A DNA stretch of 64,000 bases. It comes from Streptomyces xanthii (GTDB lineage: Bacteria > Actinomycetota > Actinomycetes > Streptomycetales > Streptomycetaceae). A model generated the notes under the pieces. The model was not told where the DNA came from and ran no database searches. It was given only the letters and a program-made list of their open reading frames with translations. Every line of letters starts with the position of its first letter. Position 1 is the stretch's first letter. The DNA lies in contig NZ_CP061282.1 in the NCBI RefSeq assembly GCF_014621695.1, forward strand, positions 248,001 through 312,000, read 5' to 3'. A program made the translations under genes and the position numbers. This document shows, piece by piece, positions 1 to 64,000 of the stretch.

Positions 1-2788
1 CCTGCGGATAGCGGCCGGCGATCCCGATGACGGCGATGTCCTCACTGTGCCCGTCGGCCACGGGCGCGCCCGACGGAGCGGTCGCGGAGCGCGGGGCGGG
101 CAGCAGACCGGCGATGCGCTCCTGGTCGCCGTAGGTGACGACCGCGCGCGGCGCCCGCCCGGACAGCAGCCCGAACAGCGCGTCCACGCCCAGGTCCGTG
201 GGCAGGGCGTGCAGCCCGGTGTCCCGGGCGGAGCGGCGCCGTACCTCCTCGGAGACCCGCATGCCGCCGTCGGCCCACAGCGGCCAGCCGATCGCGACGG
301 TGGTGCCGGAGCGGTCGCTGCGGGCGGCCCGCTGCTCGGCGAAGTGCTCCATGAACGCGTTGCCGTACGCGTAGTCGGCCTGCCCCGGGTTGGCGACGGA
401 CGCCGACACCGAGGAGAACAGCGCGAAGAACTCCAGGTCGTCGCCGGCGGTCGCCTCGTCCAGGTGCACGGTCCCCGTCACCTTGGCGGCCAGCACGGCC
501 GCGGAGCGCTCGGGGGCCTTGCGGAAGAACAGACCGTCGTCGACGCTGCCCGCGCAGTGCAGGACGCCGTCGAGACGGCCGTACGTCTCGCGCGCGCAGG
601 CCACGGCGGCCAGCACGTCGTCGGCGTGCGCGACGTCGCCGCGCACGTACGTGACCTCGGCGCCGCGACGGCGCCACCCGGCGATCCGCTCGGTCAGCTC
701 GTCGCCCGGCTCGCTGCGGCCCGTCAGGACGAACCGCGCCGGGCCCCGCTCCACCATCCGGTCCACGACCAGCGCGGCCAGACCGCCGCCGCCACCGGTG
801 ACCAGATAGACGCCGTTCGCGCGCCCGGCGCCGGCGGTCGCGGGCAGCGTCAGGAGCTCGTGGCGCACCACCGCGCGGGCGCCGCCGGTGCGGCGCACCT
901 CGTGCTCGGCCGACGGGTCGCCGCACTCGGCGGCGACGAGGCCGGCCAGCTCCGCGGGGCTCCCCGCGTCGTGGCCGACCGCACGGCAGCGCAGCATGGG
1001 CGCCTCGGCGGAGAAGGTGCGGGCCAGGGCGCCCAGCGCCGCCTCCTGCGGCCGGGGCCCGGCCGCGTCGTGCGCGTGCAGGAACAGGACGGAGACCGGC
1101 CGCGTCGGGCGGGTGCCGGTGACGGCCACGGCCAGCGCCCAGCTCTCCCGGTACGCGTCCGGGACCGTGCCGGGCCCGTCGGCGCGGCCCGGGCGGGCGC
1201 AGCGCACGTACGCGGCGGGGGAGACGCCGTCGGTCGCCAGCGCCGTCGTCAGGGCGGTCAGCTGGTCGGGGACGGCGGGGTCGAGACGGTAGTGATCGGC
1301 GGCGATCCGCTGGAAGACGGAGGCACGTTCGGCCCGCACCACGCGGGCCGGTGAGACGGCGTCGCGCAGCGCGGCGGCGGTCGCCGCGTCGGCTCCGACG
1401 AGCACGATCGCGCCCGGACCGTCCGCGTCCGGCGCGGACGGGGCCTCGACCGGCAGCGGCGTCCACACCGGCCGGCGCACCGCCAACGCGGGGGCCACCT
1501 CGGCGACCTCCGCGGCCTCCGTGACACCGGCGGCCTCGACGGCGCCGGTCTTCTCCTGTGCCGAGACGGTCTCGCGCACGGGCGCGCTGCGCACCTGCGC
1601 CCCGAACTCGGCGTACAGGTGGGCGGCGAGCGAGTCGATGTCGGAGAACTCGAACAGCAGCGTCGGGTACAGCGGCGCGCAGACGTACTCCTCCAGGCGG
1701 CGGCTGATGTCCAGCATGTGCCCGGAGTCGAGGCCCAGGTCGTAGAAGCCGGTGTCGGTGCGTATCTCCCCGGCGGGCCGGCCGAGGAGTTCGCCGGCGA
1801 GCGCGCGCAGGTGGGCGCGCACGGCGTCCGCGCCGCCCGCCCCGCCGCCGCCGTTCCCGGCCCCGGGGCCGGGAACGGCGGCGGCGGGGGCCGGGTCGGG
1901 CCCGGTCGTGGCCGGGGCCTCGATGAGGCGGGTGATCAGCTCGGGGTTGCGGATGCGCTTGCAGGTCAGCTTGGTGAACGAGGCGAGGAAGCGGCCCTCG
2001 CCGTCGTACAGCAGGCAGTCGTTGTGCATGATGTCGCCCGACTGCGCGTACGTCTCGGCCCGCGGCATGTACGCGTAGGCGACGCCGGTGAGGGGGCGCG
2101 GCGCCCGGAACGACTCGATGAACACGGGGATGAACGGGTCCTGGTCCGGCGGCGGGACCTGGGCGAACGCGGCGATCGTGGAACAGTCCATCTTCGCCGG
2201 GTGCAGATGGAAGTGGCCGTCGAGGGCCGCGGCCTCCTCGTCCAGGCCCAGCTCGGCCAGGAGCTCGCCGTCGCCGTGGTAGAGCCGGCCGAAGCAGCGC
2301 ATCGCCGAGCCGTGCCGGATCTCCTCGGCGCGGCACCGCGCGTACATGTCGTCGAGATCGCTCACCCGGCGGGCCGTCGTGCGCAGCCGGTCCAGGTCGA
2401 TCGGTCCGGGCTCGGGCCGGTCGAGCAGCACGAGTTCGCCCCGGAAGTTCTCCCGGTACTCCGAGACCGCCGCGCCGTTCTCGCGACGGCGGCTCTCGGC
2501 CGTGATCCAGCGGCTGCCGTCCGTGGACGTGGACACCGTGACGCGGATGTCACGGTCACTGCCCTCGGTGGTGGCGATCGCCTCGTGGAACAGGACGTTG
2601 CGCAGCTCGGCCCGCGCCGTGTCGAAGCCCCGGTCGCGCAGGATGCGGAAGACGATGTCGAGGAAGGTCACCCCGGGCATGACGGACACGCCGTGCACCC
2701 GGTGGTTCTGCATGATGAAGTCGCTGTGCTCCAGCACGAGATGGCACACCAGCTCCTGGCCCGGCTGGGGCGTGGAGGACTCGTTCAC
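1..2788 (-). CDS. trans-AT PKS subunit, DH-ACP-KR-KS..., C-terminus outside window
   Basis: Second assembly-line protein, cut by the left edge after about 929 residues. In order: an N-terminal DH with a perfect HxxxGxxxxP motif (HRVHGVSVMP, about residue 26) and a second motif HPAKMDCSTI keeping the Asp but not the usual Gln/His; an ACP with GLDS near residue 354; a KR (about 650-870) with the GGGGGL nucleotide loop, a VDD triplet suggesting B-type reduction, and Ser, Tyr (QADYAYGN) and Asn catalytic positions; then the first residues of a KS (AVIGIAGRYP) at the window end. There is no AT. The GTG start (2788) overlaps the upstream TGA as GTGA, with GGAAGGA 8 bases before; a second GTG lies 3 bases upstream. 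The DH-ACP-KR order, ACP before KR, is as I recall the leinamycin LnmJ layout. The KS for this module ends the preceding protein. Confidence 0.93.
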   Translation of the reverse strand, partial: MNESSTPQPGQELVCHLVLEHSDFIMQNHRVHGVSVMPGVTFLDIVFRILRDRGFDTARAELRNVLFHEAIATTEGSDRDIRVTVSTSTDGSRWITAESRRRENGAAVSEYRENFRGELVLLDRPEPGPIDLDRLRTTARRVSDLDDMYARCRAEEIRHGSAMRCFGRLYHGDGELLAELGLDEEAAALDGHFHLHPAKMDCSTIAAFAQVPPPDQDPFIPVFIESFRAPRPLTGVAYAYMPRAETYAQSGDIMHNDCLLYDGEGRFLASFTKLTCKRIRNPELITRLIEAPATTGPDPAPAAAVPGPGAGNGGGGAGGADAVRAHLRALAGELLGRPAGEIRTDTGFYDLGLDSGHMLDISRRLEEYVCAPLYPTLLFEFSDIDSLAAHLYAEFGAQVRSAPVRETVSAQEKTGAVEAAGVTEAAEVAEVAPALAVRRPVWTPLPVEAPSAPDADGPGAIVLVGADAATAAALRDAVSPARVVRAERASVFQRIAADHYRLDPAVPDQLTALTTALATDGVSPAAYVRCARPGRADGPGTVPDAYRESWALAVAVTGTRPTRPVSVLFLHAHDAAGPRPQEAALGALARTFSAEAPMLRCRAVGHDAGSPAELAGLVAAECGDPSAEHEVRRTGGARAVVRHELLTLPATAGAGRANGVYLVTGGGGGLAALVVDRMVERGPARFVLTGRSEPGDELTERIAGWRRRGAEVTYVRGDVAHADDVLAAVACARETYGRLDGVLHCAGSVDDGLFFRKAPERSAAVLAAKVTGTVHLDEATAGDDLEFFALFSSVSASVANPGQADYAYGNAFMEHFAEQRAARSDRSGTTVAIGWPLWADGGMRVSEEVRRRSARDTGLHALPTDLGVDALFGLLSGRAPRAVVTYGDQERIAGLLPAPRSATAPSGAPVADGHSEDIAVIGIAGRYPQ

Positions 2789-5700
2789 CACTTCCGTCCT
2801 TCCTGCGACGCCGCGGAGTCGGCGCCGGTCGGGGTGAGGGGGGCACGACCGGGAGCGGTCGCGGGCTCCTCGAAGGTCAGGCCGAGGATGGAGGCGCCCG
2901 GGGTGGGGCGCGGGGAGGCCGGCGGGGGTGCCGTCGGCGGGGCGGGCGGCGACGGTGCGGCCGCGGACGTCACCGGCCGTGCCGTCCCCGGGACCTTCTC
3001 CGGGGCCTCCAGCCACAGCCGGCGGCGGCGGTAGACCGGCGCGGGCAGGGCCGGGCGCGGCCGGTGCGCGGCGGCCAGGGCCGGGTCGAGCTGGCTGACG
3101 ACGGCGTGGGCGTTGGTGCCGCCGAGCCCGAAGGCGCTCACCCCGCCGACCCGCACCCGGCCCGGCTCCGCCGTCCACGCGTGGGCGGCACGGCTCAGGG
3201 CGAACGGGGAGGACGCGAAGTCGAAGCGGGGGTTGGGGCGTTCGCAGAACAGCGTCGGAGCGATCCGCCCGTCCCGCACGGCGAGCACCGTCTTGAGGAG
3301 CCCCGCCATGCCCGCCGCGCTCAGCAGGTGCCCGACGTTCGTCTTGACGCTGCCGATCGCGCAGAAGCCGGTGCGCGCGGTGTCCTCGCGGAACACCTCG
3401 GTCAGGGCCCGCAGCTCGATCGGGTCGCCGATCATCGTGCCCGTGCCGTGGGCCTCGATCAGACCCACCTCGTCGGGGCGCCGGCCGGCCGCCGCGAGGG
3501 CCCGGCGCACGACCTTGGCCTGCGCCGCCGGGTTCGGCGTGGTCAGGCCCATGGTGCGGCCGTCGTTGTTCACCGCGACCGCGTCGATCACGGCGTGCAC
3601 CCGGTCGCCGTCGGCGAGCGCCCGCTCCAGCGGCTTGAGCAGGACGACGCCACAGCCCTCGCCCGGTACGAAGCCGTCGGCGCTCTCGTCGAAAGTGGCG
3701 CACCGCCCGTGCCGGGACAGCGCCTTGGCCGCGCTGAAGTCGAGGTAGGGCTCCTCGTCCAGGAGGATGTCGACGCCGCCGGCCAGCGCCAGCTCCGACT
3801 CCCCGTCCAGCAGGCTCCGGCAGGCCAGTTGCAGGGCCACCAGGGACGACGAACAGGCGCTGTCCACCACGAGGTTGGGGCCGTGCAGGTCGAAGTGGTG
3901 GGCGACCCGCGCGGCGATGAAGTTCTGGTCGGAGCCCATGCCCACGGCGCCGCGCCGCTCGCCGACCCGGCGGCCGTACTGCGAGAGGCGGGCCCCGGCG
4001 AAGACGCCCACGTCCCGGCCCGCGAGCTCCCGCGGCTCGTACCCGGCGTCCGCCAGACAGTCGGCGGAGCCCTCCAGGAACAGGCGTACCGCCGGGTCGA
4101 GGCAGCGCGCCTCGTCCTCGCCCATGCCGAAGGCCTCGGCGTCGAAGTCCTCGATGCCGTCCAGGAAGCCGCCCCACTTGCTGATGCTGCTGCCCGGCTC
4201 CGGCTCGGCCCGGTAGAGCGAGCCGGTGTCCCAGCGCGACGCCGGGACCTCGGTCACCGAGCACACCCCGTCCAGCAGGTTGCGCTGGAACGCGGCGGCG
4301 TCCTGGGCCCCGGGGAACCGGCAGGCGAGGCCGACGATCGCGACCTTCCCGGCCGTGTCCGCGACGGGCGCGCCCGGCACCGCCGGCGCGGGGGCCGGAG
4401 CCGTGACCGGCTGTTCGGGTGCGGCGGGCGGACCGGCCGGCACGCCGAGGGACAGCAGATGACGGCCCAGGCGATCGAGCGTGGGGTGGTCGAGCAGGAT
4501 CGCCGGGTCCAGGCTCAGGCCCGTCCGCTCCTCCAGCCGCAGCAGGATCTCCCCGAGCAGGACGGACTCCACGCCCAGGTCGCCCAGGAGCGCCGTCGGG
4601 TCGAGGGCGTCCTCGGGGATCGCGAGGAGTTCGCTGAACACCGCGGCCAGCCAGGGCGGTCCGGCGACGGGTTGCGCCATGAGGGACTCCTCGGGGACGG
4701 GCGGCGGGGGCTGGACGGCCCCGGCCGGTGACGGTTCGGGTTCGGGTACGGGACCGGACACGGTGGCCGGATCCGTGCCGGCGCCCGCGTCGGCGCCGTC
4801 ACGGGAGCCGAGCAGCAGCGCCGGATCGGCGGGTACGCCGGCGAGCGGCGGGCACACCGCCACCCGGGCCGGCAGCCCGGCGGGCAGGGCCAGCACCCGT
4901 TCCAGGGCGCGCAGTCCCTCCTCGTCGCCGAGCGGCCCCACGCCCACGGGCGCGCAGCCGTCGGGCCGGTCCGTGCCCATCCCGGACTCGCTCCAGGTGG
5001 GCCAGGCGACGGAGCGGAACCCCGGGCGGCCGGAGCGCGCCCGGTGGTCGGCGTAGCAGTCGAGGAAGGCGTTGGCGGCGGCGTAGTCGAGGACGCCGGC
5101 GGCGAGCCCCGGCGCGAGGGCCGACAGCGAGGAGAACAGCACGAAGAAGTCCGGGCGGTCGTCCGCGCACAGCTCGTCCAGGACCTCCAGGCCGGTCGTC
5201 TTCGGCTCCAGCACGGGCGCGAAGTCGGCGAGGTCCTTGCCGATGAACGACGGCCGGCCCACGGGAGCGCGGCCCGCGCAGTGCACGACGCCGCCGACGG
5301 GACCCAGCCGCTCGCGCACCTGGCGCAGGAAGGCGTCGGTGCGCTCCCGCTCGCTCAGCGGGCCGGAGTGCACCAGCACCTGGGCGCCCAGGGACTCCAG
5401 TTCGCCGACCAGCGCCGCCGTCTCGGCCTCGGGCGTGCCCCGGTCGAGGAGCGGCCACCGGTCGCGGGGCGGCAGCGGGCGGGCGCCGGTGAGGGCGATC
5501 CGCCGGGCGCCGCGCCGGACGAGGAGCCGGGCCACGCGGGCGCCGATGCCGCGGGTGCCGCCGGTGACGAGGTAGGTGCGGTACGGGTCGGGGCGCAGCG
5601 GCCGGTCCCCGTCGTCGGGCAGGACCACCAGGTCGGCGCGGTGCCGCACTCCGGCCCGTACGGAGACCTCGCGCGGGCCGTGCGCGGCGGCGTACTCGGC

Positions 5701-8700
5701 CACGATGTGCCCGGCCGCAGCCTGCGGCCCGCAGGCCTCCAGGTCCAGGTCGAGCACGGTGCCGGTGACCCGCCGGTACTCGGCGTCGAGCATCCGCACG
5801 AAGCCCGCCATCCGGGCGCCGGCGAGCGACGGGGTGCCGCCCGACGGGGCGTGCAGTCCCTCGGTCACGTGCAGCACGCGGCAGCCGCGGCCGCGCAGGG
5901 CCCGTACGGTGCGGCGCAGCAGCACGAGCCGCGCGGTCCACACGTTCGCGGGTTCGGCGCCGGTGCGGCCGAGGTCGGTGAGGTCGACGATCCCGTCCAC
6001 GGCGCCGGGGCCGTCCGCCCGCAGGTCCTCGGCGAACGCGGCGGCCGTGGCCTCGTCGCCGATGGCGGGCACGCCGTCACCGGCGTCGGCGCCGGCGCGG
6101 ACGAGCGTGACCCGGTCCGGGCCGAGGCGGGCGAGCAGCGCGCGGGCCACGGGCTCGCCGGGTGCGGCGAACACGCAGACGACGCGCCCCTCGATGTCCT
6201 GCGCCGGTGCGAGCGCCGGGGCGGTCCGCCAGGTGCGGCCGAACAGGGCCGTCCCCGAAGGGCTCGGCGCGGGCGCGGCACTCTGCACCCCGGGCTCGGC
6301 GACAGGGGCGGACACGGGTGCGGGTTCGGGGAGCCAGTGCCGGCCGCCGGCGAACGGGTAGGAGGGCAGCGCCACCGGGCGGCGCCGCACGGAGTGCAGT
6401 CCGGCCCAGTCGACCGCGCCGCCCGCGGCCCAGTGCCGTGCCAGGCGCAGCAGTTCCGCCTCCCGGTCCGCCGCCGGGTCGAGACCGGACAGCGGGCCCT
6501 CGGGAAGGTCGCCGCCGGGAGTGCGGGCGTGCACGCAGCCCGTCGTGTCGCCGGAGACGAACCGGTCCAGGGCGCGGCGCAGCTCCGGCACGTCGTGCGC
6601 GACCAGCGCCAGCCGCTCGCGCAGCGGTTCGCGCCCGCACTGCAGGGTGTACGCGATGTCGGCCAGGCCGGACGCGTCGCCGGTGGCGTCGCCGGACCGG
6701 TCGCCGAGCCGTTCGCTCAGCCGGGCCGCCATCGCCCGCAGCCGGTCCTCGTCGAAGGCCGACAGCACGATCAGCTGGGCCGTGCCCGCGTCCGTGTCCG
6801 CGTGGGTGTCCGTGACGGCGGGGGAGGGGACGTACTCCTCCACGACGACATGGGCGTTGGCCCCGCCCGCTCCGAAGGCGCTCAGGCCCGCGCGGCGCGG
6901 CAGTCCGGTCCCGTCCGGTCCGGTGAGCGCCTCCCACGGCCGGCTCTCACGGACCAGTTCGAAGGGCGAACCGGCCCAGTCCACGGCCGGGTTGAGCTGC
7001 TCGGCGTGCAGCGACGGCACGAGGGTGCGGTGCCGCAGCTGGAGGATCACCTTGGTCAGTCCGGCGATCCCCGCGGCCGCTTCCGCGTGCCCGATGTTGG
7101 ACTTCACCGAGCCGATGGCCCGGCGCTGCCGAGCGGCCTCCGTCGCCGCTTCCGCGAACGCCCGGTTCAGGCCGTTGATCTCCACCGGGTCGCCCAGCCG
7201 GGTGCCGGTGCCGTGCGCCTCCAGGTAGCCGATGGTGGCGGGGTCGGCGCCCGCGCGGCGCAGCGCCGCGCGGACCAGATCGCCCTGGGCGACCGGGTTG
7301 GGCACCATGTAGCCGTTGGTCTTGCCGCCGTGGTTGACGGCCGTGCCCCGGATGACGGCGTGGATGCGGTCCCCGTCGGCCTCGGCCGCCGACAGCGGCT
7401 TGAGCAGCACGGCACCGACCGCTTCGGCGGGGACGAAGCCGTCGCCGCCGGCGCCGAAGCTGCGGCAGCGGTGGTCGCTGGAGGCCATCTTCAGCCGGTC
7501 CTGCTGGCGGAACTTGTGCGGATGCAGCGACAGGTTGACCCCGCCCGCGAGCGCGGCCGCGCACTCGCCGCGGCGCAGGCTCTCCACCGCCAGGTGCAGC
7601 GCCGTCAGCGACGACGAGCACATGGTGTCCACGGCCAGGCTCGGGCCGTGCAGATCCAGGAAGTACGAGACCCGGTTGGCGATGCCGGCGACCGCGGACC
7701 CGGTGTCGGCGCTCTCCCCGGTCAGTGACCGCTCGACGCCGAAGAACGGGTACTCGTTGTACATCGTGCCGACGAACACGCCCACCCGGGAGCCGAGTTG
7801 CTCGCGGATCCGGGCCCGGGTGCAGCCGGCGTCCTCCAGCGTCTCCCAGACGACCTCGAGGAACTGGCGCTCCTGGGGGTCCATGAGCTGGGCGTCGCGC
7901 GGGGTGATGCCGAAGAACAGGCTGTCGAAGCGGTCCACGCCGTCGAGGAAGCCGCCCCACATCCGGTCGACGGGCCAGCCCTCGCGGGCCCGTTCGGCGG
8001 GCAGCGGTCCGATGCTGTCGACCCCGCCCGCCAGGTTGTTCCAGAACGTGTCCAGGTCCCGGGCGCCCGGGTAGCGGCCCGCGATCCCGACGACCGCGAT
8101 CGGCTCCGCCCCGGCCTCCGGGCCGGAGCGCCGCTCTGTTCGCGTCACTGATTGCGGAGCTGACTGCTGCATCGGTTGCGGGATTGTTTGTGGAGTTGTT
8201 TGCGGGCTTGTTTGCGACTCGGTGTGCGGAGCCGGAGCGTTCCCGGCGGACTGCTGCCCCGACCAGGGCCCTTCGTGGTGCGCCGCGAGGTGTTCGGCCA
8301 CCCCGGCGAGGTCGGCGTACTCGAACAGGACCGTGCTGGACACGCCCTGGACGTCCCGCCGCACCCGCTCGTTGAACCGGGCCACCAGCCGGGAGCTGAG
8401 CCCGTAGTGCTCCAGCGGGACCCGTGCGTGCAGCTGGTCGGCGGCGATACCGCTCGCGTCGGCGAAGCACTCGATGACGTACTGCCGCACGTGGTCCCGG
8501 TCCTGTCCGTCCCGCGGGTCCACGGGCGCGGTGACCGGCGCGGGCACCGGCTGCGGGGCAGCGGGCTCCGGGGCAGCGGGCTCGGTCCGGGGCTGCCGGG
8601 CGGCGGGGACCGCGACCGGGTGCGGTACCGGTGCGAAGACATGGACGGGCAGCGGGACACGGCGGGCCGGCGCCGGCCACAGCCGGGCGAAGTCCACCCG

Positions 8701-11700
8701 GTGGCCGCGCAGCCAGTCGTTCACGGCCTGCCGCACGTCGTCCGCCCGCGCCGGCGCCTCGGCGAGCGCCGGGTCGCCGACGCCCGAGGCCAGGCCCGAG
8801 TACGGGCGGCCGTCGAGGAACGCGGTGAGCCCGGCCCGGACCCCCTCGGTGCTGTCGGCGCTCAGCGCCAGGCGGTGGGTGAGGGAGGCCCGGCCGGTCT
8901 GCAGCGTCCAGGCCACGTCGTCGAGCCGGGCGGTGCGGCCCGCGCCCGCCAGGTGCTCGCGCAGCCGCCCGGCCGCCACCCGCAGACCGTCGGCCGAACC
9001 GGCCGACAGGACCACGGTGTGCGGGGTCCGCCCGGTGTCGTCCGCCGTCGTTCCGGCGTGCTCGTCCGCGTCCGGCGCCGTGGTGTCGTGCCCGGGGGCG
9101 CGCAGCACCACATGGCCGTACGAGCCGGTCGCGCCGACCGCGTTGATCAGCAGCGTGGCCCGGCCATCGGCCGCGCGCGGCCGCAACGGGCGCGGGGTGT
9201 CGGCCAGTTCGACCGGCAGGGCGTCCCAGTCCACGAGCGGGCTCAGTTCGGCGGCCACCCGGGTCGGCGCGATCTGTCCGTGCCGCAGCTGCAGCAGCGA
9301 CTTGATCAGCTGCGAGATGCCGGAAGCGGCTTCCAGATGGCCGATGTTGGGCTTCAGCGTGCCGACCGGCACCGGGGCGGTGCCCGTGCACCGGGCGAGC
9401 ACGGAGCCGAGCGCCTCCAGCTCCGCCGCGTCGGCGATGCCCGCGCCGGCCGCGGCGCACTCCACGTAGTCGACGTCGTCGGGGATCACCGAGGCGTCCG
9501 CGAGGGCGCGGGCCAGGGAGTCCGCGAGGGCCTCGGTGTGCGGGGCGCCGTAGCGCGGTGCGCGGCCCGCGTGGCCGACCCGGGTGCCCTCGATGACGCC
9601 GTGCACGGTGTCCCGGGCCCGGCGGGCCGCGCCGGCCGGGCGCAGCAGCACGACGCCGACGCCCTCGCCCGGGTGCCAGCCGCTGCCCTCGGCCGCGAAC
9701 GCGGCGGGCGAGGCGTCGGCGGAGAGCAGTTCGAGACCGTCGAGCAGCCCCCAGTGGTAGGGGTGGGCCAGCAGGTTCACGGCGCCGACGACGGCCGCGC
9801 CGCACTCGCCGCGGCGCAGGCTCTCCACGGCCAGGTGGAGTGCGGCGAACGACGAGGAGCAGGAGGTGTCGACGGCGAGGCTGGGGCCGCGGAAGTCGAA
9901 GAAGTGCGAGATCCGGTTGGCGATGTCGGAGCCGGCCGCGGCGATCTGCGCGCTGTCGCCCGCCTGCCACCGGTCGGCGCCCTGCTGTCGGTGGTCGTGC
10001 CACATGGCGCCCATGAACACGCCCACGCGCCCCGCCGACGTGCGCAGCGACTCCGCCGTGTGCCCGGCGTCGTCGAGACACTGCCAGACCGTCTCCAGCA
10101 TCAGGCGTGCCTGCGGGTCCACGTCCGGTGCCTCCTGCGGCGACACGTGGAAGTGCAGGCTGTCGAACCGGTCGATGTGCGGCAGGAACCCGCCGACCGC
10201 CCGGGCTCCCTCGGGAGCGGCCTCGGGGCGGGTCGGGGGCGCCTCGGCGACGGCGCTGCGGCCCGTGACGAGACCGTCCCAGAAGGTCTCCAGGTCCGGG
10301 GCGTCCGGGAAGCGTCCGGCCATGCCGATCACGGCCGTCGGTTCGGTGACGTGCTCGCCGTGTTCGAGGACGGTGACGGGAGCCTCGGCCCCGGCCGGTG
10401 CGGCGTGCGTCACCGGCTCGGCCCCTGGCTCGGCCACCGGCTCGGCCGCCGGCCGCACGGGCTCGGCGAAGAACGGCGCGGTGCCGTGCGCGGAGCGGGC
10501 GGGGTGCGCGGCCGCGCCGCCCAGGAAGGCCTGAAGGAAGACGTGGCCCTCGTCCAGGCCCAGGTGTTCGCGCAGCTCGTCCGTGTTCAGGGCGCCGATC
10601 GGGCACAGGCCCACGCCGTGCGCGGCCTGCCCCAGCATGAGCAGCTCGCCCATGTAGCCGGATTCCAGGGTGAGATAGCGCAGGCTCTCGTCCGCGTACA
10701 GCGGCTCGATGCCGTGCCGCTGCCCGAACAGGTAGATCCCGAACCGGGAGCGGTCGAACACCGGCCGGTTGTAGTAGAAGTGCGTCCCGCGGTCCGGCCA
10801 GGCACTGGGCCGCAGCAGGCGCAGCGCGTGGCGGGCGGCGTCGTAGTAGTACAGCCCGGCGTCCAGGCCCTCGACGGCGTCCGGCGTCAGGTGCAGGTAG
10901 ACCTGCACGGAGTAGGTGTCGCCGGCCGACGGGTACAGGGAGCTGGCCCCGTCCGGACCGCCGGCCTGGCGCAGCAGGCCGAGCAGGCGGGCGAACGCGC
11001 GGTGCTCCACCGGCCGGTCGAGGAAGTCCCGGCGGCTGGACCGCCAGGCGAACAGCTCGGGCTCGAACTCGGCCTCGGGCAAGGCCACTTCAGGAAGCCC
11101 CGGCTCCTCGGGGCGCCGGTTCCAGTGCCGCTTCTTGAACCGCTCGCGCTCCTCGGCCGAGAAGAAGTCCACGGAGTCCGGCGGCACCTCAGAGGCGGCC
11201 TGCACCGGCTCGGCCACCGGCTCCGGCTCAGCCACGGGCGCGGGCGCGGGCTCCGGCTCCGGTACGGGCACCGCGACCGGAGCCGCGCCGCCGCCCAGCC
11301 GGGAGTGCACCCAGCGGGCGATCGCGTCGACGGTCGGATTGTCCAGGAGAGCCGACACCGGGAAGCGCTCCTCGTACGCCTTCTGCAGGGCGCCCGAGAC
11401 GCGGACCATCGTGAACGAGGTCGCGCCCTGGTCCCACAGATCGGCATCGGGATCCACCGCACCGGTCCCCAGCGTCTGCGCGAACATGCCGGAGATCCGC
11501 TCGCGCAGCTCCTCGATCGTGGGCACGTCCGCGCGCGGGCTCGCGTCCGCCGCGGACCGCGGCGCGGCCGCGGGCGTCTCGGCCGGGGACTCGGACGCGG
11601 CACTCGTCTCCGGCGCCGTCAGATGCTCCTTGCCCAGCGGCCAGGGCAGCCCCGCCCGGTCCAGCTTCCCGTTCGCGGTGGCGGGGAACTGGGACAGGAA

Positions 11701-14700
11701 TCCGATGAAGTTCGGCACCATGTACTCGGGCAGCGTCTGCCCCGCGAACGACCGCAGCTCCCGCGCCGACGGCGCCGCCTCGGCCCGCGCCACCACGTAC
11801 GCCACCAGTGTCCGGTCGCCCGACCCGTCCTCGCGGGGCAGGACCACGGCCTCCTTGACCCCGTCGTGGGCCCGCAGCCGGTGCTCGATCTCGCCCGTCT
11901 CGACGCGGAAGCCGCGGATCTTCACCTGGCCGTCCGAACGGCCCTGGAAGCTCAGGTTCCCGTCCGGGTAGTACAGGGCCCGGTCACCGGTCCGGTAGAG
12001 CCGCTCCTGCGGATCGTCGTGGAACGGGTCGGGCACGAAGCGGTCCGCGGTCAGCTCGGGCTGGTTCACGTACCCGAGCGCGAGACACTCGCCGCCGATG
12101 TACAGATCGCCCTCGACGCCCACCGGGCACGGCCGCATCCGCGCGTCCAGCACGTGGTAGCGGCAGTTGTCGATCGGCCTGCCGTACGGGATGCTGCGCC
12201 ACGCCGGATCGATCGCGCCGACCCGGAACCAGTTGGACCACACGGTCGCCTCGGTGGCGCCGCCCAGACTGATGATGTCGGCGCGCGGGAACACGGCCCT
12301 GACCTCGTCCGGAAGCGACAGCGGCGTGTAGTCGCCGCTGAGGAACACCAGCCGCAGATCGTTCGTGCCGGCGCCGGGGCGCACCGCGTCGAGCAGCGCG
12401 CCCACCTGGGCGAGCGTGGTCGGCGCCGAGTTCCAGAAGGTGACCGGTTCCTCGACGAGCACGTCGAGCAGCAGACCCGGATCGCGCTGCTGCTCCGCGT
12501 CCGCGATGTACAGCGCGCCGCCCGCGCCGAGCAGCCCGAACACGTCGAACACCGACAGGTCGAAGCCGAGCGAGGTCACGCACAGCCCCATGTCGCCCGG
12601 CCCGAACCCGAAGGTCCGCTCACACCAGTTGAGCAGGTTCAGGACCGGCCGGTGGGCGACCGCGACGCCCTTGGGGCGGCCCGTGCTGCCCGAGGTGAAG
12701 ATGATGTACGCCGTGTTGTGCGGCTGAGCCGCCGGCTCCGGGTTCTCGTCCGCGTCCGCCGGGTGCGGGCCCGCGACGGCGCTGTCCGCGCACACCGACG
12801 GGCAGTTCTCGGGCACCGGCCAGCCCTCGCGGTCGGCCGTGACGACGACCGCCTCGGCGTGCGCCTCCTCCAGGATGACCGCCGCACGCTCCGCCGGGAG
12901 GTAGGGCTCCATGGGCAGGTAGACGCCACCGGCCTTGAGGATGCCGAGCACCGCCGCGACCATCATCGGACCGCGCGGCACGCTGACCGCCACGACCGTC
13001 TCCGGCCCCACGCCCTGTCCGGCCAGCCGGGCCGCGATGCGGTTGGCCCGCCGGTTCAGCTCCCGGTACGTCATCGAGCCGCCGCGCCAGCGCAGGGCCT
13101 CCGCCTCGGGCTGCGCGGCCGCGCGCTCCTCGAACGGCCGGTGCATCAACCGCTCGCCGTCGAACGGGAACTCCGTGTCGTTCCACGTGTGCAGGATCTT
13201 GTGCAGCTCCGCGCCCACCGGCACTCCGTCCTCGTCCGTGCCGTCCTCCCCGGCTGGCTGGGAGACCGGGGCCGCGGTCTCCCGCCAGGCCCCGTCGTCC
13301 TCGGCGAGCCGGGTCACGGCCCGCGCGTACGTCTCGTACAGCTCGTCCAGTCCCTCCCGCGGCGCATGTCCTTGCGCGGTGTCCCAGGACAGCCGCAGCC
13401 GGCCCGCGTCGAGCGTCGTGATGCAGTCCAGGAACACGTCCGGGGTGCAGCTCAGCCACGGCCCTTCCCGCACCGCGGCGGGCAGCGGGCGGCCGGTCAG
13501 GTCCAGGACGCAGGTGTAGACGACGGGGTAGCCCGCGCCGCCCGAACGAGCCACGGCTCGGCGCAGCTCGGGCAGACCGCTGCCCCCGACCGCCGCGTCC
13601 CGCTCCAGCGCGTCCTGGTGGACCCGTGCCCGCTGCGCGAACGGCAGCTCGCGCGGTGGGCACGGCAGCCAGCTCAGCTTCGTGAACTCGCCGGGCCGCC
13701 GCGCGTCCAGCGCGTGGTCCCAGCGGACCACCGGCACCGCGAAGTCCGGCCCGAACCGCTCGGCGAGCACATCGGTGAACGCCGTGAGCAGCGCCGCGTC
13801 CAGGCCCACACCGTGCCGCTCGCAGCGTTCGGCCAGCGGCCGCAGCGCGAGGGCCGCACCGTCGAGCCGGACCCGGCGCTCGGGCCCCGCCGCGGCGTCC
13901 GGCTCCGGCAGCGGCACGCCCGGCGGCAGGTCCCGCAGCACCCGGCTCCAGTGCCCGGCCGCCGCGTCGCCGTCCGTGCCGGCCCGGTCCGCCCCGGTGG
14001 CCCGGACGAGGACGGGCTCCGCCGACGGATCGGCGTACAGGCGCATCAGTTCACGGCCCGTCAGATGAATGCTCCGGGCGTCCGCCAGCGTCAGGTCCAC
14101 CGACAGCAGCACCGTGTCGCCCGCGTCGCCGCGCACGACCCGCACCTCGAACTGCGGATGCCGCCCCAGCGGAAAGGGGCACGCCGCCATCGCCTCGCGC
14201 ACCGTCTCCGCCGGGACGCCCTCGACGACCGGCACCGCCCAGCGGCGGGGCGCCCGCGCCCGCACCGCCACGGCGCCGTCCTCGGTGACGGCCGAGCGCA
14301 GCACCTCGTGCGCCTCCGCCAGCCGCACCACCGCCGACTCGAGCCGCAGCGGGTCCACCCGCTCCTCGGTCTCGTACGACACCACGACCTGGCAGCCGCG
14401 CCACGGGCCCGGCTCACCGGCCGCCCGGGGCACGAAGTACGCCTGCTGCAGGTCGTTCAGCGGCCGTTCGGCGACCGGGCCGTCCACCGCGGCCGCCCGC
14501 AGTCCGTTGCACAGCGACGCGAACGCGGCGTCCACGACGCCCGGGGCGAAGCACGCGTCCGCCGTGTCCCAGCGCACGTGCAGCGCGCCGTCCTGCTCCC
14601 ACATCTGATGGTCGAGCCACACCCCGGTGGTCTGGCTGACCGCGTAAACCGGCGCCGCCCCGAAGCCCCGCTCGCGCGGGCGGCCTGCCGTGTCGAGCAT

Positions 14701-16119
14701 GCTCGTGAACACCACGGGCAGCGGCCCGGGCCCTGCGTCGCGGCCGCGCAGGGCCCGCTGCGCGCTCACCCCGCACACCGAGGAGTGCTCCACGGCCTGC
14801 CACAGCCCGGCGTGCGTGAGCCGGGCGGCCTCCTCGAACGAGTGCCGTCCCGAGGGCACCGCCTCCACGAACGTGGTCGCCGTGAACGGGCCCACCAGCA
14901 GGTCGGCCCCGGAGGGGAGGTGCGGGCGCCGGCTCGTCGTCACGACGAGGGAGTACGGCCGCTGGTCACCGTGCCGGTCCAGGGCCTCGGTGAACACGGT
15001 CAGCACCAGCGAGGTCGGCGAGACGCCCAGCGCCTGCGCCCGCTCGCGCAGCGCGTCCCACTCGCCGGGCGCCAGACGCGCGGTGCGGCTGCTGCGGCGC
15101 ACGCACGACAGCCCCGCGCCCCGCTCCGGCTCGGCGTCGGTGAACAGGCCCGGGGCGCCCGGCAGTTCGCCCAGCCGGCGCACCCAGTGCTCCAGGTCGC
15201 GGCGGTGCGCGGCGCCGCCGCGGGCCGCGTCCAGGGCCACGACGCAGTCCCGCACCGACAGCGAGGCCGCCGGTGCGGGAAGAGTGTGCCGCGGGTCGGC
15301 GTAACACGCCTCCCACTGCGCGGTCAGCAGGTCCAGGCCCTGCCCGTCGGTGACCATCGCGTCGATGCCGAAGTGGACGCGCCCCGTGCCGTCCGGGCCG
15401 AGGGTCACCTCGACGGCGAACGGGGGACAGGCGTCGGCGGGGAACAGGTGGTGGGACATCCGGGCCCGCACGGCGGTGGCGGTCGCGCCGAACGCGGCAC
15501 GGTCGGCGCTCTCGCGCACCGGCATCTCCCACTCGGGGGCCCGATCGGATATCCGGACGCGGCCGTCGTCGGTGACGACCGACCGCAGCATGTCGTGGTG
15601 CTCGACCAGCCGCTGCCACGCGTCCCGCAGCCGGTCCGGGTCCAGTGCCGGGACGTCGAACTCGCGGTACAGGTGGCAGCCCGCCGCGTCCGCCTGCAGC
15701 TCCGGCTCCTTGCCGATCAGGTACGACTCCTGCAGCGGGGTCAGCGGGAACGGCTCGTGGCGGGCGCCGGGATCCGCGACGACCTTCGCGCCGACCGCGG
15801 CGCCGCCGTCCTCGGCGTCCGCCGCGCCGGCGCCACCGGCCGCGTGCTCGGCGACCCGGCGCGCGTACGCGCCGATCGTGTCCGCCTCCGCGAGCCAGCC
15901 GAGCGGCACGTCGGCCGCGCACTCGCCCTGCACCGCGAGCCACAGCCGGGCCGCGGTCATCGAGTCCAGGGCCAGCCGGCCCACCTCGGTGCCGGCGTGC
16001 GCGGACGGCTCGCCGGGCCGGGCCTCGGACAGGACCCGGACGACCACGTCCGTGACCCGCGCGGCGAGACCGTCGCCGACCTCGCCCTGCTGCCCCGCCG
16101 GGCTGGTTCCAGGCTCCAT
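2785..16119 (-). CDS. hybrid NRPS/trans-AT PKS: CP-Cy-Cy-A-PCP-Ox-KS0-ACP-KS-KR-ACP-KS
   Basis: 4444 residues from ATG 16119 (GGGGGAG 6 bases upstream). Approximate residues: carrier (LALDSM, Ser 52); Cy1 126-520, motif DAMVTDGQG, Gly replacing the final Ser; Cy2 556-920 with canonical DLTLADARS; A 973-1493 (FTSGSTGRPKG, YRTGD), specificity residues read as DLFNFSLVW, near the cysteine code DLYNLSLIW; PCP (GATS, 1566); SagB/McbC-like Ox 1690-1870 (RSSRRDF) for thiazoline-to-thiazole oxidation; KS1 1928-2293 with Cys 2085 but HGTGT changed to AAGAG; ACP (GLSS, 2573); KS2 2668-3046, intact; KR 3293-3770 (TGGTRGIG, Ser-Tyr-Asn present, no LDD); ACP (GVES, 3848); KS3 3923-4340, intact. No AT, so extender units come in trans. 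Probably makes a cysteine-derived thiazole and extends it; layout resembles leinamycin LnmI. The terminal KS acts with the DH-ACP-KR of the next protein. Confidence 0.95.
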   Translation of the reverse strand: MEPGTSPAGQQGEVGDGLAARVTDVVVRVLSEARPGEPSAHAGTEVGRLALDSMTAARLWLAVQGECAADVPLGWLAEADTIGAYARRVAEHAAGGAGAADAEDGGAAVGAKVVADPGARHEPFPLTPLQESYLIGKEPELQADAAGCHLYREFDVPALDPDRLRDAWQRLVEHHDMLRSVVTDDGRVRISDRAPEWEMPVRESADRAAFGATATAVRARMSHHLFPADACPPFAVEVTLGPDGTGRVHFGIDAMVTDGQGLDLLTAQWEACYADPRHTLPAPAASLSVRDCVVALDAARGGAAHRRDLEHWVRRLGELPGAPGLFTDAEPERGAGLSCVRRSSRTARLAPGEWDALRERAQALGVSPTSLVLTVFTEALDRHGDQRPYSLVVTTSRRPHLPSGADLLVGPFTATTFVEAVPSGRHSFEEAARLTHAGLWQAVEHSSVCGVSAQRALRGRDAGPGPLPVVFTSMLDTAGRPRERGFGAAPVYAVSQTTGVWLDHQMWEQDGALHVRWDTADACFAPGVVDAAFASLCNGLRAAAVDGPVAERPLNDLQQAYFVPRAAGEPGPWRGCQVVVSYETEERVDPLRLESAVVRLAEAHEVLRSAVTEDGAVAVRARAPRRWAVPVVEGVPAETVREAMAACPFPLGRHPQFEVRVVRGDAGDTVLLSVDLTLADARSIHLTGRELMRLYADPSAEPVLVRATGADRAGTDGDAAAGHWSRVLRDLPPGVPLPEPDAAAGPERRVRLDGAALALRPLAERCERHGVGLDAALLTAFTDVLAERFGPDFAVPVVRWDHALDARRPGEFTKLSWLPCPPRELPFAQRARVHQDALERDAAVGGSGLPELRRAVARSGGAGYPVVYTCVLDLTGRPLPAAVREGPWLSCTPDVFLDCITTLDAGRLRLSWDTAQGHAPREGLDELYETYARAVTRLAEDDGAWRETAAPVSQPAGEDGTDEDGVPVGAELHKILHTWNDTEFPFDGERLMHRPFEERAAAQPEAEALRWRGGSMTYRELNRRANRIAARLAGQGVGPETVVAVSVPRGPMMVAAVLGILKAGGVYLPMEPYLPAERAAVILEEAHAEAVVVTADREGWPVPENCPSVCADSAVAGPHPADADENPEPAAQPHNTAYIIFTSGSTGRPKGVAVAHRPVLNLLNWCERTFGFGPGDMGLCVTSLGFDLSVFDVFGLLGAGGALYIADAEQQRDPGLLLDVLVEEPVTFWNSAPTTLAQVGALLDAVRPGAGTNDLRLVFLSGDYTPLSLPDEVRAVFPRADIISLGGATEATVWSNWFRVGAIDPAWRSIPYGRPIDNCRYHVLDARMRPCPVGVEGDLYIGGECLALGYVNQPELTADRFVPDPFHDDPQERLYRTGDRALYYPDGNLSFQGRSDGQVKIRGFRVETGEIEHRLRAHDGVKEAVVLPREDGSGDRTLVAYVVARAEAAPSARELRSFAGQTLPEYMVPNFIGFLSQFPATANGKLDRAGLPWPLGKEHLTAPETSAASESPAETPAAAPRSAADASPRADVPTIEELRERISGMFAQTLGTGAVDPDADLWDQGATSFTMVRVSGALQKAYEERFPVSALLDNPTVDAIARWVHSRLGGGAAPVAVPVPEPEPAPAPVAEPEPVAEPVQAASEVPPDSVDFFSAEERERFKKRHWNRRPEEPGLPEVALPEAEFEPELFAWRSSRRDFLDRPVEHRAFARLLGLLRQAGGPDGASSLYPSAGDTYSVQVYLHLTPDAVEGLDAGLYYYDAARHALRLLRPSAWPDRGTHFYYNRPVFDRSRFGIYLFGQRHGIEPLYADESLRYLTLESGYMGELLMLGQAAHGVGLCPIGALNTDELREHLGLDEGHVFLQAFLGGAAAHPARSAHGTAPFFAEPVRPAAEPVAEPGAEPVTHAAPAGAEAPVTVLEHGEHVTEPTAVIGMAGRFPDAPDLETFWDGLVTGRSAVAEAPPTRPEAAPEGARAVGGFLPHIDRFDSLHFHVSPQEAPDVDPQARLMLETVWQCLDDAGHTAESLRTSAGRVGVFMGAMWHDHRQQGADRWQAGDSAQIAAAGSDIANRISHFFDFRGPSLAVDTSCSSSFAALHLAVESLRRGECGAAVVGAVNLLAHPYHWGLLDGLELLSADASPAAFAAEGSGWHPGEGVGVVLLRPAGAARRARDTVHGVIEGTRVGHAGRAPRYGAPHTEALADSLARALADASVIPDDVDYVECAAAGAGIADAAELEALGSVLARCTGTAPVPVGTLKPNIGHLEAASGISQLIKSLLQLRHGQIAPTRVAAELSPLVDWDALPVELADTPRPLRPRAADGRATLLINAVGATGSYGHVVLRAPGHDTTAPDADEHAGTTADDTGRTPHTVVLSAGSADGLRVAAGRLREHLAGAGRTARLDDVAWTLQTGRASLTHRLALSADSTEGVRAGLTAFLDGRPYSGLASGVGDPALAEAPARADDVRQAVNDWLRGHRVDFARLWPAPARRVPLPVHVFAPVPHPVAVPAARQPRTEPAAPEPAAPQPVPAPVTAPVDPRDGQDRDHVRQYVIECFADASGIAADQLHARVPLEHYGLSSRLVARFNERVRRDVQGVSSTVLFEYADLAGVAEHLAAHHEGPWSGQQSAGNAPAPHTESQTSPQTTPQTIPQPMQQSAPQSVTRTERRSGPEAGAEPIAVVGIAGRYPGARDLDTFWNNLAGGVDSIGPLPAERAREGWPVDRMWGGFLDGVDRFDSLFFGITPRDAQLMDPQERQFLEVVWETLEDAGCTRARIREQLGSRVGVFVGTMYNEYPFFGVERSLTGESADTGSAVAGIANRVSYFLDLHGPSLAVDTMCSSSLTALHLAVESLRRGECAAALAGGVNLSLHPHKFRQQDRLKMASSDHRCRSFGAGGDGFVPAEAVGAVLLKPLSAAEADGDRIHAVIRGTAVNHGGKTNGYMVPNPVAQGDLVRAALRRAGADPATIGYLEAHGTGTRLGDPVEINGLNRAFAEAATEAARQRRAIGSVKSNIGHAEAAAGIAGLTKVILQLRHRTLVPSLHAEQLNPAVDWAGSPFELVRESRPWEALTGPDGTGLPRRAGLSAFGAGGANAHVVVEEYVPSPAVTDTHADTDAGTAQLIVLSAFDEDRLRAMAARLSERLGDRSGDATGDASGLADIAYTLQCGREPLRERLALVAHDVPELRRALDRFVSGDTTGCVHARTPGGDLPEGPLSGLDPAADREAELLRLARHWAAGGAVDWAGLHSVRRRPVALPSYPFAGGRHWLPEPAPVSAPVAEPGVQSAAPAPSPSGTALFGRTWRTAPALAPAQDIEGRVVCVFAAPGEPVARALLARLGPDRVTLVRAGADAGDGVPAIGDEATAAAFAEDLRADGPGAVDGIVDLTDLGRTGAEPANVWTARLVLLRRTVRALRGRGCRVLHVTEGLHAPSGGTPSLAGARMAGFVRMLDAEYRRVTGTVLDLDLEACGPQAAAGHIVAEYAAAHGPREVSVRAGVRHRADLVVLPDDGDRPLRPDPYRTYLVTGGTRGIGARVARLLVRRGARRIALTGARPLPPRDRWPLLDRGTPEAETAALVGELESLGAQVLVHSGPLSERERTDAFLRQVRERLGPVGGVVHCAGRAPVGRPSFIGKDLADFAPVLEPKTTGLEVLDELCADDRPDFFVLFSSLSALAPGLAAGVLDYAAANAFLDCYADHRARSGRPGFRSVAWPTWSESGMGTDRPDGCAPVGVGPLGDEEGLRALERVLALPAGLPARVAVCPPLAGVPADPALLLGSRDGADAGAGTDPATVSGPVPEPEPSPAGAVQPPPPVPEESLMAQPVAGPPWLAAVFSELLAIPEDALDPTALLGDLGVESVLLGEILLRLEERTGLSLDPAILLDHPTLDRLGRHLLSLGVPAGPPAAPEQPVTAPAPAPAVPGAPVADTAGKVAIVGLACRFPGAQDAAAFQRNLLDGVCSVTEVPASRWDTGSLYRAEPEPGSSISKWGGFLDGIEDFDAEAFGMGEDEARCLDPAVRLFLEGSADCLADAGYEPRELAGRDVGVFAGARLSQYGRRVGERRGAVGMGSDQNFIAARVAHHFDLHGPNLVVDSACSSSLVALQLACRSLLDGESELALAGGVDILLDEEPYLDFSAAKALSRHGRCATFDESADGFVPGEGCGVVLLKPLERALADGDRVHAVIDAVAVNNDGRTMGLTTPNPAAQAKVVRRALAAAGRRPDEVGLIEAHGTGTMIGDPIELRALTEVFREDTARTGFCAIGSVKTNVGHLLSAAGMAGLLKTVLAVRDGRIAPTLFCERPNPRFDFASSPFALSRAAHAWTAEPGRVRVGGVSAFGLGGTNAHAVVSQLDPALAAAHRPRPALPAPVYRRRRLWLEAPEKVPGTARPVTSAAAPSPPAPPTAPPPASPRPTPGASILGLTFEEPATAPGRAPLTPTGADSAASQEGRKW

Positions 16120-16190
16120 ATCCGCTCCCCCTGGGAAAGACCACGGTTGCTGCGCCGTGACGCACCCTAGGAAGCAGCACACCCGCGGCC

Positions 16191-16208
16191 CCGCTCAGAA
16201 GTGAGCGG
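16191..16208. promoter_or_regulatory. inverted repeat CCGCTCA-N4-TGAGCGG upstream of the NRPS/PKS operon
   Basis: Perfect 7-bp arms with a 4-base spacer lie about 72 bases upstream of the assembly-line start. Read on the minus strand, 21 bases later comes CTTCCTAGGGTGCG, whose TAGGGT (16169-16164) could be the -10. The same arrangement occurs upstream of the operon starting at 21240. Likely an operator or activator site for a cluster regulator; the regulator is not in the window. Confidence 0.55.
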
Positions 16209-16319
16209 TCCCGCGGGCGGCGAACGAAGGGCGAGCGGACGCGGAGCGGTCGGCGAGCGGAGGACCAGTGGCGGACCAGCGCGGGGCGAGCGCGAGGCGA
16301 GCGCGGAGCGAGTGTTTCT

Positions 16320-17135
16320 CTAGCGCAGCGGGGCGAAGGAGACGTCGCCCATGCTCTGCTCCACGAACAGACGGTTCCAGGTGCCGCCGCCCTTCTCCGG
16401 CGCGATGATCTCGTCGAGATAGATCGCCCGGGTCGCCTCGTCCATGCGCATGTGCATGTCGATCAGGTCGTAGTAGGCGTCCTCCGACTTCATGTGGATG
16501 AGCCAGTGCACCCGGTCCGCGGGCCCGAACGCCTCCTCGTACAGGAACGACGAGGCGATCCCCGGCAGCCGCGTGTTGATCGACTCGGTGATCTTCCGGG
16601 CGAACAGCCGCGCCTCGGCCCGGAAGGCGTACTTCGGCTGGGCCACCCGGTGGATCATCCAACCGGCCGTCGACGAGTTGAGGGTCTGCTCCGCGCTCAT
16701 CGACGTCTGCCGCTGCGCCGGCGGCACCCGCAGGTCCGGAGCCGCCGCGTCGATGACGGTGCCCTCCGGCAGCGCCTCGTCCGTTCCGTACATGCCCCAG
16801 TGCTGCGGTATCAGCGCCGTCTCAGAGAACGAGCCGTCCACGAACATGCCCGGCCAGTCGGTGCCCGCGGCCGGGCCCTCGTCGCCGTCGAGCAGCCCGG
16901 CCAGCTCCCGGTGCCCGCTGAGCCGCGGCAGGTTGATCAGCCAGTGCAGCCGGTCGCGGGTCCCGAACGTCTCCTCGTGCACGGTGACCGTCGTGCGGCC
17001 CGCGAACTTCTCGTTCAGGTAGGCGGCCTGCTCCAGGGCGATCCGGCGCCCCTCGGCCCGGTGGGCCTGCTTGAGCTGCGCGGTGCGCTCGACGACCACA
17101 CCGGAGTTGGTCGAGTGGAAGGTCAGTGCCGTCAT
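16320..17135 (-). CDS. internally duplicated protein of unknown function (paralog of the gene at 20317-21240)
   Basis: 271 residues, ATG start with TGGAG upstream. I do not recognise a named family. The protein is a tandem duplication: each half carries an alpha/beta segment with the motif HEETFGTRDRLHWLIN (first half) or YEEAFGPADRVHWLIH (second half), followed by a GxxW..FV..S segment (WPGMFVDGS, WNRLFVEQS). The same two-half plan and motif occur in the gene at 20317-21240. Such short repeated domains look like dimeric alpha/beta-barrel (NIPSNAP/ABM-like) modules, but that is inference. No signal peptide or membrane segment. It is the last gene of the minus-strand operon with the second paralog, the hydratase and the AT-oxidoreductase, so a role in assembly or tailoring of the trans-AT product is likely; it may match one of the unassigned leinamycin-cluster ORFs. 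Confidence 0.85.
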   Translation of the reverse strand: MTALTFHSTNSGVVVERTAQLKQAHRAEGRRIALEQAAYLNEKFAGRTTVTVHEETFGTRDRLHWLINLPRLSGHRELAGLLDGDEGPAAGTDWPGMFVDGSFSETALIPQHWGMYGTDEALPEGTVIDAAAPDLRVPPAQRQTSMSAEQTLNSSTAGWMIHRVAQPKYAFRAEARLFARKITESINTRLPGIASSFLYEEAFGPADRVHWLIHMKSEDAYYDLIDMHMRMDEATRAIYLDEIIAPEKGGGTWNRLFVEQSMGDVSFAPLR

Positions 17136-17190
17136 GTTGGCTCCAGGTATGCAGGTGTCAGGGTGATGCGGTGTGACGAGGGTCGCGGGG

Positions 17191-19488
17191 TCAGCGGACG
17201 GCGGCGAGGACGCCGGCGGCGCCCGTCATCAGCCGTTCGGCGATCAGGTCGACGTGCCGGGCACGCCAGTCCTCCAGAGCGGTCCCGCGCACCACGTGGT
17301 TGAACGCGCCGATCGCCGGGCCGCACTGGATCTGGTAGTTGACGCGCTGGGCCGGATCGCCCTCCAGGGCCCAGCGCACGGAGCGGGCGAAGTACCAGCG
17401 GAAGGCCAGAGCCATGCGGTGCTTGGGCAGCCGGTCCGCCTTCTCGATCTCCGCGTCCCGCCCCCGGCCGAGGTGATAGGCGCGGGTCTCCGCCCACACC
17501 TCGTCGAACGGCCGCTTGAAGTAGGTCTCCTCGACCGAGCGCCGGGTCGCCGGGTCGATCGACTCCCAGCTGTCGTGGCTGCGGTAGAGCTGGTACAGCT
17601 TGTTGCCGCGGGCCGCGAACAGGGTGCCCTTGCGGACCACCTGGACCCGGGCCCCGATCTCGAACATGTCGCCCGCCGGGGCGTAGGCGGTGTCCTGCAC
17701 GTCGAGTCCGGCGAGGATGTCCTTGACCGCGTCGGAGGTGCCCGCCTCGGGCGAGCACTGGTTGACCGTGCCGGTGAGGACGAAGTCGGCGCCGAGCACG
17801 AACGCGGCGGCGACCGCCTCCGGTGCCCCGATCCCGCCGGCCGCGCCGATCCGGATCCGTTGCCCGTAGCCGTGCCGGATCATCGCCGCGTCGCGGTGGC
17901 GCAGCATCGCGGGCAGCAGGGTCAGTGCCGCGCCGCCGTCGGTGTGCCCGCCGGAGTCGGACTCGACGCAGATGTCCTGGGCGACGGGGAGTTCGGCGGC
18001 GATCTCGGCCTCGAGCGGGGTGAGGTGCCCCTCGGCGAGCAGCTTGCGCAGGATCGGCTCGGGGGCGGGGCCCATGAACGCGGCGGCGACCTCGGGCCGC
18101 GACACCTTCGCCAGCACGCGCCGTACGGCGACGGGCCCTGCGGCCGCGTCACGGTGCGCTCCGGCGAAACGGAACCGGACGACGGCCGGGGTGAGCTGGG
18201 TGAAGCCTGCGGCCTCCACGTCGTGCACGTCGTGGCGCAGGCACAGGTCGACGACGGCCTGTTCGTAGGCGGGGTCGTCGATGGAGTGCAGCAGGTTGAC
18301 GCCGTAGCGGCCGTCGGGGCCGAGCGCCTCCTTGATCCGTACGACGGCCTTCTCCACCTGGTCCAGGGCCAGGCCGCCCGCGCCGAAGAAGCCCATCAGC
18401 CCGGCCCGGCCCATCCGGATCACCAGGTCCGTGGAGGCGATGCCCCGGAACATGGCGCCGGCGAGATAGGCGTAGCGGATCCCGTACGCGCGGCGGAACT
18501 CCGCGCTGCCCAGCTCCTCGGCCCGCAGACCGCCGGAGGCCGGTGCGGCGGTGGCGGCGGCGGTGGTGGCCGGGGCGGGAGCCGAAGGTGCGGTGGCCGC
18601 CGCGGCCGTCGCGGCGGGAGCGGCCGGGGCGGGCGTCCGCGCGGCGCGTTCCGTACGGCCGCGCTTCCACAGGTTCGTCAGGACCTGCCCGGGGCCGATC
18701 TCCTCGACCGCGTCCACGCCGTGCGCGGCGAGGTACTCCATGGTCTGCGACCAGCGCACCGGGCTCTCGATCTGGCGGGCCAGCAGACCGGCGATCTCGC
18801 CGGGGCCGTACGGGCGCGCCGTCACGCCCGAGACCACGGTGCGGTCCGGGTCGGCGAAGGTGAAACCGGTCAGGAACCGGGTGAACTCCTGGGCGGCCGG
18901 GCGCATGTGCCGCGAATGGAACGCGGCGCTCACCCGGACCGGCACACAGCGCACGCCCGGCCGCGCGGACAACGCCGCCGACGCCGTGCGCAGTTCGTCC
19001 AGCGGGCCCGAGAGGACGGTCTGGGCGGGCGAGTTGTAGTTGGCGACGTCGACCCCGGAGGCGCCGGACCGCGCGAGCAGCCCCGGGACCTCGTCGCCGT
19101 CGACGCCGACCACCGCCAGCATCCCGCCGCCCTGCACCCGCCCCATGAGAGCGCCCCGCTCGCGCACGAGCCGCACGCCGGTGGCGAAGTCGAAGCATCC
19201 GGCGGCGAACAGCGCGCCGTACTCGCCCAGGCTGTGCCCGGCCAGGAAGCGGGGCTCGGGCAGGGCCGGGTCACGGGCCAGCCAGGACAGCGCGCTGACC
19301 ACGAACAGCGCGGGCTGCGCGTACTCGGTGCGGTCCAGGCGGCCCTCGCCCCCGGTGCGGCACAGCTCCTCGATCGAATGGCCGAGGATGTCGTCGGCCT
19401 GCCGGGTCAGCTCGGGGAAGCGCGCGAACAGCCCCTCGCCCATGCCCTTGCGCTGCGATCCCTGACCCGGGAACACCAGTGCCACCAT
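17191..19488 (-). CDS. trans-acting acyltransferase-oxidoreductase didomain protein (PksE/LnmG type)
   Basis: 765 residues; ATG start with AGGAGG. The N-terminal half (about 1-285) is a malonyl-CoA:ACP acyltransferase: FPGQGSQ near the start, the nucleophile elbow GHSLGEYGA around residue 90, a conserved Arg (RERGALMG) and the catalytic His in AFHSRHM. After an Ala/Pro linker the C-terminal half (about 320-765) is a PfaD-like FMN oxidoreductase (GFFGAGGL, GAAGGIGAPEAVA, GTVNQCSPEA). Single proteins with this AT-OR pairing load malonate onto all ACPs of AT-less PKSs; the OR half can act as a trans enoyl reductase or be idle. As none of the modules in 1-16119 has an AT, this enzyme is the obvious extender-unit loader. 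It is co-transcribed with the PksH-like gene 28 bases upstream. Confidence 0.95.
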   Translation of the reverse strand: MVALVFPGQGSQRKGMGEGLFARFPELTRQADDILGHSIEELCRTGGEGRLDRTEYAQPALFVVSALSWLARDPALPEPRFLAGHSLGEYGALFAAGCFDFATGVRLVRERGALMGRVQGGGMLAVVGVDGDEVPGLLARSGASGVDVANYNSPAQTVLSGPLDELRTASAALSARPGVRCVPVRVSAAFHSRHMRPAAQEFTRFLTGFTFADPDRTVVSGVTARPYGPGEIAGLLARQIESPVRWSQTMEYLAAHGVDAVEEIGPGQVLTNLWKRGRTERAARTPAPAAPAATAAAATAPSAPAPATTAAATAAPASGGLRAEELGSAEFRRAYGIRYAYLAGAMFRGIASTDLVIRMGRAGLMGFFGAGGLALDQVEKAVVRIKEALGPDGRYGVNLLHSIDDPAYEQAVVDLCLRHDVHDVEAAGFTQLTPAVVRFRFAGAHRDAAAGPVAVRRVLAKVSRPEVAAAFMGPAPEPILRKLLAEGHLTPLEAEIAAELPVAQDICVESDSGGHTDGGAALTLLPAMLRHRDAAMIRHGYGQRIRIGAAGGIGAPEAVAAAFVLGADFVLTGTVNQCSPEAGTSDAVKDILAGLDVQDTAYAPAGDMFEIGARVQVVRKGTLFAARGNKLYQLYRSHDSWESIDPATRRSVEETYFKRPFDEVWAETRAYHLGRGRDAEIEKADRLPKHRMALAFRWYFARSVRWALEGDPAQRVNYQIQCGPAIGAFNHVVRGTALEDWRARHVDLIAERLMTGAAGVLAAVR

Positions 19489-19516
19489 CGCGTCGTCCCT
19501 CCTGGCTCGGCCCCGG

Positions 19517-20302
19517 TCAGGGCCGGGGCGCCTCCCAGGGGAGCCGCCGCGTAGTCGTGTAGTCGGTGATGCGGCGCCGCGCGACGGGCGAGTCGATCAG
19601 CCGGGTGAACTCGCGCAGCGCGAACTCGTCCGTGTCCTGCGTGGTGAACCACATCGCCTGGAAGTACCGCTTGAGCTCGCCGATCGTGACCGGGTCGAGC
19701 CGGGTCAGCCGGACCAGCAGCTTGCGCACCGCCGCCTCGGGGTCCGGCACGACCTCGTCCACGAGCCGGAACTCGGCGGCGCGGCGGGCCGGCACCGGCT
19801 GGGTGCTCAGCGCCATCGCGTACGCGGGCTGGTAGCCGGTGCGCCGCACCAGCACCGGCAGCACACAGCAGGGGACGAGGCCCCACAGGGCCTCCGGCAG
19901 GCTGAACTCGCTGCGCTCGGTGGCGATCACGAGGTCGGCGGCGGCCGCGAGTCCGACGCCGCCGCCGGCGACCCGGCCGTCCACACAGGCGACGACCGCG
20001 AGCGGGGTGCGGCCCAGGCGCCGCATCAGGGCGAGGAACGCGGCCCCGCCCTGGTCGGCGCCCGAGGCGTCGGTGACGGCCTCCTCGAAGTCGAGCCCCG
20101 TGCAGAACGTGCCGCCCGAGCCCTCGATGACGAGCACCCGGCACTCCGGGTCGGCCTCGGCCCGGTCGAGGGCCGCCTCCAGGGCCCGGAGCGTGCCGCC
20201 GCCGAGGCTGTTGAGGCCGTCGGCACTGGCGAGCGTGACCCGCAGGACGTGCGGCTGTGCCGTCAGCCGCACGCCGTCGTGGACCGGGCCGGTGGCCGTC
20301 AC
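19517..20302 (-). CDS. enoyl-CoA hydratase/isomerase family, PksH/LnmF-like (beta-branching dehydratase)
   Basis: 261 residues, GTG start; GAGGG of its ribosome site overlaps the stop of the upstream gene. Crotonase fold: oxyanion-hole segments [11 protein letters not shown] and [16 protein letters not shown], then [17 protein letters not shown] and [12 protein letters not shown], which closely recall PksH of bacillaene and LnmF of leinamycin. In HMG-type beta-branching, this ECH1 dehydrates the 3-hydroxy-3-methylglutaryl-type intermediate on an ACP before decarboxylation by a second ECH or equivalent. The other members of the cassette (HMG synthase, donor ACP, acyltransferase/decarboxylase) are not in the window, so they should lie past the left edge if beta-branching takes place. 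Confident on family, fairly confident on role. Confidence 0.9.
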
Positions 20303-20316
20303 GGTCGCGTCCGCCC

Positions 20317-21240
20317 TCAGAACCAGGAGGGCGAGCCGGCGTGCAGCGGCGTGAGCACGACGTCCTGGATGGTCGGCGACACGAAGGTCTGCTCCCAGCC
20401 GCCGCCGCCCTTGTAGTCCGGCACGAACTGGCGGTCGGACAGGGCCTGGTAGCCGGCGTCGTGGCGGCTGAGCTCGACCAGCTTGCGGTAGGTGTCGAAG
20501 CTCTCGAGGTGGATCATCCAGTGGATGCGGTCCTGCTGGCCGAAGGTCTCCTCGTACAGGTAGACCGTGGCCTCGCCGGCGAGCGCGCGGTTGACCTCCC
20601 TGGCCCAGGCGAAGGCGAACTCGCGGGCCTCGGTGCGGAACTTGAACGCGGTCTGGGCGGTGCGCAGGATCGTCAGGCCGCTGTCGACGGAGCTGCGCAT
20701 CTGGTCGTCGGGCAGACCCGTCTGGTGGCGGGCCGGCGGGACGAAGGTGTCCGACGCCTCGTGGTGGTCGTCGTGGCCGTGGTCGTCGTCGTGCTCGTCC
20801 AGGCCGTGCTGCGGCACGTAGACGCGCTCCTTGAAGGAACCCTCGACGAACATGCGCTCCCAGTTGCCCGCGCCCTCGGCGGCGGCGATGCGGTCCGCCT
20901 CGGTGATCTCCTTGAAGCTGCGGTCGTGGTCGGCGACCTCGAGGAAGCGGCTGTAGTCGTTCGGCTGCTTCATGTGGATCAGCCAGTGGAGGCGGTCGGC
21001 GGTGCCGAGGATCTCCTCGTGCACGACGATCGTCGCGATCCCCTCCATCACCTTGTTGAGATGGCCGACCAGGTCCGTGGCGAACTCACGGCCCTGAGCG
21101 CGGAACGCGTGGTTGAGCTGGCCCGCACGGTGGATGATGAATCCCGCGTTGCCGGTGTGCAGCAGGCCGGAGTCGGATCCCAGGGGCCCGCTGTGGGCGG
21201 GAAGAAACGCGCTCCGGGCACCGCTCGCCGCGTCGGTCAT
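20317..21240 (-). CDS. internally duplicated protein of unknown function (paralog of the gene at 16320-17135)
   Basis: 307 residues, ATG start with AAGGAG 9 bases upstream; first gene of a four-gene operon (this gene, hydratase, AT-OR, second paralog). Two repeated halves: first half has [16 protein letters not shown] and [10 protein letters not shown], second half has [16 protein letters not shown] and WEQTFVSPT. The repeats are separated by an acidic, His-rich linker (residues about 155-180, [15 protein letters not shown]) that could bind a metal. The shared signature across all four domain copies is [VL][HY]EE.[FL]G..DR[LVI]HW[LM]I. Family unnamed to me; the conserved Glu-Glu, Asp-Arg and His-Trp suggest a binding or catalytic site rather than a scaffold. 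Presence of two paralogs in one operon suggests a hetero-oligomer or two related steps. Confidence 0.85.
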
Positions 21241-21294
21241 CGCTCAGTCTCCTTCGTCGCACTGATGAAGAGGCGTAGGAGCCCCTGGAGTCCG

Positions 21295-21337
21295 ACGCTA
21301 GGGAGCGTCAGCGAGGGGCGCCGCTCACAATTGAGCG
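21295..21337 (-). promoter_or_regulatory. candidate promoter with inverted repeat CGCTCA-N4-TGAGCG
   Basis: The repeat at 21322-21337 overlaps the 3' end of the hydrolase gene and lies about 80 bases upstream of the 21240 start. On the minus strand it is followed after 20 bases by CTCCCTAGCGTCGG, giving TAGCGT (21300-21295) as possible -10. Layout and sequence parallel the element upstream of the NRPS/PKS gene, so both operons are probably under one regulator. Confidence 0.5.
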
Positions 21338-22687
21338 AGGCTCCGCCGCGGCGAAGAACTCGGTGAGCAGAGCGGCCACTTCGGCGGGCCGGTCGTACAT
21401 GGAGTGGTGCGTGGCCCCGGGGAGCAGCTCGTGGCGGGCCCGGGGGAAGCGGCCGGCGGCCAGCGCGAGGCGTTCGGGGGAGGCGATGCGGTCGAACTCG
21501 GCGCCCACGCACAGCACCGGCACGTCCACGTCGCCCGCGTGGGCCAGCGCGTCGTCGGCCCAGTAGTCGAGGAGCTGGCGCGCGTACGCGACCAGGACGG
21601 CGTCGTCCGCGAAGGGGCGCAGGAGTTCGGTGTCCAGGGCGCGGGCGGGCCGGGCGAGGACCTCCTCGGCGGCCTGGTGCGGCGGGGTGTCGTCGGGCAG
21701 CGGCGCGGGGGCCCCGGTGAACAGGGTGCGCAGGCGGCCGGCGAGGGCGGGCCGGGCGGTCACCGCGCGGCACAGCTCCTCGAGGTTGCGCTCGTAGGGG
21801 GTGTCGGGTTCGCGTCCGGCCGCGTCGCCGGTGTGCCGGAACGAGCCGTGCAGGAAGACCATCGAGCGGACGGCGCCGGGGCGCCGGCGGTGGAAGGCCA
21901 GGGCCGCCTTGGGGCCGCTGCACCAGCCCACGAGGTGGCACTCGCGTGCTCCCTCGGCGGCCAGGACGGCGGCGAGGTCGTCGGCCTGGTCGCGCAGGCG
22001 CAGCGGACGGCTGTCCGGCGCGGTGCCGCGCGGTGCCCAGGTCAGGACCCGGTGGGTGCGCGCGAGCACGGCCATCAGGGGGTGCCACAGGGCGGTGCCC
22101 ATGCCGAGCGCGTTGACGAGGACGACCGGGGGCCGGTCCTCGGTACGGGGTCCGGCCGCGAGGTAGGGCAGGACGCCGCCGAGGACGCCGACGCGCTCGG
22201 GTGCGGCGGCGCCGATCCGGTCGGCCTCGCGCGTGACGGCGGCGCGCCGTTCTTCCTGGAGGCGGGCGAGGGCGGCCGCTTCCCGCGCGGACGGCGGTGC
22301 GGGGGCCGGCAGGGGGCCGGAGCGGGTGGCGCGGGCGGCCGCGAGGCGGTCCACGGCGGTCAGTTCGGCCTCGTCGGACACCGCCTCGACGGTGAGCGCG
22401 TAGGTGTCGCCCAGCAGCCGGGCCAGGGACGCCGCCACCGTCTCGTCGCCGCCGGCCGAGAGCAGCCGGGCGGGCAGGCGCAGCGGTCGCCGGACGAAGT
22501 AGTCGTCCTGCCGGGCCCGTACCTCGGTGACGGTGTCGTGCACGGCGTCGAAGAGAGACCGCAGCGGGCCGGCCTCGCTCTGCGCCGGTACGTCGGGTGC
22601 GGCCCCGTCCTGTGCCGCGCCGCTCCGCGCGGCTTCGTCCCGCGCCGCGGATGCCCGCACCTCGGATGCCTCCAGCGCGTCCGTCAT
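21308..22687 (-). CDS. alpha/beta-hydrolase with Cys in the nucleophile elbow
   Basis: 459 residues from the ATG at 22687, chosen because AAGGAGGG lies 10 bases upstream; longer in-frame extensions are Arg/Ser/Pro-rich and unlikely coding. N-terminal 175 residues are Ala-rich with a helical region of unknown role; the C-terminal 280 form an alpha/beta-hydrolase fold: VVLVNALGMG (oxyanion strand), elbow GWCSG where the usual Ser is Cys, acid in GAEFDRIASPE and His in GATHHSMYD. A Cys-His-Asp triad can act on thioesters or activated lactones (dienelactone hydrolase type). It may be an editing thioesterase, or release or cyclise the product of the trans-AT line. It lies 67 bases upstream of the operon beginning at 21240. 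Confidence 0.85.
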   Translation of the reverse strand: MTDALEASEVRASAARDEAARSGAAQDGAAPDVPAQSEAGPLRSLFDAVHDTVTEVRARQDDYFVRRPLRLPARLLSAGGDETVAASLARLLGDTYALTVEAVSDEAELTAVDRLAAARATRSGPLPAPAPPSAREAAALARLQEERRAAVTREADRIGAAAPERVGVLGGVLPYLAAGPRTEDRPPVVLVNALGMGTALWHPLMAVLARTHRVLTWAPRGTAPDSRPLRLRDQADDLAAVLAAEGARECHLVGWCSGPKAALAFHRRRPGAVRSMVFLHGSFRHTGDAAGREPDTPYERNLEELCRAVTARPALAGRLRTLFTGAPAPLPDDTPPHQAAEEVLARPARALDTELLRPFADDAVLVAYARQLLDYWADDALAHAGDVDVPVLCVGAEFDRIASPERLALAAGRFPRARHELLPGATHHSMYDRPAEVAALLTEFFAAAEPRSIVSGAPR

Positions 22688-22796
22688 GACGGCCGTCCCT
22701 CCTTCGTCTGCTGCACGCCCGGGGGCACGGAGCCCGCGGCCGGGGCGGTGCCGTGGCATGCCCCGGCCGCGGGTCGGGACCGGTCGCCGGTGAGGG

Positions 22797-23144
22797 CTAC
22801 GCGGCGGTCCACAGCGGCCGGACCTCGAGGGTCTCGGGGTTCGGCCACGTCTTGGCGATCTCGACGGCGGCGTCGCGGTCGGCCGCCTCGACGATGATGT
22901 AGCCGCCCAGCGTCTCGGCGTCACCGGCGAACGGGCCCTCGATCACCTGGGGGGCGCCGTCGGCGTCGCGGCGGACCGTCACCGGGGCGACGGCCTCGGT
23001 CTCGAACGCCTCGCCGCCGACGAGGACACCGGCCTGGCCCTGCTGGCCCATCCAGCCCTCGATCTTCTTGCGGTACGTGGAGCGGTCTTCCTGGATCTGC
23101 CGCCGGGACTCGGCGTTCTCGATGATGACGATCGCGAACTTCAT
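22797..23144 (-). CDS. YCII-related domain protein
   Basis: 115 residues from MKFAIVIIE; AGGAG 6 bases before the ATG. Matches the YCII/DGPF family: ferredoxin-like alpha/beta fold with an N-terminal strand, central HVxGEAF-like segment (VLVGGEAFE), the GPFAGDAETLGGYIIVEA hallmark and a C-terminal EVRPLW. These small dimeric proteins resemble chlorite-dismutase/ABM folds; some act in antibiotic pathways or are fused to sigma factors, but most have no assigned reaction. A standalone gene between the hydrolase and the ferredoxin/P450 pair. Its upstream region (23145-23300) has unusually low GC and a TTGACA hexamer on the minus strand at 23237-23232, so it probably has its own promoter. Confidence 0.85.
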   Translation of the reverse strand: MKFAIVIIENAESRRQIQEDRSTYRKKIEGWMGQQGQAGVLVGGEAFETEAVAPVTVRRDADGAPQVIEGPFAGDAETLGGYIIVEAADRDAAVEIAKTWPNPETLEVRPLWTAA

Positions 23145-23368
23145 TCGGTTCTCCTGTCGCACGGTGCGAAAACGTGACCGGAATTATGAATTCCAGAATC
23201 CGAGGGGATCCTCATATGCCCCTTTGATTCATGTCAAGTCGACACAGCTCGGACAACTGGGTTGTGGTAAAGGTGAATTGGCGCCCGCATTCCTGCTGAA
23301 TCCAGCCGCGGGCACACCACTTCCGACGGTAACGCCATGAAAGAGCACGCCCCTCGAATTCCGCTCGA

Positions 23369-23388
23369 GAACGGCTCGAGAGCCGTTC
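23369..23388. terminator. inverted repeat GAACGGCTC-GA-GAGCCGTTC, likely terminator of the P450/ferredoxin operon
   Basis: Perfect 9-bp arms with a 2-base centre, starting 10 bases beyond the ferredoxin stop codon on the minus strand. It lies in the AT-richer gap 23145-23397. With a 2-base centre it could instead be a protein-binding palindrome. Confidence 0.5.
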
Positions 23389-23397
23389 CGGGCCGTG

Positions 23398-23637
23398 TCA
23401 CGAGAGGTCGAGCACCTCGCCGCTCACCGTGTCCCGCACCCGCAGCGCCTCCATCGGGCACGACTCCACCGCGTCCCACACCGCGTCGTCCGGAGGGAAC
23501 TCCTCCGTGGAGGGCTTCGAACGCCCGTCCACCACCTGGAAACGGTGCGGAGCCACTCCCGCGCAGATGCCCGTCCCCATGCACGCCTGCGCATCGGCCT
23601 CGATCCGCCAGCGGGCCTGCTTCTCCTGATCACTCAT
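23398..23637 (-). CDS. [3Fe-4S] ferredoxin
   Basis: 79 residues from MSDQEKQ, GAGGGAGAA upstream. Three-cysteine cluster pattern: CMGTGIC (Cys-x5-Cys) with APHRF after it, and the distal SCPMEAL. This is the single-cluster ferredoxin type that streptomycetes pair with CYP enzymes. The start lies 11 bases after the stop of the P450 gene, so the two are co-transcribed and it should deliver electrons to that P450. The ferredoxin reductase would be supplied from elsewhere in the genome. Confidence 0.93.
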   Translation of the reverse strand: MSDQEKQARWRIEADAQACMGTGICAGVAPHRFQVVDGRSKPSTEEFPPDDAVWDAVESCPMEALRVRDTVSGEVLDLS

Positions 23638-23648
23638 GACGTTCTCCC

Positions 23649-24848
23649 TCACCACGCGACCGGAAGCCGCCGCGGCCCCCGGAACAGTCCGCCGGACTTC
23701 CACTCGACCTCGTCCGCCGGCACCGCGAGCCGCAGTTCCGGAAAACGCTCCAGCATGCCGCCGATCGCCACCCGCAGTTCCATACGCGCGAGCTGCGCGC
23801 CCAGGCAGTAGTGCGCCCCGTGACCGAACGCCAGATGCGGGTTCTTCTCCCGGGTGATGTCCAGCCGGTCCGGATCCTCGAACATCCGCGGATCACGGTT
23901 CGCGTTCACCGCCGCGGCCATCACGCCCTCACCGGCCCGCACCGTGCCGCCGCTCAGCTCCACGTCCTCGAGCGCGGTCCGCGCGTTGCCGACACCGTTG
24001 CCCAGCGGCACGAAGCGCAGCAGCTCCTCCACCGCCCGCTGCAGCAGCTCCGGCCGCTCGCGCAGCAGCGCCAGCTGGTCCTCGTGGGTCAGCAACACGT
24101 AGATCATGTTGGCGAGTTGGTGCGCGGACGTCTCGTGCCCGGCCACCAGAAGCGTCACCCCGAAGGTGATCAGCTCGTCCTCCGAGAGCCGGTCGCCCTC
24201 GTCCCGCGCCGAGACCAGCACCTGGAGCAGATCGTCGTACTCCCCGCCGCGCCGCGCCGCCACCAGGTCGGCCAGGTACGCGCGGATCGACGCGTCCGCC
24301 GCGACGGCCTCCTCCTTGGTGTAGGCCGTGGTCGACATGATGACCTCGGACCAGTGCTGGAACTTCTCCCGGTCCTCGTACGGCACACCGAGCAGCCGGC
24401 AGATCACCGCGATGGTGAACGGTTCGGCCAGGTCCCGCACGACATCGGCGGGAGCGCCCTTGTGCTCCGCCGTGTCCAGGAGCCCCGCGAACAGCTCCTC
24501 CAGCCAGCCCTGCATCGCGCCCATCCGGCGCGCCGTGAACGCCTTCGACACCAGCTTGCGCAGCCGCGTGTGCTCCGGCGGGTCCATGCTCAGGATCGTG
24601 TCGCCGCGCCGGGCCAGCGGCGTCGTGCGCGGCGTGTCCTCGCCGATCTGGTTGCGGCTGAAACGGGGATCGGAGTTCGCGGTGCGCACGTCGTCGTACC
24701 GGGTGACCAGCCACCCCTCGCCGCCGTACGGCGGACGCACCCGCGCCAGCGGATCGCTCTCCCGCAACTCCTCGAACTTCGGGTGGAGTTCGAGCCCGTG
24801 CACCTCGCCCTCGAAGGGATAGGTGTGCACCCGCCTCGTAGCCGACAT
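23649..24848 (-). CDS. cytochrome P450
   Basis: 399 residues from MSATRRV (GAGGAG 10 bases upstream), the usual length for a soluble bacterial CYP. I-helix oxygen motif LLVAGHETSA, K-helix ExxR in EELLR, and the heme-binding loop FGHGAHYCLGAQLAR with the thiolate Cys. Begins with the typical YPFEGEVHGLELHPKFEEL. Probably hydroxylates or epoxidises an intermediate of the neighbouring trans-AT pathway, with its partner ferredoxin downstream. Orientation, the minus-strand operon and a partial copy of the cluster inverted repeat upstream (24928-24943) tie it to region A rather than to the type II cluster on the other side. The exact substrate cannot be read from sequence. Confidence 0.95.
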   Translation of the reverse strand: MSATRRVHTYPFEGEVHGLELHPKFEELRESDPLARVRPPYGGEGWLVTRYDDVRTANSDPRFSRNQIGEDTPRTTPLARRGDTILSMDPPEHTRLRKLVSKAFTARRMGAMQGWLEELFAGLLDTAEHKGAPADVVRDLAEPFTIAVICRLLGVPYEDREKFQHWSEVIMSTTAYTKEEAVAADASIRAYLADLVAARRGGEYDDLLQVLVSARDEGDRLSEDELITFGVTLLVAGHETSAHQLANMIYVLLTHEDQLALLRERPELLQRAVEELLRFVPLGNGVGNARTALEDVELSGGTVRAGEGVMAAAVNANRDPRMFEDPDRLDITREKNPHLAFGHGAHYCLGAQLARMELRVAIGGMLERFPELRLAVPADEVEWKSGGLFRGPRRLPVAW

Positions 24849-24927
24849 CTGTCCCACTCCTCGCCGCAGCACGGGCCCCGCGCGGGCCTCCTCGCCCTGG
24901 GAGCGTGACCCCGGTCCCCGCGGGCCG

Positions 24928-24943
24928 CCGCTCACTCTTGAAC
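24928..24943 (-). promoter_or_regulatory. partial copy of the region-A inverted repeat upstream of the P450 gene
   Basis: Reads GTTCA-AGAG-TGAGCGG on the minus strand, 80 bases upstream of the P450 start, with the same 4-base spacing as the repeats at 16191 and 21322. The following GCTCCCAGGGC block resembles their CTNCCTAG block but sits about 8 bases further away, so this copy is weaker evidence. Confidence 0.35.
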
Positions 24944-25045
24944 ACGCGCCGCCGAGGCGCGCTTCAGGAGGACTCGAGCGCGGGTCCAGGACCGCTCGCG
25001 ACGATGGCGCACGACCACTGCTTTCCGGAGACGAAGAAGGTCCGT

Positions 25046-25228
25046 ATGACACAGAACCCCCAGGGCGACGTCGACGAGCAGGCCGCGCGCGAGAAGTTCC
25101 GCGCGGCGCTGAACCGCAAGGCGCAGGCCTCGCAGGCGCGGCAGGCGCACGAGGAGGGCCGGCTCAAGGTCAAGACCATGAGCGGCTCCGGCAACCGCAA
25201 GCGCCAGTTCCGCCGCAAGACCGGCTGA
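25046..25228 (+). CDS. DUF5302 small protein
   Basis: 60 residues from MTQNPQG; GAAGAAGG lies upstream of the ATG. Highly charged: begins acidic ([11 protein letters not shown]), has an Ala/Gln-rich helix, and ends in a basic tail ([12 protein letters not shown]). This is the conserved small DUF5302 protein that I recall from many streptomycetes; its function is unknown, the basic tail suggests nucleic-acid or ribosome contact. It stands alone between two biosynthetic clusters and is followed by a strong hairpin, so it probably marks the boundary rather than belonging to either. Confidence 0.85.
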
Positions 25229-25264
25229 CCGGAAACCGGTCCCGCGGCGCCCCGAGCGGACCCA

Positions 25265-25306
25265 GCGGCCGCGCCGTTCTCCCGTGAGGGGGAGCGGCGC
25301 GGCCGC
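25265..25306 (+). terminator. hairpin terminator after the DUF5302 gene
   Basis: GCGGCCGCGCCG at 25265-25276 pairs perfectly with 25295-25306, and CTCCC/GGGAG extends the stem inside, leaving a small GTGAG-type loop. It separates the DUF5302 gene from the type II PKS promoter. Confidence 0.8.
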
Positions 25307-25349
25307 CGTGTTGAGCGGAGCCGACGCCTCCGTTGCAGCCGTCCGTTCT

Positions 25350-25381
25350 TCGAGCGCACCTCTAGGTGGCTCCGCGAGGCT
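25350..25381 (+). promoter_or_regulatory. SARP-type repeats and -10 upstream of KS-alpha
   Basis: TCGAGCG (25350-25356) and TCTAGGT (25361-25367) are 11 bp apart, and 8 bases after the second comes GAGGCT (25376-25381), a plausible -10. This is the classic geometry of Streptomyces antibiotic regulatory protein sites. It would drive the KS-alpha, CLF, ACP and oxidoreductase genes. Confidence 0.6.
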
Positions 25382-25466
25382 CGGAGCCCGTGCGGGACGT
25401 CCCGCACGGGTCCGGCCGGCCGGACCGGCCCGCCGTAACGGAGGAGACGACTGTGAGGCACAACCG

Positions 25467-26732
25467 ATGAGGCGCGTCGTGATCACGGGGATCGGAGTCG
25501 TCGCGCCGGGGGGAGTGGGCACCAAGGAGTTCTGGTCGCTGCTGACGTCCGGCCGCACCGCCACCCGGGGCATCACCCTGTTCGACCCCGCGCAGTTCCG
25601 CTCGCGCATCGCCGCCGAGGTCGACTTCGACCCGGCGGCCCACGGCATCGGGGAGGAGGACGCGCAACGCCTGGACCGGGCCGCGCAGTTCGCCGTGGTC
25701 GGCGCCCGCGAGGCGCTGGCCGACAGCGGCCTCGCGGGCTCCCTCGACCCCCTGCGCACCGGTGTCACCCTGGGCAGCGCCGTCGGCTGCACGACCGGCC
25801 TCGACGTCGAGTACGCGAAGGTCAGCGACCACGGCTCCGCGTGGCTGGTCGACCACGAGCGGGCCGTGCCCCACCTCTACGACTTCTTCGTCCCCAGCTC
25901 GATGGCCGCCGAGGTGGCCTGGACCGCCGACGCCCAGGGGCCGGTGTCCATGGTCTCCACCGGCTGCACCTCCGGCCTCGACTCCGTCGGACACGCCGTC
26001 TCGGTGATCCGCGAGGGCTCCGCCGACATCATGGTCACCGGTGCCACCGAGGCGCCCATCTCGCCGATCTCCGTGGCCTGCTTCGACGCGATCCGCGCCA
26101 CCAGCCCGCGCAACGACGACCCGGCGACCGCCTCGCGCCCCTTCGACCGCACCCGCAACGGATTCGTCCTCGGCGAGGGCTCGGCCGTTCTGATCATCGA
26201 GGAGCTGGAGCACGCCCGCCGCCGCGGCGCCCACGTGTACGCGGAGATCGCCGGCTTCGCCTCCCGCAGCAACGCCTACCACATGACCGGACTGCGCGCC
26301 GACGGCAAGGAGATGGCCGAGGCCATCCGGGCCGCCCTCGACGAGGCGCGGCTCGACGCGAGCGCCGTCGACTACATCAACGCCCACGGTTCGGGCACCA
26401 AGCAGAACGACCGCCACGAGACGGCCGCCTTCAAGCAGGCCCTGGGACAGCGCGCCCACGAAGTGCCGGTCAGTTCCATCAAGTCGATGATCGGGCACTC
26501 GCTCGGCGCGATCGGCTCCCTGGAAGTGGCCGCGAGCGCCCTGGCGATCGAGCACGACACCGTGCCGCCCACCGCCAACCTGCACGAGCCGGACCCCGCC
26601 TGCGACCTCGACTACACCCCGCTCACCGCCCGGGAACAGCGCACGGACACCGTGCTCACCGTCGGCAGCGGGTTCGGCGGCTTCCAGAGCGCCATGATCC
26701 TCACCCGCCCGCGCCTGGGAGAAGCAGCGTGA
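25467..26732 (+). CDS. type II PKS ketosynthase alpha subunit
   Basis: 421 residues from [13 protein letters not shown] 8 bases upstream. Catalytic Cys in STGCTSGLD, His in NAHGSGT and IGHSLGA, and the C-terminal [11 protein letters not shown] typical of minimal PKS KS-alpha. It forms a heterodimer with the chain-length factor encoded next (GTGA overlap) and condenses malonyl units on the ACP encoded 55 bases after that. Together with the later aromatase, quinone-forming oxygenase, methyl ester synthase and SnoaL-type cyclase, this points to an anthracycline-like decaketide or related polyketide. No dedicated starter-unit KSIII or AT is seen, so acetate priming or genes elsewhere are implied. 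Confidence 0.97.
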
Positions 26733-27994
26733 ACACCATCACCCCGACCCGCGACGAGACGGCTGCCGAGACCGGCGGACGCGCGCGCACCGCCGTGGTC
26801 ACCGGGATCGGCGTCGCCGCACCCAACGGCCTGGGCACCGAGGCCTGGTGGGCCGCCACCCTGCGCGGCGAGAGCGGCATCCGCCCGCTGACCCGGTTCG
26901 ACGCCGGCCCCTACCCGGCCCGGCTCGCCGGCGAGGTGCCGGGATTCGTCGACGAGGACCACGTCCCCAGCCGTCTGCTCCCGCAGACCGACCGCGTCAC
27001 CCGCCTCTCGCTGGCGGCCACCGCCGAGGCGTTCACGGACGCGGGCATCGACCCGGCCGACCTGCCGGAGTACGCGGCCGGCGTGGTCACCGCGAGCTCG
27101 GCCGGCGGCTTCGAGTTCGGCCAGCGGGAGCTGGAGGCGCTGTGGAGCAAGGGCGGCAACCACGTCAGCGCCTACCAGGCGTTCGCCTGGTTCTACGCCG
27201 TCAACTCCGGCCAGATCTCAATCAAGCACGGCCTGCGCGGCGCCAGCGGTGTCCTCGTCTCCGAACAGGCGGGCGGCCTCGACGCGGTCGCGCACGCCCG
27301 CCGGCACCTGAGCAGGGGAGCCCGGCTCGTCGTCACCGGGGGACTGGAGTCCGCCGTGTGCCCGTGGGGCTGGGCCGCCCATCTGGCCACCGGCGAGCTG
27401 AGCATCCGTGAGGACCCGGCCCGCGCCTACCTCCCCTTCGACGAGGACGCCGACGGGCACGTCGTCGGTGAGGGCGGCGCCCTGCTCGTCCTCGAGGACG
27501 CGGAATCCGCCCGCGCGCGCGGTGCCCGCGTCCACGGCACGGTCGCCGGTTGCGCCGCCACCTTCGACCCGGCCCCGGGCCGGGGCGGCCCCCGGCTGGC
27601 CGACGCGGCCCGCCTCGCGCTGGCGGACGCCGGGCTCACCACCGCGGACGTCGACGTCGTGTTCGCCGACGCGGCCGGCCGCCGGGACGCCGACCGGGCC
27701 GAGGCCGAGGCGCTCACCGACCTGTTCGGCCCGTACGGGGTCCCGGTCACCGCGCCCAAGACGATGACCGGACGCCTGAGCGCGGGCGGTGCCTCCCTCG
27801 ACCTGGCGGCCGCCCTGCTCGCCCTGCGCGACCAGGTCGTCCCGCCCACCACGAACGTCACCCGGCTCGCCGCCGACTGCCCGCTCGACCTGGTCACCGG
27901 CGCCCCGCGCACCGGGACCGCCCTGCGCACCGCACTCGTGCTCGCCCGCGGCCGCGGCGGCTTCAACGCCGCCACCGTGGTCACCGCCGGCTGA
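26729..27994 (+). CDS. type II PKS chain-length factor (KS-beta)
   Basis: 421 residues, GTG start overlapping the KS-alpha stop (GTGA), so the two are translationally coupled for 1:1 production. Same fold as KS-alpha but the active-site Cys is replaced by Gln in VSEQAGGLD, the signature of chain-length factors, and the His motifs are lost (VFADAAGR). The Gln promotes malonyl-ACP decarboxylation for priming, and the KS/CLF interface sets chain length; which length cannot be deduced safely by eye. Confidence 0.97.
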
Positions 27995-28049
27995 CCGGCC
28001 GGAACCCGTCCTTCCCTCAGCGATCCACCCACCGAAACGAGGTATCAGC

Positions 28050-28313
28050 GTGAAACACCTGGACATGGCGGATCTGACCACCCTGCTGCGCGAGTGCGCC
28101 GGCGAGGGCGAAGGCGTCGACCTCGACGGCGACGTCATGGACGTCCTCTTCGTCGACCTCGGCTACGACTCGCTCGCCGTCCTGCAGACCACCGGCCGGA
28201 TCGAGCGCGACTACGACGTCGTGCTCGACGAGGAGGCCGTCGACGAGGCCGAGACGCCCCGCGCCCTCCTGGAGATCGTCAACCGGGCCCTGTCCGCCCG
28301 CGCCAGCGCCTGA
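28050..28313 (+). CDS. type II PKS acyl carrier protein
   Basis: 87 residues, GTG start with ACGAGG upstream. Phosphopantetheine site in LGYDSLAVLQ, acidic helices around it and the C-terminal TPRALLEIVN of aromatic PKS ACPs. Third member of the minimal PKS with the two genes before it; carries the growing poly-beta-ketone. A separate peptidyl-type carrier at 38217 serves the adenylation enzyme, so the two carriers work in parallel. Confidence 0.96.
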   Translation: MKHLDMADLTTLLRECAGEGEGVDLDGDVMDVLFVDLGYDSLAVLQTTGRIERDYDVVLDEEAVDEAETPRALLEIVNRALSARASA

Positions 28314-28341
28314 CCGCCCGTCCCGCCCCGAGAGGTTCACG

Positions 28342-29985
28342 ATGACCGACCCGAACCGCCGACGGTTCCTCACCCACACCGTCGCGGCGGCCACCGCCAC
28401 CGCGGCCGCGGGCGGCACCCTCGCCGCCGTCACCGCGGCCCCCGCCCACGCCAGCACGGCCGGCGCCGGTTTCGGACCGGTCTCGGTCGGCGCGTCCGAC
28501 CCGCGCTACGAGGACCTCGCGCTGCGCGGAAAGAACAAGCGATTCACCACCCGCCCCGAGTCCTTCCAGGTGGTCACCACCACCGACCAGGTCGTGCGGG
28601 CGGTCCAGGACGCCGTGCGGGCCGGCAAGCGGGTCGTGGCCCGCAGCGGTGCCCACTGCTTCGAGAACTTCGTCGGCGGTTCGGGCGCCGAGGTCGTCGT
28701 CGACCTCGCCGAGATGGACACCGTCCGCTACGACGCGGGCCGCCGGGCCTTCGAGGTCGGCGCGGGCGCCCAGCTCGCCGACGTGTACCGGACCCTGTAC
28801 TACGGCTGGGGCGTGACCGTGCCCGGCGGTGCCAGCGCCACTGTCGCCTTCGGCGGCCACGTCGTCGGCGGCGGCTTCGGGCAGCTCTCGCGCCGGCACG
28901 GCATCTCCTCCGACCACCTGTACGCCGTCGAGGTCGTCGTCGTGGACGGCTCCGGCCGGGCCCGCGCGATCGTCGCCACCCGCGAGCCGGGCGACCCGCA
29001 CCGCGACCTGTGGTGGGCGCACACCGGAGGCGGCGGCGGCAACTTCGGCATCGTCACCCGCTACTGGTTCCGTTCCCCGGGTGCCACCGGCAGCGACCCG
29101 GGCAAGCTGCTGCCCCGCCCGCCCGGTTCGATGCTCGCCTCCACGGTGATGTTCCCGCGCGAGGGGCTCGACAAGGCCGCCTTCCGGACCCTGGTGCGCA
29201 ACCACGGTCGGTGGCACGAGCGCCACAGCGGCCCCGACTCCCCCTACCGGGGCCTGTTCAGCGGCCTGATCCTGCTCGGCAGGCAGCGCGAGAACGACTC
29301 GGGGATGGCCGCCATCGCCTTCACCCACCTCGACGCGACGCTGCCCGGCGCCGAGAAGCTGCTGCAGGACCACATCGACGCGCTCACCGACGGCGTGGGC
29401 GCCGAGCCGTACGTACTGCCCACCGAACAGCTGCCCTGGTTCGCCTCCGTCGAGGCACTGGCGGCGAACCAGGACGCCGAGCAGGGCCGCCAGAAGCTCA
29501 AGAGCGCCTATCTGCGCCGGGCCTACGACGACGCGCAGATCGACGTCCTCTTCGACCGTCTCGCGGACCTCGACCACTCCCACGACACGGCGTCCGTCTC
29601 CCTGCAGGGCTACGGCGGCCGCGCCAATTCCCCGGAGCCCGGCGACACCGCCACCGCGCAGCGCGACTCCGTCATGCGGGCCCTGTACATGAACACCTGG
29701 CAGGACCCGGAGAAGGACGACGCCAACGTCGACTGGATGCGCCGGCTGTACGCGGACGTCTACGCCGCAACCGGCGGCGTCCCCGTGCCCGACGGGCAGG
29801 GCGACGGCTGCTTCATCAACTTCCCCGACATCGACACGGCCGACCCCAAGTGGAACACCTCGGGCGTGGAGTGGCACCGGCTCTACTACAAGGACAACTA
29901 CCGGCGGCTGCAGGCCGTCAAGGCGGCCTACGACCCGCGTGACATCTTCCGTCACGCGCTCGCGATCCGCCCGGCCGGGGACTGA
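28342..29985 (+). CDS. Tat-exported FAD-linked oxidoreductase (berberine-bridge/AknOx type)
   Basis: 547 residues. N-terminus is a twin-arginine signal (RRRFLTHT, Ala-rich hydrophobic stretch, cleavage after AHA near residue 38). FAD-binding PP-loop with RSGAHCFENF containing the usual 8-alpha-histidyl attachment His; the position where bicovalent family members have the 6-S-cysteinyl Cys reads PGGASATV, so only monocovalent FAD is expected. The GGHVVGGGFG segment and the C-terminal YKDNYRRLQAVKAAYDPRDIF are typical of BBE-like oxidases. In anthracycline clusters such secreted enzymes (aclacinomycin oxidoreductase) carry out late oxidations outside the cell; no sugar genes are near here, so the substrate may be the aglycone. 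Confidence 0.92.
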   Translation: MTDPNRRRFLTHTVAAATATAAAGGTLAAVTAAPAHASTAGAGFGPVSVGASDPRYEDLALRGKNKRFTTRPESFQVVTTTDQVVRAVQDAVRAGKRVVARSGAHCFENFVGGSGAEVVVDLAEMDTVRYDAGRRAFEVGAGAQLADVYRTLYYGWGVTVPGGASATVAFGGHVVGGGFGQLSRRHGISSDHLYAVEVVVVDGSGRARAIVATREPGDPHRDLWWAHTGGGGGNFGIVTRYWFRSPGATGSDPGKLLPRPPGSMLASTVMFPREGLDKAAFRTLVRNHGRWHERHSGPDSPYRGLFSGLILLGRQRENDSGMAAIAFTHLDATLPGAEKLLQDHIDALTDGVGAEPYVLPTEQLPWFASVEALAANQDAEQGRQKLKSAYLRRAYDDAQIDVLFDRLADLDHSHDTASVSLQGYGGRANSPEPGDTATAQRDSVMRALYMNTWQDPEKDDANVDWMRRLYADVYAATGGVPVPDGQGDGCFINFPDIDTADPKWNTSGVEWHRLYYKDNYRRLQAVKAAYDPRDIFRHALAIRPAGD

Positions 29986-29993
29986 CCGCACAC

Positions 29994-30029
29994 GAAGGGG
30001 CCGGGGCGCGTCAGCGCCCCGGCCCCTTC
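29994..30029. terminator. bidirectional hairpin terminator
   Basis: 16-bp perfect arms (29994-30009 with 30014-30029) and a 4-base GTCA loop, located between the convergent FAD oxidoreductase and ABM genes. The arms begin GAAGGGG and end CCCCTTC, so it serves both directions. Confidence 0.9.
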
Positions 30030-30043
30030 TCCCGCACCCGCGT

Positions 30044-30340
30044 TCAACTGCTGCGCCGCTCCAGCACGGTGGTCGTGAACAGGTTCGGGTCGCTGGTCGA
30101 CAGGGCGCGCAGCGCCGCCGCGTGCGGGGCGAAGTCGGGATGCGTCACCGCGCGGCGGAACGACTCGGCGTCCTGCCACTCGGCCACGTTCACATAGCTG
30201 CCCGGCTGGTCCGCGTGCCGCATCAACCGGTGCGCGACGAAGCCGGGTTGGGCCACGAAGAAGGCCGACGTCTGCTCGAAGAGCTGCTCGAACTCCGCCG
30301 CGGGGCCGGTGACGGTGAACCTGTTGACGAAGGTGACCAC
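30044..30340 (-). CDS. ABM-family anthrone-type monooxygenase (SnoaB/AknX/DnrG-like)
   Basis: 98 residues, GTG start with GGAGG 7 bases upstream. A small ferredoxin-like-fold oxygenase of the antibiotic biosynthesis monooxygenase family. The sequence (TFVNRFTVTGPAAEF, FFVAQPGFVAHRLMR, SYVNVAEWQD, LRALSTSDPNLF) strongly recalls SnoaB and AknX, cofactor-free enzymes that insert oxygen at C-12 of the anthrone to make the quinone of aklanonic acid. Fits the aromatase, methyltransferase and SnoaL-type genes further along. It is divergent from the ABC exporter across a promoter region with SARP-type repeats. Confidence 0.93.
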   Translation of the reverse strand: MVTFVNRFTVTGPAAEFEQLFEQTSAFFVAQPGFVAHRLMRHADQPGSYVNVAEWQDAESFRRAVTHPDFAPHAAALRALSTSDPNLFTTTVLERRSS

Positions 30341-30397
30341 GGTGTTTCCTCCAGAACGGGTGCGAACGGTACGGGATTGGAACGTCCTACCCCGGGC

Positions 30398-30440
30398 TCG
30401 AGCGACACTCGAGAGACAGCCGAGCGGGCCCGGGCATGCT
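30398..30440 (+). promoter_or_regulatory. three SARP-type repeats and -10 upstream of the DrrAB-like exporter
   Basis: TCGAGCG (30398), TCGAGAG (30409) and CCGAGCG (30420) repeat with an 11-bp period. Eight bases after the last one comes CATGCT (30435-30440), a plausible -10, about 70 bases before the exporter start. This is the cleanest SARP-type site in the window. Confidence 0.7.
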
Positions 30441-30507
30441 GGGGCGAAGGTGTGCCCACGGGTCGCCCCCCCAGCCCCCGCCCCGAGCCCTGTGAGGAAG
30501 GACTTCC

Positions 30508-31527
30508 ATGGGATCCGAGTACGCGATCCATGCCGAGGACGTGCGCAAACGCTACGGTGACGCCCCCGCCCTGAGCGGATTCGACCTGCGGGTGCCGGCC
30601 GGTACCGTGCACGGCCTGCTCGGCCACAACGGGGCCGGCAAGACCACGGCCGTCCGCATCCTCGCCACGCTCGCCGGGCTGGACGGCGGTCGCGCCGAGG
30701 TCGCCGGCTTCGACGTCACCCGGCAGGCCGCTCAGGTCCGCTCCCGGATCGGGCTCCTCGGCCAGTACGCGGCCGTGGACGAGGTGCTCAGCGGGCGCCA
30801 GAACCTCGTGATGTTCGGCCGCCTGTTCCACCTCGGCAAGCAGGCCGCGGGACGGCGGGCCGACGAACTCCTCGCCCAGTTCGGCCTCGCCGACACCGGC
30901 GACAAGCAGGTCAAGGACTACTCGGGCGGTATGCGCCGGCGCCTGGACCTGGCCGCCAGCCTCATCCTGGCCCCCCGCGTGCTCTTCCTCGACGAGCCCA
31001 CCACCGGCCTGGACCCGCGCAGCCGCAACGAGGTCTGGGAGGCGGTGCGCTCGCTCGTCGACGGCGGCACCACCGTCCTGCTCACCACCCAGTACCTGGA
31101 CGAGGCCGACCAGTTGGCCGACTCCGTCTCCGTGATCGCCTCCCCGCGCGGCGAAGGCGGCCGGGTCATCGCCGAGGGCACCCCCGACCAGCTCAAGTCC
31201 GCCATCGGCGGCGACCGCATCGACATCACCCTGCGCCACGCCGCCGACCTCGGGACCGCCGCCGGCGTGCTCGCCTCGGTCACCGGACGCGGCGCCGACG
31301 TCGACGAGGACAACCGGCGGGTCGGCGGCCCCGTCGACGACCGGGTGGCTGCCCTGACCGGCGCCGCCCGCGCCCTGCAGGACTCCGGCATCGACGTCGA
31401 GGACATCGCACTGCGCCGTCCGACCCTCGACGAGGTCTTCCTGCACCTGACCGGCGAACAGCCCGCGGAGCAGACGGCAGAGCAGTCCGGGGAGCGCCCC
31501 GCGGACGAGAAAGAGGTGACGGTGTGA
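30508..31527 (+). CDS. daunorubicin-resistance-type ABC transporter ATP-binding protein (DrrA-like)
   Basis: 339 residues. Walker A GHNGAGKTT, signature YSGGMRRRLDLA, Walker B LFLDEPTTGLDP and switch His region TTQYLDEADQLAD, then the C-terminal DrrA-type extension (IALRRPTLDEVFLHLTG). Energises export of anthracycline-like compounds with the membrane partner whose GTG start overlaps this stop. Self-resistance by efflux is the expected role. Transcribed from the SARP-type promoter upstream. Confidence 0.96.
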   Translation: MGSEYAIHAEDVRKRYGDAPALSGFDLRVPAGTVHGLLGHNGAGKTTAVRILATLAGLDGGRAEVAGFDVTRQAAQVRSRIGLLGQYAAVDEVLSGRQNLVMFGRLFHLGKQAAGRRADELLAQFGLADTGDKQVKDYSGGMRRRLDLAASLILAPRVLFLDEPTTGLDPRSRNEVWEAVRSLVDGGTTVLLTTQYLDEADQLADSVSVIASPRGEGGRVIAEGTPDQLKSAIGGDRIDITLRHAADLGTAAGVLASVTGRGADVDEDNRRVGGPVDDRVAALTGAARALQDSGIDVEDIALRRPTLDEVFLHLTGEQPAEQTAEQSGERPADEKEVTV

Positions 31528-32357
31528 CCACCGCGACCACCACCCCGCAGAACACGTCCGGCGACGGCGGCTCGCTGCGCTGGGCCCTCGCCGACTCCTG
31601 GGTGCTCACCGGGCGTTCGCTCGCCCACTGGGCCCGCAACCCCGCGCCCGTCATCATCGGACTGCTCTTCCCGATCATGATGGTGCTGATGTTCGGCTAC
31701 CTCTTCGGAGGCGCCATGGACGTACCCGGCGGCGGCAACTACCGCGAGTTCCTCGTGCCCGGCATGTTCGCCATGACCATGGTGTTCGGCATCGAGGTCA
31801 CGATGCTCGCCGTGATCACCGACACCGCCCGGGGCGTCACCGACCGGTTCCGGGCCATGCCCACCTCGTCCGCCGCCGTCGTCACCGGCCGCAGCATCGC
31901 GGACATGCTCAACTCGGTCGTCGGCCTGAGCGTCATGATCCTGTGCGGCCTCGCCGTCGGCTGGCGTGCCCACGAAGGGTTCTCCCGCGCGCTCGCCGCC
32001 GTCGGCCTGCTCCTGCTGCTGCGCTTCGCCCTGCTCTGGGTCGGCATCTACCTCGGTCTCGTCTTCACCGACACCGCCGCCGTCACCGCCGTACAGACCC
32101 TGGTGTGGCCCCTGGGCTTCCTGTCCAACGCCTTCGTCTCGCCGGACACCATGCCGGGCTGGCTCGCCGCGATCGCCGACTGGAATCCGCTGTCGGCCAC
32201 CGGCACCGCCACCCGCGAACTGTTCGGCAACCCGGGCTGGCAGGGCAGCTCCTGGGCGGCGGAACACGCCATTCTTCTCGGAGTCCTGTGGCCCGCCGTC
32301 ATCTGTGCGATCTTCTTCCCGCTGGCGGTACGCCGCTACCAGAGCCTCGGACGCTGA
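31524..32357 (+). CDS. ABC-2 type permease (DrrB-like)
   Basis: 277 residues, GTG start overlapping the ATPase stop. About six transmembrane helices (IIGLLFPIMMVLMFGYLF, LSVMILCGLAVGW, LLLLLRFALLWVGIYLGL, ILLGVLWPAVICAIFF) and the motif REFLVPGMFAMTMVF found in DrrB and other drug exporters. Forms the membrane channel for the preceding ATPase. A hairpin follows the stop at 32374-32396. Confidence 0.96.
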   Translation: MTTATTTPQNTSGDGGSLRWALADSWVLTGRSLAHWARNPAPVIIGLLFPIMMVLMFGYLFGGAMDVPGGGNYREFLVPGMFAMTMVFGIEVTMLAVITDTARGVTDRFRAMPTSSAAVVTGRSIADMLNSVVGLSVMILCGLAVGWRAHEGFSRALAAVGLLLLLRFALLWVGIYLGLVFTDTAAVTAVQTLVWPLGFLSNAFVSPDTMPGWLAAIADWNPLSATGTATRELFGNPGWQGSSWAAEHAILLGVLWPAVICAIFFPLAVRRYQSLGR

Positions 32358-32373
32358 CAGCACACCAGGACCC

Positions 32374-32396
32374 GCGGGCCGTACGGCACGGCCCGC
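32374..32396 (+). terminator. hairpin after the DrrAB-like operon
   Basis: GCGGGCCGT (32374-32382) pairs with ACGGCCCGC (32388-32396) around a 5-base loop, 17 bases after the permease stop. It separates the exporter from the SNF2-type gene. Confidence 0.65.
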
Positions 32397-32439
32397 ACCC
32401 GTGGAACACACACGCGACGCAAGGGGAGCGACCCGACCG

Positions 32440-35280
32440 ATGACCCAGGCAGTGACGACGGCCGGCCCCGACACCGCACTGGCCCGGTGCGCGGTGGTCT
32501 TCGACCCCGGGGACCCGGCCCGTACCGGGCACCTCTCCTTCTGGTGTCCTGACGGCGCCGCGCTCCCGGACGGGACGACGGGCGAAAGGACCGAGGTCAC
32601 GCTGGTCACCGCGGAGGACGGCACGGCAACGCTCCGGGCCGTCCCCGCCCTGCGCCTGGGAGTCGCCGAGGCGCTCCCCGTGCTCGCCCACGCGGCCCGC
32701 CCCGGCACCGACGCCCACCCGGCGGCCGCCTTCTGGGGCGCGACCGCTGTCCTCGCCCTGCACCTGAGCGCCCGCAGTCGGCTGCTGCCCGGCGTCTCAC
32801 CGGGCGGATACGACACCTGGCGCGCCGGACCGCTCGACCCCGAGGACATCACCCGGGTCCGCGCGCTGGCCGCCGCGATGCCGCCCGAGGCCCGCGCGCT
32901 GCCCCGTCCGGGCACCACCGCCCGGCTGCCCGAACCGGAGGGTCTCGTCCGGGCGTTCGTCGACGCCGTCGCCGACACGCTGCCCCGCACCCCGGCCGCC
33001 GAAGCCGCGTCCGGCCGGGCCGCGTTCGCCGCCGCCGCACCCCAGCACGTCCCACAACTGCGGGCCTGGGCCGAGGAGATCTCCGCCGGCATCGACAGCG
33101 GCGTACGCCTTTCCTTCCGGCTGGAACTGCGCACCACCCCCGGCGAGCCGCCCACCCCGGTGCTGGTGCCCTGGGCGCACAGTCTCGCCGACCCCACCCT
33201 CGCCGGACCGGCCCGCGCCGTCCTGGACGGCAGCCTGCCGGGCTTCGGTCCGCAGGCCGTCAACGACATCGCGCAGGCCGCCCGCCGTGCCGCGGGCGTC
33301 TGGGCCCCGCTGGAACGCCTGCTCCCGGTGCCCGGCGACCTCGAACCCAGCGACGCCGAGATCGACGAACTGCTCGGCCACGGCGCCGCCCGGCTGCGCG
33401 CCCACGGCATCGACCTGCACTGGCCCGCCGAGGACAGCCGGGCCCTGGACGCCGTGGCCGTCGTCGGCGCGGGACTCGACGCGCCCGAGGACCTGCGCTC
33501 CTTCTTCGGCGGCGCGGACGCGGCCGTCGGCTTCCGCTGGCAGCTCACCCTCGACGGCGAGCCGCTGGACGAGACCGAGACCCGGCAGGTCGCCGACGCG
33601 GTGCGCCCCGTCGTCCGGCTGCGCGACCGCTGGCTGCTGATCCCCGCCGCGCTCGCCCGCAAGGCGCGCGAGCCCGAACTCGAACCCCTGACCCCCATCG
33701 AGGCACTCGGCGCCGCCCTCACCCAGGTCGCCGTGGCCGGCCGCGAGACGGTCCGCGTCGCCCCCACCCCGTGGCTGGAGGCCCTGCGCGCCCGGCTCAG
33801 CGACCCCGAGGGCGGCGGCGAACCCCTCGGCCCGCCCGCCGCGCTCGACGCCACCCTGCGCGACTACCAGCTGCGCGGCGTGCGCTGGCTGGACCGGATG
33901 ACCTCGCTCGGACTCGGCGGCTGCCTCGCCGACGACATGGGGCTCGGCAAGACGATCCAGCTGATCTCCCTGCACCTGCTGCGCCAGGAGCACCCCGCCA
34001 CGACGGGGCCGACGCTGATCGTCTGCCCCGCCTCCCTGCTCGGCAACTGGGAGCGCGAGGTGCGCCGCTTCGCCCCCGGCACCCCCACCCGCCGCTTCCA
34101 CGGCGCCGGACGCAGCCTGGACGGTGCCGAATCGGGCTTCGTCCTGACCACGTACGGGACCATGCGCCTGGACGCCGAACGGCTCGGCGCGCACTCCTGG
34201 GGCATGGTCGTCGCCGACGAGGCCCAGCACATCAAGAACCCGCAGTCCAGCACGGCCAAGGCGCTGCGGCTCGTCCCCGCCGACGCACGGATCGCCCTGA
34301 CCGGCACCCCCGTCGAGAACAACCTGTCGGAACTGTGGGCCATCCTCGACTGGACCACGCCCGGCCTGCTCGGCTCCCACGGCGCCTTCCGGACCCGCTG
34401 GTCCAGGCCCATCGAGGCCGAGCGCACGATCGCCGAGGAGGACGGCGGGCCCCGGCAGGACACCGCGGCGCGGCTCGCCGAACTGGTGCGGCCCTTCCTG
34501 CTGCGCCGCCGCAAGACGGACCCCGGCATCGCACCCGAACTCCCGCCCAAGACGGAGACGGACCGCCCGGTCACCCTCACCGCCGAGCAGAGCTCCCTGT
34601 ACGAGAAGCTGGTCGGCGAGATCATGGCCGAGATCCGCGGCAGCGAGGGGATCGCCCGGCGGGGCCTGGTCCTCAAACTCCTCACGGGTCTCAAGCAGAT
34701 CTGCAACCACCCCGCGCAGTACCTCAAGGAGGACTCCCCGCGGCTGTCCGGCCGCTCCGGCAAGCTCGAGCTCCTCGACGAACTGCTCGGCACCATCGTC
34801 GCGGAGAACGGCGCGGTGCTCGTGTTCACCCAGTACGTGGCGATGGCCCGGCTGCTCGAACGCCATCTCGCCGACCGCGGCGTCCCGGCCCAACTCCTGC
34901 ACGGCGGCACCCCGGTCGCCAAGCGCGAGGACCTCGTCCGCCGCTTCCAGGAGGGCGAGGTGCCCGTCTTCCTGCTCTCGCTGAAGGCCGCCGGCACCGG
35001 ACTGAACCTGACCCGCGCCGACCACGTCGTGCACTTCGACCGGTGGTGGAACCCTGCCGTGGAGGCCCAGGCGACCGACCGCGCCTACCGCATCGGGCAG
35101 ACCCGCCCGGTGCAGGTTCACCGGATGGTCGCCGAGGGCACCGTGGAGGACCGCATCGCCGCCATGCTCCAGGCGAAGAAGGAGCTGGCGGACGCGGTGC
35201 TCGGCTCGGGCGAGGCCGCCTTCACCGAGCTGACCAACGACGAACTGGCCAACCTGGTCGAGCTGAGGAGCACGAGTTGA
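32440..35280 (+). CDS. SNF2-family DNA-dependent ATPase/helicase
   Basis: 946 residues from ATG 32440 (GGGGAG about 10 bases upstream). N-terminal 460 residues hold the bacterial SNF2 accessory region; then the ATPase: LRDYQLRGVRWLDRM, Walker A DMGLGKTIQ near residue 505, DEAQHIKNPQS near 592, LTGTPVENNLSELW, and the second RecA domain with LLSLKAAGTGLNLT and RAYRIGQTRPVQVHR near 882. Acts on DNA or protein-DNA complexes. It overlaps a SWIM-finger gene, a pairing I recall as common in streptomycete genomes. Inside this cluster it may help clear DNA damage from the product; equally it may be a resident pair into which the cluster was assembled. Confidence 0.95.
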   Translation: MTQAVTTAGPDTALARCAVVFDPGDPARTGHLSFWCPDGAALPDGTTGERTEVTLVTAEDGTATLRAVPALRLGVAEALPVLAHAARPGTDAHPAAAFWGATAVLALHLSARSRLLPGVSPGGYDTWRAGPLDPEDITRVRALAAAMPPEARALPRPGTTARLPEPEGLVRAFVDAVADTLPRTPAAEAASGRAAFAAAAPQHVPQLRAWAEEISAGIDSGVRLSFRLELRTTPGEPPTPVLVPWAHSLADPTLAGPARAVLDGSLPGFGPQAVNDIAQAARRAAGVWAPLERLLPVPGDLEPSDAEIDELLGHGAARLRAHGIDLHWPAEDSRALDAVAVVGAGLDAPEDLRSFFGGADAAVGFRWQLTLDGEPLDETETRQVADAVRPVVRLRDRWLLIPAALARKAREPELEPLTPIEALGAALTQVAVAGRETVRVAPTPWLEALRARLSDPEGGGEPLGPPAALDATLRDYQLRGVRWLDRMTSLGLGGCLADDMGLGKTIQLISLHLLRQEHPATTGPTLIVCPASLLGNWEREVRRFAPGTPTRRFHGAGRSLDGAESGFVLTTYGTMRLDAERLGAHSWGMVVADEAQHIKNPQSSTAKALRLVPADARIALTGTPVENNLSELWAILDWTTPGLLGSHGAFRTRWSRPIEAERTIAEEDGGPRQDTAARLAELVRPFLLRRRKTDPGIAPELPPKTETDRPVTLTAEQSSLYEKLVGEIMAEIRGSEGIARRGLVLKLLTGLKQICNHPAQYLKEDSPRLSGRSGKLELLDELLGTIVAENGAVLVFTQYVAMARLLERHLADRGVPAQLLHGGTPVAKREDLVRRFQEGEVPVFLLSLKAAGTGLNLTRADHVVHFDRWWNPAVEAQATDRAYRIGQTRPVQVHRMVAEGTVEDRIAAMLQAKKELADAVLGSGEAAFTELTNDELANLVELRSTS

Positions 35281-36629
35281 GCGGTTACGACGACGCCGGC
35301 GCCGGGGACACGAGGGCCCGCGGTTTCGCGGCCTTTCCCGCCCGCCGGGGCGGCCGCGTCCGCGGCCAGAGCTGGTGGGCGGGCGCCTGGGCGGACGCCC
35401 TGGAGGACGGCCTCTTCGACGCCGACCCGCTCAAGGAGGGGCGCAGCGCGGCCCGTTCGGGCCGGCTCGGACCGGTGTCCGTCGCGCCCGGCCGGATCGC
35501 GGTCACCGTCCACGACGAGGAGACGCACCGGGTGGAGATCACCCTCGCCGTGCTGGACGACGAGGAGTGGGATCTGCTGTGGGAGAAGCTCGCCGACCGG
35601 CCCGCCGAGCTGGAGGCCGTCCTGGAGGGCACGCTGCCGCCGGACCTCCTGGAGGCCGTCGAGGACGCCCGGGTGCGGATGCTGCCCGGCTACGGCGACC
35701 TGGAGGCCGAGTGCGACTGTGACTCGTTCGACCACCCGTGCGCGCACGCGGCTGCGCTGGCCTACCAGTTCGGCTGGCTGCTCGACCAGGACCCGTTCCT
35801 GCTGCTGCTGTGCCGCGGCCGGGACCGCGACGAGGCGCTGGAGGAACTGCGCACCACCGTGCTGCTGCACGCCATGGGCGGCCTCGACGAGGAAGAGGAC
35901 GAGGACGAGGAAGAGGACGAGGTCGGGGACGAGGCCGGGGTCGGGGACGACGGGGAGGCCGGTGACGGCGAGGGGACAGGGACCGAGGACGGCGACGCCG
36001 GCCGGCAGGCGGAGCGGGAACTCCAGGAGGCCGCCGAGGCCTACGCGCGCCCCGTCGCACCGCTGCCCGCCCCGCCCGGACTGCCGGACCCGGTGGACAC
36101 GGACGACCTGCCCCGCTCCGGTATCGAGGCCGACCCGCTGGAGATGCAGGCCGCCGACGCCGCGGTCCGCGCCCGCGCCCTGCTCGCCCACGCGCTCGGC
36201 CGTACCGCCGTCCCGCCCCCACCGCTGACGCCGTGGCAGGACACGGTGCGGCTCGCCGCCCACGCCGACGCGCGGACCCTGGACCGGCTCGGGCGGGCGA
36301 GCGGGCGCGGAGAACGGCTGCCGGCCGCCGCCGCGGCCTGGCGGCAGGGAGCGGCCGCGGGCCTCGAGGTCCTGGAGGAGACCTTCGCCCCCGGCGCACC
36401 GGTCCTCGCCCGCACCCGCACCGAACTGGCGGAGGGCTGGGAGGAGGACGAACTGCCGGCGCCGCTGGTCCAGGACAACCACTGGACCTTCGAGGAGCGG
36501 GGCGTGCAACTGCGCCTGGGCCGCGACGGCCGCTGGTACCCCTACCGGCGCGAGGGCGCCGAGTGGCTTCCCTCGGGAGCGGCCGGCACCGAACCGGCCC
36601 CGGTCCTGGCGGAGTTGCTGGAACGCTGA
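35277..36629 (+). CDS. SWIM zinc-finger protein, partner of the SNF2 ATPase
   Basis: 450 residues from a TTG start overlapping the SNF2 stop (TTGA) with GAGGAG 7 bases before. The SWIM motif CDCDSFDHPCAH (CxC...CxH, about residue 146) binds zinc and usually contacts DNA or protein. An acidic run (about 205-245, almost only Glu, Asp and Gly) follows, and a C-terminal domain ends with LRLGRDGRWYPYRR. Proteins of this type are normally encoded next to an SNF2 ATPase, as here, and probably form a complex with it. Confidence 0.93.
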   Translation: MSGYDDAGAGDTRARGFAAFPARRGGRVRGQSWWAGAWADALEDGLFDADPLKEGRSAARSGRLGPVSVAPGRIAVTVHDEETHRVEITLAVLDDEEWDLLWEKLADRPAELEAVLEGTLPPDLLEAVEDARVRMLPGYGDLEAECDCDSFDHPCAHAAALAYQFGWLLDQDPFLLLLCRGRDRDEALEELRTTVLLHAMGGLDEEEDEDEEEDEVGDEAGVGDDGEAGDGEGTGTEDGDAGRQAERELQEAAEAYARPVAPLPAPPGLPDPVDTDDLPRSGIEADPLEMQAADAAVRARALLAHALGRTAVPPPPLTPWQDTVRLAAHADARTLDRLGRASGRGERLPAAAAAWRQGAAAGLEVLEETFAPGAPVLARTRTELAEGWEEDELPAPLVQDNHWTFEERGVQLRLGRDGRWYPYRREGAEWLPSGAAGTEPAPVLAELLER

Positions 36630-36645
36630 CCCCGTACACCGCCGC

Positions 36646-36677
36646 TCGAACGGTTCTCCAGCCGCGCGTCCCAGGAT
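36646..36677 (+). promoter_or_regulatory. SARP-type repeats and -10 upstream of the pyrrolopyrrole operon
   Basis: TCGAACG (36646-36652) and TCCAGCC (36657-36663) have the 11-bp period, and CAGGAT (36672-36677) follows after 8 bases. About 36 bases before the adenylation-enzyme start. Same geometry as the sites at 25350, 30398 and 50109, so this operon is co-regulated with the minimal PKS. Confidence 0.65.
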
Positions 36678-36712
36678 CGGTTGCAGACCGTTCGGCCGGA
36701 GGGACTCAGGTG

Positions 36713-38215
36713 ATGTCAGGCGCAGCCAGTGCGGAGAGCGGGCGTACGCCCGCCGACGCGTTCCTCGCGCGGGCCCGCGCCCACCCGGACGCCATCGCGC
36801 TCGTGGGCCGGGACGGGGAGACCAGCTACGGCGAACTCCTCGCCCTGGCCGGCGCCGAGCGCCGGCGCGTCGCCGCGCTCGGCCTGCCGCCCGGCGAGCC
36901 GGTGGCCGTCGAGGCCACCAAGACGCCCGCGACCCTGGCCCTGCTCCTCGCCTGCCAGCTGGAGCGCCGCCCGGTACTGCTCACCTCGCAGAGTCTCGGC
37001 GCCGACGTGCGGGCCGCGCTCCACGAGCAGGCCGCGGTCCGCCACGTCCTCGAACCCGGGGCGGCGGACGGCGGCGCGGGCGCTGCGCCGACCGGCGGCG
37101 CCGCGGCGCCCGACGGCACGCCGCTGCTGCTGCTGACCACCTCCGGCTCCACCGGCACACCCAAGATCGTCCCGCTGACGGCCGACGCGATCACCGCGTT
37201 CACGCGCTGGGCCGCGGGGCACTTCGGCATCGGACCCGGCACCACGGTCCTCAATCACGCCCCCCTCAACTTCGACCTGTGCCTGCTCGACGTGTGGACC
37301 ACGCTCGCGCACGGTGGCCGGATCGTCCTCGTCGACCCGGACCGGGCCACCCGCGGCCGGTACCTGCTCGACCAGGTCGTCCGCCACCGGCCCGAGATCG
37401 TCCAGGCGGTGCCGATGTTCTACCGGCTGCTGGCCGACGCGGCCGACCGGGACGGCACCACCCTGCCGGGGGTGCGGCACGCCGTCTTCACCGGCGACAG
37501 CATGCCCGTGCCGCTGCTCGGCAGGCTCCCCGGCCTGCTGCCCGGGGCCCGGCTCAGCAACCTGTACGGCTGCACGGAGACCAACGACAGCTTCCTGCAC
37601 GAGGTCGTCGACCTCACCGTGCCCGCGCCCCTCGGCCGGCCGCTGCCCGGCGTGCAGGCCCTCGTCGTGACCCCCGACGGCCGCGTCCTGGACGGCCCCG
37701 GCAGCGGCGAACTGTACGTCTCCACCCCCTTCCAGAGCCCCGGCTACCTCGACCCCCGCGCCCGCGGCGCCGCCTTCGTGCCCGACCCGCGCGGCACCAC
37801 CGACGGCCGCTTCTTCCGCAGCGGCGACCTCGTGCACCGCGACGCCGACGGCCGCCACACCCTCCTGGGCCGCACCGACTTCCAGGTCAAGGTCCGCGGC
37901 GTGCGGGTCAACCCGCAGGAGGTCGAGCACGTCCTCCTCGCCCACCCCGGTGTCGCCGAGGCGGCCGTCCTCGCCCGGCCCGACCCCGTCGCCGGCCACC
38001 TGCTGCACGCCGTGGTGCGCCGCACCGGCGGCAGCGGCCTCGACAGCCTCGTGCTCCGCGGCCATCTGGCCCGCGGACTGTCGCGGGCCGCCGTGCCCGC
38101 CACCGTACGGATCACCGACGAGCCGCTGCCGCGCACCTCCACCGGAAAAGTCGACCGCGACCGCGTGCCCGTCGCGGCCCCCGAACCGACCCACCGCCCC
38201 AGCAAGGAGAGCTGA
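36713..38215 (+). CDS. free-standing adenylation enzyme (amino acid/carboxylate-carrier ligase)
   Basis: 500 residues; ATG 36713 with GGAGGG 9 bases upstream (an in-frame GTG sits 3 bases earlier). ANL-family motifs: LTTSGSTGTPK, NFDLCLLDVW, LYGCTETND, RSGDLVHRDADG, KVRGVRVNPQEVE and the terminal Lys in TSTGKVDRDR. The pocket starts D-L-L like the proline-activating PltF/CloN4 enzymes but then departs (Gln at the 278 position; Thr, Leu, Asp-Ser later), so proline is unlikely. Activates an acid and loads it on the carrier encoded 1 base after its stop. In kosinostatin work, from memory, a discrete adenylation enzyme and PCP make a tethered building block for the pyrrolopyrrole part; this gene is the counterpart. 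The substrate is not certain. Confidence 0.93.
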   Translation: MSGAASAESGRTPADAFLARARAHPDAIALVGRDGETSYGELLALAGAERRRVAALGLPPGEPVAVEATKTPATLALLLACQLERRPVLLTSQSLGADVRAALHEQAAVRHVLEPGAADGGAGAAPTGGAAAPDGTPLLLLTTSGSTGTPKIVPLTADAITAFTRWAAGHFGIGPGTTVLNHAPLNFDLCLLDVWTTLAHGGRIVLVDPDRATRGRYLLDQVVRHRPEIVQAVPMFYRLLADAADRDGTTLPGVRHAVFTGDSMPVPLLGRLPGLLPGARLSNLYGCTETNDSFLHEVVDLTVPAPLGRPLPGVQALVVTPDGRVLDGPGSGELYVSTPFQSPGYLDPRARGAAFVPDPRGTTDGRFFRSGDLVHRDADGRHTLLGRTDFQVKVRGVRVNPQEVEHVLLAHPGVAEAAVLARPDPVAGHLLHAVVRRTGGSGLDSLVLRGHLARGLSRAAVPATVRITDEPLPRTSTGKVDRDRVPVAAPEPTHRPSKES

Positions 38216-38216
38216 C

Positions 38217-38498
38217 ATGTCCGACACCGACACGACCCACGACCTGACCGCCGTCAAGCGGTTCGTGGTGGAGGAGTTCCTGCCGGACGTGAGCCCGCAG
38301 GACCTCGACGCCGACCTCGACCTCCTCGACGCGGGCGTCATCGACAGCCTCGGCCTGCTCAAGGTCATCGCCTGGATCGAGTCGACGTACGACATCGACA
38401 CCGACGACCTCGACCTCGACCCCGACGCCTTCCGCTCGGTCACCGCCATCGCCGCCTTCGTCGCGGACGCCCTCGCGCAGCGGGCCGGGGCGGCGTAG
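38217..38498 (+). CDS. discrete peptidyl/acyl carrier protein
   Basis: 93 residues, AAGGAG upstream of the ATG. Phosphopantetheine Ser about residue 44 in AGVIDSLGLLK; strongly acidic, four-helix length. It sits directly after the adenylation enzyme and should be loaded by it, carrying the substrate through the dehydrogenase, phosphoribosylation and cyclisation steps encoded next. It is distinct from the polyketide ACP at 28050. Confidence 0.95.
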   Translation: MSDTDTTHDLTAVKRFVVEEFLPDVSPQDLDADLDLLDAGVIDSLGLLKVIAWIESTYDIDTDDLDLDPDAFRSVTAIAAFVADALAQRAGAA

Positions 38499-38500
38499 CC

Positions 38501-39541
38501 ATGCACGACGCCCTGGTCACCCTCATCGGCGGCGACCGGCCGGTCGAGCGGGAGAGCTGGCGGTCCCTGTGGGACCGGCTCCACGACGGAGGACTGCGCC
38601 GGGGAGAGGCCGTGGCCCTGCTCGCCTCGCTGTCCACCGCACCTCCCCGGGCCGCCACGCTCACCGCGTTCCTCGACTCGCTCGACGAGCGCCGCCCCCC
38701 GCTGACCGTGCCCTTCCAGGACACCGTCAACATCGTCGGCACGGGCGGCGGCCCCCGCACCTTCAACATCTCCACCGCCGCCGCCCTGACCGCCGCCGCC
38801 ATGGGCGCGAGGGTCGTCAAGACCGGCTCGCGCGCCTACACCAGCGGCTGCGGCTCCCTGGACCTCCTCGAGATCCTCGGCATCGACCTCACCCGCTCCT
38901 ACGAGGAGACCGCCGAGGTGCTCGACCGCGAAGGCATCGCCTTCGCCGGTACCTTCGTCTACCCCGCCGAGATCGGCCTGCTCGCCCGCGCCGCGCTGCC
39001 CCTGGACCTGCGCGACATCGGCCGCTTCGTCAACGTCCTCGGCCCCTTCCTGGCCGGTGTCCCGGTCACCGCGCAGCTCACCGGCGTCTCCGACCCGAGG
39101 ATGCTGCCCGCCGTCCGGCAGGCGGCCGAGCACACGGCACGCCGCACCGGCCGCACCGTGTGGGTGTGCACCAACGACCTCGGCGCGGACGAGCTCCTGG
39201 GCATCGTCCCCAACCGCGTGCGCACCTACGAGGGCGGCGGCGAGGACGAGTTCACCCTGCGGCCCCAGGCGCTGAGCCTGAGCAGCGGCCACCTCGGCGA
39301 CCTCGCCCCGGTCACCACCGGCCGCGCCGACGTGGCCCGCCACTTCCTCGACCTGCTGCGCGGCGCCGGCGACCCCGTCGCCGAACAGGCCGTGTGCCTG
39401 AACGCGGCCGCGCTCGCCGTCGCCGGACGCCTCACCGCCGACTGGCACGCCGCCCTGACCGCGGCCCGCACCGCGATCCACGACGGCAGCGTCCACGGCC
39501 TGGTCGAGCGGCTGCGCACCCGGGCGGTGTCCGTTGTCTGA
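38501..39541 (+). CDS. anthranilate phosphoribosyltransferase paralog (TrpD-like)
   Basis: 346 residues. Clear TrpD family: VGTGGGPRTFNISTAA for the phosphoribosyl loop, then KTGSRAYTSGCGSLDLLE where true TrpD has KHGNR..SS..GSAD, so one substrate-site segment is altered. The metal-binding Asp-Glu pair (GADELLG) and the RTYEGGG segment are kept. In tryptophan synthesis it joins anthranilate to PRPP; here, with TrpF, TrpC and TrpA paralogs and no anthranilate synthase, it likely phosphoribosylates a different amine, in line with the ribose origin reported for the kosinostatin pyrrolopyrrole. Overlaps the next gene. Confidence 0.93.
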   Translation: MHDALVTLIGGDRPVERESWRSLWDRLHDGGLRRGEAVALLASLSTAPPRAATLTAFLDSLDERRPPLTVPFQDTVNIVGTGGGPRTFNISTAAALTAAAMGARVVKTGSRAYTSGCGSLDLLEILGIDLTRSYEETAEVLDREGIAFAGTFVYPAEIGLLARAALPLDLRDIGRFVNVLGPFLAGVPVTAQLTGVSDPRMLPAVRQAAEHTARRTGRTVWVCTNDLGADELLGIVPNRVRTYEGGGEDEFTLRPQALSLSSGHLGDLAPVTTGRADVARHFLDLLRGAGDPVAEQAVCLNAAALAVAGRLTADWHAALTAARTAIHDGSVHGLVERLRTRAVSVV

Positions 39542-40385
39542 CCGTCCCGGCTTCTTCGCCCGCCGCCGCCCCGGGCGGCCCGGCCTCGCCGTGTTCCTCA
39601 ACGCCGGCGACCCGCCCCTGGACCTGCTGCCCGACCTGCTCACCATGCTCGACGAGAACGACGTCGACTGCCTCGAACTGGCCGTGCCCTTCCCCGACTC
39701 CGTCACCGACGGCCCCGTCGTGCGCCGCTCGGCCCGCCGGGCCCTGGCCCACGACGTGACCGCCCGCGACGTCCTCGACGCGGTCGCCGCCGCCCGGCCC
39801 GCCCTGCGCCACCTGCGCGTCGCCCTGCTCGCCGACTGGAGCCACACGGTCAAGGGCCCCGGCCTGGGCGACTTCACCCGGTCCGTGGCCGACGCCGGCT
39901 GCGACGGCCTGCTCCTGCACGGACTGCCGCCGCGCGCCCGCGACCCGTACCTGGAGGCCGCCGCGCGCGCCGACCTGCCCGTCGTCACCACGTGCTACGC
40001 GGTGTCGGGGCCGAAGGTGCGGGCCGAGGCCGCGGCGCACGCCTCCGCCTATCTGTACCTCGTCGCCCACTACGGCCGCAGCGGCACCGGCGCTCCGCTG
40101 GACGAACGGCGCCTGGCCGAGGTCCTCGGCCCGCTCCAGGCCGACGCGACCGCCCCGGTCGCCGTGGGGTTCGGCGTCCGCACCGCCGCCGACATCACCC
40201 GGCTCGAAGGGCTCGGCGCGCACTCCGTCGTCGTCGGCAGTGCCGGTGTCGAGCGGATCGAACGGGCCCTCGCCGAACACCGCGACCCCGTCGAGGAGTT
40301 CGCGGCCTTCACCAGGGAGCTGCGCGGCGCCACACCCGCGTACCTCCCGTCCACCGCTGTCCCCGCCACTACGAAGGGAATCTGA
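39534..40385 (+). CDS. tryptophan synthase alpha paralog (TrpA-like) without TrpB
   Basis: 283 residues from a TTG start overlapping the TrpD-like stop by 8 bases. TIM barrel with the catalytic pair kept: Glu in CLELAVPF and Asp in TDGPVVRRS; phosphate-binding GRSGTG and GFGVRTAADI also present. A loop with HGLPP replaces the usual D(L/V)P. TrpA removes glyceraldehyde-3-phosphate from indole-glycerol phosphate by retro-aldol cleavage. No TrpB is nearby, so it should work as a free lyase, as in plant BX1, and release the C3 side chain from the bicyclic product instead of making tryptophan. Confidence 0.92.
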   Translation: MSDRPGFFARRRPGRPGLAVFLNAGDPPLDLLPDLLTMLDENDVDCLELAVPFPDSVTDGPVVRRSARRALAHDVTARDVLDAVAAARPALRHLRVALLADWSHTVKGPGLGDFTRSVADAGCDGLLLHGLPPRARDPYLEAAARADLPVVTTCYAVSGPKVRAEAAAHASAYLYLVAHYGRSGTGAPLDERRLAEVLGPLQADATAPVAVGFGVRTAADITRLEGLGAHSVVVGSAGVERIERALAEHRDPVEEFAAFTRELRGATPAYLPSTAVPATTKGI

Positions 40386-40387
40386 TC

Positions 40388-40762
40388 ATGATCGTGCGCA
40401 AGCTCGAGGACGTCACCAGCGTGGAGTGGGGCAACGGCCTCAGCCGCCGCTTCCTGACCCAGTCCGACGGCGTCGGCTACTCGGTCACCGACACCGTGGT
40501 CAAGGCCGGCACCAAGTCCCGCCTGGAGTACCGCAACCACCTGGAGACCTGCTACTGCATCGAGGGCAGCGGCGAGGTCGTCGACGAGGCGGGCAACTCC
40601 CACCCGATCACCCCCGGGACCCTCTACGCCCTGGACCGGCACGACGCCCACTGGCTGATCGCCAGCCCGCACGAGGACCTGCGCCTGGTCTGCGTGTTCA
40701 CCCCGGCCCTGCGCGGCGACGAGAAGCACAACCTCGACTCGCCCGACTTCTCACAGTACTGA
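40388..40762 (+). CDS. ectoine synthase-like cupin (EctC family)
   Basis: 124 residues with the full EctC pattern: VEWGNGLSRRF, YRNHLETCYCIEGSGEVVD, HPITPGTLYALDRHDAHW, LRLVCVFTPAL. Candidate iron ligands of ectoine synthase appear conserved (Glu53, Tyr80, His88 by my alignment). EctC forms a cyclic amidine by dehydrating N-acetyl-diaminobutyrate. There is no ectA, ectB or ectD here, and it sits inside the tryptophan-like operon. The pyrrolopyrrole of kosinostatin is a bicyclic amidine, so cyclising amidine formation is the natural proposal. An ectoine role is very unlikely in this context. Confidence 0.92.
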   Translation: MIVRKLEDVTSVEWGNGLSRRFLTQSDGVGYSVTDTVVKAGTKSRLEYRNHLETCYCIEGSGEVVDEAGNSHPITPGTLYALDRHDAHWLIASPHEDLRLVCVFTPALRGDEKHNLDSPDFSQY

Positions 40763-40793
40763 TCCCCCCGAGCGGACACCGAGCGGACATCCC

Positions 40794-41933
40794 ATGATCA
40801 AGTGGAGCACCGAGCAGCAGGCCCTGCGCGACGGCCTGGCCCCCTACCTGGACGAGCTCAACTCCGGGCACGTGGAACAGGACGAGGCCGCCGCCTTCCC
40901 GCACGACAAGTGGAAGCTGCTGGCCGGGACGGGCCTGCTGGGCCTGCCCTTCGAGGAGCGCCACGGCGGCCTCGGCCAGTCCCTGCCCACCACCATGTAC
41001 GTGCTGGAGGGGCTGGGGGAGGGCTGCCGCGACGCCGGTCTGAACTTCTCGGTCTGCACCCACCTGGCCAGTACCGGGGTGCCGCTGCAGCGCTTCGGCT
41101 CGCCCGGGCTCAAGGAGCGCTACCTGCCCGCCCTCTGCTCCGGTTCGCTGATCGCCGCCCACGCGATCAGCGAACCGGACAGCGGCTCCGACGCGCTCGC
41201 CATGCGCACCCGGGCCCGCCGCGACGGTGACAGCTGGGTGCTCGACGGCAGCAAGTCCTTCGTCAGCAACGGCCCCGTGGCCGACCTCATCACCGTCTAC
41301 GCCCGCACCAGCGACCGGCCCGGCCCGCTCGGCTACACCGCCTTCCTGGTCGAGCGCGACACACCGGGGCTGACCGTGGGCGCCCCGATCGCCAAGATGG
41401 GCCTGCGCACCTCCCCGCTGTGCGAGCTGTTCCTCGACGGGTGCCGCGTCCCGGCCGACCGGGTCCTGGGCCGGGTCGGCGGCGGCTACCTCGTCATGGA
41501 GTACGTGATGCGCTGGGAGATCCTGCTGACGTTCGTGGTGAACGCCGGCGAGATGCGCCACCGGCTCGACCGCTGCCTGCGGTACGCCAAGGAACGCGTC
41601 CAGTTCGGCCGGCCCATCGGCTCCAACCAGGCTGTCTCCCACCGCCTCGTGGACCTGCGCATCGGCGTCGAGAACTCCCGGCGCTGGCTCTACGACACCG
41701 GTGAGCGGATGGCGGCCGGCGAGAACGTCACCGAGGACATCGCCATCGCCAAGCTCGTCACCAGCGAGGCCAACGTGGCGTCCGCCCTGGCCGCGGTGCA
41801 GATCTTCGGCGGCAACGGCTACATGGCCGAGTACGGCATCGAGAAGGAACTGCGCAACGCGGTCGCCGGGACCATCTACTCGGGGACCTCCGAGACCCAG
41901 CGCAACCGCATCGCCGCCCTGCTCGGCCTGTGA
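40794..41933 (+). CDS. acyl-CoA dehydrogenase-like flavoprotein
   Basis: 379 residues, standard ACAD length. FAD/substrate segments HAISEPDSGSDAL, FVSNGPVAD, RVQFGRPIGSNQ and QIFGGNGYM. The usual C-terminal catalytic Glu (YEGT) is Ser here (IYSGTSETQR, about residue 363), but a Glu occurs in RWEILL (about 241), the position used by isovaleryl-CoA dehydrogenase and, as I recall, by carrier-bound prolyl dehydrogenases. It probably oxidises the substrate tethered to the carrier protein at 38217. The A-PCP-ACAD trio recalls pyrrole-2-carboxylate formation, but the adenylation pocket does not look proline-specific. Confidence 0.92.
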   Translation: MIKWSTEQQALRDGLAPYLDELNSGHVEQDEAAAFPHDKWKLLAGTGLLGLPFEERHGGLGQSLPTTMYVLEGLGEGCRDAGLNFSVCTHLASTGVPLQRFGSPGLKERYLPALCSGSLIAAHAISEPDSGSDALAMRTRARRDGDSWVLDGSKSFVSNGPVADLITVYARTSDRPGPLGYTAFLVERDTPGLTVGAPIAKMGLRTSPLCELFLDGCRVPADRVLGRVGGGYLVMEYVMRWEILLTFVVNAGEMRHRLDRCLRYAKERVQFGRPIGSNQAVSHRLVDLRIGVENSRRWLYDTGERMAAGENVTEDIAIAKLVTSEANVASALAAVQIFGGNGYMAEYGIEKELRNAVAGTIYSGTSETQRNRIAALLGL

Positions 41934-41971
41934 CGCCGGCCCCGCCGCCCCCGACGAAAGCAGAACGCCGC

Positions 41972-42652
41972 ATGTACCCCAACGCCCTGCGCCCCACCGA
42001 GTTCCTCGACCACGAGTCCGACGAGGTGCGTGCCTTCGTGGCCGCCGCCCTCCCCTCGGGCCCGGGCACCCCCACCGAGTCCGCGGTCGCGCTCTACCAC
42101 GCGGTCCGCGACGGCATCCGCTACGAGGTGTACGGCGCGGACCTGTCGCGCGAGGGACTGCGCGCCAGCCAGGTCGTGCGCGCCGGGTCCGGGATGTGCC
42201 TGCACAAGTCGGTGCTGTTCGCGGCGGGTTTGCGCTCGCTGGGCGTCCCGGCCCGGCTCGTGCTCGCCGACGTCCGCAACCATCTGGCCTCCGAGCGGCT
42301 CAGGGAGCTCGTCGGCGGAGACGTCTTCCACCAGCACGGACTGACCTCCGTTCATCTGGAGGGCCGCTGGGTCAAGGCGACCCCGGTGTTCAACAAGAAG
42401 CTGTGCCGGCTGTACCGGATGGCGCCGCTGGACTTCGACGGCACGGGCGACAGCCTGTACCACCCCTTCGACTCCGAGGGGCGCCGCCACATGGAGTTCC
42501 TGCGCTTCCACGGCGAGTTCGACGATCTGCCCTACGAGCGGATCCTGGCCGATCTGCGCGTCGCGCACCCGCGGCTGTTCGAGTCCGGCGACGCGACGGC
42601 GTTCGCCGCCGGGTCCCTGGAGGCCGACGCCGCGCGGACGGTGACGGCCTGA
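41972..42652 (+). CDS. transglutaminase-like (papain-fold) protein
   Basis: 226 residues from MYPNALRPTEFL. A GTG at 41930 overlapping the previous stop (GTGA) would add a Pro-rich leader of 14 residues, so the start is uncertain. Transglutaminase-core pattern: Cys in SGMCLHKSVLFAAGLR (about residue 76), His in HGLTSVHLEGRWVKATP and a later Asp. Such proteins act as amide-forming or amide-breaking enzymes, some moving acyl groups from carrier proteins to amines. In this operon it could release the tethered intermediate or form an amide. Exact role unknown. Confidence 0.85.
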   Translation: MYPNALRPTEFLDHESDEVRAFVAAALPSGPGTPTESAVALYHAVRDGIRYEVYGADLSREGLRASQVVRAGSGMCLHKSVLFAAGLRSLGVPARLVLADVRNHLASERLRELVGGDVFHQHGLTSVHLEGRWVKATPVFNKKLCRLYRMAPLDFDGTGDSLYHPFDSEGRRHMEFLRFHGEFDDLPYERILADLRVAHPRLFESGDATAFAAGSLEADAARTVTA

Positions 42653-43350
42653 TGCTGGTCAAGGTGTGCGGTGCCACGACCGAGGCGGAGGTGCGCGCGG
42701 TGGCCGGGGCCGGCACGGACCTCGTGGGCCTGTGGTGCGGCGTCCAGGGCGGCCCGCACGACCTCGCCGCCGACGAGGTGGCGCGGCTGGCCGGCGCCGC
42801 CCGCCGCACCGGCACGGTGGAACCGGTCCTGGTCACCTTCGGCAAAGACGCGGGCCGGCTGCTGTCCGTCGTGTCCGAGGCGGGCCTGTCCTGGGTCCAG
42901 CTGCACGGGTTCCAGCCGCCGTCGCTGGTGCGCCGGCTGCGCCGGGACGGGCCGCCGGGACTGCGGATCGTCAAGGTGCTGCACCTGGACCCGGCAGGGC
43001 GCTGCCTCCAGGGTCCGCTCGTCGCCGCGTACGAGCGGGCGGGCGCCGACCTCCTGCTGTTCGACACGGCGGCCGCCGACGGACGGATCGGCAGCACCGG
43101 GCTGAGCGCGGACCCGGCCGCGGTGCTCGACCTCGCGGCACGCACCACGCTGCCGTTCCTGCTCGCGGGCGGGATCGGCGCGCACAACCGCGACGATTTC
43201 GAGACGGTCCTCGACCATCCCCGGCTGCTCGGCATCGACGTGGACTCGGCGGCCCGGGGCCCGCTCGGCACGCTGGACGCCGAGGCGGCGAGTGCGGTGG
43301 TGCGGGCCTGGCGCGGCGAGCGGGGCGTGCGTGGGGAGGCCGCGGCGTGA
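42652..43350 (+). CDS. phosphoribosylanthranilate isomerase paralog (TrpF-like)
   Basis: 232 residues; its ATG shares one base with the preceding TGA. Catalytic Cys in LVKVCGATT and Asp in LLLFDTAAADG are both conserved, as are WVQLHG and the C-terminal phosphate-binding LLAGGI and GIDVDSA segments. TrpF carries out the Amadori rearrangement of the phosphoribosylated amine. Works after the TrpD-like enzyme; the GSG..FDW segment of true TrpF is altered (IGSTGLSADP), in keeping with a non-anthranilate substrate. Confidence 0.93.
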   Translation: MLVKVCGATTEAEVRAVAGAGTDLVGLWCGVQGGPHDLAADEVARLAGAARRTGTVEPVLVTFGKDAGRLLSVVSEAGLSWVQLHGFQPPSLVRRLRRDGPPGLRIVKVLHLDPAGRCLQGPLVAAYERAGADLLLFDTAAADGRIGSTGLSADPAAVLDLAARTTLPFLLAGGIGAHNRDDFETVLDHPRLLGIDVDSAARGPLGTLDAEAASAVVRAWRGERGVRGEAAA

Positions 43351-44051
43351 GCGCGGACTTCGCGGCCGCGCTGCGCGCGGCGGCCCGCCCGGTGGTCATG
43401 GAGGTCAAGCGCCAGGACGCCGACGGCCGGGAGCTGCTCGGCGGCCGTACGGTCGCCGAGGTCGTCGCCGCCTACGAGGCGGCGGGGGCGCCCTGCGTGT
43501 CGGTGGTCACGGGGCGCTGGTTCGGCGGCACCGAGGCGCTCCTCGCCGAGGTCGCGGCGCTGACCTCGCTGCCGTTGCTGCGCAAGGACTTCGTCACGAG
43601 CCGGGGCCAGCTGCGCCGCAGCCGGGAACTGGGCGCCTCCGCCGTGCTGCTGACGGCTCGTCTGCTGGCGGCCGGCACGCTGGAGCGGCTGACGGAGACG
43701 GCCCTGGAGCTGGGCCTGACCCCTTTCGTGGAGGTCGCCGACGCGGCCGAGGCGGCTGCCGTGCCGTACGGCGAGAGCTGTGTGGTCGCGGTCAACAACA
43801 AGGACATCGCCACGGGGGAGCGGGGTGCGGGCGATCTGACGCGTGGTCCGGCCCTGCTGCCGGCGGTGCGGGCGACGGGGACCGGGTGCGCGGTCAGTGC
43901 CAGCGGTATCGACGGTCCGCGCACGGCGGCCGGTCTGCTGGACGCCGGGTTCGACGGACTGCTGATCGGGACCGGACTGCTGACGGCGGGCAGCCTGCCG
44001 GAGTGGATCGCGCGGTTCGACCGGGCCCGCAAAGGCGGGCCCGGTCGCTGA
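43347..44051 (+). CDS. indole-3-glycerol phosphate synthase paralog (TrpC-like)
   Basis: 234 residues, GTG overlapping the TrpF-like stop. The active-site residues are present: VMEVKRQDADG (Glu, Lys), LLRKDFV (general-acid Lys), FVEVAD, VNNKDI and SASGI. True TrpC has KRASPSKG where this has KRQDADG, so the substrate's aromatic end differs. It would close the second ring from the Amadori product, with or without decarboxylation. Last gene of the nine-gene operon; the convergent membrane-protein gene ends 3 bases after its stop. Confidence 0.93.
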   Translation: MSADFAAALRAAARPVVMEVKRQDADGRELLGGRTVAEVVAAYEAAGAPCVSVVTGRWFGGTEALLAEVAALTSLPLLRKDFVTSRGQLRRSRELGASAVLLTARLLAAGTLERLTETALELGLTPFVEVADAAEAAAVPYGESCVVAVNNKDIATGERGAGDLTRGPALLPAVRATGTGCAVSASGIDGPRTAAGLLDAGFDGLLIGTGLLTAGSLPEWIARFDRARKGGPGR

Positions 44052-44054
44052 CGT

Positions 44055-44684
44055 TCAGGACGCCGCGCTCGCGGCGGCCCTCTTGCGGCGTGCGGCGGGC
44101 GACTTGGCCCTGCCCCGCTTCGTGCGGCCCCACGGCTTGTAGACGGACACGACGGCGGCGACGGTGAGCAGGGCGAACAGGGCCGGCACGCTCCACAGGA
44201 GGAAGTCGCCGGGCCAGCCGGGGCCCGAGGAGGAGCCGGCGGAGTCCGCGGTGTTCTTCGCGGCCTGCGTGACGATGGGGTGGATCACGAACCAGGCGAA
44301 GACCGTCATGAAGAGGGTGATGACCCACTTCACGATGATCCAGAAGTGCAGCATGAAGCCCCAGGCGGTGCCCCAGGAGAGCAGGATCCCGCTGAGCGCG
44401 GCGAACACGCTGAACACGGTCACGGCGGTGTCGTCGAAGACGTACATCGCCTTGTAGACGCCCTTGGCGACGGCGGGGTCGTCGGTGGTCCAGCCCATGA
44501 CGGCGAGGACGACCATGCCCAGGGACAGGCCGACCCACCCGACGGAGGTGACGACGTGGACGGCCAGGGTCAGCTTCCGTGCCCTGCGGCTCAGTTCGAA
44601 CTTCTTCCTGCCCTTCTTCTCCTTCCGGTCGCGCTGCGCGGCGGCGGGGGTGGACGTGGTGGCGGTGGGGACGGGAGCGGTCAA
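44055..44684 (-). CDS. integral membrane protein, DUF2269-like
   Basis: 209 residues from a TTG start (AGGAGG 9 bases upstream; the ATG at 44691 is in another frame). A basic N-terminus is followed by four membrane helices (LAVHVVTSVGWVGLSLGMVV, VFSVFAALSGILLSWG, WIIVKWVITLFMTVFAWFVI, FLLWSVPALFALLTVAAVVS) and a basic tail. Its first helix with His and the second with Trp resemble the DUF2269/CopD-like group. Function unknown. Divergent from the TetR gene, so it is probably the regulator's target; it may protect against the product or a related quinone. Confidence 0.85.
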   Translation of the reverse strand: MTAPVPTATTSTPAAAQRDRKEKKGRKKFELSRRARKLTLAVHVVTSVGWVGLSLGMVVLAVMGWTTDDPAVAKGVYKAMYVFDDTAVTVFSVFAALSGILLSWGTAWGFMLHFWIIVKWVITLFMTVFAWFVIHPIVTQAAKNTADSAGSSSGPGWPGDFLLWSVPALFALLTVAAVVSVYKPWGRTKRGRAKSPAARRKRAAASAAS

Positions 44685-44723
44685 GTCTCATGCCTCCTGG
44701 GACTCATGGGGGGTGGGGGCATA

Positions 44724-44768
44724 AACTCCGTATGCCGTAAGGGGAAACCCTTTATATAGTACGGAGTT
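44724..44768. promoter_or_regulatory. TetR operator region between the membrane-protein and TetR genes
   Basis: AACTCCGTA (44724-44732) is matched by TACGGAGTT (44760-44768), a perfect 9-bp inverted repeat with 27 bases between. Within it AAGGG-GAAA-CCCTT (44739-44752) forms a second, smaller palindrome. It lies in the 113-bp divergent gap where both promoters must be, so the TetR protein encoded at 44798 probably binds here. Confidence 0.65.
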
Positions 44769-44797
44769 CTGTTGTGGAGCGAGAGGACGTCACGAGA

Positions 44798-45583
44798 ATG
44801 GCCAGAAAGGACCGCCCGGCGGACCCGGCGCGCACCCTCGCCCTGCTCTGGCGGGACCATCGGGAACCGGCTCCCCGCACGCGGGGACCCAAGCAGGGAC
44901 TGACCGTCGACCGGATCGTCGACTCCGCGATCGCGGTCGCCGACGCCGAAGGCCTGGACGCGCTGGCGATGCGAAGAGTGGCCGAACCGCTCGGCGTGTC
45001 GGCCATGTCCCTCTACACCTACGTCCACGGACGCGCCGAACTCGTCAACTGCATGCTCGACAAAGTCCTCTCGGAGGCAGCCTCCCTGTCCGAGGTCGAG
45101 GGCGACTGGAGAGCCGCCCTGGAGCTGTACGCGCGCGACATCAGGGACATCGCCCGCCGCCATCCCTGGATGCCCGCCCTGTTCGGCTCCCGCATGCTCA
45201 TGGGACCCCACGAGACCGCGGTGTGGGACGGCGTCCTGCACGCCGTCTCCGCCACCGGCCTCACCGAGCCCGACATGCTCGCCGTCGTCAACCTCGTCAA
45301 CGGCTACGTGCGCGGCGCCACCGTCCAGGAGGCCGACGCCCTGCAGGACGAACGCCGCACCGGCCTCAGCCACCAGGAGTGGTTCGAGCGCAGCGGCCCC
45401 GTCCTGGAACGTCTGATCCCCTTCACCCGCTACCCGACCCTCACCCGCGTCTGGATGTCCGGGGTCTTCGAGGAACCCGGCTCCGGTTTCGGCGACGACG
45501 GCGGCTTCGAGTTCGGACTGCACCGCGTCCTGGACGGCATCGCCACCTACGTCGCCGAACGCACCGCCGCCGGCAGCCGGTAA
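44798..45583 (+). CDS. TetR-family transcriptional regulator
   Basis: 261 residues from ATG 44798 (GAGAGGA about 10 bases upstream); a GTG at 44774 would add 8 residues. Preceded by a basic N-terminal arm, the helix-turn-helix occupies about 40-90 (LTVDRIVDSAIAVADAEG, LAMRRVAEPLGVSAMSLYTYVHG). The long C-terminal half (VNLVNGYVRGATVQEAD) is of the tetracycline-repressor-like C-terminal type and should bind a ligand, perhaps the polyketide. Divergent from the membrane protein over a strong inverted repeat. A hairpin follows its stop. Confidence 0.95.
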   Translation: MARKDRPADPARTLALLWRDHREPAPRTRGPKQGLTVDRIVDSAIAVADAEGLDALAMRRVAEPLGVSAMSLYTYVHGRAELVNCMLDKVLSEAASLSEVEGDWRAALELYARDIRDIARRHPWMPALFGSRMLMGPHETAVWDGVLHAVSATGLTEPDMLAVVNLVNGYVRGATVQEADALQDERRTGLSHQEWFERSGPVLERLIPFTRYPTLTRVWMSGVFEEPGSGFGDDGGFEFGLHRVLDGIATYVAERTAAGSR

Positions 45584-45600
45584 CCGGCAGCGGCCGGTCA

Positions 45601-45646
45601 GGGGCCCGGTCCAGCGGATCTCAGGGATCCCTCCAGACCGGGCCCC
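45601..45646 (+). terminator. hairpin after the TetR gene
   Basis: GGGGCCCGGTC (45601-45611) pairs with GACCGGGCCCC (45636-45646) around a 24-base loop that itself contains a GGATCTCAGGGATCC palindrome. Located 17 bases after the TetR stop. Confidence 0.6.
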
Positions 45647-45669
45647 GACCCTGTCACCACAGACCGACC

Positions 45670-45692
45670 GAGACGTCTCACCGAGCTGAGAC
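45670..45692 (+). promoter_or_regulatory. candidate operator upstream of the NmrA-like operon
   Basis: GAGACGTCTC (45670-45679) is a perfect palindrome and overlaps GTCTCA-N6-TGAGAC (45675-45692). These nested repeats end 25 bases before the GTG start of the operon 45718-48106. A repressor site is likely; no SARP-type repeats were seen here, so this operon may be controlled separately. Confidence 0.45.
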
Positions 45693-45717
45693 CCAGGGTG
45701 ACGAGGGTGGAACTGGC

Positions 45718-46581
45718 GTGACAGTACTGGTGACAGGCGCGACGGGATCCGTGGGCCGCCACGTGGTGGACCGGCTCCTCGCCGAGAACGTGACCGTGCG
45801 GGCACTCACCCGCGATCCCGCCGCGGCCCGACTGCCCGCACAGGCCGAGGTGTTCGCCGGAGACCTCACCGACCCCGCGAGCGTCACCGACGCCCTGCGC
45901 GGCGTCGACAAGCTCTACCTCTTCCCGGTCCCCGAGACCGCCCGCGAGATCGTCGCCGCCGCCCGTGACGCCGGCGTCCGGCACATCGTCGTGCTCTCCT
46001 CCTCGTCCGTCCTCGACGAGTCCGGCGACAACCACAGCGGCGAACACCACCGCGCCGTGGAAGAGGCCGTCCGCGCCTCCGGCCTCACCTGGACCTTCGT
46101 ACGCCCCGACGAGTTCGCCACCAACGTCCTGTGGAAGTGGGGACACTCCGTCCGCGCCGAGGGCGTCGTCCGCGCCCCTTACGGAGACGCCCCCCGCGTC
46201 CTGATCCACGAGAAGGACGTCGCCGCGGTCGCCGCCGCCGCACTCCTCGACGACGAACGCCACGCCGGCCAGGCCTACGTGCTCACCGGCCCCGAGGCCA
46301 TCACCCAGCGCGACCAGGTCGCCGCCATCGCCGCCGCCGTCGGACAGCCCGTCGCCTTCGAGGAGATCACCCCCGACCAGGCCCGCGAACAGATGGGCCG
46401 GGCCATGCCCGCGCCCGTCGTGGAGATGGTCCTCGGCTACCTCGCCGACGCCGTCGCCCACCCCCCGACCCCCGTCGACACGGTGGAGCGGATCACCGGC
46501 CGCCCCGCGCTGACCTTCGCGCAGTGGGCCGCCGACCACGCCGACGCCTTCACCCCGCAGACCACGAGGACCGCCGCATGA
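45718..46581 (+). CDS. NmrA-like NAD(P)-binding reductase
   Basis: 287 residues, GTG start with GAGG upstream. Atypical short-chain dehydrogenase: VTVLVTGATGSVGRHV nucleotide loop, GDLTDPASV, and a long C-terminal domain (TFVRPDEFATNVLW, VLTGPEAITQRDQ) typical of NmrA/quinone-reductase QorB-like proteins. Reduces or binds quinone-type intermediates with NADPH. First gene of a three-gene set with a quinone oxidoreductase (ATGA overlap) and a SnoaL-fold protein. In nogalamycin, a pair of an SDR-like protein (SnoaW) and a SnoaL-fold protein (SnoaL2) hydroxylates C-1; a similar pairing is possible here but not provable by eye. Confidence 0.9.
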   Translation: MTVLVTGATGSVGRHVVDRLLAENVTVRALTRDPAAARLPAQAEVFAGDLTDPASVTDALRGVDKLYLFPVPETAREIVAAARDAGVRHIVVLSSSSVLDESGDNHSGEHHRAVEEAVRASGLTWTFVRPDEFATNVLWKWGHSVRAEGVVRAPYGDAPRVLIHEKDVAAVAAAALLDDERHAGQAYVLTGPEAITQRDQVAAIAAAVGQPVAFEEITPDQAREQMGRAMPAPVVEMVLGYLADAVAHPPTPVDTVERITGRPALTFAQWAADHADAFTPQTTRTAA

Positions 46582-47630
46582 GCGCCCCCGCAGGAACCGA
46601 GACCACCCACCGCGCCCGCACCGGCCGCGCCGTCCGGATGACCGGCAGCGGCGAGCCCGAGCAGCACATCGAGACGCACGCCACCGACCGGCCCACCGCC
46701 GGCCGCGGCAAGGTCGTCGTCGAGGTCGAGGCCGCCGGCGTCTCCTACGCCGAGGTGCAGATGCTCCAGCATCTGCACCCCTTCCCGCCCCGCTTCCCCT
46801 TCGTCCCCGGCTACGACCTCGTCGGCCGGATCGTCGAGGTCGGCGCCGGCGTCACCGGGTTCGCGAACGGCGACCGCGTCGCCGCCATGCCCCGCTACGG
46901 CGGCTGGCAGACCCACGCCGAGATCCCCGCCGCCTGCCTGGCCCACCTGCCCGAGGACCTCGACGCCGCAGAGGCCGTCGCCCTGGTCACCAACGGCGTC
47001 ACCGCCTGGCAGATGCTCCACCGGCTCACCGACGCCGCCCCCGGCGACACCGTCCTCGTCCACGGCGCCAGCGGCGGCGTCGGCTCCGTCCTGACCCGCA
47101 TCGCCGTCCACCACGGCCTGCGCGTCATCGGCACCGCGTCGCCCGCCAAGCACGACGCCGTACGGGACATGGGCGCCGAACCCCTCGACTACCGCACCCC
47201 CGACCTGCCCGCCGCCGTCCGGCAGTTCGCCCCCGACGGCGTCAGCGCCGTCTTCGACCACATCGGCGGCAAGGGCCTCGACGACAGCTGGAAGATACTC
47301 GCCCCCGGCGGCACCCTCGTCTCCTTCGACTCCTCCGTCGCCGGCTACCGGCCCGGCCAGTGGTTCCGCCCCCACCTGCCCGCCCTGCGCCGCAGCCTCA
47401 CCCGTGCCCTCGCCCGCCTCCTGGGCCGCACCGGCGGCCGCCGCATGCGCATGTACTACGTCAAGCCCGGCAAGAACTTCGCCGCCGACCTCGCCACCAT
47501 GTACGACCTGCTCGGCCAGGGCGTCCTGCGCCCCGAGATCGCCGGCCGCCTCCCGCTCGACGACGCGGCCCGCGCCCTGCGCGAGCTCCTCGACGGCCGC
47601 GCGGTCGGCAAGTACGTCCTGATCCCCTGA
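46578..47630 (+). CDS. zinc-less quinone oxidoreductase, MDR superfamily
   Basis: 350 residues; ATG overlaps the preceding stop (ATGA). Medium-chain dehydrogenase/reductase: N-terminal GroES-like domain (VPGYDLVGRIVEVG), nucleotide loop GASGGVGSVLTRIA and the C-terminal LPLDDAARALRELLDGRAVGKYVL. It lacks the catalytic zinc Cys and is therefore of the NADPH:quinone reductase kind. Likely reduces a quinone or enone of the polyketide or manages redox cycling. Operon member with the flanking genes. Confidence 0.93.
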   Translation: MSAPAGTETTHRARTGRAVRMTGSGEPEQHIETHATDRPTAGRGKVVVEVEAAGVSYAEVQMLQHLHPFPPRFPFVPGYDLVGRIVEVGAGVTGFANGDRVAAMPRYGGWQTHAEIPAACLAHLPEDLDAAEAVALVTNGVTAWQMLHRLTDAAPGDTVLVHGASGGVGSVLTRIAVHHGLRVIGTASPAKHDAVRDMGAEPLDYRTPDLPAAVRQFAPDGVSAVFDHIGGKGLDDSWKILAPGGTLVSFDSSVAGYRPGQWFRPHLPALRRSLTRALARLLGRTGGRRMRMYYVKPGKNFAADLATMYDLLGQGVLRPEIAGRLPLDDAARALRELLDGRAVGKYVLIP

Positions 47631-47644
47631 GAGGAACCACCGAC

Positions 47645-48106
47645 ATGACCGCCACACAGGCCGAGCCGGCGATCCCCGCCGCCCCCACCGTCCAGCAGCG
47701 CAACAAGCAGATCGCCCTCGACTGCGCCGCCGCCTGGAACCGCTGGGAACTGGACGGCATCCTGGAGCACTGGGCGCCGGACATCCGGCACTACTCCGAG
47801 GACCGCCAGGTCGACACCCAGCAGATGATCGGTGCGATGAAGGGCGGCCTCGCCGCCTTCCCCGACCTCCACCTGGACGTCAAGAGCGCCGTCGCCGAGG
47901 ACGACCGCGTCATCCTGCGCATCACCGTGGACGCCACCCACCTCGGCGAGTTCATGGGCAAGGCCCCCACGGGCAAGAAGGTCACCTGGTACATGCTCGA
48001 GGAGCTCCGCTTCGACGCGGACGGCAAGATCATCGAGCACTACGACGTCTTCAACTACCTGCCCATGCTCAAGGAACTGGGGTTCGTGCCGTCCGACGAC
48101 CAGTGA
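47645..48106 (+). CDS. SnoaL-fold protein (polyketide cyclase/hydroxylase-like)
   Basis: 153 residues, GAGAGGA before the ATG. NTF2/SnoaL fold: NKQIALDCAAAWNRWELDGILEHWAPD, TGKKVTWYMLEELRFD and the terminal KIIEHYDVFNYLPMLKELG. The Asp of true SnoaL cyclases (HRDW) is not at the matching site (EHYDVFN), so its chemistry may differ, for example hydroxylation as in SnoaL2. Third gene after the NmrA-like and quinone oxidoreductase genes. Two hairpins follow, separating it from the convergent aromatase gene. Confidence 0.88.
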   Translation: MTATQAEPAIPAAPTVQQRNKQIALDCAAAWNRWELDGILEHWAPDIRHYSEDRQVDTQQMIGAMKGGLAAFPDLHLDVKSAVAEDDRVILRITVDATHLGEFMGKAPTGKKVTWYMLEELRFDADGKIIEHYDVFNYLPMLKELGFVPSDDQ

Positions 48107-48128
48107 CGAGCGGCACCGCACCCGCGAA

Positions 48129-48239
48129 ACGGCCCTGCGCCCGGCCCCCGGCCGGCCCAGGGCCGTCGCCGTCCCCCGCACCCGCCCGACACCCCCTCAA
48201 ACGCCCGGCTGCCGGACCCCGCCACGGGATCCGGCAGCC
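48129..48239. terminator. two hairpins between convergent genes
   Basis: ACGGCCCTG (48129-48137) pairs with CAGGGCCGT (48158-48166), and GGCTGCCGGA (48207-48216) pairs with TCCGGCAGCC (48230-48239). Both are perfect stems in the 149-base gap between the SnoaL-fold gene and the aromatase gene, so they serve as terminators for the two directions. Confidence 0.75.
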
Positions 48240-48255
48240 TTTCGCACGCCCGGGC

Positions 48256-49218
48256 CTACGCCGCGCTCTCCGCGAACGCCTTGGCCAGGTTCAGCGTCGC
48301 CGTGCTGTTGCGGCCCAGCGCCTCGCGCACGTAACCACGCGCCCGCGCCACGTCCGCACCCTCGCCCAGCACCCGCTCGATCGGCTCCTCGCGCAGCACC
48401 ACACTGTGGTGCGACGTCGCGACGACGCCACCGCCCTCGGCCGGCACGACCGTCCAGCGGCCCGTGTGCGCCGCCATCAGAGCGGGCGTCTCCGTCTGCT
48501 TGTAGACGATCCGCCGGTCCTCGGGGAAACACACCCGCACCGACTCGGTGGTGTGCACCGACCCGTCGGCGGTCCGCGTGTCCATCGCCATCACCTGCAC
48601 GCCCGGCTCGTCCTCGGTCAGCTCGAGCCGGTCCACGTGCGCCACCCGCTCCGGCCACTTGCCGGCCTGCTCCAGGAACGCGTACACCCGCTCCGCGGGA
48701 CCGTCGATCCGCACGGAGTCCTCGAAGGACAGCACCAGGCCCTCCAGAGCACGCCAGCCGGACACCAGAGTCCGCAGGTTCTCCAGCTCCTTGCGGCTGT
48801 TGGAGTCCGTGGCCCGCTCGACCCACTCCACGTCCGCCGGATCGTCACCCACGACCGTGAAGTCGTGCAGCAGCGTCAGCCGCGAACGCTCGGGACCCAG
48901 CTCGGTCACGATCCACGAGCCGCCCATCGACTCCACCGGAGCCGCCGACACCTCCTGACGGAAGTCGATCCGCCGCGCCGACGGATCCAGCACACGGCGC
49001 GAAGCCCACGACTTCACCTGCCCGTTGGCCGTCGCCCACATCCGCAGCCGCTCGGTCGTGCCGTCGGACTCCAGCTGCTCCACATGCACGTTCGGCGGGA
49101 AGAACAGCGGCCACCGGGCGGTGTCCGCGACGATCCCGTACACCACGTCGGCCGGGGCGTCGGCCTCCACCTCGTGAACGGTGCGGTGCACCCGCCCGCC
49201 CGTCTCCTCGTTCGACAT
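48256..49218 (-). CDS. didomain polyketide aromatase/cyclase
   Basis: 320 residues, GGAGGGG upstream of the ATG. Two SRPBCC (START-like) domains in tandem: first about 10-150 (VHRTVHEVEADAPADVVYG, WPLFFPPNVHVEQ, SWIVTELGP), second about 165-315 (SFEDSVRIDGPAERVYAFLEQ, WPERVAHVDRLE, GRWTVVPAEGGG). This is the didomain ARO/CYC type acting with a C-9 ketoreductase on reduced decaketides to form the first ring (ActVII, DpsF, AknE1). It lies 19 bases after the ketoreductase gene, in the same operon. Confidence 0.96.
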   Translation of the reverse strand: MSNEETGGRVHRTVHEVEADAPADVVYGIVADTARWPLFFPPNVHVEQLESDGTTERLRMWATANGQVKSWASRRVLDPSARRIDFRQEVSAAPVESMGGSWIVTELGPERSRLTLLHDFTVVGDDPADVEWVERATDSNSRKELENLRTLVSGWRALEGLVLSFEDSVRIDGPAERVYAFLEQAGKWPERVAHVDRLELTEDEPGVQVMAMDTRTADGSVHTTESVRVCFPEDRRIVYKQTETPALMAAHTGRWTVVPAEGGGVVATSHHSVVLREEPIERVLGEGADVARARGYVREALGRNSTATLNLAKAFAESAA

Positions 49219-49237
49219 CGGACTGTGTCCCCTCCGG

Positions 49238-50023
49238 TCAGAAATTGCCGAGTCCGCCGCAGACGTTCAGCGCCTGCGAGGTGATGGACGACGCGAGATC
49301 GGTCGTCAGATAGCCGACCAGGCCCGCGACCTCCTCCGGCGTCGCGTAGCGGCCCAGCGGGATCTTCGCCGTGAACTTCGCCATCACGGCCTCCTCCGAC
49401 GTCTCGTACGCGGCCGCGTAACCGGCCCGCACCTTCTGCGCCATCGGCGTCTCGACATACCCCGGGCACACCGCGTTCACGGTGATGCCCGTCGGCGCCA
49501 GCTCGTTGCCCAACGCCTTCGTGAAACCCACCACGCCGTGCTTGGACGCGGAGTACGGGGCGCCGAGCACCACACCCTGCTTGCCCGCCGTGGACGCGAT
49601 GTTGATGATCCGGCCGTAGGCGGCGCCCTCCATGCCGCCCTTCTTCAGCACCTCGCGCGTCAGCAGGAAGACGCTGTTCAGGTTCGTGTTGATGACGTCG
49701 AACCAGAGGTCGTCGTCGATGTCGGCGGTCACACCGCCACCGCTGCGGCCGGCGTTGTTGACCAGCACGCTGATCGGGCCGAACGCGGCCACCGCGGCGG
49801 CGACCAGCGCCGTCACCGACTCACGGTCGCGCACGTCGGCCGCGGTGCCGTCGGCCTCGATGCCCTCGCTCCGCAGCTGAGCCACCGTCTCGGCGACCTT
49901 CTCGGGCGTACGCGCGCACAGGAACACGCGATGGCCGCGGCGCCCCAGGTCGCGTGCGACAGCCAGGCCGATGCCGCTCGTGGCACCGGTGACCAGCGCC
50001 ACCGGGTTCGTGGGTGCCGTCAT
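49238..50023 (-). CDS. polyketide ketoreductase, ActIII type (C-9 reduction)
   Basis: 261 residues, the length of ActIII. Nucleotide loop TGATSGIGLAVAR, NNAGRSGGG, catalytic Ser in NIASTAGKQG, YSASKHG (Tyr-x3-Lys) and the family hallmark PGYVETPMAQKVR. Reduces the C-9 ketone of the nascent poly-beta-ketone with NADPH, before the aromatase encoded downstream acts. First gene of a minus-strand operon, transcribed from a SARP-type promoter at 50055-50097. Presence of this enzyme with a didomain aromatase is the standard reduced aromatic polyketide logic. Confidence 0.97.
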   Translation of the reverse strand: MTAPTNPVALVTGATSGIGLAVARDLGRRGHRVFLCARTPEKVAETVAQLRSEGIEADGTAADVRDRESVTALVAAAVAAFGPISVLVNNAGRSGGGVTADIDDDLWFDVINTNLNSVFLLTREVLKKGGMEGAAYGRIINIASTAGKQGVVLGAPYSASKHGVVGFTKALGNELAPTGITVNAVCPGYVETPMAQKVRAGYAAAYETSEEAVMAKFTAKIPLGRYATPEEVAGLVGYLTTDLASSITSQALNVCGGLGNF

Positions 50024-50054
50024 GTCTCTCCTCCAGAAAACGGTCGGTGCCCCG

Positions 50055-50097
50055 ACCGTGTCCCGCCCGGCTCGGAGCCCGCTGGACGCGGGCTGGA
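50055..50097 (-). promoter_or_regulatory. three SARP-type repeats and -10 upstream of the ketoreductase/aromatase operon
   Basis: On the minus strand TCCAGCC (50097-50091), TCCAGCG (50086-50080) and CCGAGCC (50075-50069) repeat with an 11-bp period, then after 8 bases CACGGT (50060-50055) as -10. It is back-to-back with the plus-strand site at 50109, forming a bidirectional control region. Confidence 0.65.
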
Positions 50098-50108
50098 GGG
50101 CACCCGGG

Positions 50109-50151
50109 TCGAGGGTTTCTCGAAGAAGGCTCGATGTGCGGCGCCCACAGT
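50109..50151 (+). promoter_or_regulatory. three SARP-type repeats and -10 upstream of the 50198-52633 operon
   Basis: TCGAGGG (50109), TCGAAGA (50120) and TCGATGT (50131) repeat with exact 11-bp period; 8 bases later is CACAGT (50146-50151). Same geometry as the other sites in region B. About 47 bases before the GTG start. Confidence 0.7.
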
Positions 50152-50197
50152 GACGCGCAGCAGCCGCGTGCTGACCACCGACGAAGCGGAGAAGTCC

Positions 50198-50662
50198 GTG
50201 ACCATCCTGGCCGATCTCACGACCGCCGTACGGCTGCCCGCCGTCGAGTCCGCGGTCCTGCACGCCGAGGTCCAGCAGTTCTACACCCGCCAGATGCAGC
50301 TCCTCGACCTGCACCGCATCGAGGAGTGGGGCGAGTCGTTCACCGAGGACGCCACCTTCGCCCTGCCGATCCTGCCCGAGCCGGTCCGTGGCCGAGCCGA
50401 CCTCGTCTCCTCCACCCGCGCCAACAACGCCCGGCTCGTCGAGGCCAGGGAACAGCACCGCCACGTCGTCAGCATGCTCGACGTGCGCCCGCAGCAGGAC
50501 GCCACGGTGCAGGTGCGCTCCTACGTCGCCGTCTACGCCACCACGCTCGGCGAGGCCTCGCGCCTGCACCGGATGTGCGTCTGCGAGGACATCCTCGTGC
50601 GCGCCGCGGACGGACGACTCCAGGTCCGTACCCGCCTCGTCACCCGCGACGACCTGGCCTGA
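50198..50662 (+). CDS. SnoaL/ring-hydroxylating-dioxygenase-beta-like protein
   Basis: 154 residues, GTG start with GGAGAA upstream. NTF2-like fold: a long N-terminal helix (VQQFYTRQMQLLDLHRIEEW), SFTEDATFALP, and a strand-rich half (HVVSMLDVRPQQDATVQVRSYVAVYATT, RVRTRLVTRDDLA). Similar small proteins occur in aromatic polyketide clusters as cyclases, isomerases or auxiliary factors. No catalytic residue stands out. First gene of an operon driven by the SARP-type site at 50109, followed by a beta-lactamase-fold protein. Confidence 0.85.
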   Translation: MTILADLTTAVRLPAVESAVLHAEVQQFYTRQMQLLDLHRIEEWGESFTEDATFALPILPEPVRGRADLVSSTRANNARLVEAREQHRHVVSMLDVRPQQDATVQVRSYVAVYATTLGEASRLHRMCVCEDILVRAADGRLQVRTRLVTRDDLA

Positions 50663-50784
50663 CGCCCGCCGGCCCGACCGGCCTCCACCTCCGCTCCACC
50701 GCCTCCCGGCCGTGCCGCTACCGGCCGCGGGGACGCTGCCCGTACCCGCACCACCACGCCTTGTACCCATGGGGGTTTTCCGAC

Positions 50785-51864
50785 ATGACCCAGACGACGA
50801 TCGCCCGGCCGGAGACCTCGGCCCTTCAGACGGCCGTGCAGGGCGCCGCCGACCGGCTCGTGGAACTCGGCGCCGCCGGCGTCCAGTTCCGTGTCGCGCG
50901 GGGCGAGGAGTCCTTCGTCGTGACCTCCGGCATCGCCGAGCTGGGCACGGACCGGCCGGTCCCCGAGGACGGCCGCTTCCGCATCTCCTGCATCACCAAG
51001 CCGTTCGTCGCGGTCGTGGTGCTCCAGCTGGTCGCCGAGGGCAAGATCGACCTCGACCGCACGGTGGAGAGCTACCTGCCGGGGCTGCTGCCGGAGTACG
51101 GCGAGAAGATCACCATCCGCAACCTGATGCAGCACACCAGCGGCCTGTACAACTACATGGACTCGTTCCAGAAGCCGGGTGACCGCTTCCTGCGCGACCG
51201 CTACAAGCACTACGAGCCGAAGGACCTCATCGCCATCGCGGCCGCCAAGCCGCTGGAGTTCGAGCCGGGCACGAAGTTCATGTACTGCAACACGAACTAC
51301 TTCATCATCGGCCTGCTCATCGACAAGGTCACCGGCCGTTCCTACCGCGAAGAGATCACCGAGCGCGTCCTGCGGCCGCTCGACCTCACCGAGACGGTGC
51401 TGCCCGGCGACGACCCGAACATCCCGGAGCCGCACGCCCGCGGCTACATGGAGATCGGCGGCAAGCCCGTCGACGTCACCCTGATGAACCCGTCCGAGGC
51501 CGGCTGCGCGGGCGAGATCATCTCCACCACCAAGGACCTCGACACCTTCTTCTCCGGCCTGTTCGGCGGCAAGCTCCTGGCCGAGGCGCAGCTGGCGGAG
51601 ATGACCACGGCCCTGCCGCCGGAGATGATCGAGAACCTGCCCATGGGCATCGGCTACGGCCTGGGCATCATGAAGCTGCAGAACGACAAGGACCTCGACC
51701 TGTGGGGCCACGGCGCGGGCATCCCGGGCTACGCCACGCTCGCGGCGACCACCCGTGACCTGCACGCGCGCGTGCAGCTGTCGTTCACCATCGGCGACAA
51801 GGACTTCGGCCACGACGCCGAGCAGGCCGTCATCCGCGGTGTCAACACCGCTCTGTGCTTCTGA
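50785..51864 (+). CDS. beta-lactamase/DD-peptidase-fold protein with Cys in place of the catalytic Ser
   Basis: 359 residues, ATG start. Class C beta-lactamase/esterase fold: [12 protein letters not shown] is the helix carrying the SxxK motif, but the nucleophile position reads Cys (codon TGC) with the Lys kept; YCNTNY supplies the Tyr and Asn, and GHGAGIPGY corresponds to the third motif. No signal peptide, so it is cytoplasmic. Relatives in secondary metabolism (LovD-like) are acyltransferases using a Ser. A Cys here suggests thioester chemistry or a changed role such as spirocyclisation or acyl transfer from a carrier protein. Downstream of it is an SDR gene 7 bases away. Confidence 0.9.
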
Positions 51865-51871
51865 GGCCGTC

Positions 51872-52633
51872 ATGACGAACACTGAGGTTCGCAAGGCGGT
51901 CGTCGTCACCGGTGGCGGCACCGGGATCGGCGCCGCCACCGCCCGCGCCTTCGCCGAGGACGGCGCGCACGTCCTCGTCGTCGGCCGCAGCGAGGCCACG
52001 CTGAAGGAGACCGCGGACGGGTACCAGGACCGGATCCGGGTACTGGCCGCGGACATCTCCGACGCCGGAGCGCCCGAACGGGTCGTGGAGAGCGCGCTGC
52101 GGGAGTTCGGCCGGCTCGACGTGCTGGTGAACAACGCCGCCGTCACCGGTTTCACGGGCCTCGAGGGCCTGGACCGGGACACGGTCGCAGCGCATCTCGG
52201 CACGAACCTGCTGGCCCCCGTCTTCCTGACGCAGCGGGCGCTGGACGCGCTCGAGGCCACCAAAGGCGTCGTCGTCAACGTGAGCTCGGCCGGCTCGCTC
52301 GGCCTGCGGGCCTGGCCCGACAACTCGGTGTACGGCATGGCGAAGGTCGCCATGGACTTCCTGACCCGCACCTGGGCCGTCGAGCTCGCGCCGCGCGGCA
52401 TCCGCTCGGTGGGCATCGCGCCCGGTGTGGTGGACACGGGCGTCGGGGTACGGGCCGGGATGCCGCAGGAGGCCTACGACGGGTTCCTCGCGCAGATGGC
52501 CGGGCGCATCCCCGCGGGCCGGGTCGGCCGGCCCGAGGACATCGCCTGGTGGATCGTGCAGCTGACCCGCCCCGAAGCGGCGTACGCCAACGGCACCGTC
52601 CTCGCGGTCGACGGCGCGCTCTCGGTCACCTGA
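51872..52633 (+). CDS. short-chain dehydrogenase/reductase
   Basis: 253 residues, GAGG 6 bases before the ATG, 7 bases after the beta-lactamase-fold gene. Classical [28 protein letters not shown], Ser in NVSSAGS, Tyr-x3-Lys in [19 protein letters not shown]. In anthracycline pathways an SDR (AknU, SnoaF, DnrE) reduces the C-7 ketone of aklaviketone after SnoaL-type cyclisation; this gene is a good candidate for that step because the methyltransferase and SnoaL-type genes follow directly. Ends at a strong bidirectional terminator. Confidence 0.93.
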
Positions 52634-52661
52634 GCGCCCCCTTCCCCGGCGACGAACGACG

Positions 52662-52704
52662 AAGGGCGGGGCCCACCGGATCCGATCCGGTGGGCCCCGC
52701 CCTT
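52662..52704. terminator. bidirectional hairpin terminator
   Basis: A 20-bp perfect stem (52662-52681 with 52685-52704) and a 3-base loop, between the convergent SDR and methyltransferase genes. Starts AAGGGC and ends GCCCTT. Confidence 0.92.
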
Positions 52705-52727
52705 TCGCGCGTCCCGGGTGAGGACCC

Positions 52728-53600
52728 TCAGCGGGCCACGCGCGCGGTCACGTACCGGACCGGGACCTCGAAACGGACCCGGCCGTCCTCGCCGCGCAGC
52801 GCGTCCAGGGCGGTGATGATGCGCTCGCGCAGCGCGGCGGCCTCCGCCTCGGGCAGGTGCTGCCACAGCAGGCGCATGCCCTGTGTGTGCGACCAGGTGA
52901 CCCAGGCCTCGCCGGACGGCGCGGTCTGGACGACCGGTTCGTCGTGGATCTCGACGTCGGTGAAGCCCGCCTTCTCCAGGGCCGCCGTCAGGTCCGCGGG
53001 GTCCTCCAGCCAGGAGTGCAGCTGCCGGTGCAGGTTCTCCGGGTGCCAGGCCTCGGGGAGGTGCTCCAGCAGCGACATCGGGATGAGGTCGGTGAACAAC
53101 GGCGGAAGGAACGGGAAGGTGTCCTTGGTGAACACGGGGCTGGTGAAGCCGATCCGGCCCCCGTCGGCCAGCAGGTCCGCGTAACGGGCCAGCGCGGCAC
53201 GGGCGTCGGGCAGGAAGATGACGCTGTAGCTGCCGAGGACCAGGTCGAAGCAGCGCGCCGGCAGGTCCGGGTACTCGCCGTCCATGACCCGGACCTCGAC
53301 GTTAGTGATGCCCTGGCGCTCCGCCTCCTTGCCGGCCTCCTCGATCATGGCCGCGGCGATGTCGATGCCGAGCGCGCTGCCCTCGTCGCCGATCAGCCGG
53401 GCGGCGGGCAGCAGAGTGGCACCGAGCCCGCAGCCGACGTCGAGCACCCGCTCGCCGGGCCGCGGCCGCGCCCGTTCGACGAGCCGGCTGCCCATCGGTG
53501 TGAAGAACTCGACGTCCAGCCGGTCGTAGGTCGCCGCGGCCCCGTTGAAGGCAGCGGTGACTTTCGTCTTGTACGTCGCGGTCGCGGTCTCGGTGGTCAC
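52728..53600 (-). CDS. SAM-dependent methyltransferase, aklanonic-acid methyltransferase type (DauC/SnoaC/AknG-like)
   Basis: 290 residues, GTG start with GGGAGA upstream. Class I methyltransferase: [20 protein letters not shown] motif [36 protein letters not shown], then [22 protein letters not shown] and [10 protein letters not shown]. This pattern recalls the enzymes that convert aklanonic acid to its methyl ester so that the SnoaL-type enzyme can close the fourth ring by aldol cyclisation. The divergent neighbour is exactly that cyclase, so the two act in sequence. Weaker SARP-like repeats lie upstream on the minus strand (53673-53701). Confidence 0.93.
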
Positions 53601-53807
53601 TACGTCTCCCGGGTTCTGCGGGGCTTCACGGACGACTGTCCGAACCCATCGTGGGAGGCCGTGCCCCAGCGCCGCTGCAGGGCCGCTGGAGGACCGGCTG
53701 ACGTGCGGTCGGGGCCCGTTGGACGCTCCTTCCCCCGGCCGTGCGAGCCCTGGAAGATGCGAACCGATGCCCGACGGACCGTGGGAAAAAGCCGTGGAAG
53801 GAAGCCC

Positions 53808-54242
53808 ATGAGCAGCCAGTTCGACGCTGTGCGCCGGATGATAGACGCGTACAACACCGGAAAGACGGACGATGTCGCCGACTACATCCACCCCGAGTAC
53901 CTCAACCCGGCCACCATGGAGCACATGGACCTGCGCGGTCCGGACTCCTTCGCGATGGCCGTCAAGTGGCTGCGGATGACCTTCTCCGAGCAGGCCCGCC
54001 TCGTCGAGGTGTCGCTGGAGGAGAACGGCGAGTGGGTGCGCGCGAACCTCGTCCTGTACGGCACCCACGTCGGCGACCTGGTCGGCATGCCGGCCACGGG
54101 GCGCGAGTTCTCCGGCGAGCAGATCCACCTGATCCGCTTCGTCGACGGCAAGATCCGCGACCACCGGGACTGGCCGGACTACCAGGGCACCTACCGTCAG
54201 CTGGGCTCGCCGTGGCCCCGGCCCGAGGGCTGGAGGGCCTGA
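53808..54242 (+). CDS. SnoaL/DnrD-type aklanonic acid methyl ester cyclase
   Basis: 144 residues, the exact size of SnoaL; GGAAGGAAG upstream. NTF2-like fold with [43 protein letters not shown], and the acid-base Asp at residue 121 in [10 protein letters not shown], identical in number to the catalytic Asp121 of SnoaL. Closes the fourth ring of the anthracyclinone by intramolecular aldol reaction without a cofactor. With the methyltransferase this fixes the polyketide as anthracycline-like. It starts a three-gene unit with two NmrA-like reductases. Confidence 0.95.
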
Positions 54243-54245
54243 GCC

Positions 54246-55106
54246 ATGATCCTGGTGACCGGAGCGACCGGCAAGGTCGGCCGTGAGGCCGTCGAGCAGC
54301 TCGTGGCGCTCGGCAAGGACGTACGGGCCCTGAGCAGGAAACCGGCCGAGGCGAATCTGCCGGATGCCGTCGAGGTGGTGGCCGGCAGCCCCGGCGACGC
54401 GGACGCCCTGGCCGTCGCGCTCAAGGACGTCGAAGCCGCCCTGGTGATCCTGTCCGGCGACGTCGCGGGGGAGGCCGTCACCTTCGCGGCCGCCGCGAAG
54501 GCGGCCGGACTGCCCCGGCTGGTCCTGCTCTCCTCGGGCGGTGTCGAGCATCCGCTGCCGCACGGCATCGCGGACGAACACCGCGCCGCCGAGGAGGCAC
54601 TGGAGGCGTCCGGCGCGGGCTGCACGTTCCTGCGCCCGGGCCCCTTCCACGCGAACACCTCCTGGTGGATCAGGACGGTCCGCGAGGAGAGCCGCGTCCG
54701 CGACTGGATCGGCAACAACCCCGGAGCGCCGATCGACGAGTACGACATCGCCTCGGCGGCCGTCGTGGCACTGACCGGCGAGGGACACGAGGGCAGGTCG
54801 TACCTGCTCACCGGCCCCGAGGTCCTCACCTCCGAGGAGCAGGCACGGATCCTGGGCGACGTCCTGGGCCGCGACCTGGAGTTCTCGGTGGCCCCACAGG
54901 AAGAGGTCGTCGACGTGTTCACCGGGATCACCGGTGACCGCCCGGCCGCGCAGACCAACGTGGCCGCCCTGCACAGCCCCGACGTGCCGTGGTCGAAGGT
55001 GAGCCCGGCGGTGCGCGAGCTGACCGGCCGTGACCCCCGCCCCTACCGTGCGTGGGCCGTGGCGAACGCGTCGCTGTTCGCCCCAGGAGCCGAGGAGACG
55101 GCATGA
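54246..55106 (+). CDS. NmrA-like NAD(P)-binding reductase
   Basis: 286 residues, starting 3 bases after the SnoaL-type stop. [19 protein letters not shown] nucleotide loop, [37 protein letters not shown] and a C-terminal domain ending in [12 protein letters not shown]. Homologous to the gene at 45718 and, less so, to the one that overlaps its end. These proteins reduce quinones or ketones of polyketides, or act as NADPH-dependent cofactor regenerators for SnoaL-fold hydroxylases. Which oxidation level they set here is not visible. Confidence 0.9.
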
Positions 55107-55999
55107 GCGAGACAGGCAGCATCGTGCACGACGACGGACCGGTCCTGGTCATCGGCGCCACCGGAGCCCAGGGCGGCGCCACCGCCCGCGCCCTGCTGTC
55201 CCGGGGCCGCGCCGTCCACGCCCTCGTCCGTACGCCCGACGCCCCCGCGGCCCGCGAACTCGCCGCCCTCGGCGCTGCGCTGGTCCAGGGGGACCTCGAC
55301 GACGAGGCGTCGCTGCGCGCCGCGATGGACGGCGTGCACGGCGTCTTCAGCGTGCAGAACTTCATGACGAAGGCCGGCCTCGGCGGCGAGGTCCGCCAGG
55401 GCCGCGCGGTCGCCCGCGCCGCCCGGGACACCGGCGTCGCACACGTCGTCTACAGCTCGGTGGGCGGCGCCGACCGCCACAGCGGCGTACCGCACTTCGA
55501 CTCCAAGCGGCACATCGAGCGCTACCTCGACGAACTCGGCGTCCCCAGCACCGTCCTGCGCCCGACGTTCTTCATGGACAACTTCGCCGACCACCTTCCG
55601 GAGGTCGTCGACGGCACCCGCGTCGTGGCGCTGGCCCTGAAGCCGGACACCCGCGTGCAGTACATCGCGGTCGAGGACATCGGCTGGTTCGCCGCCGAGG
55701 CCTTCGACCGGCCGGGGGAGTACCTCGGGAGGAAACTGGAGATCGCCGGCGACGAACTCACCGCCGCCGAGGTCGCCGAGGCCTTCGCCGCCCGCACGGG
55801 CACCCCGGCCCGCTTCCAGGAACTCCCCCTGGACATGGTCGCGTCGAACCCGTACATCCCCAACGCGCCCGAGATCGCCCTCATGTTCGAGTGGTTCCAG
55901 GAGCACGGCTACCAGGCCGACATCCCCGCCCTGCGCGCCGCCCACCCGGGGCTCAAGTCCTTCGAGGCGTTCCTGAAGGACCTCGACCTGTCCGCGTGA
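55103..55999 (+). CDS. NmrA/HSCARG-like NAD(P)-binding protein
   Basis: 298 residues, ATG overlapping the previous stop (ATGA), GGAG upstream. Glycine loop [18 protein letters not shown], then [35 protein letters not shown] and RPTFFMDNF, the pattern of NmrA/HSCARG sensors and isoflavone-reductase-like enzymes. Third NmrA-like protein of region B and the last gene before the terminator at 56016, taken here as the right end of the cluster. Confidence 0.9.
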
Positions 56000-56015
56000 G
56001 CGGGACCCCGACCGT

Positions 56016-56051
56016 CCGCCGGGCACGGCCACGACCGGCCGTGCCCGGCGG
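56016..56051 (+). terminator. hairpin terminator at the right end of region B
   Basis: CCGCCGGGCACGGCC (56016-56030) pairs perfectly with 56037-56051, loop of 6 bases, 17 bases beyond the last NmrA-like stop. The rest of the 200-base gap before cysS holds only its promoter (a TACAAC at 56133 is a possible -10). Confidence 0.85.
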
Positions 56052-56199
56052 GGGGCGAGGGGCGAGCGGTGCAAGCACCCTGCGGCCGTCCCGTCAAGCC
56101 AGAAGCGGACGGTCCCGCGCGGCGCGGCCTGTTACAACGGAGCGTGCGGCCGCAGCGGTCGTGTGTGTCGCACCTGCCCGCACCGAAGGGGACGACGCC

Positions 56200-57597
<1,398 letters not shown>

Positions 57598-57717
57598 GAA
57601 CCAGGGGAGAAGACGGTCGGCGGCGGCTTGTCCGCCCCGAACCGTCCCTCGCGCCGGGTGACTTGTCCCGGGTGCGGCGTTCCATGTAGCGGTCGCGCTC
57701 GTTGAGTGGTCGTGCAC

Positions 57718-58149
57718 ATGGATGACCATTTGATTTTCGATACCGCCGCCGAGCACCGGCCACCCTGCTCCTGCGGTGGACCGGGCGCGGCGGCGAGCCC
57801 GCAGAGCGCCACGCTCTCCGGCCTGCTCGACACGCTCGAACGCCTCAAAGGAGAGTTCGAGCACCGTCTCACCGGCATCGTCAGGACGGAGACGGTGGCC
57901 GCCGGGGCCGCGGGCGGCCCGGTGGAACCGGGCAACCTCGATCTGCTCCGCCCGTTCACCGAGGCGATGCAGAGCATGGGCCGGGCCCGGGACGGCGACC
58001 GGGTGGACGTTGCCGCCGAACCACCTCGCGGAGCCCCCCGCAAGAAACGTTTCCTCACCGACGGTGTCGACGTGGCCCTGGGCACCTTTCAGGAACCGGT
58101 CGCCCTGCGCGCGTACCTCGCACCGCAGCGGCCGGTCCGTCCGGAATGA
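57718..58149 (+). CDS. hypothetical protein
   Basis: 143 residues from MDDHLIFDTAAEH; no good ribosome site, and GTGs at 57706 and 57712 are alternatives. I do not recognise it. Features: CSCGG near the N-terminus, a central amphipathic helix (TLSGLLDTLERLKGEFEHRL), a basic stretch PRKKRFL and a C-terminal TDGVDVALGTFQEPVALR. The basic stretch and helix might bind RNA or protein. It stands alone between cysS and the divergent TetR/MFS pair; coding nature is supported by amino-acid composition only. Confidence 0.5.
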   Translation: MDDHLIFDTAAEHRPPCSCGGPGAAASPQSATLSGLLDTLERLKGEFEHRLTGIVRTETVAAGAAGGPVEPGNLDLLRPFTEAMQSMGRARDGDRVDVAAEPPRGAPRKKRFLTDGVDVALGTFQEPVALRAYLAPQRPVRPE

Positions 58150-58188
58150 CGGGGAGGGCGACCGCGCGCCGTGGCGCCGGCCGGTGCG

Positions 58189-58764
58189 TCAGGCGCCGGG
58201 CCGGTGCAGCCGGTCCACCAGCCCGTCGACGTACTCCGGCGTGAGTTCCATGCCGAACAGGACCCGGATGTACATCGGCGCCAGGATGTGGTCCAGCACG
58301 TCGAGTGCGTCGAGCACCTGCTCGCCGCGGTCACCGGCGCGGTCGAGCATGGACTGCAACTGCCCCATGCGTTCGGCGAAGAGGGCGTCGCCGGCCTTCA
58401 GGCCCTGTGGTCCGTCGCTCGACAGGGCGACGGCCAGGCGTACGAGCGCCAGCCCGTCGGGTCCGGTGATCTCGCGCGCCACGGCGGCCGCGTAGGTGCG
58501 CAGATCGCCGTCCAGGCTCCCGGTGTCGGGCATCGGGGACTGCGCGTTGAGGCGGGTGAGTGCCACCTCGCTGAGCAGTGCCTCCAGGCTGCCCCACCGG
58601 CGGTAGACGCTGCTGTCGGCCACGCCCGCGCGGGCCGCGACCTCGCCGACGGTGAAGTTGCCGTAGCCGCGCTCGCTGACGAGTTCGGTGACGGCCTGGT
58701 GCACCTGTGCGCCGACGCGGGCGCTGCGCCCGCCGGGCCTGCGGGCTCGCTGTCCTTCGTTCAT
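58189..58764 (-). CDS. TetR-family repressor of the adjacent MFS exporter
   Basis: 191 residues. DNA-binding region about 20-65: VHQAVTELVSERGYGNFTVGEVAARAGVADSSVYRRWGSLEALL. The C-terminal part (VLDALDVLDHILAPMYIRVLFGM) resembles the TetR C-terminal domain found with drug exporters. Divergent from the MFS gene; two copies of AACGCA-N9-TGCGTT lie in the 107-base gap, one overlapping its own leader, so it should repress itself and the exporter until a ligand binds. Confidence 0.96.
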   Translation of the reverse strand: MNEGQRARRPGGRSARVGAQVHQAVTELVSERGYGNFTVGEVAARAGVADSSVYRRWGSLEALLSEVALTRLNAQSPMPDTGSLDGDLRTYAAAVAREITGPDGLALVRLAVALSSDGPQGLKAGDALFAERMGQLQSMLDRAGDRGEQVLDALDVLDHILAPMYIRVLFGMELTPEYVDGLVDRLHRPGA

Positions 58765-58774
58765 GTCCCCACCT

Positions 58775-58846
58775 TAACGCAGTCAGGACTTGCGTTTGTG
58801 GGTCGACTCGCCTTATGGTCGCCTAACGCAGCCATTGACTGCGTTA
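58775..58846. promoter_or_regulatory. two TetR operators, AACGCA-N9-TGCGTT
   Basis: Operator 1: AACGCA at 58776-58781 and TGCGTT at 58791-58796. Operator 2: AACGCA at 58825-58830 and TGCGTT at 58840-58845, extended to perfect 8-bp arms TAACGCAG/CTGCGTTA. Identical 9-base spacers. Operator 1 covers the TetR leader, operator 2 the exporter promoter. Confidence 0.85.
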
Positions 58847-58871
58847 AAGGGTGAGAGGAAAAGCAACCCAT

Positions 58872-60326
58872 ATGACTGCTGCGACACCCGCGACCACACA
58901 CAACGGCCCCCACCGAGCCGTACTCCTGACCGTGACCTGCCTCGGCCAGTTCATGGTCCTGCTCGACAACACCATCGTCGGAGCCGCACTCCCCGACATG
59001 CAGCACCGCCTCGACACCTCACTGACCGGCCTCCAGTGGATCGTCGACGCCTACGTCCTCCTGGTCGCCATGCTGCTGCTCTCCGGCGGCGTCTTCGCCG
59101 ACCGCTTCGGCCGCAAGCGCGTCTACCTCACCGGAGTCGTCGTCTTCACCGCCGCGTCCCTCATCTGCGCCCTCGCGCCCTCCCTCGGCTGGCTCATCGC
59201 CGGACGCGTCCTCCAGGGCATCGGAGCCGCAGCCCTCAGCCCCGCCTCACTCGCCCTCCTCGCCGCCGCGTACCCCGTACCGCAGGAACGCATGAAGGCC
59301 ATCGGCCTGTGGGCCGGACTCAGCGGCATCGGCCTCGCCGCAGGCCCCGTCGCCGGCGGCGTCCTCACCGAAGCCTTCGGCTGGCCCGCCATCTTCCTCG
59401 TCAACCTCCCCATCGGCGCGATCCTCCTCCTGATGGGCCTGCGCACCCTCCAAGAGACCCGCAACCCCCACGCCCCCGCCATCGACGTCCCCGGAACCGC
59501 CCTCTCCGTCCTCGGCGTCGGCGTCCTCACCTACGCACTCATCGAAGGCGGCGCCCGCGGCTGGACCTCACCGCTCATCCTCGCCGGCTTCGCCGCAGCA
59601 GCAGTCCTCCTCGCCGCCTTCATCGCCGTCGAAGCACGCCGCGCGAACCCCATGCTGCCGCTGCGCCTGTTCCGCCAGCGCCTGTTCACCGTCTCCAACA
59701 CCGCCATGGTCGTCGTCGGCTTCGCACTCATGGGCTCGTCGTTCTTCTTCTCCCAGTTCTTCGTCCACGTCCAGGGCAGCTCCATCCTGCGCGCCGGCCT
59801 CCAGACCCTCCCGGTCTCCCTCGCCATGGTCGTCGTCAGCCCCTACGCCGGCCGCCTCGCCGCCCGCTACGGCTTCCGCGTCGTCGTCACCACCGGCATG
59901 ACCCTCGCCGGACTCGGACTCCTCGCCCTCGGCACCGTCCACGCCGACACCGCCTACACCAACGTCTGGTGGCGCCTCGCCATCGTCGGCACCGGCTTCG
60001 CCCTCACCCTCTCCCCGCTGACCGGAGCCGCCGTCCAGGCCGTCAGCCCGCAAGAAGGCGGCCTCGCCTCCGGCATCAGCAGCACCACCCGCCAGATCGG
60101 CGCCGTCCTCGGCGTCGCGCTCCTCGGAGCCGTCGTCCGCACCCGCCAGTCCGGCGGCGCCTCCTTCGAAGCCGGCCTCAACAGCGCCTTCCTCGCCGCC
60201 GGCGCCGTCACCCTGGCCACCGCCGTCCTCACCGGCCTCTGGCTCGCCCGGTCCAAGCCCGCGGACGAAACCGCCCCGGCCCCGCAGCGCACCACCACGG
60301 AACCGGAAGCCGTCCCCACCCCCTGA
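58872..60326 (+). CDS. MFS multidrug exporter, DHA2 (14-TM, EmrB/QacA) family
   Basis: 484 residues from ATG 58872 (GAGAGGA 12 bases before; a GTG at 58851 would add 7 residues). Fourteen predicted helices. Motif A GVFADRFGRKRVYLTG, motif C-like GIGLAAGPVAGGVL, and TVTCLGQFMVLLDNTIVGAALP of helix 1 with the Asp that DHA2 drug pumps share. Exports lipophilic compounds using the proton gradient; substrate may be either cluster's product or an external drug. Controlled by the divergent TetR repressor. Confidence 0.95.
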   Translation: MTAATPATTHNGPHRAVLLTVTCLGQFMVLLDNTIVGAALPDMQHRLDTSLTGLQWIVDAYVLLVAMLLLSGGVFADRFGRKRVYLTGVVVFTAASLICALAPSLGWLIAGRVLQGIGAAALSPASLALLAAAYPVPQERMKAIGLWAGLSGIGLAAGPVAGGVLTEAFGWPAIFLVNLPIGAILLLMGLRTLQETRNPHAPAIDVPGTALSVLGVGVLTYALIEGGARGWTSPLILAGFAAAAVLLAAFIAVEARRANPMLPLRLFRQRLFTVSNTAMVVVGFALMGSSFFFSQFFVHVQGSSILRAGLQTLPVSLAMVVVSPYAGRLAARYGFRVVVTTGMTLAGLGLLALGTVHADTAYTNVWWRLAIVGTGFALTLSPLTGAAVQAVSPQEGGLASGISSTTRQIGAVLGVALLGAVVRTRQSGGASFEAGLNSAFLAAGAVTLATAVLTGLWLARSKPADETAPAPQRTTTEPEAVPTP

Positions 60327-60452
60327 TGAGGCCGGAAGAGGGACCAACACCCCTGTGACAGAACGAAGACGGCGCGGGACACCGCCTGTGACTCGGTGCG
60401 AGATACAAATACTTCCGACCACAGCACAGCGCCGTCCACCGGGGGAAACACC

Positions 60453-61133
60453 GTGAAGCACACCCGCGTCACCGCACTCGCCGCCATCACCGTCGCCGCC
60501 ACCCTCTCGCTCACCGCCTGCAACAGCGACGGATCCGGCCACGGCTCCTCTTCCAGGAAGGGCTCGTCCTCCTCCGGACACTCCTCCACGAACGACGACG
60601 CCAAGCCCGCGGACGACACCACTTCCACGGGCGGCGCACAGGCCAGCAACCCAAAGACCGACGCCGACGACGACACGTCCTCCAACACCGGGAACGGCAC
60701 GGCGAACTCCGGCACCGGCACCCGCAAGACCCCGATCTGCAAGACCGAGGACCTCGCCATCGACGCCGCGGACGCCGCCCCCGACCAGACCGAGGGCCGC
60801 ATCGACATCACCATGGTCAACCGCGGTTCGACCACCTGCTCCGCCACCGGCTTCGCCGGCGTCGACATCAAGGACGCCGACCACACCACCAGCCCCATCG
60901 AACGCGGCAACGCCCAGCCCCGCGTCACCGTCCTCAAGCCCGGCGACGCCGCCGTCTTCAACCTCGCCTACACCATCGACAACACCGGCAACAGCCTCGC
61001 GTCCCCCACCCACATCCTCGTCACACCCCCGAACGAGACCCACACGGTCAACCTGAACTGGCCCGCGAACGCCGGTGACATCAAGGGCGCCTACACCGAC
61101 GTCCAGGTCTACCCGACGCACACGACCGAGTAG
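60453..61133 (+). CDS. DUF4232 lipoprotein
   Basis: 226 residues, GTG start with GGGGGAA upstream. Signal peptide with a lipobox (LSLTAC, Cys about residue 24), then a Ser/Gly/Asp/Thr-rich linker to about residue 95 and the DUF4232 domain (CKTEDLAIDAADAAPDQTEGR, TMVNRGSTTCSATGFAGVDI, VTVLKPGDAAVFNLAYTI, TDVQVYP). Anchored on the outer face of the membrane; the domain is common in actinobacterial surface proteins and has no firm function. Not linked to the clusters. Confidence 0.92.
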   Translation: MKHTRVTALAAITVAATLSLTACNSDGSGHGSSSRKGSSSSGHSSTNDDAKPADDTTSTGGAQASNPKTDADDDTSSNTGNGTANSGTGTRKTPICKTEDLAIDAADAAPDQTEGRIDITMVNRGSTTCSATGFAGVDIKDADHTTSPIERGNAQPRVTVLKPGDAAVFNLAYTIDNTGNSLASPTHILVTPPNETHTVNLNWPANAGDIKGAYTDVQVYPTHTTE

Positions 61134-61171
61134 GAACGGGCGGGGACGTTGCACGACTCAGGGGCCAGGCG

Positions 61172-61765
61172 TCAGCCCGAGACCTGGAACTCGTTCCCAC
61201 CGGCATCGACGAACTCGCCCGCCTCACCGCCGGGGCGGCTGACCTCCAGCCGCACCCGGTTCCGCACAGCCTTCTCCGCAGCCGGCGGCCCCATCACCAA
61301 CGAGACCGTGCTCGTGGGCGTCCGGCGCAACCGGACGCCCCAGTCGTGCGACTCGACCGACTGCCACCCGGCCTGCGCCTGCCAGAAGACCGACTGAGCG
61401 TCGCGCTCCTCGTCGGTGACATCGAGGCAGATCGCGACGAGACCGGAATCGGCGAGCACCCCCGGGTGGCCAGGCCGCAGCACACAGAACTCATTGCCCT
61501 CCGGATCGGCCAGCACGTCCCACGGCACGTCCCCCTGACCGATGTCGACCCGCGACGCCCCCAGAGCCAGCAACCGCTCCACCTCCGCCTTCCAGTCCGG
61601 CCCACCCGCCAGGTCGAGGTGGAGCCGGTTCTTGTACGCCCCCGTCGGCTGCCCGGTCGGCACGCACCGCAGCCGCAGACCGTCCGTCCGCCCCTGCGTC
61701 GCACCCCGCCAGAAACGCTCCATCCCCACGACATCGACAGCGTCGATCACGATCCCGGTCAGCAT
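61172..61765 (-). CDS. VOC-family (glyoxalase/bleomycin-resistance-like) protein
   Basis: 197 residues from MLTGIVIDAVDV, GGGGGA upstream. Two VOC half-domains: first ends with PWDVLADPEGNEFCVLRP, second with GEFVDAGGNEFQVSG; both show the DPEGNEF-type strand that carries a metal ligand. RLHLDL supplies another ligand-like His. May be a metal-dependent lyase or a drug-sequestering protein; function not assignable. Monocistronic. Confidence 0.88.
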   Translation of the reverse strand: MLTGIVIDAVDVVGMERFWRGATQGRTDGLRLRCVPTGQPTGAYKNRLHLDLAGGPDWKAEVERLLALGASRVDIGQGDVPWDVLADPEGNEFCVLRPGHPGVLADSGLVAICLDVTDEERDAQSVFWQAQAGWQSVESHDWGVRLRRTPTSTVSLVMGPPAAEKAVRNRVRLEVSRPGGEAGEFVDAGGNEFQVSG

Positions 61766-61905
61766 CCCGTTCCCCCAGCCCTCGAACCGCTCCCCGTCCC
61801 CCCGATCATGACCCCTACCACCCTCCACTGTCGCCAGGTACCTCACATGACATGCTCTGAACTGCAACGATTGAAGACAAGGTACCCGGCCGCTACCCTG
61901 AAACC

Positions 61906-62157
61906 ATGCCCGCCTTGAATGTGGAATTCAGCGAAGAAGAGCTCGACGAGCTCCGCGAACTGGCACGCGAACAAGGGGTCACCCTCAAAGCCCTCGTACG
62001 CGCCTCCACCGCCGACCAGATCGCCCGACACCGGGCCCTGAAGGAAGGCGCCGAAATCTTCGCCCGCACCTTCCACGACCCGGCCCTCGCCGACGCCATC
62101 AAGGCCGCGGGCCTCGACGACGGACCGGCCACCCGCACGACGGGGCGGGCCGCCTGA
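61906..62157 (+). CDS. antitoxin-like protein
   Basis: 83 residues: ALNVEFSEEELDELRELAREQGVTLKALVRASTADQIARH begins with a beta strand and two helices, as in ribbon-helix-helix antitoxins; the C-terminal half (EGAEIFARTFHDPALADAIKAAG) would wrap the toxin. The toxin-like gene begins 3 bases after the stop, the normal order for a type II toxin-antitoxin operon with self-repression. Confidence 0.8.
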   Translation: MPALNVEFSEEELDELRELAREQGVTLKALVRASTADQIARHRALKEGAEIFARTFHDPALADAIKAAGLDDGPATRTTGRAA

Positions 62158-62160
62158 CCC

Positions 62161-62538
62161 ATGCCCCCCGTCCTCCACGTCGACATGCGCTGGCTCCTGC
62201 AACAGCAGGAGACCGCCATGCCCGAGCACCCCACCGTCAGTGACTTCTCCGCCCTCATGGCCGCCGTCGCCCGCCACCGCGTCGACCCGCCCCGCGCCGG
62301 CACCGACTCCGACGCCTCCTGGCGCGCCGCCGCCCTCCTCCACACCTTCCTGCTCCTCAAGCCGCTGCCCGCGCACAACGTCCGCTTCGCCTGCGCGGTG
62401 ACGATCGCCTACATGCACGCGAGCGGCGAAGGCATCGACGCCCCCTACGGCGAACTCGTCGACCTCGCCGCCGAGATCCTCACCGGCAGGACCGACGTCT
62501 TCACGGCCGCCGACCGCATCCGCACCTGGCGCCTGTAA
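62161..62538 (+). CDS. Fic/Doc-family toxin-like protein with degenerate core motif
   Basis: 125 residues. Resembles the streptomycete Fic-family toxin component: LHVDMRWLLQQQE, VAAVARHRVDPPRAG, LLHTFLLLKPLPAHNVRFACAVTIAYMHASGEGID, DVFTAADRIRTWRL. The Fic motif HPFxxGNxR is reduced to LPAHNVRF, lacking the catalytic His at its place and the Gly, so it is either inactive as an AMP/phosphotransferase or uses other residues. Paired with the antitoxin-like gene just upstream. Confidence 0.78.
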   Translation: MPPVLHVDMRWLLQQQETAMPEHPTVSDFSALMAAVARHRVDPPRAGTDSDASWRAAALLHTFLLLKPLPAHNVRFACAVTIAYMHASGEGIDAPYGELVDLAAEILTGRTDVFTAADRIRTWRL

Positions 62539-62581
62539 CCGACCCCGTCGGTTCACCCCCCGGCGGGCACGAGCGGCCCGC

Positions 62582-62992
62582 TCAGTTGATGATCTCCGCG
62601 CGGGCGTCCACACGGATGGCCGCCAGCCGGTCCCGCCACATCCGGAGCGCTTCGGGCGTCAGCCGGGTCCAGTCGGTGACCTCGCCGACGATCCGGAGCG
62701 GCTCCCGGCTGCGATAGGAACGGGTGGGATTGCCGGGGAACTTCTTGTCGGTGACGTTCGGGTCGTTCTCGAACTCCCCGGTCGGCTCCACGAGATACAC
62801 ACGCGGATCCCCGTCGCCCGCGGCGAGTTCGGCCGCCAGCCCCGCGCCGTCCCGCAGCGCGGTGAAGTAGATGTGATTCATCACGACTTCCGGCCGGTAG
62901 TTGGAGCGGAAACCAGCCGTGAGCTGGTCCCCGACCCGCAGATCGGCCTTCGTACCGTGGAAGAACGGCCCCTCGTCCAACACTTCGCTCAC
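62582..62992 (-). CDS. arr: rifamycin ADP-ribosyltransferase (Arr)
   Basis: 136 residues, GTG start (VSEVLDEGPFFHG). The Arr pattern is clear: GPFFHGTKADLRVGD (NAD-binding His), HIYFTAL, VYLVEPTGEFENDPN (Tyr/Asp region), KKFPGNPTRSYRSREPLRIVGEV. Transfers ADP-ribose from NAD to the C-23 hydroxyl of rifamycins. Streptomycete chromosomal copies are common. Ribosome site is poor, AGAGG lying rather far upstream. Not connected with the biosynthetic clusters as far as can be seen. Confidence 0.93.
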   Translation of the reverse strand: MSEVLDEGPFFHGTKADLRVGDQLTAGFRSNYRPEVVMNHIYFTALRDGAGLAAELAAGDGDPRVYLVEPTGEFENDPNVTDKKFPGNPTRSYRSREPLRIVGEVTDWTRLTPEALRMWRDRLAAIRVDARAEIIN

Positions 62993-63235
62993 CGCCGCAG
63001 AGTACCTCTGCCGTACGGCCGAGGTACCCGGGGAGCGGCACCCTCCAGATCCGTGACGGCGGTGTCCGGAGCGTGGCGCATCCACGCCATGGCGCGGGCA
63101 CGCAACCGTGATCACTCGCGTTCCGGCCCACGTCCGGCGCAGGGTGGGGGACAGGCGGAGCGTTCCTCCGTCTCCTCCGGAGGGCCCGTCCGGGGGAGGC
63201 ACCCACCGGTTGTCCGCGTAGCAAGGAGTCGTGTC

Positions 63236-64000
63236 GTGACCGCGGTTGTCACCGCCGCCCCCGTCGTGGGGCCCACCCGCCCCCGCCCCTGCCTCTCCCT
63301 CACCCCGACGCCCACGACGTGGGTGGTCGCCGCCGCGGCCGCCGCGGACGGCGAGCTGGACATCGGTGAGCTCGCCGGCCCGTACGTCGCGGCCGACGCG
63401 CTGGCCCGGCGGATGCGCGCCGACGGGGAACCCGTGGTGTTCACGTCCGCCATCGACGAGTACCACCCGGGCGTCCTCGCACGGGCCCTGCGCTCCGGCC
63501 GCGAACCCGCCGAGGTCGCGGAGTCCTTCGGCGAGACCATCGCCGCCGACTGGGCGCACGCGCAGATCACCCTCGACGGCGTGGTGCGCGTCGGCCACGA
63601 CGCGGGCCATCGGGCCAGGGTGGCGGCCTGGTTCCGGCGGCTGTACGCGGCCGGACTGCTCACGGCCCGGGAGGGGCGGCATCCGTACTGCGCGTCCTGC
63701 GAGCTGTGGGGGGTGGGGCGGCTCGTCGTGGGGGAGTGCCCGGGATGCGGCGCGCCGTGCGGGGGCGGTCCCTGCGCGGCGTGCCTGCGTCCCAACGACC
63801 CCGAGGAACTGGCCGATCCGCACTGCGCACGGTGCGGCGGACCCACTCGCCCCCGTGCCCTGCGCCGGCTGTTCTTCCCTCTGGAGCCGCACCACGAGGT
63901 GCTGCGGGCGCCCTGGGCCCACGCCCTGCCCGCGACCTCCCCCGCCGGCCGCGGCCCGGCCGTACCCGTGGACGGTTTCGCGGGGCAGCGCGTGGACCCG
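63236..64000 (+). CDS. methionyl-tRNA synthetase-like class I ligase, degenerate HIGH motif, partial
   Basis: 255 residues, open to the right edge; GTG start with AAGGAG about 8 bases upstream. It follows the MetRS N-terminal plan: SLTPTPTTWVVAAAAA, LAGPYVAADALARRMRADGE, VFTSAIDEYHPGVLARAL, FGETIAADWAHAQI and a zinc knuckle with repeated CxxC pairs (GECPGCGAP, CAACLRP, HCARCGG). The HIGH signature reads DIGE, so both His are lost and normal amino-acid adenylation is doubtful. May be a MetRS paralog used as a transferase in a specialised pathway, or a pseudo-synthetase. The KMSKS region is beyond the window. Confidence 0.82.
   Translation, partial: MTAVVTAAPVVGPTRPRPCLSLTPTPTTWVVAAAAAADGELDIGELAGPYVAADALARRMRADGEPVVFTSAIDEYHPGVLARALRSGREPAEVAESFGETIAADWAHAQITLDGVVRVGHDAGHRARVAAWFRRLYAAGLLTAREGRHPYCASCELWGVGRLVVGECPGCGAPCGGGPCAACLRPNDPEELADPHCARCGGPTRPRALRRLFFPLEPHHEVLRAPWAHALPATSPAGRGPAVPVDGFAGQRVDP

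Follow-up and report, generated by a model that had tools for sequence, protein, structure and literature searches.

The original 2013 kosinostatin feeding study reportedly concluded an origin from nicotinic acid and ribose. In showdomycin biosynthesis, a carrier-bound 2-aminopyrrole-carboxylate is made from glutamine, and we take a pseudouridine-phosphate glycosidase beside a five-gene module to be the showdomycin gene layout. A showdomycin-type module has the same genes as the locus described here for an adenylation enzyme (A), peptidyl carrier protein (PCP), ectoine-synthase-like cupin (EctC), acyl-CoA-dehydrogenase-fold oxidase (ACAD) and transglutaminase-fold protein (TG), with Asp/Asp/Ser pocket residues in A. 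PsuG-family enzymes attach ribose as a C-glycoside, and ectoine synthase has activity on glutamine. The trio that converts prolyl-PCP to pyrrolyl-PCP (RedM/O/W, PltF/L/E, AnaB) likewise consists of a discrete A, PCP and flavin dehydrogenase. According to PMC13099267, deletion of a TrpF homolog in a related cluster abolishes kosinostatin, and S. pristinaespiralis carries its kosinostatin cluster (version D) within a 210 kb supercluster.

We analyzed a 64,000-nt stretch of Streptomyces xanthii DNA (the window). An ORF check of coordinates found nine ORFs on the plus strand at 36713-44051 (Table 1), and Pfam supports all nine gene assignments. Neighboring genes are separated by 1 nt (A-PCP), 2 nt (PCP-TrpD and TrpA-EctC) or 31 nt (EctC-ACAD), or overlap by 8 nt (TrpD/TrpA), 4 nt (ACAD/TG and TrpF/TrpC) or 1 nt (TG/TrpF). 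Thus, coordinates, spacing and Pfam agree with the nine packed genes described in an earlier sequence-only reading, and the type II PKS that it placed nearby is present as a KS/KS/ACP set at 25467-28313.

Table 1. Features of the S. xanthii window (positions counted from its first nucleotide).
Feature	Position	Strand	Remarks
Stand-alone NRPS-type adenylation enzyme (A)	36713..38215	+	related to L-prolyl-AMP ligases; pocket code D-L-L-A-F-G-L-D-S
Peptidyl carrier protein (PCP)	38217..38498	+	Pfam
TrpD-like phosphoribosyltransferase	38501..39541	+	anthranilate-binding residues replaced
TrpA-like aldolase	39534..40385	+	TTG start; Glu49/Asp60 equivalents kept
Ectoine-synthase-like cupin (EctC)	40388..40762	+	proposed early-acting cyclic-amidine former
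Acyl-CoA-dehydrogenase-fold oxidase (ACAD)	40794..41933	+	prolyl-PCP dehydrogenase type
Transglutaminase/NAT-fold acyltransferase or thioesterase (TG)	41930..42652	+	GTG start, or ATG at 41972
TrpF-like isomerase	42652..43350	+	catalytic Cys and Asp kept
TrpC-like synthase	43347..44051	+	without N-terminal stretch of IGPS
Type II PKS (KS-alpha, KS-beta, ACP)	25467-26732, 26729-27994, 28050-28313	+	86/78/65% to S. spiroverticillatus
ABC transporter pair	30508..32357	+	homologs in M. okii kosinostatin region (69/66%)
NmrA-like, zinc-dehydrogenase/quinone-oxidoreductase-like, SnoaL-like	45751..48106	+	common to both kosinostatin regions (63-79%)
Polyketide cyclase and short-chain dehydrogenase	48256..49927	-	homologs in kosinostatin regions
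SnoaL-like (two), beta-lactamase-fold, SDR, methyltransferase, NmrA-like (two)	50150..55999	.	kosinostatin-region homologs, 53-88% at best hit

Micromonospora okii TP-A0468, which produces kosinostatin, carries eight of the nine genes in identical order (51-73% identity); its kst operon differs from that of S. xanthii in having no TG gene. All nine are also present in S. spiroverticillatus. These eight genes, arranged alike, are common to kst and to the ksn clusters of S. spiroverticillatus and S. albidoflavus. KS-alpha is 72% identical to that of M. okii and 86% to that of S. spiroverticillatus; the corresponding values are 56% and 71% for the polyketide cyclase, and 69% and only 29% for the short-chain dehydrogenase. 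Of the genes examined, 32 of 43 from M. okii and 31 of 37 from S. spiroverticillatus had a homolog on the S. xanthii contig when a minimum of 40% identity over 60% was required. Unlike in kst/ksn, homologs of the sugar genes are found on this contig at a distance of about 240-260 kb, where they adjoin a second type II PKS set. For the octose genes, an RmlA family match and RmlB-like and dehydratase-like homologs were detected on the contig, with only 34-36% matches to the two E1-like genes, which we took, by eye, to be octose-branching. As in S. pristinaespiralis version D, kosinostatin-like genes share one replicon with large NRPS/PKS genes; by contrast to that supercluster, the S. xanthii cassette resides on a contig of 361,615 bp that is separate from the chromosome-sized contig. 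The synteny with a known producer bears out the kosinostatin-type pyrrolopyrrole operon that had been proposed, and sequence comparison assigns the nine genes to a kosinostatin-type cluster, a known family, as its pyrrolopyrrole operon.

All eight core genes were present at 71 of 80 genome loci, a set that does not include the S. pristinaespiralis version D record, and were kept in one order and strand at 68, which argues that the operon arrangement is not due to chance. Within 10 kb, any gene family other than these eight was found in at most 47 of the 80 rows, with neighbor families cut at 38% identity, by which a diverse family could be split; thus, no conserved candidate for a ring-contracting enzyme emerged. 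Locus L074, though otherwise complete, was without a cassette EctC and had only a 40% match in its genome.

The tryptophan-like enzymes were compared with their primary-metabolism counterparts. As the sequence-only reading had stated, TrpE, TrpG and TrpB gave no match in the window (E. coli queries and a TrpB-like query, E 1e-3, each of which found itself as control); TrpE/TrpG-like matches of 34/43% lie on the same contig at 86.9-89.0 kb, far from the cassette. Residue alignments also confirmed the altered TrpD and TrpC motifs. E. coli TrpD H307 and N309 (KHGNR) are replaced by Thr/Ser and Ser/Ala in 80/80 rows; R364, H307, N309 and H354 are kept in none of the 80 and R358 in two. We take R364 to be the Arg that binds the anthranilate carboxylate, and the roles of the other TrpD residues are likewise assumed. 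E. coli TrpC A-S-P at 58-60 is mostly R-D-A in the cassette homologs and Q-D-A in S. xanthii, Glu215 is lost in 99% of 80 rows, and the TrpF Arg36 equivalent is absent in 86% of 83. Catalytic residues are conserved (TrpA Glu49/Asp60 in 84/84 rows, TrpF Cys/Asp in 99% of 83, and the TrpC catalytic motifs in the rows read), in support of the tryptophan-like annulation enzymes that had been claimed.

The Pfam and NCBIfam names would fit spare copies of tryptophan or ectoine primary-metabolism genes, as would the scores of TrpA (135.4 versus an equivalog cut-off of 102.35) and EctC (144.4 versus a subfamily cut-off of 128). However, the cassette TrpD, TrpF and TrpC fall below the cut-offs of the NCBIfam trpD, trpF and trpC models, substrate-contacting residues are replaced, and canonical copies of TrpC (262 versus 115 bits for the cassette), TrpD (368 versus 148) and ectoine synthase (181 versus 126) are encoded on the chromosome-sized contig. 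Paralogs of primary metabolism were rejected on these grounds and have virtually no chance of being the correct reading.

Among 43 EctC-type places examined in Streptomyces, A, PCP, EctC, ACAD and TG occurred without detectable TrpD/A/F/C in 20, and the remaining 23 were Trp-type. In two five-gene genomes (G003 and G008), the only TrpD was canonical-like (36/33%). At 4 of 18 Streptomyces five-gene loci, and also in Burkholderia stagnalis, a PsuG-family C-glycosidase and a HAD phosphatase adjoin the module; the B. stagnalis PsuG had no tblastn match in the window or the whole cassette contig (E 1e-3). Showdomycin-type loci have a PsuG-family enzyme or none, whereas the S. xanthii cassette has Trp-type annulation enzymes instead. 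The EctC-like cupin keeps Glu53, Tyr80 and His88, aligned with the metal ligands, which we take to be the role of these residues, and neither ectA nor ectB was among the Pfam-scanned neighbors of its gene. The position of this gene after those of TrpD and TrpA agrees with the earlier suggestion that Trp-like annulation comes first and that EctC closes the amidine last. This order did not hold up and is very improbable: EctC accompanies A, PCP, ACAD and TG at the five-gene loci, on which account it was rejected as the final amidine-former, and TrpC ring closure requires a pre-existing aromatic amine. Instead, the co-occurrence of the five genes in 20/43 places without the Trp genes suggests that EctC most likely precedes the Trp steps and does not depend on them.

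The adenylation enzyme and ACAD were examined for the identity of the start acid. Position numbers of A are presumably those of PheA, and exact specificity codes were not obtainable from PDB alignments. Pocket residues Asp235, Asp330 and Ser331 were found in 78/78 Trp-type and 22/22 five-gene enzymes, which makes it likely that both types of locus share a start acid. ACAD Glu242/Ser363 were present in 85/85 cassette rows, 5/5 RedW-like enzymes and 0/9 generic ACADs, and the catalytic Glu is at the RedW position, not that of generic ACADs. The S. xanthii ACAD scores under the prolyl-PCP dehydrogenase NCBIfam equivalog cut-offs (357 bits versus 650 for RedW, 361 versus 500 for PigA), and the cassette clade is weakly supported in the tree (0.29). 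The prolyl-PCP trio thus shares its ACAD pattern with the cassette, which differs in having Asp-Ser in the A pocket rather than Val-Cys and in the added EctC-like enzyme.

By the published model, A loads nicotinic acid on the PCP, other kstB enzymes convert it to a pyrrole, and the TrpD/F/C/A homologs (kstC) annulate with PRPP. The literature favors it in reporting nicotinic acid and ribose as the substrates (PMC5321127, PMC8400222), in the kstB/kstC gene grouping (PMC7918784 Table 5), and in the lowered production after deletion of kstB7, which is assigned to the nicotinate route (PMC7918784). By contrast, Asp235 is kept in 81/81 rows of A, which resembles prolyl ligases, whereas the nicotinate-accepting aryl-acid A domains described in PMC8400222 have the code PLPAQGVVNK. 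Moreover, no conserved ring-contracting candidate was seen within 10 kb, kstB7, the proposed deformylase, is described as missing from another producer's cluster (PMC7918784), and loci without detected Trp genes have this A pocket, EctC and ACAD as well. Nicotinate as start acid, which the sequence-only reading had taken from the literature, is therefore doubtful on the amino-acid-type pocket and the missing ring-contracting candidate, in conflict with the published model, which we regard as unlikely as a whole. The kinship of ACAD and A with prolyl-carrier enzymes would also suit the same two-part logic with another start acid (proline, another proline-like or a gamma-amino acid), from which EctC would make the amidine. 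This is a still weaker candidate: Asp330-Ser331 replaces the Val-Cys of the three prolyl-type A enzymes in the alignment, which makes plain proline unlikely, and EctC would be left with no obvious substrate. By analogy to showdomycin, the most likely product of EctC, A, PCP and ACAD is a carrier-bound 2-aminopyrrole-5-carboxylate derived from glutamine, a route suggested by the stand-alone five-gene module, the shared A pocket and the prolyl-type ACAD pattern.

From the genes observed here, their order and homologies, the conserved residues and the independent first half-module, we infer the substrate, carrier tethering and step order as follows. The probable product of the operon is a carrier-bound pyrrolo[2,3-b]pyrrole-2-carboxylate, destined for an aromatic polyketide and formed by way of a glutamine-derived aminopyrrole and Trp-like annulation. 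The EctC-like cupin would cyclize L-glutamine (free or carrier-bound) to 5-amino-3,4-dihydro-2H-pyrrole-2-carboxylate, with A loading this five-membered cyclic amidine (or glutamine) onto the PCP. The prolyl-PCP-dehydrogenase-type ACAD would then take two electrons to give 2-aminopyrrole-5-carboxyl-S-PCP. TrpD would add phosphoribose to the exocyclic amine, TrpF would perform the Amadori rearrangement, and TrpC would close the second ring on the neighboring C-H carbon, without decarboxylation since no ortho carboxylate is present. Finally, TrpA would release glyceraldehyde-3-phosphate, and the transglutaminase-fold protein (in other clusters, a ketosynthase) would remove the acyl group from the carrier. 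Cys90 of the transglutaminase-fold protein was invariant in 19 aligned, and its predicted structure yields the general fold only (TM to query of 0.35-0.44 for six matches, E 0.001 or less).

Hitherto, nicotinic acid has been regarded as the source of the bicyclic amidine in quinocyclines, a view with which the glutamine route disagrees. The latter is simpler, as each conserved enzyme would keep its ancestral chemistry, and the two models predict different label patterns. We lean slightly toward the broader view that the quinocycline/kosinostatin pyrrolopyrrole arises from L-glutamine and PRPP, not nicotinate, via a showdomycin-type aminopyrrole module fused to a captured tryptophan pathway, and that its carrier-bound bicyclic amidine product may be a general building block of at least four cluster classes, of which the TrpB-bearing ones would make a tryptophan isostere amino acid. 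These classes are marked by type II PKS, by ketosynthase/MaoC/alpha-oxoamine synthase, by NRPS, and by UbiD, some of the latter with a TrpB-like enzyme. An orphan gene-cluster family (43/80 rows) should carry this double ring on different scaffolds, and the tryptophan look-alike amino acid is the predicted product of six loci.

The cassette is present in other kinds of cluster besides the kosinostatin type. At two S. albogriseolus-type loci (L007 and L040), a search of the 18 kb stretches read gave no TrpC, and the L007 TrpF is split across two frames. The view of these loci as merely decayed cassettes was rejected, as a PCP-TrpD-EctC part lies elsewhere in both genomes, with an EctC of about 85%.

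The nine ORFs of the cassette and their tight packing were confirmed, and the names that the sequence-only reading had given them (adenylation enzyme or A, PCP, TrpD, TrpA, EctC, ACAD, transglutaminase, TrpF and TrpC) correspond to Pfam assignments. A single scan across named genome contigs yielded 114 pattern matches and 90 relatives; the analysis used the best 80 relatives. Among these best 80, all eight core genes (A, PCP, TrpD, TrpA, EctC, ACAD, TrpF and TrpC) were present in 71, with identical order and strand in 68 (L024, L025 and L066 are rearranged), and the transglutaminase was additionally present in 21. Nine loci were incomplete (L007, L027, L040, L042, L045, L047, L051, L056 and L074), in several cases where the contig was short or its end lay close by.

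The relatives included the kosinostatin producer Micromonospora okii TP-A0468 (L071) and S. spiroverticillatus JCM 4609 (L010), a carrier of the version-B cluster according to PMC13099267 (section 19). The predicted synteny with the kosinostatin cluster was observed, with each gene of the M. okii operon matching its window counterpart at 51-73% and those of the S. spiroverticillatus operon, transglutaminase included, at 55-84%. The window KS-alpha was 72% and 86% identical to those of M. okii and S. spiroverticillatus, respectively. Deletion of the TrpF homolog ksnC3 in S. albidoflavus abolished kosinostatin, as reported in PMC13099267 (section 18). These matches and this deletion phenotype identify the window operon as a pyrrolopyrrole operon of the kosinostatin type; it belongs to a known kind and is perhaps the published version D kosinostatin cluster. 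Of the genes examined, 32 of 43 from M. okii and 31 of 37 from S. spiroverticillatus have homologs (at least 40% identity over 60%) on contig C2 (361,615 bases of an 8.35 Mb genome), which holds the window. By contrast, an E1-like gene pair of the kosinostatin regions (named by eye and taken as the octose-branching enzymes) found only 34-36% matches on C2, and sugar-gene homologs were about 240-260 kb from the cassette, beside a second KS/KS/ACP set. Thus, the product may plausibly be a kosinostatin-like aglycone that lacks the usual octose. Two other regions, window 2785-24830 and C2 168-228 kb, appear to resemble a streptogramin supercluster.

Locations of the cassette and of other features on C2 and in related loci
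Feature	Location	Strand	Remarks
Nine-gene cassette	window 36713-44051	+	
Hybrid NRPS/PKS gene	window 2785-24830	-	with separate acyltransferase and two DUF6039 proteins
Cysteinyl-tRNA synthetase-like gene	window 56200-57597	+	adjoins PKS genes
Rifampin ADP-ribosyltransferase-family gene	window 62582-62992	-	
Second type II KS/KS/ACP set	C2 15.3-19.3 kb		with glycosyltransferase-like match; near sugar-gene homologs at 22-43 kb
Matches to E. coli TrpG (43%) and TrpE (34%)	C2 86.9-89.0 kb		far from cassette
NRPS region	C2 168-228 kb		MbtH-like, dehydrogenase-E1-like and aminotransferase-like genes (named by eye)
Five-gene module	L122:11128-16242		followed by TrpB-like, ATP-grasp ligase-like and glutamate-mutase genes
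Stretch of the Actinokineospora auranticolor cassette	L074:10500-10900		TrpA directly followed by ACAD; no cassette EctC

Canonical TrpC, TrpD and ectoine synthase of this strain were found on its chromosome-sized contig, C1, and the reported absence of TrpE, TrpG and TrpB held, with no match, nor any TrpB-like match, in the window. Cassette proteins fell below the NCBIfam equivalog cut-offs for trpD, trpF and trpC and passed those of the trpA equivalog and the EctC subfamily model. The cassette TrpF was the sole TrpF-family match in the genome, and 36 of the 41 genomes of the order that were searched gave no such match, which fits the use of PriA by Streptomyces.

The key finding, that of two half-modules, came from relatives without Trp genes. 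Loci L122 and L123 carry A-PCP-EctC-ACAD-transglutaminase, and their genomes (one of them, G008, a 740-contig draft) gave only one TrpD match each, at 36 and 33%. On an S. globosus plasmid the same five genes precede a maleate-isomerase-like gene, and on a Burkholderia stagnalis plasmid they precede a pseudouridine-phosphate glycosidase (PsuG; Indigoidine_A family) and a HAD phosphatase. So that TrpA no longer selected the loci, an EctC alignment was used to search 392 Streptomyces genomes; 47 matched at E 1e-25, and 40 of these reached at least 170 bits (a line of our own choosing) in 52 places. Of the 43 places examined (the nine left being second copies or second places in G167 (two), G302, G234, G314 and G373, and the places in G327, G116 and G362), 23 were Trp-type, not always complete within the stretch read, and 20 were five-gene type with no TrpD, TrpA, TrpF or TrpC detected beside them. 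Among the 18 five-gene loci typed for neighbours (L252-L269), a maleate-isomerase homolog was present in 16 (at 29-30% in three), PsuG with HAD in four, and TrpB-like with glutamate-mutase genes in two (L253 and L254).

Both groups probably load the same acid, since their A pockets share Asp/Asp/Ser at positions we take to be 235, 330 and 331 in PheA numbering (all 78 Trp-type and all 22 five-gene enzymes, with L122 and L123 counted as five-gene and the window row kept apart). Asp235 speaks for an alpha-amino acid substrate. Val-Cys stands at 330/331 in three of the four pyrrole-type A enzymes used for comparison (two RedM-like enzymes and L127), and the fourth, L126, is unaligned there; a RedM-like query returned solved L-proline-carrier ligases first. 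The nicotinate-tolerant aryl-acid A domains described in PMC8400222 have the code PLPAQGVVNK. The cassette ACAD scored highest against PigA of prodigiosin (361 bits) and the L-prolyl-carrier dehydrogenase RedW (357 bits; next model, 248), below the curated NCBIfam cut-offs of all these models. Glu242 and Ser363 were found in 85 of 85 cassette ACADs and 5 of 5 RedW-like enzymes (only two of which pass the family cut-off), whereas all nine generic ACADs have Gly and Glu there. The EctC-like proteins retain Glu53, Tyr80 and His88, and share with the five-gene form W14, C55 and D86, which are absent from the four true-EctC-like sequences compared. Ectoine synthase can convert glutamine to the cyclic amidine ADPC, and an NRPS-type set together with a PsuG-type C-glycosidase makes showdomycin from 2-amino-1H-pyrrole-5-carboxylate; the five-gene loci with PsuG fit the latter route.

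The annulation enzymes retain catalytic residues and differ at presumed substrate contacts. TrpA Glu49 and Asp60 were retained in 84 of 84 rows, and TrpF Cys and Asp in 99% of 83, 86% of which differ at the Arg36 equivalent of four canonical sequences. The claim that the TrpD substrate motif departs from the primary enzyme was borne out: H307, N309, H354 and R364 were replaced in 80 of 80 cassette rows and R358 was retained in two, the R364 column (E. coli numbering) being Arg in all 31 canonical rows (E. coli and 30 members of the order) and Ile (38), Val (26), Leu (9), Ala (6) or Thr (1) in the cassette. Compared to E. coli, the only reference, TrpC lacks the first ~35 residues and has Ala for Glu215 in 99% of 80 rows; E-x-K, K-D-F and E were retained in the rows read and N-N in most. 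The replaced residues, presumably binders of anthranilate and above all of its carboxylate, fit an amine substrate without an ortho carboxylate, as 2-aminopyrrole-5-carboxylate would be.

Taken together, we propose that an L-glutamine-derived aminopyrrole would be formed and then annulated with ribose, a scheme supported at sequence level by the independent occurrence of the first half-module. This mechanism departs from the published one, which starts from nicotinic acid and ribose. The published division of labour between kstB genes, for making the pyrrole, and kstC genes, for annulation (PMC7918784, Table 5), agrees with our two half-modules, the starting acid being the only difference. For kstB7, the deformylase of the published model, section 2.6 of PMC7918784 reports lowered production on deletion and absence from the cluster of another producer. 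Counting against the glutamine route is the L074 cassette without its own EctC, in a genome whose only EctC match was at 40%.

Neighbours were surveyed in 80 rows (the window plus 79 loci, L025 having yielded no gene calls), and no family near the cassette beyond the eight exceeded 47 rows. A MaoC-like dehydratase occurred in 43, within L015-L085, and these rows are a large orphan cluster family of Streptomyces and other actinobacteria; MaoC, usually with ketosynthase and alpha-oxoamine synthase (all three in 35 rows), precedes the cassette, and KASIII, SDR and SARP were all present in 18. NRPS genes with a Glu/Leu-dehydrogenase-like gene were found in six rows and a UbiD-type decarboxylase in 12. 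A TrpB-like PLP gene lies between transglutaminase and TrpF in six rows (L014, L021, L058, L062, L074 and L080), all with UbiD downstream and three (L021, L058 and L074) also with UbiX; the one tested scored 601 bits against TIGR01415 (cut-off, 519). These loci may encode a complete route to a tryptophan isostere amino acid. In two-cassette genomes, gaps were complementary in the stretches read: G210 has L232 without TrpC and L239 without TrpA and TrpF, G167 has L230 and L241 with gaps likewise complementary, and G281 has L236 without A and TrpF beside the full L231. This complementarity suggests that the cassettes supply a single shared building block. The distribution by itself is not a new finding, since PMC13099267 already reports the NRPS module as more widespread than the intact cluster.

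EctC relatives (54-60% identity) on Rhizobium, Gloeothece, Sinorhizobium and Mycetohabitans replicons (L194, L196, L198 and L199) adjoin PKS, halogenase, transporter or NRPS genes; the stretches read there showed no cassette TrpD, TrpA, TrpF or TrpC. On an Aliiroseovarius crassostreae plasmid (L195), the stretch read holds genes for transglutaminase, EctC, two ketosynthase-like proteins, ACAD, A, ACP, TrpD and TrpC but none for TrpF or TrpA.
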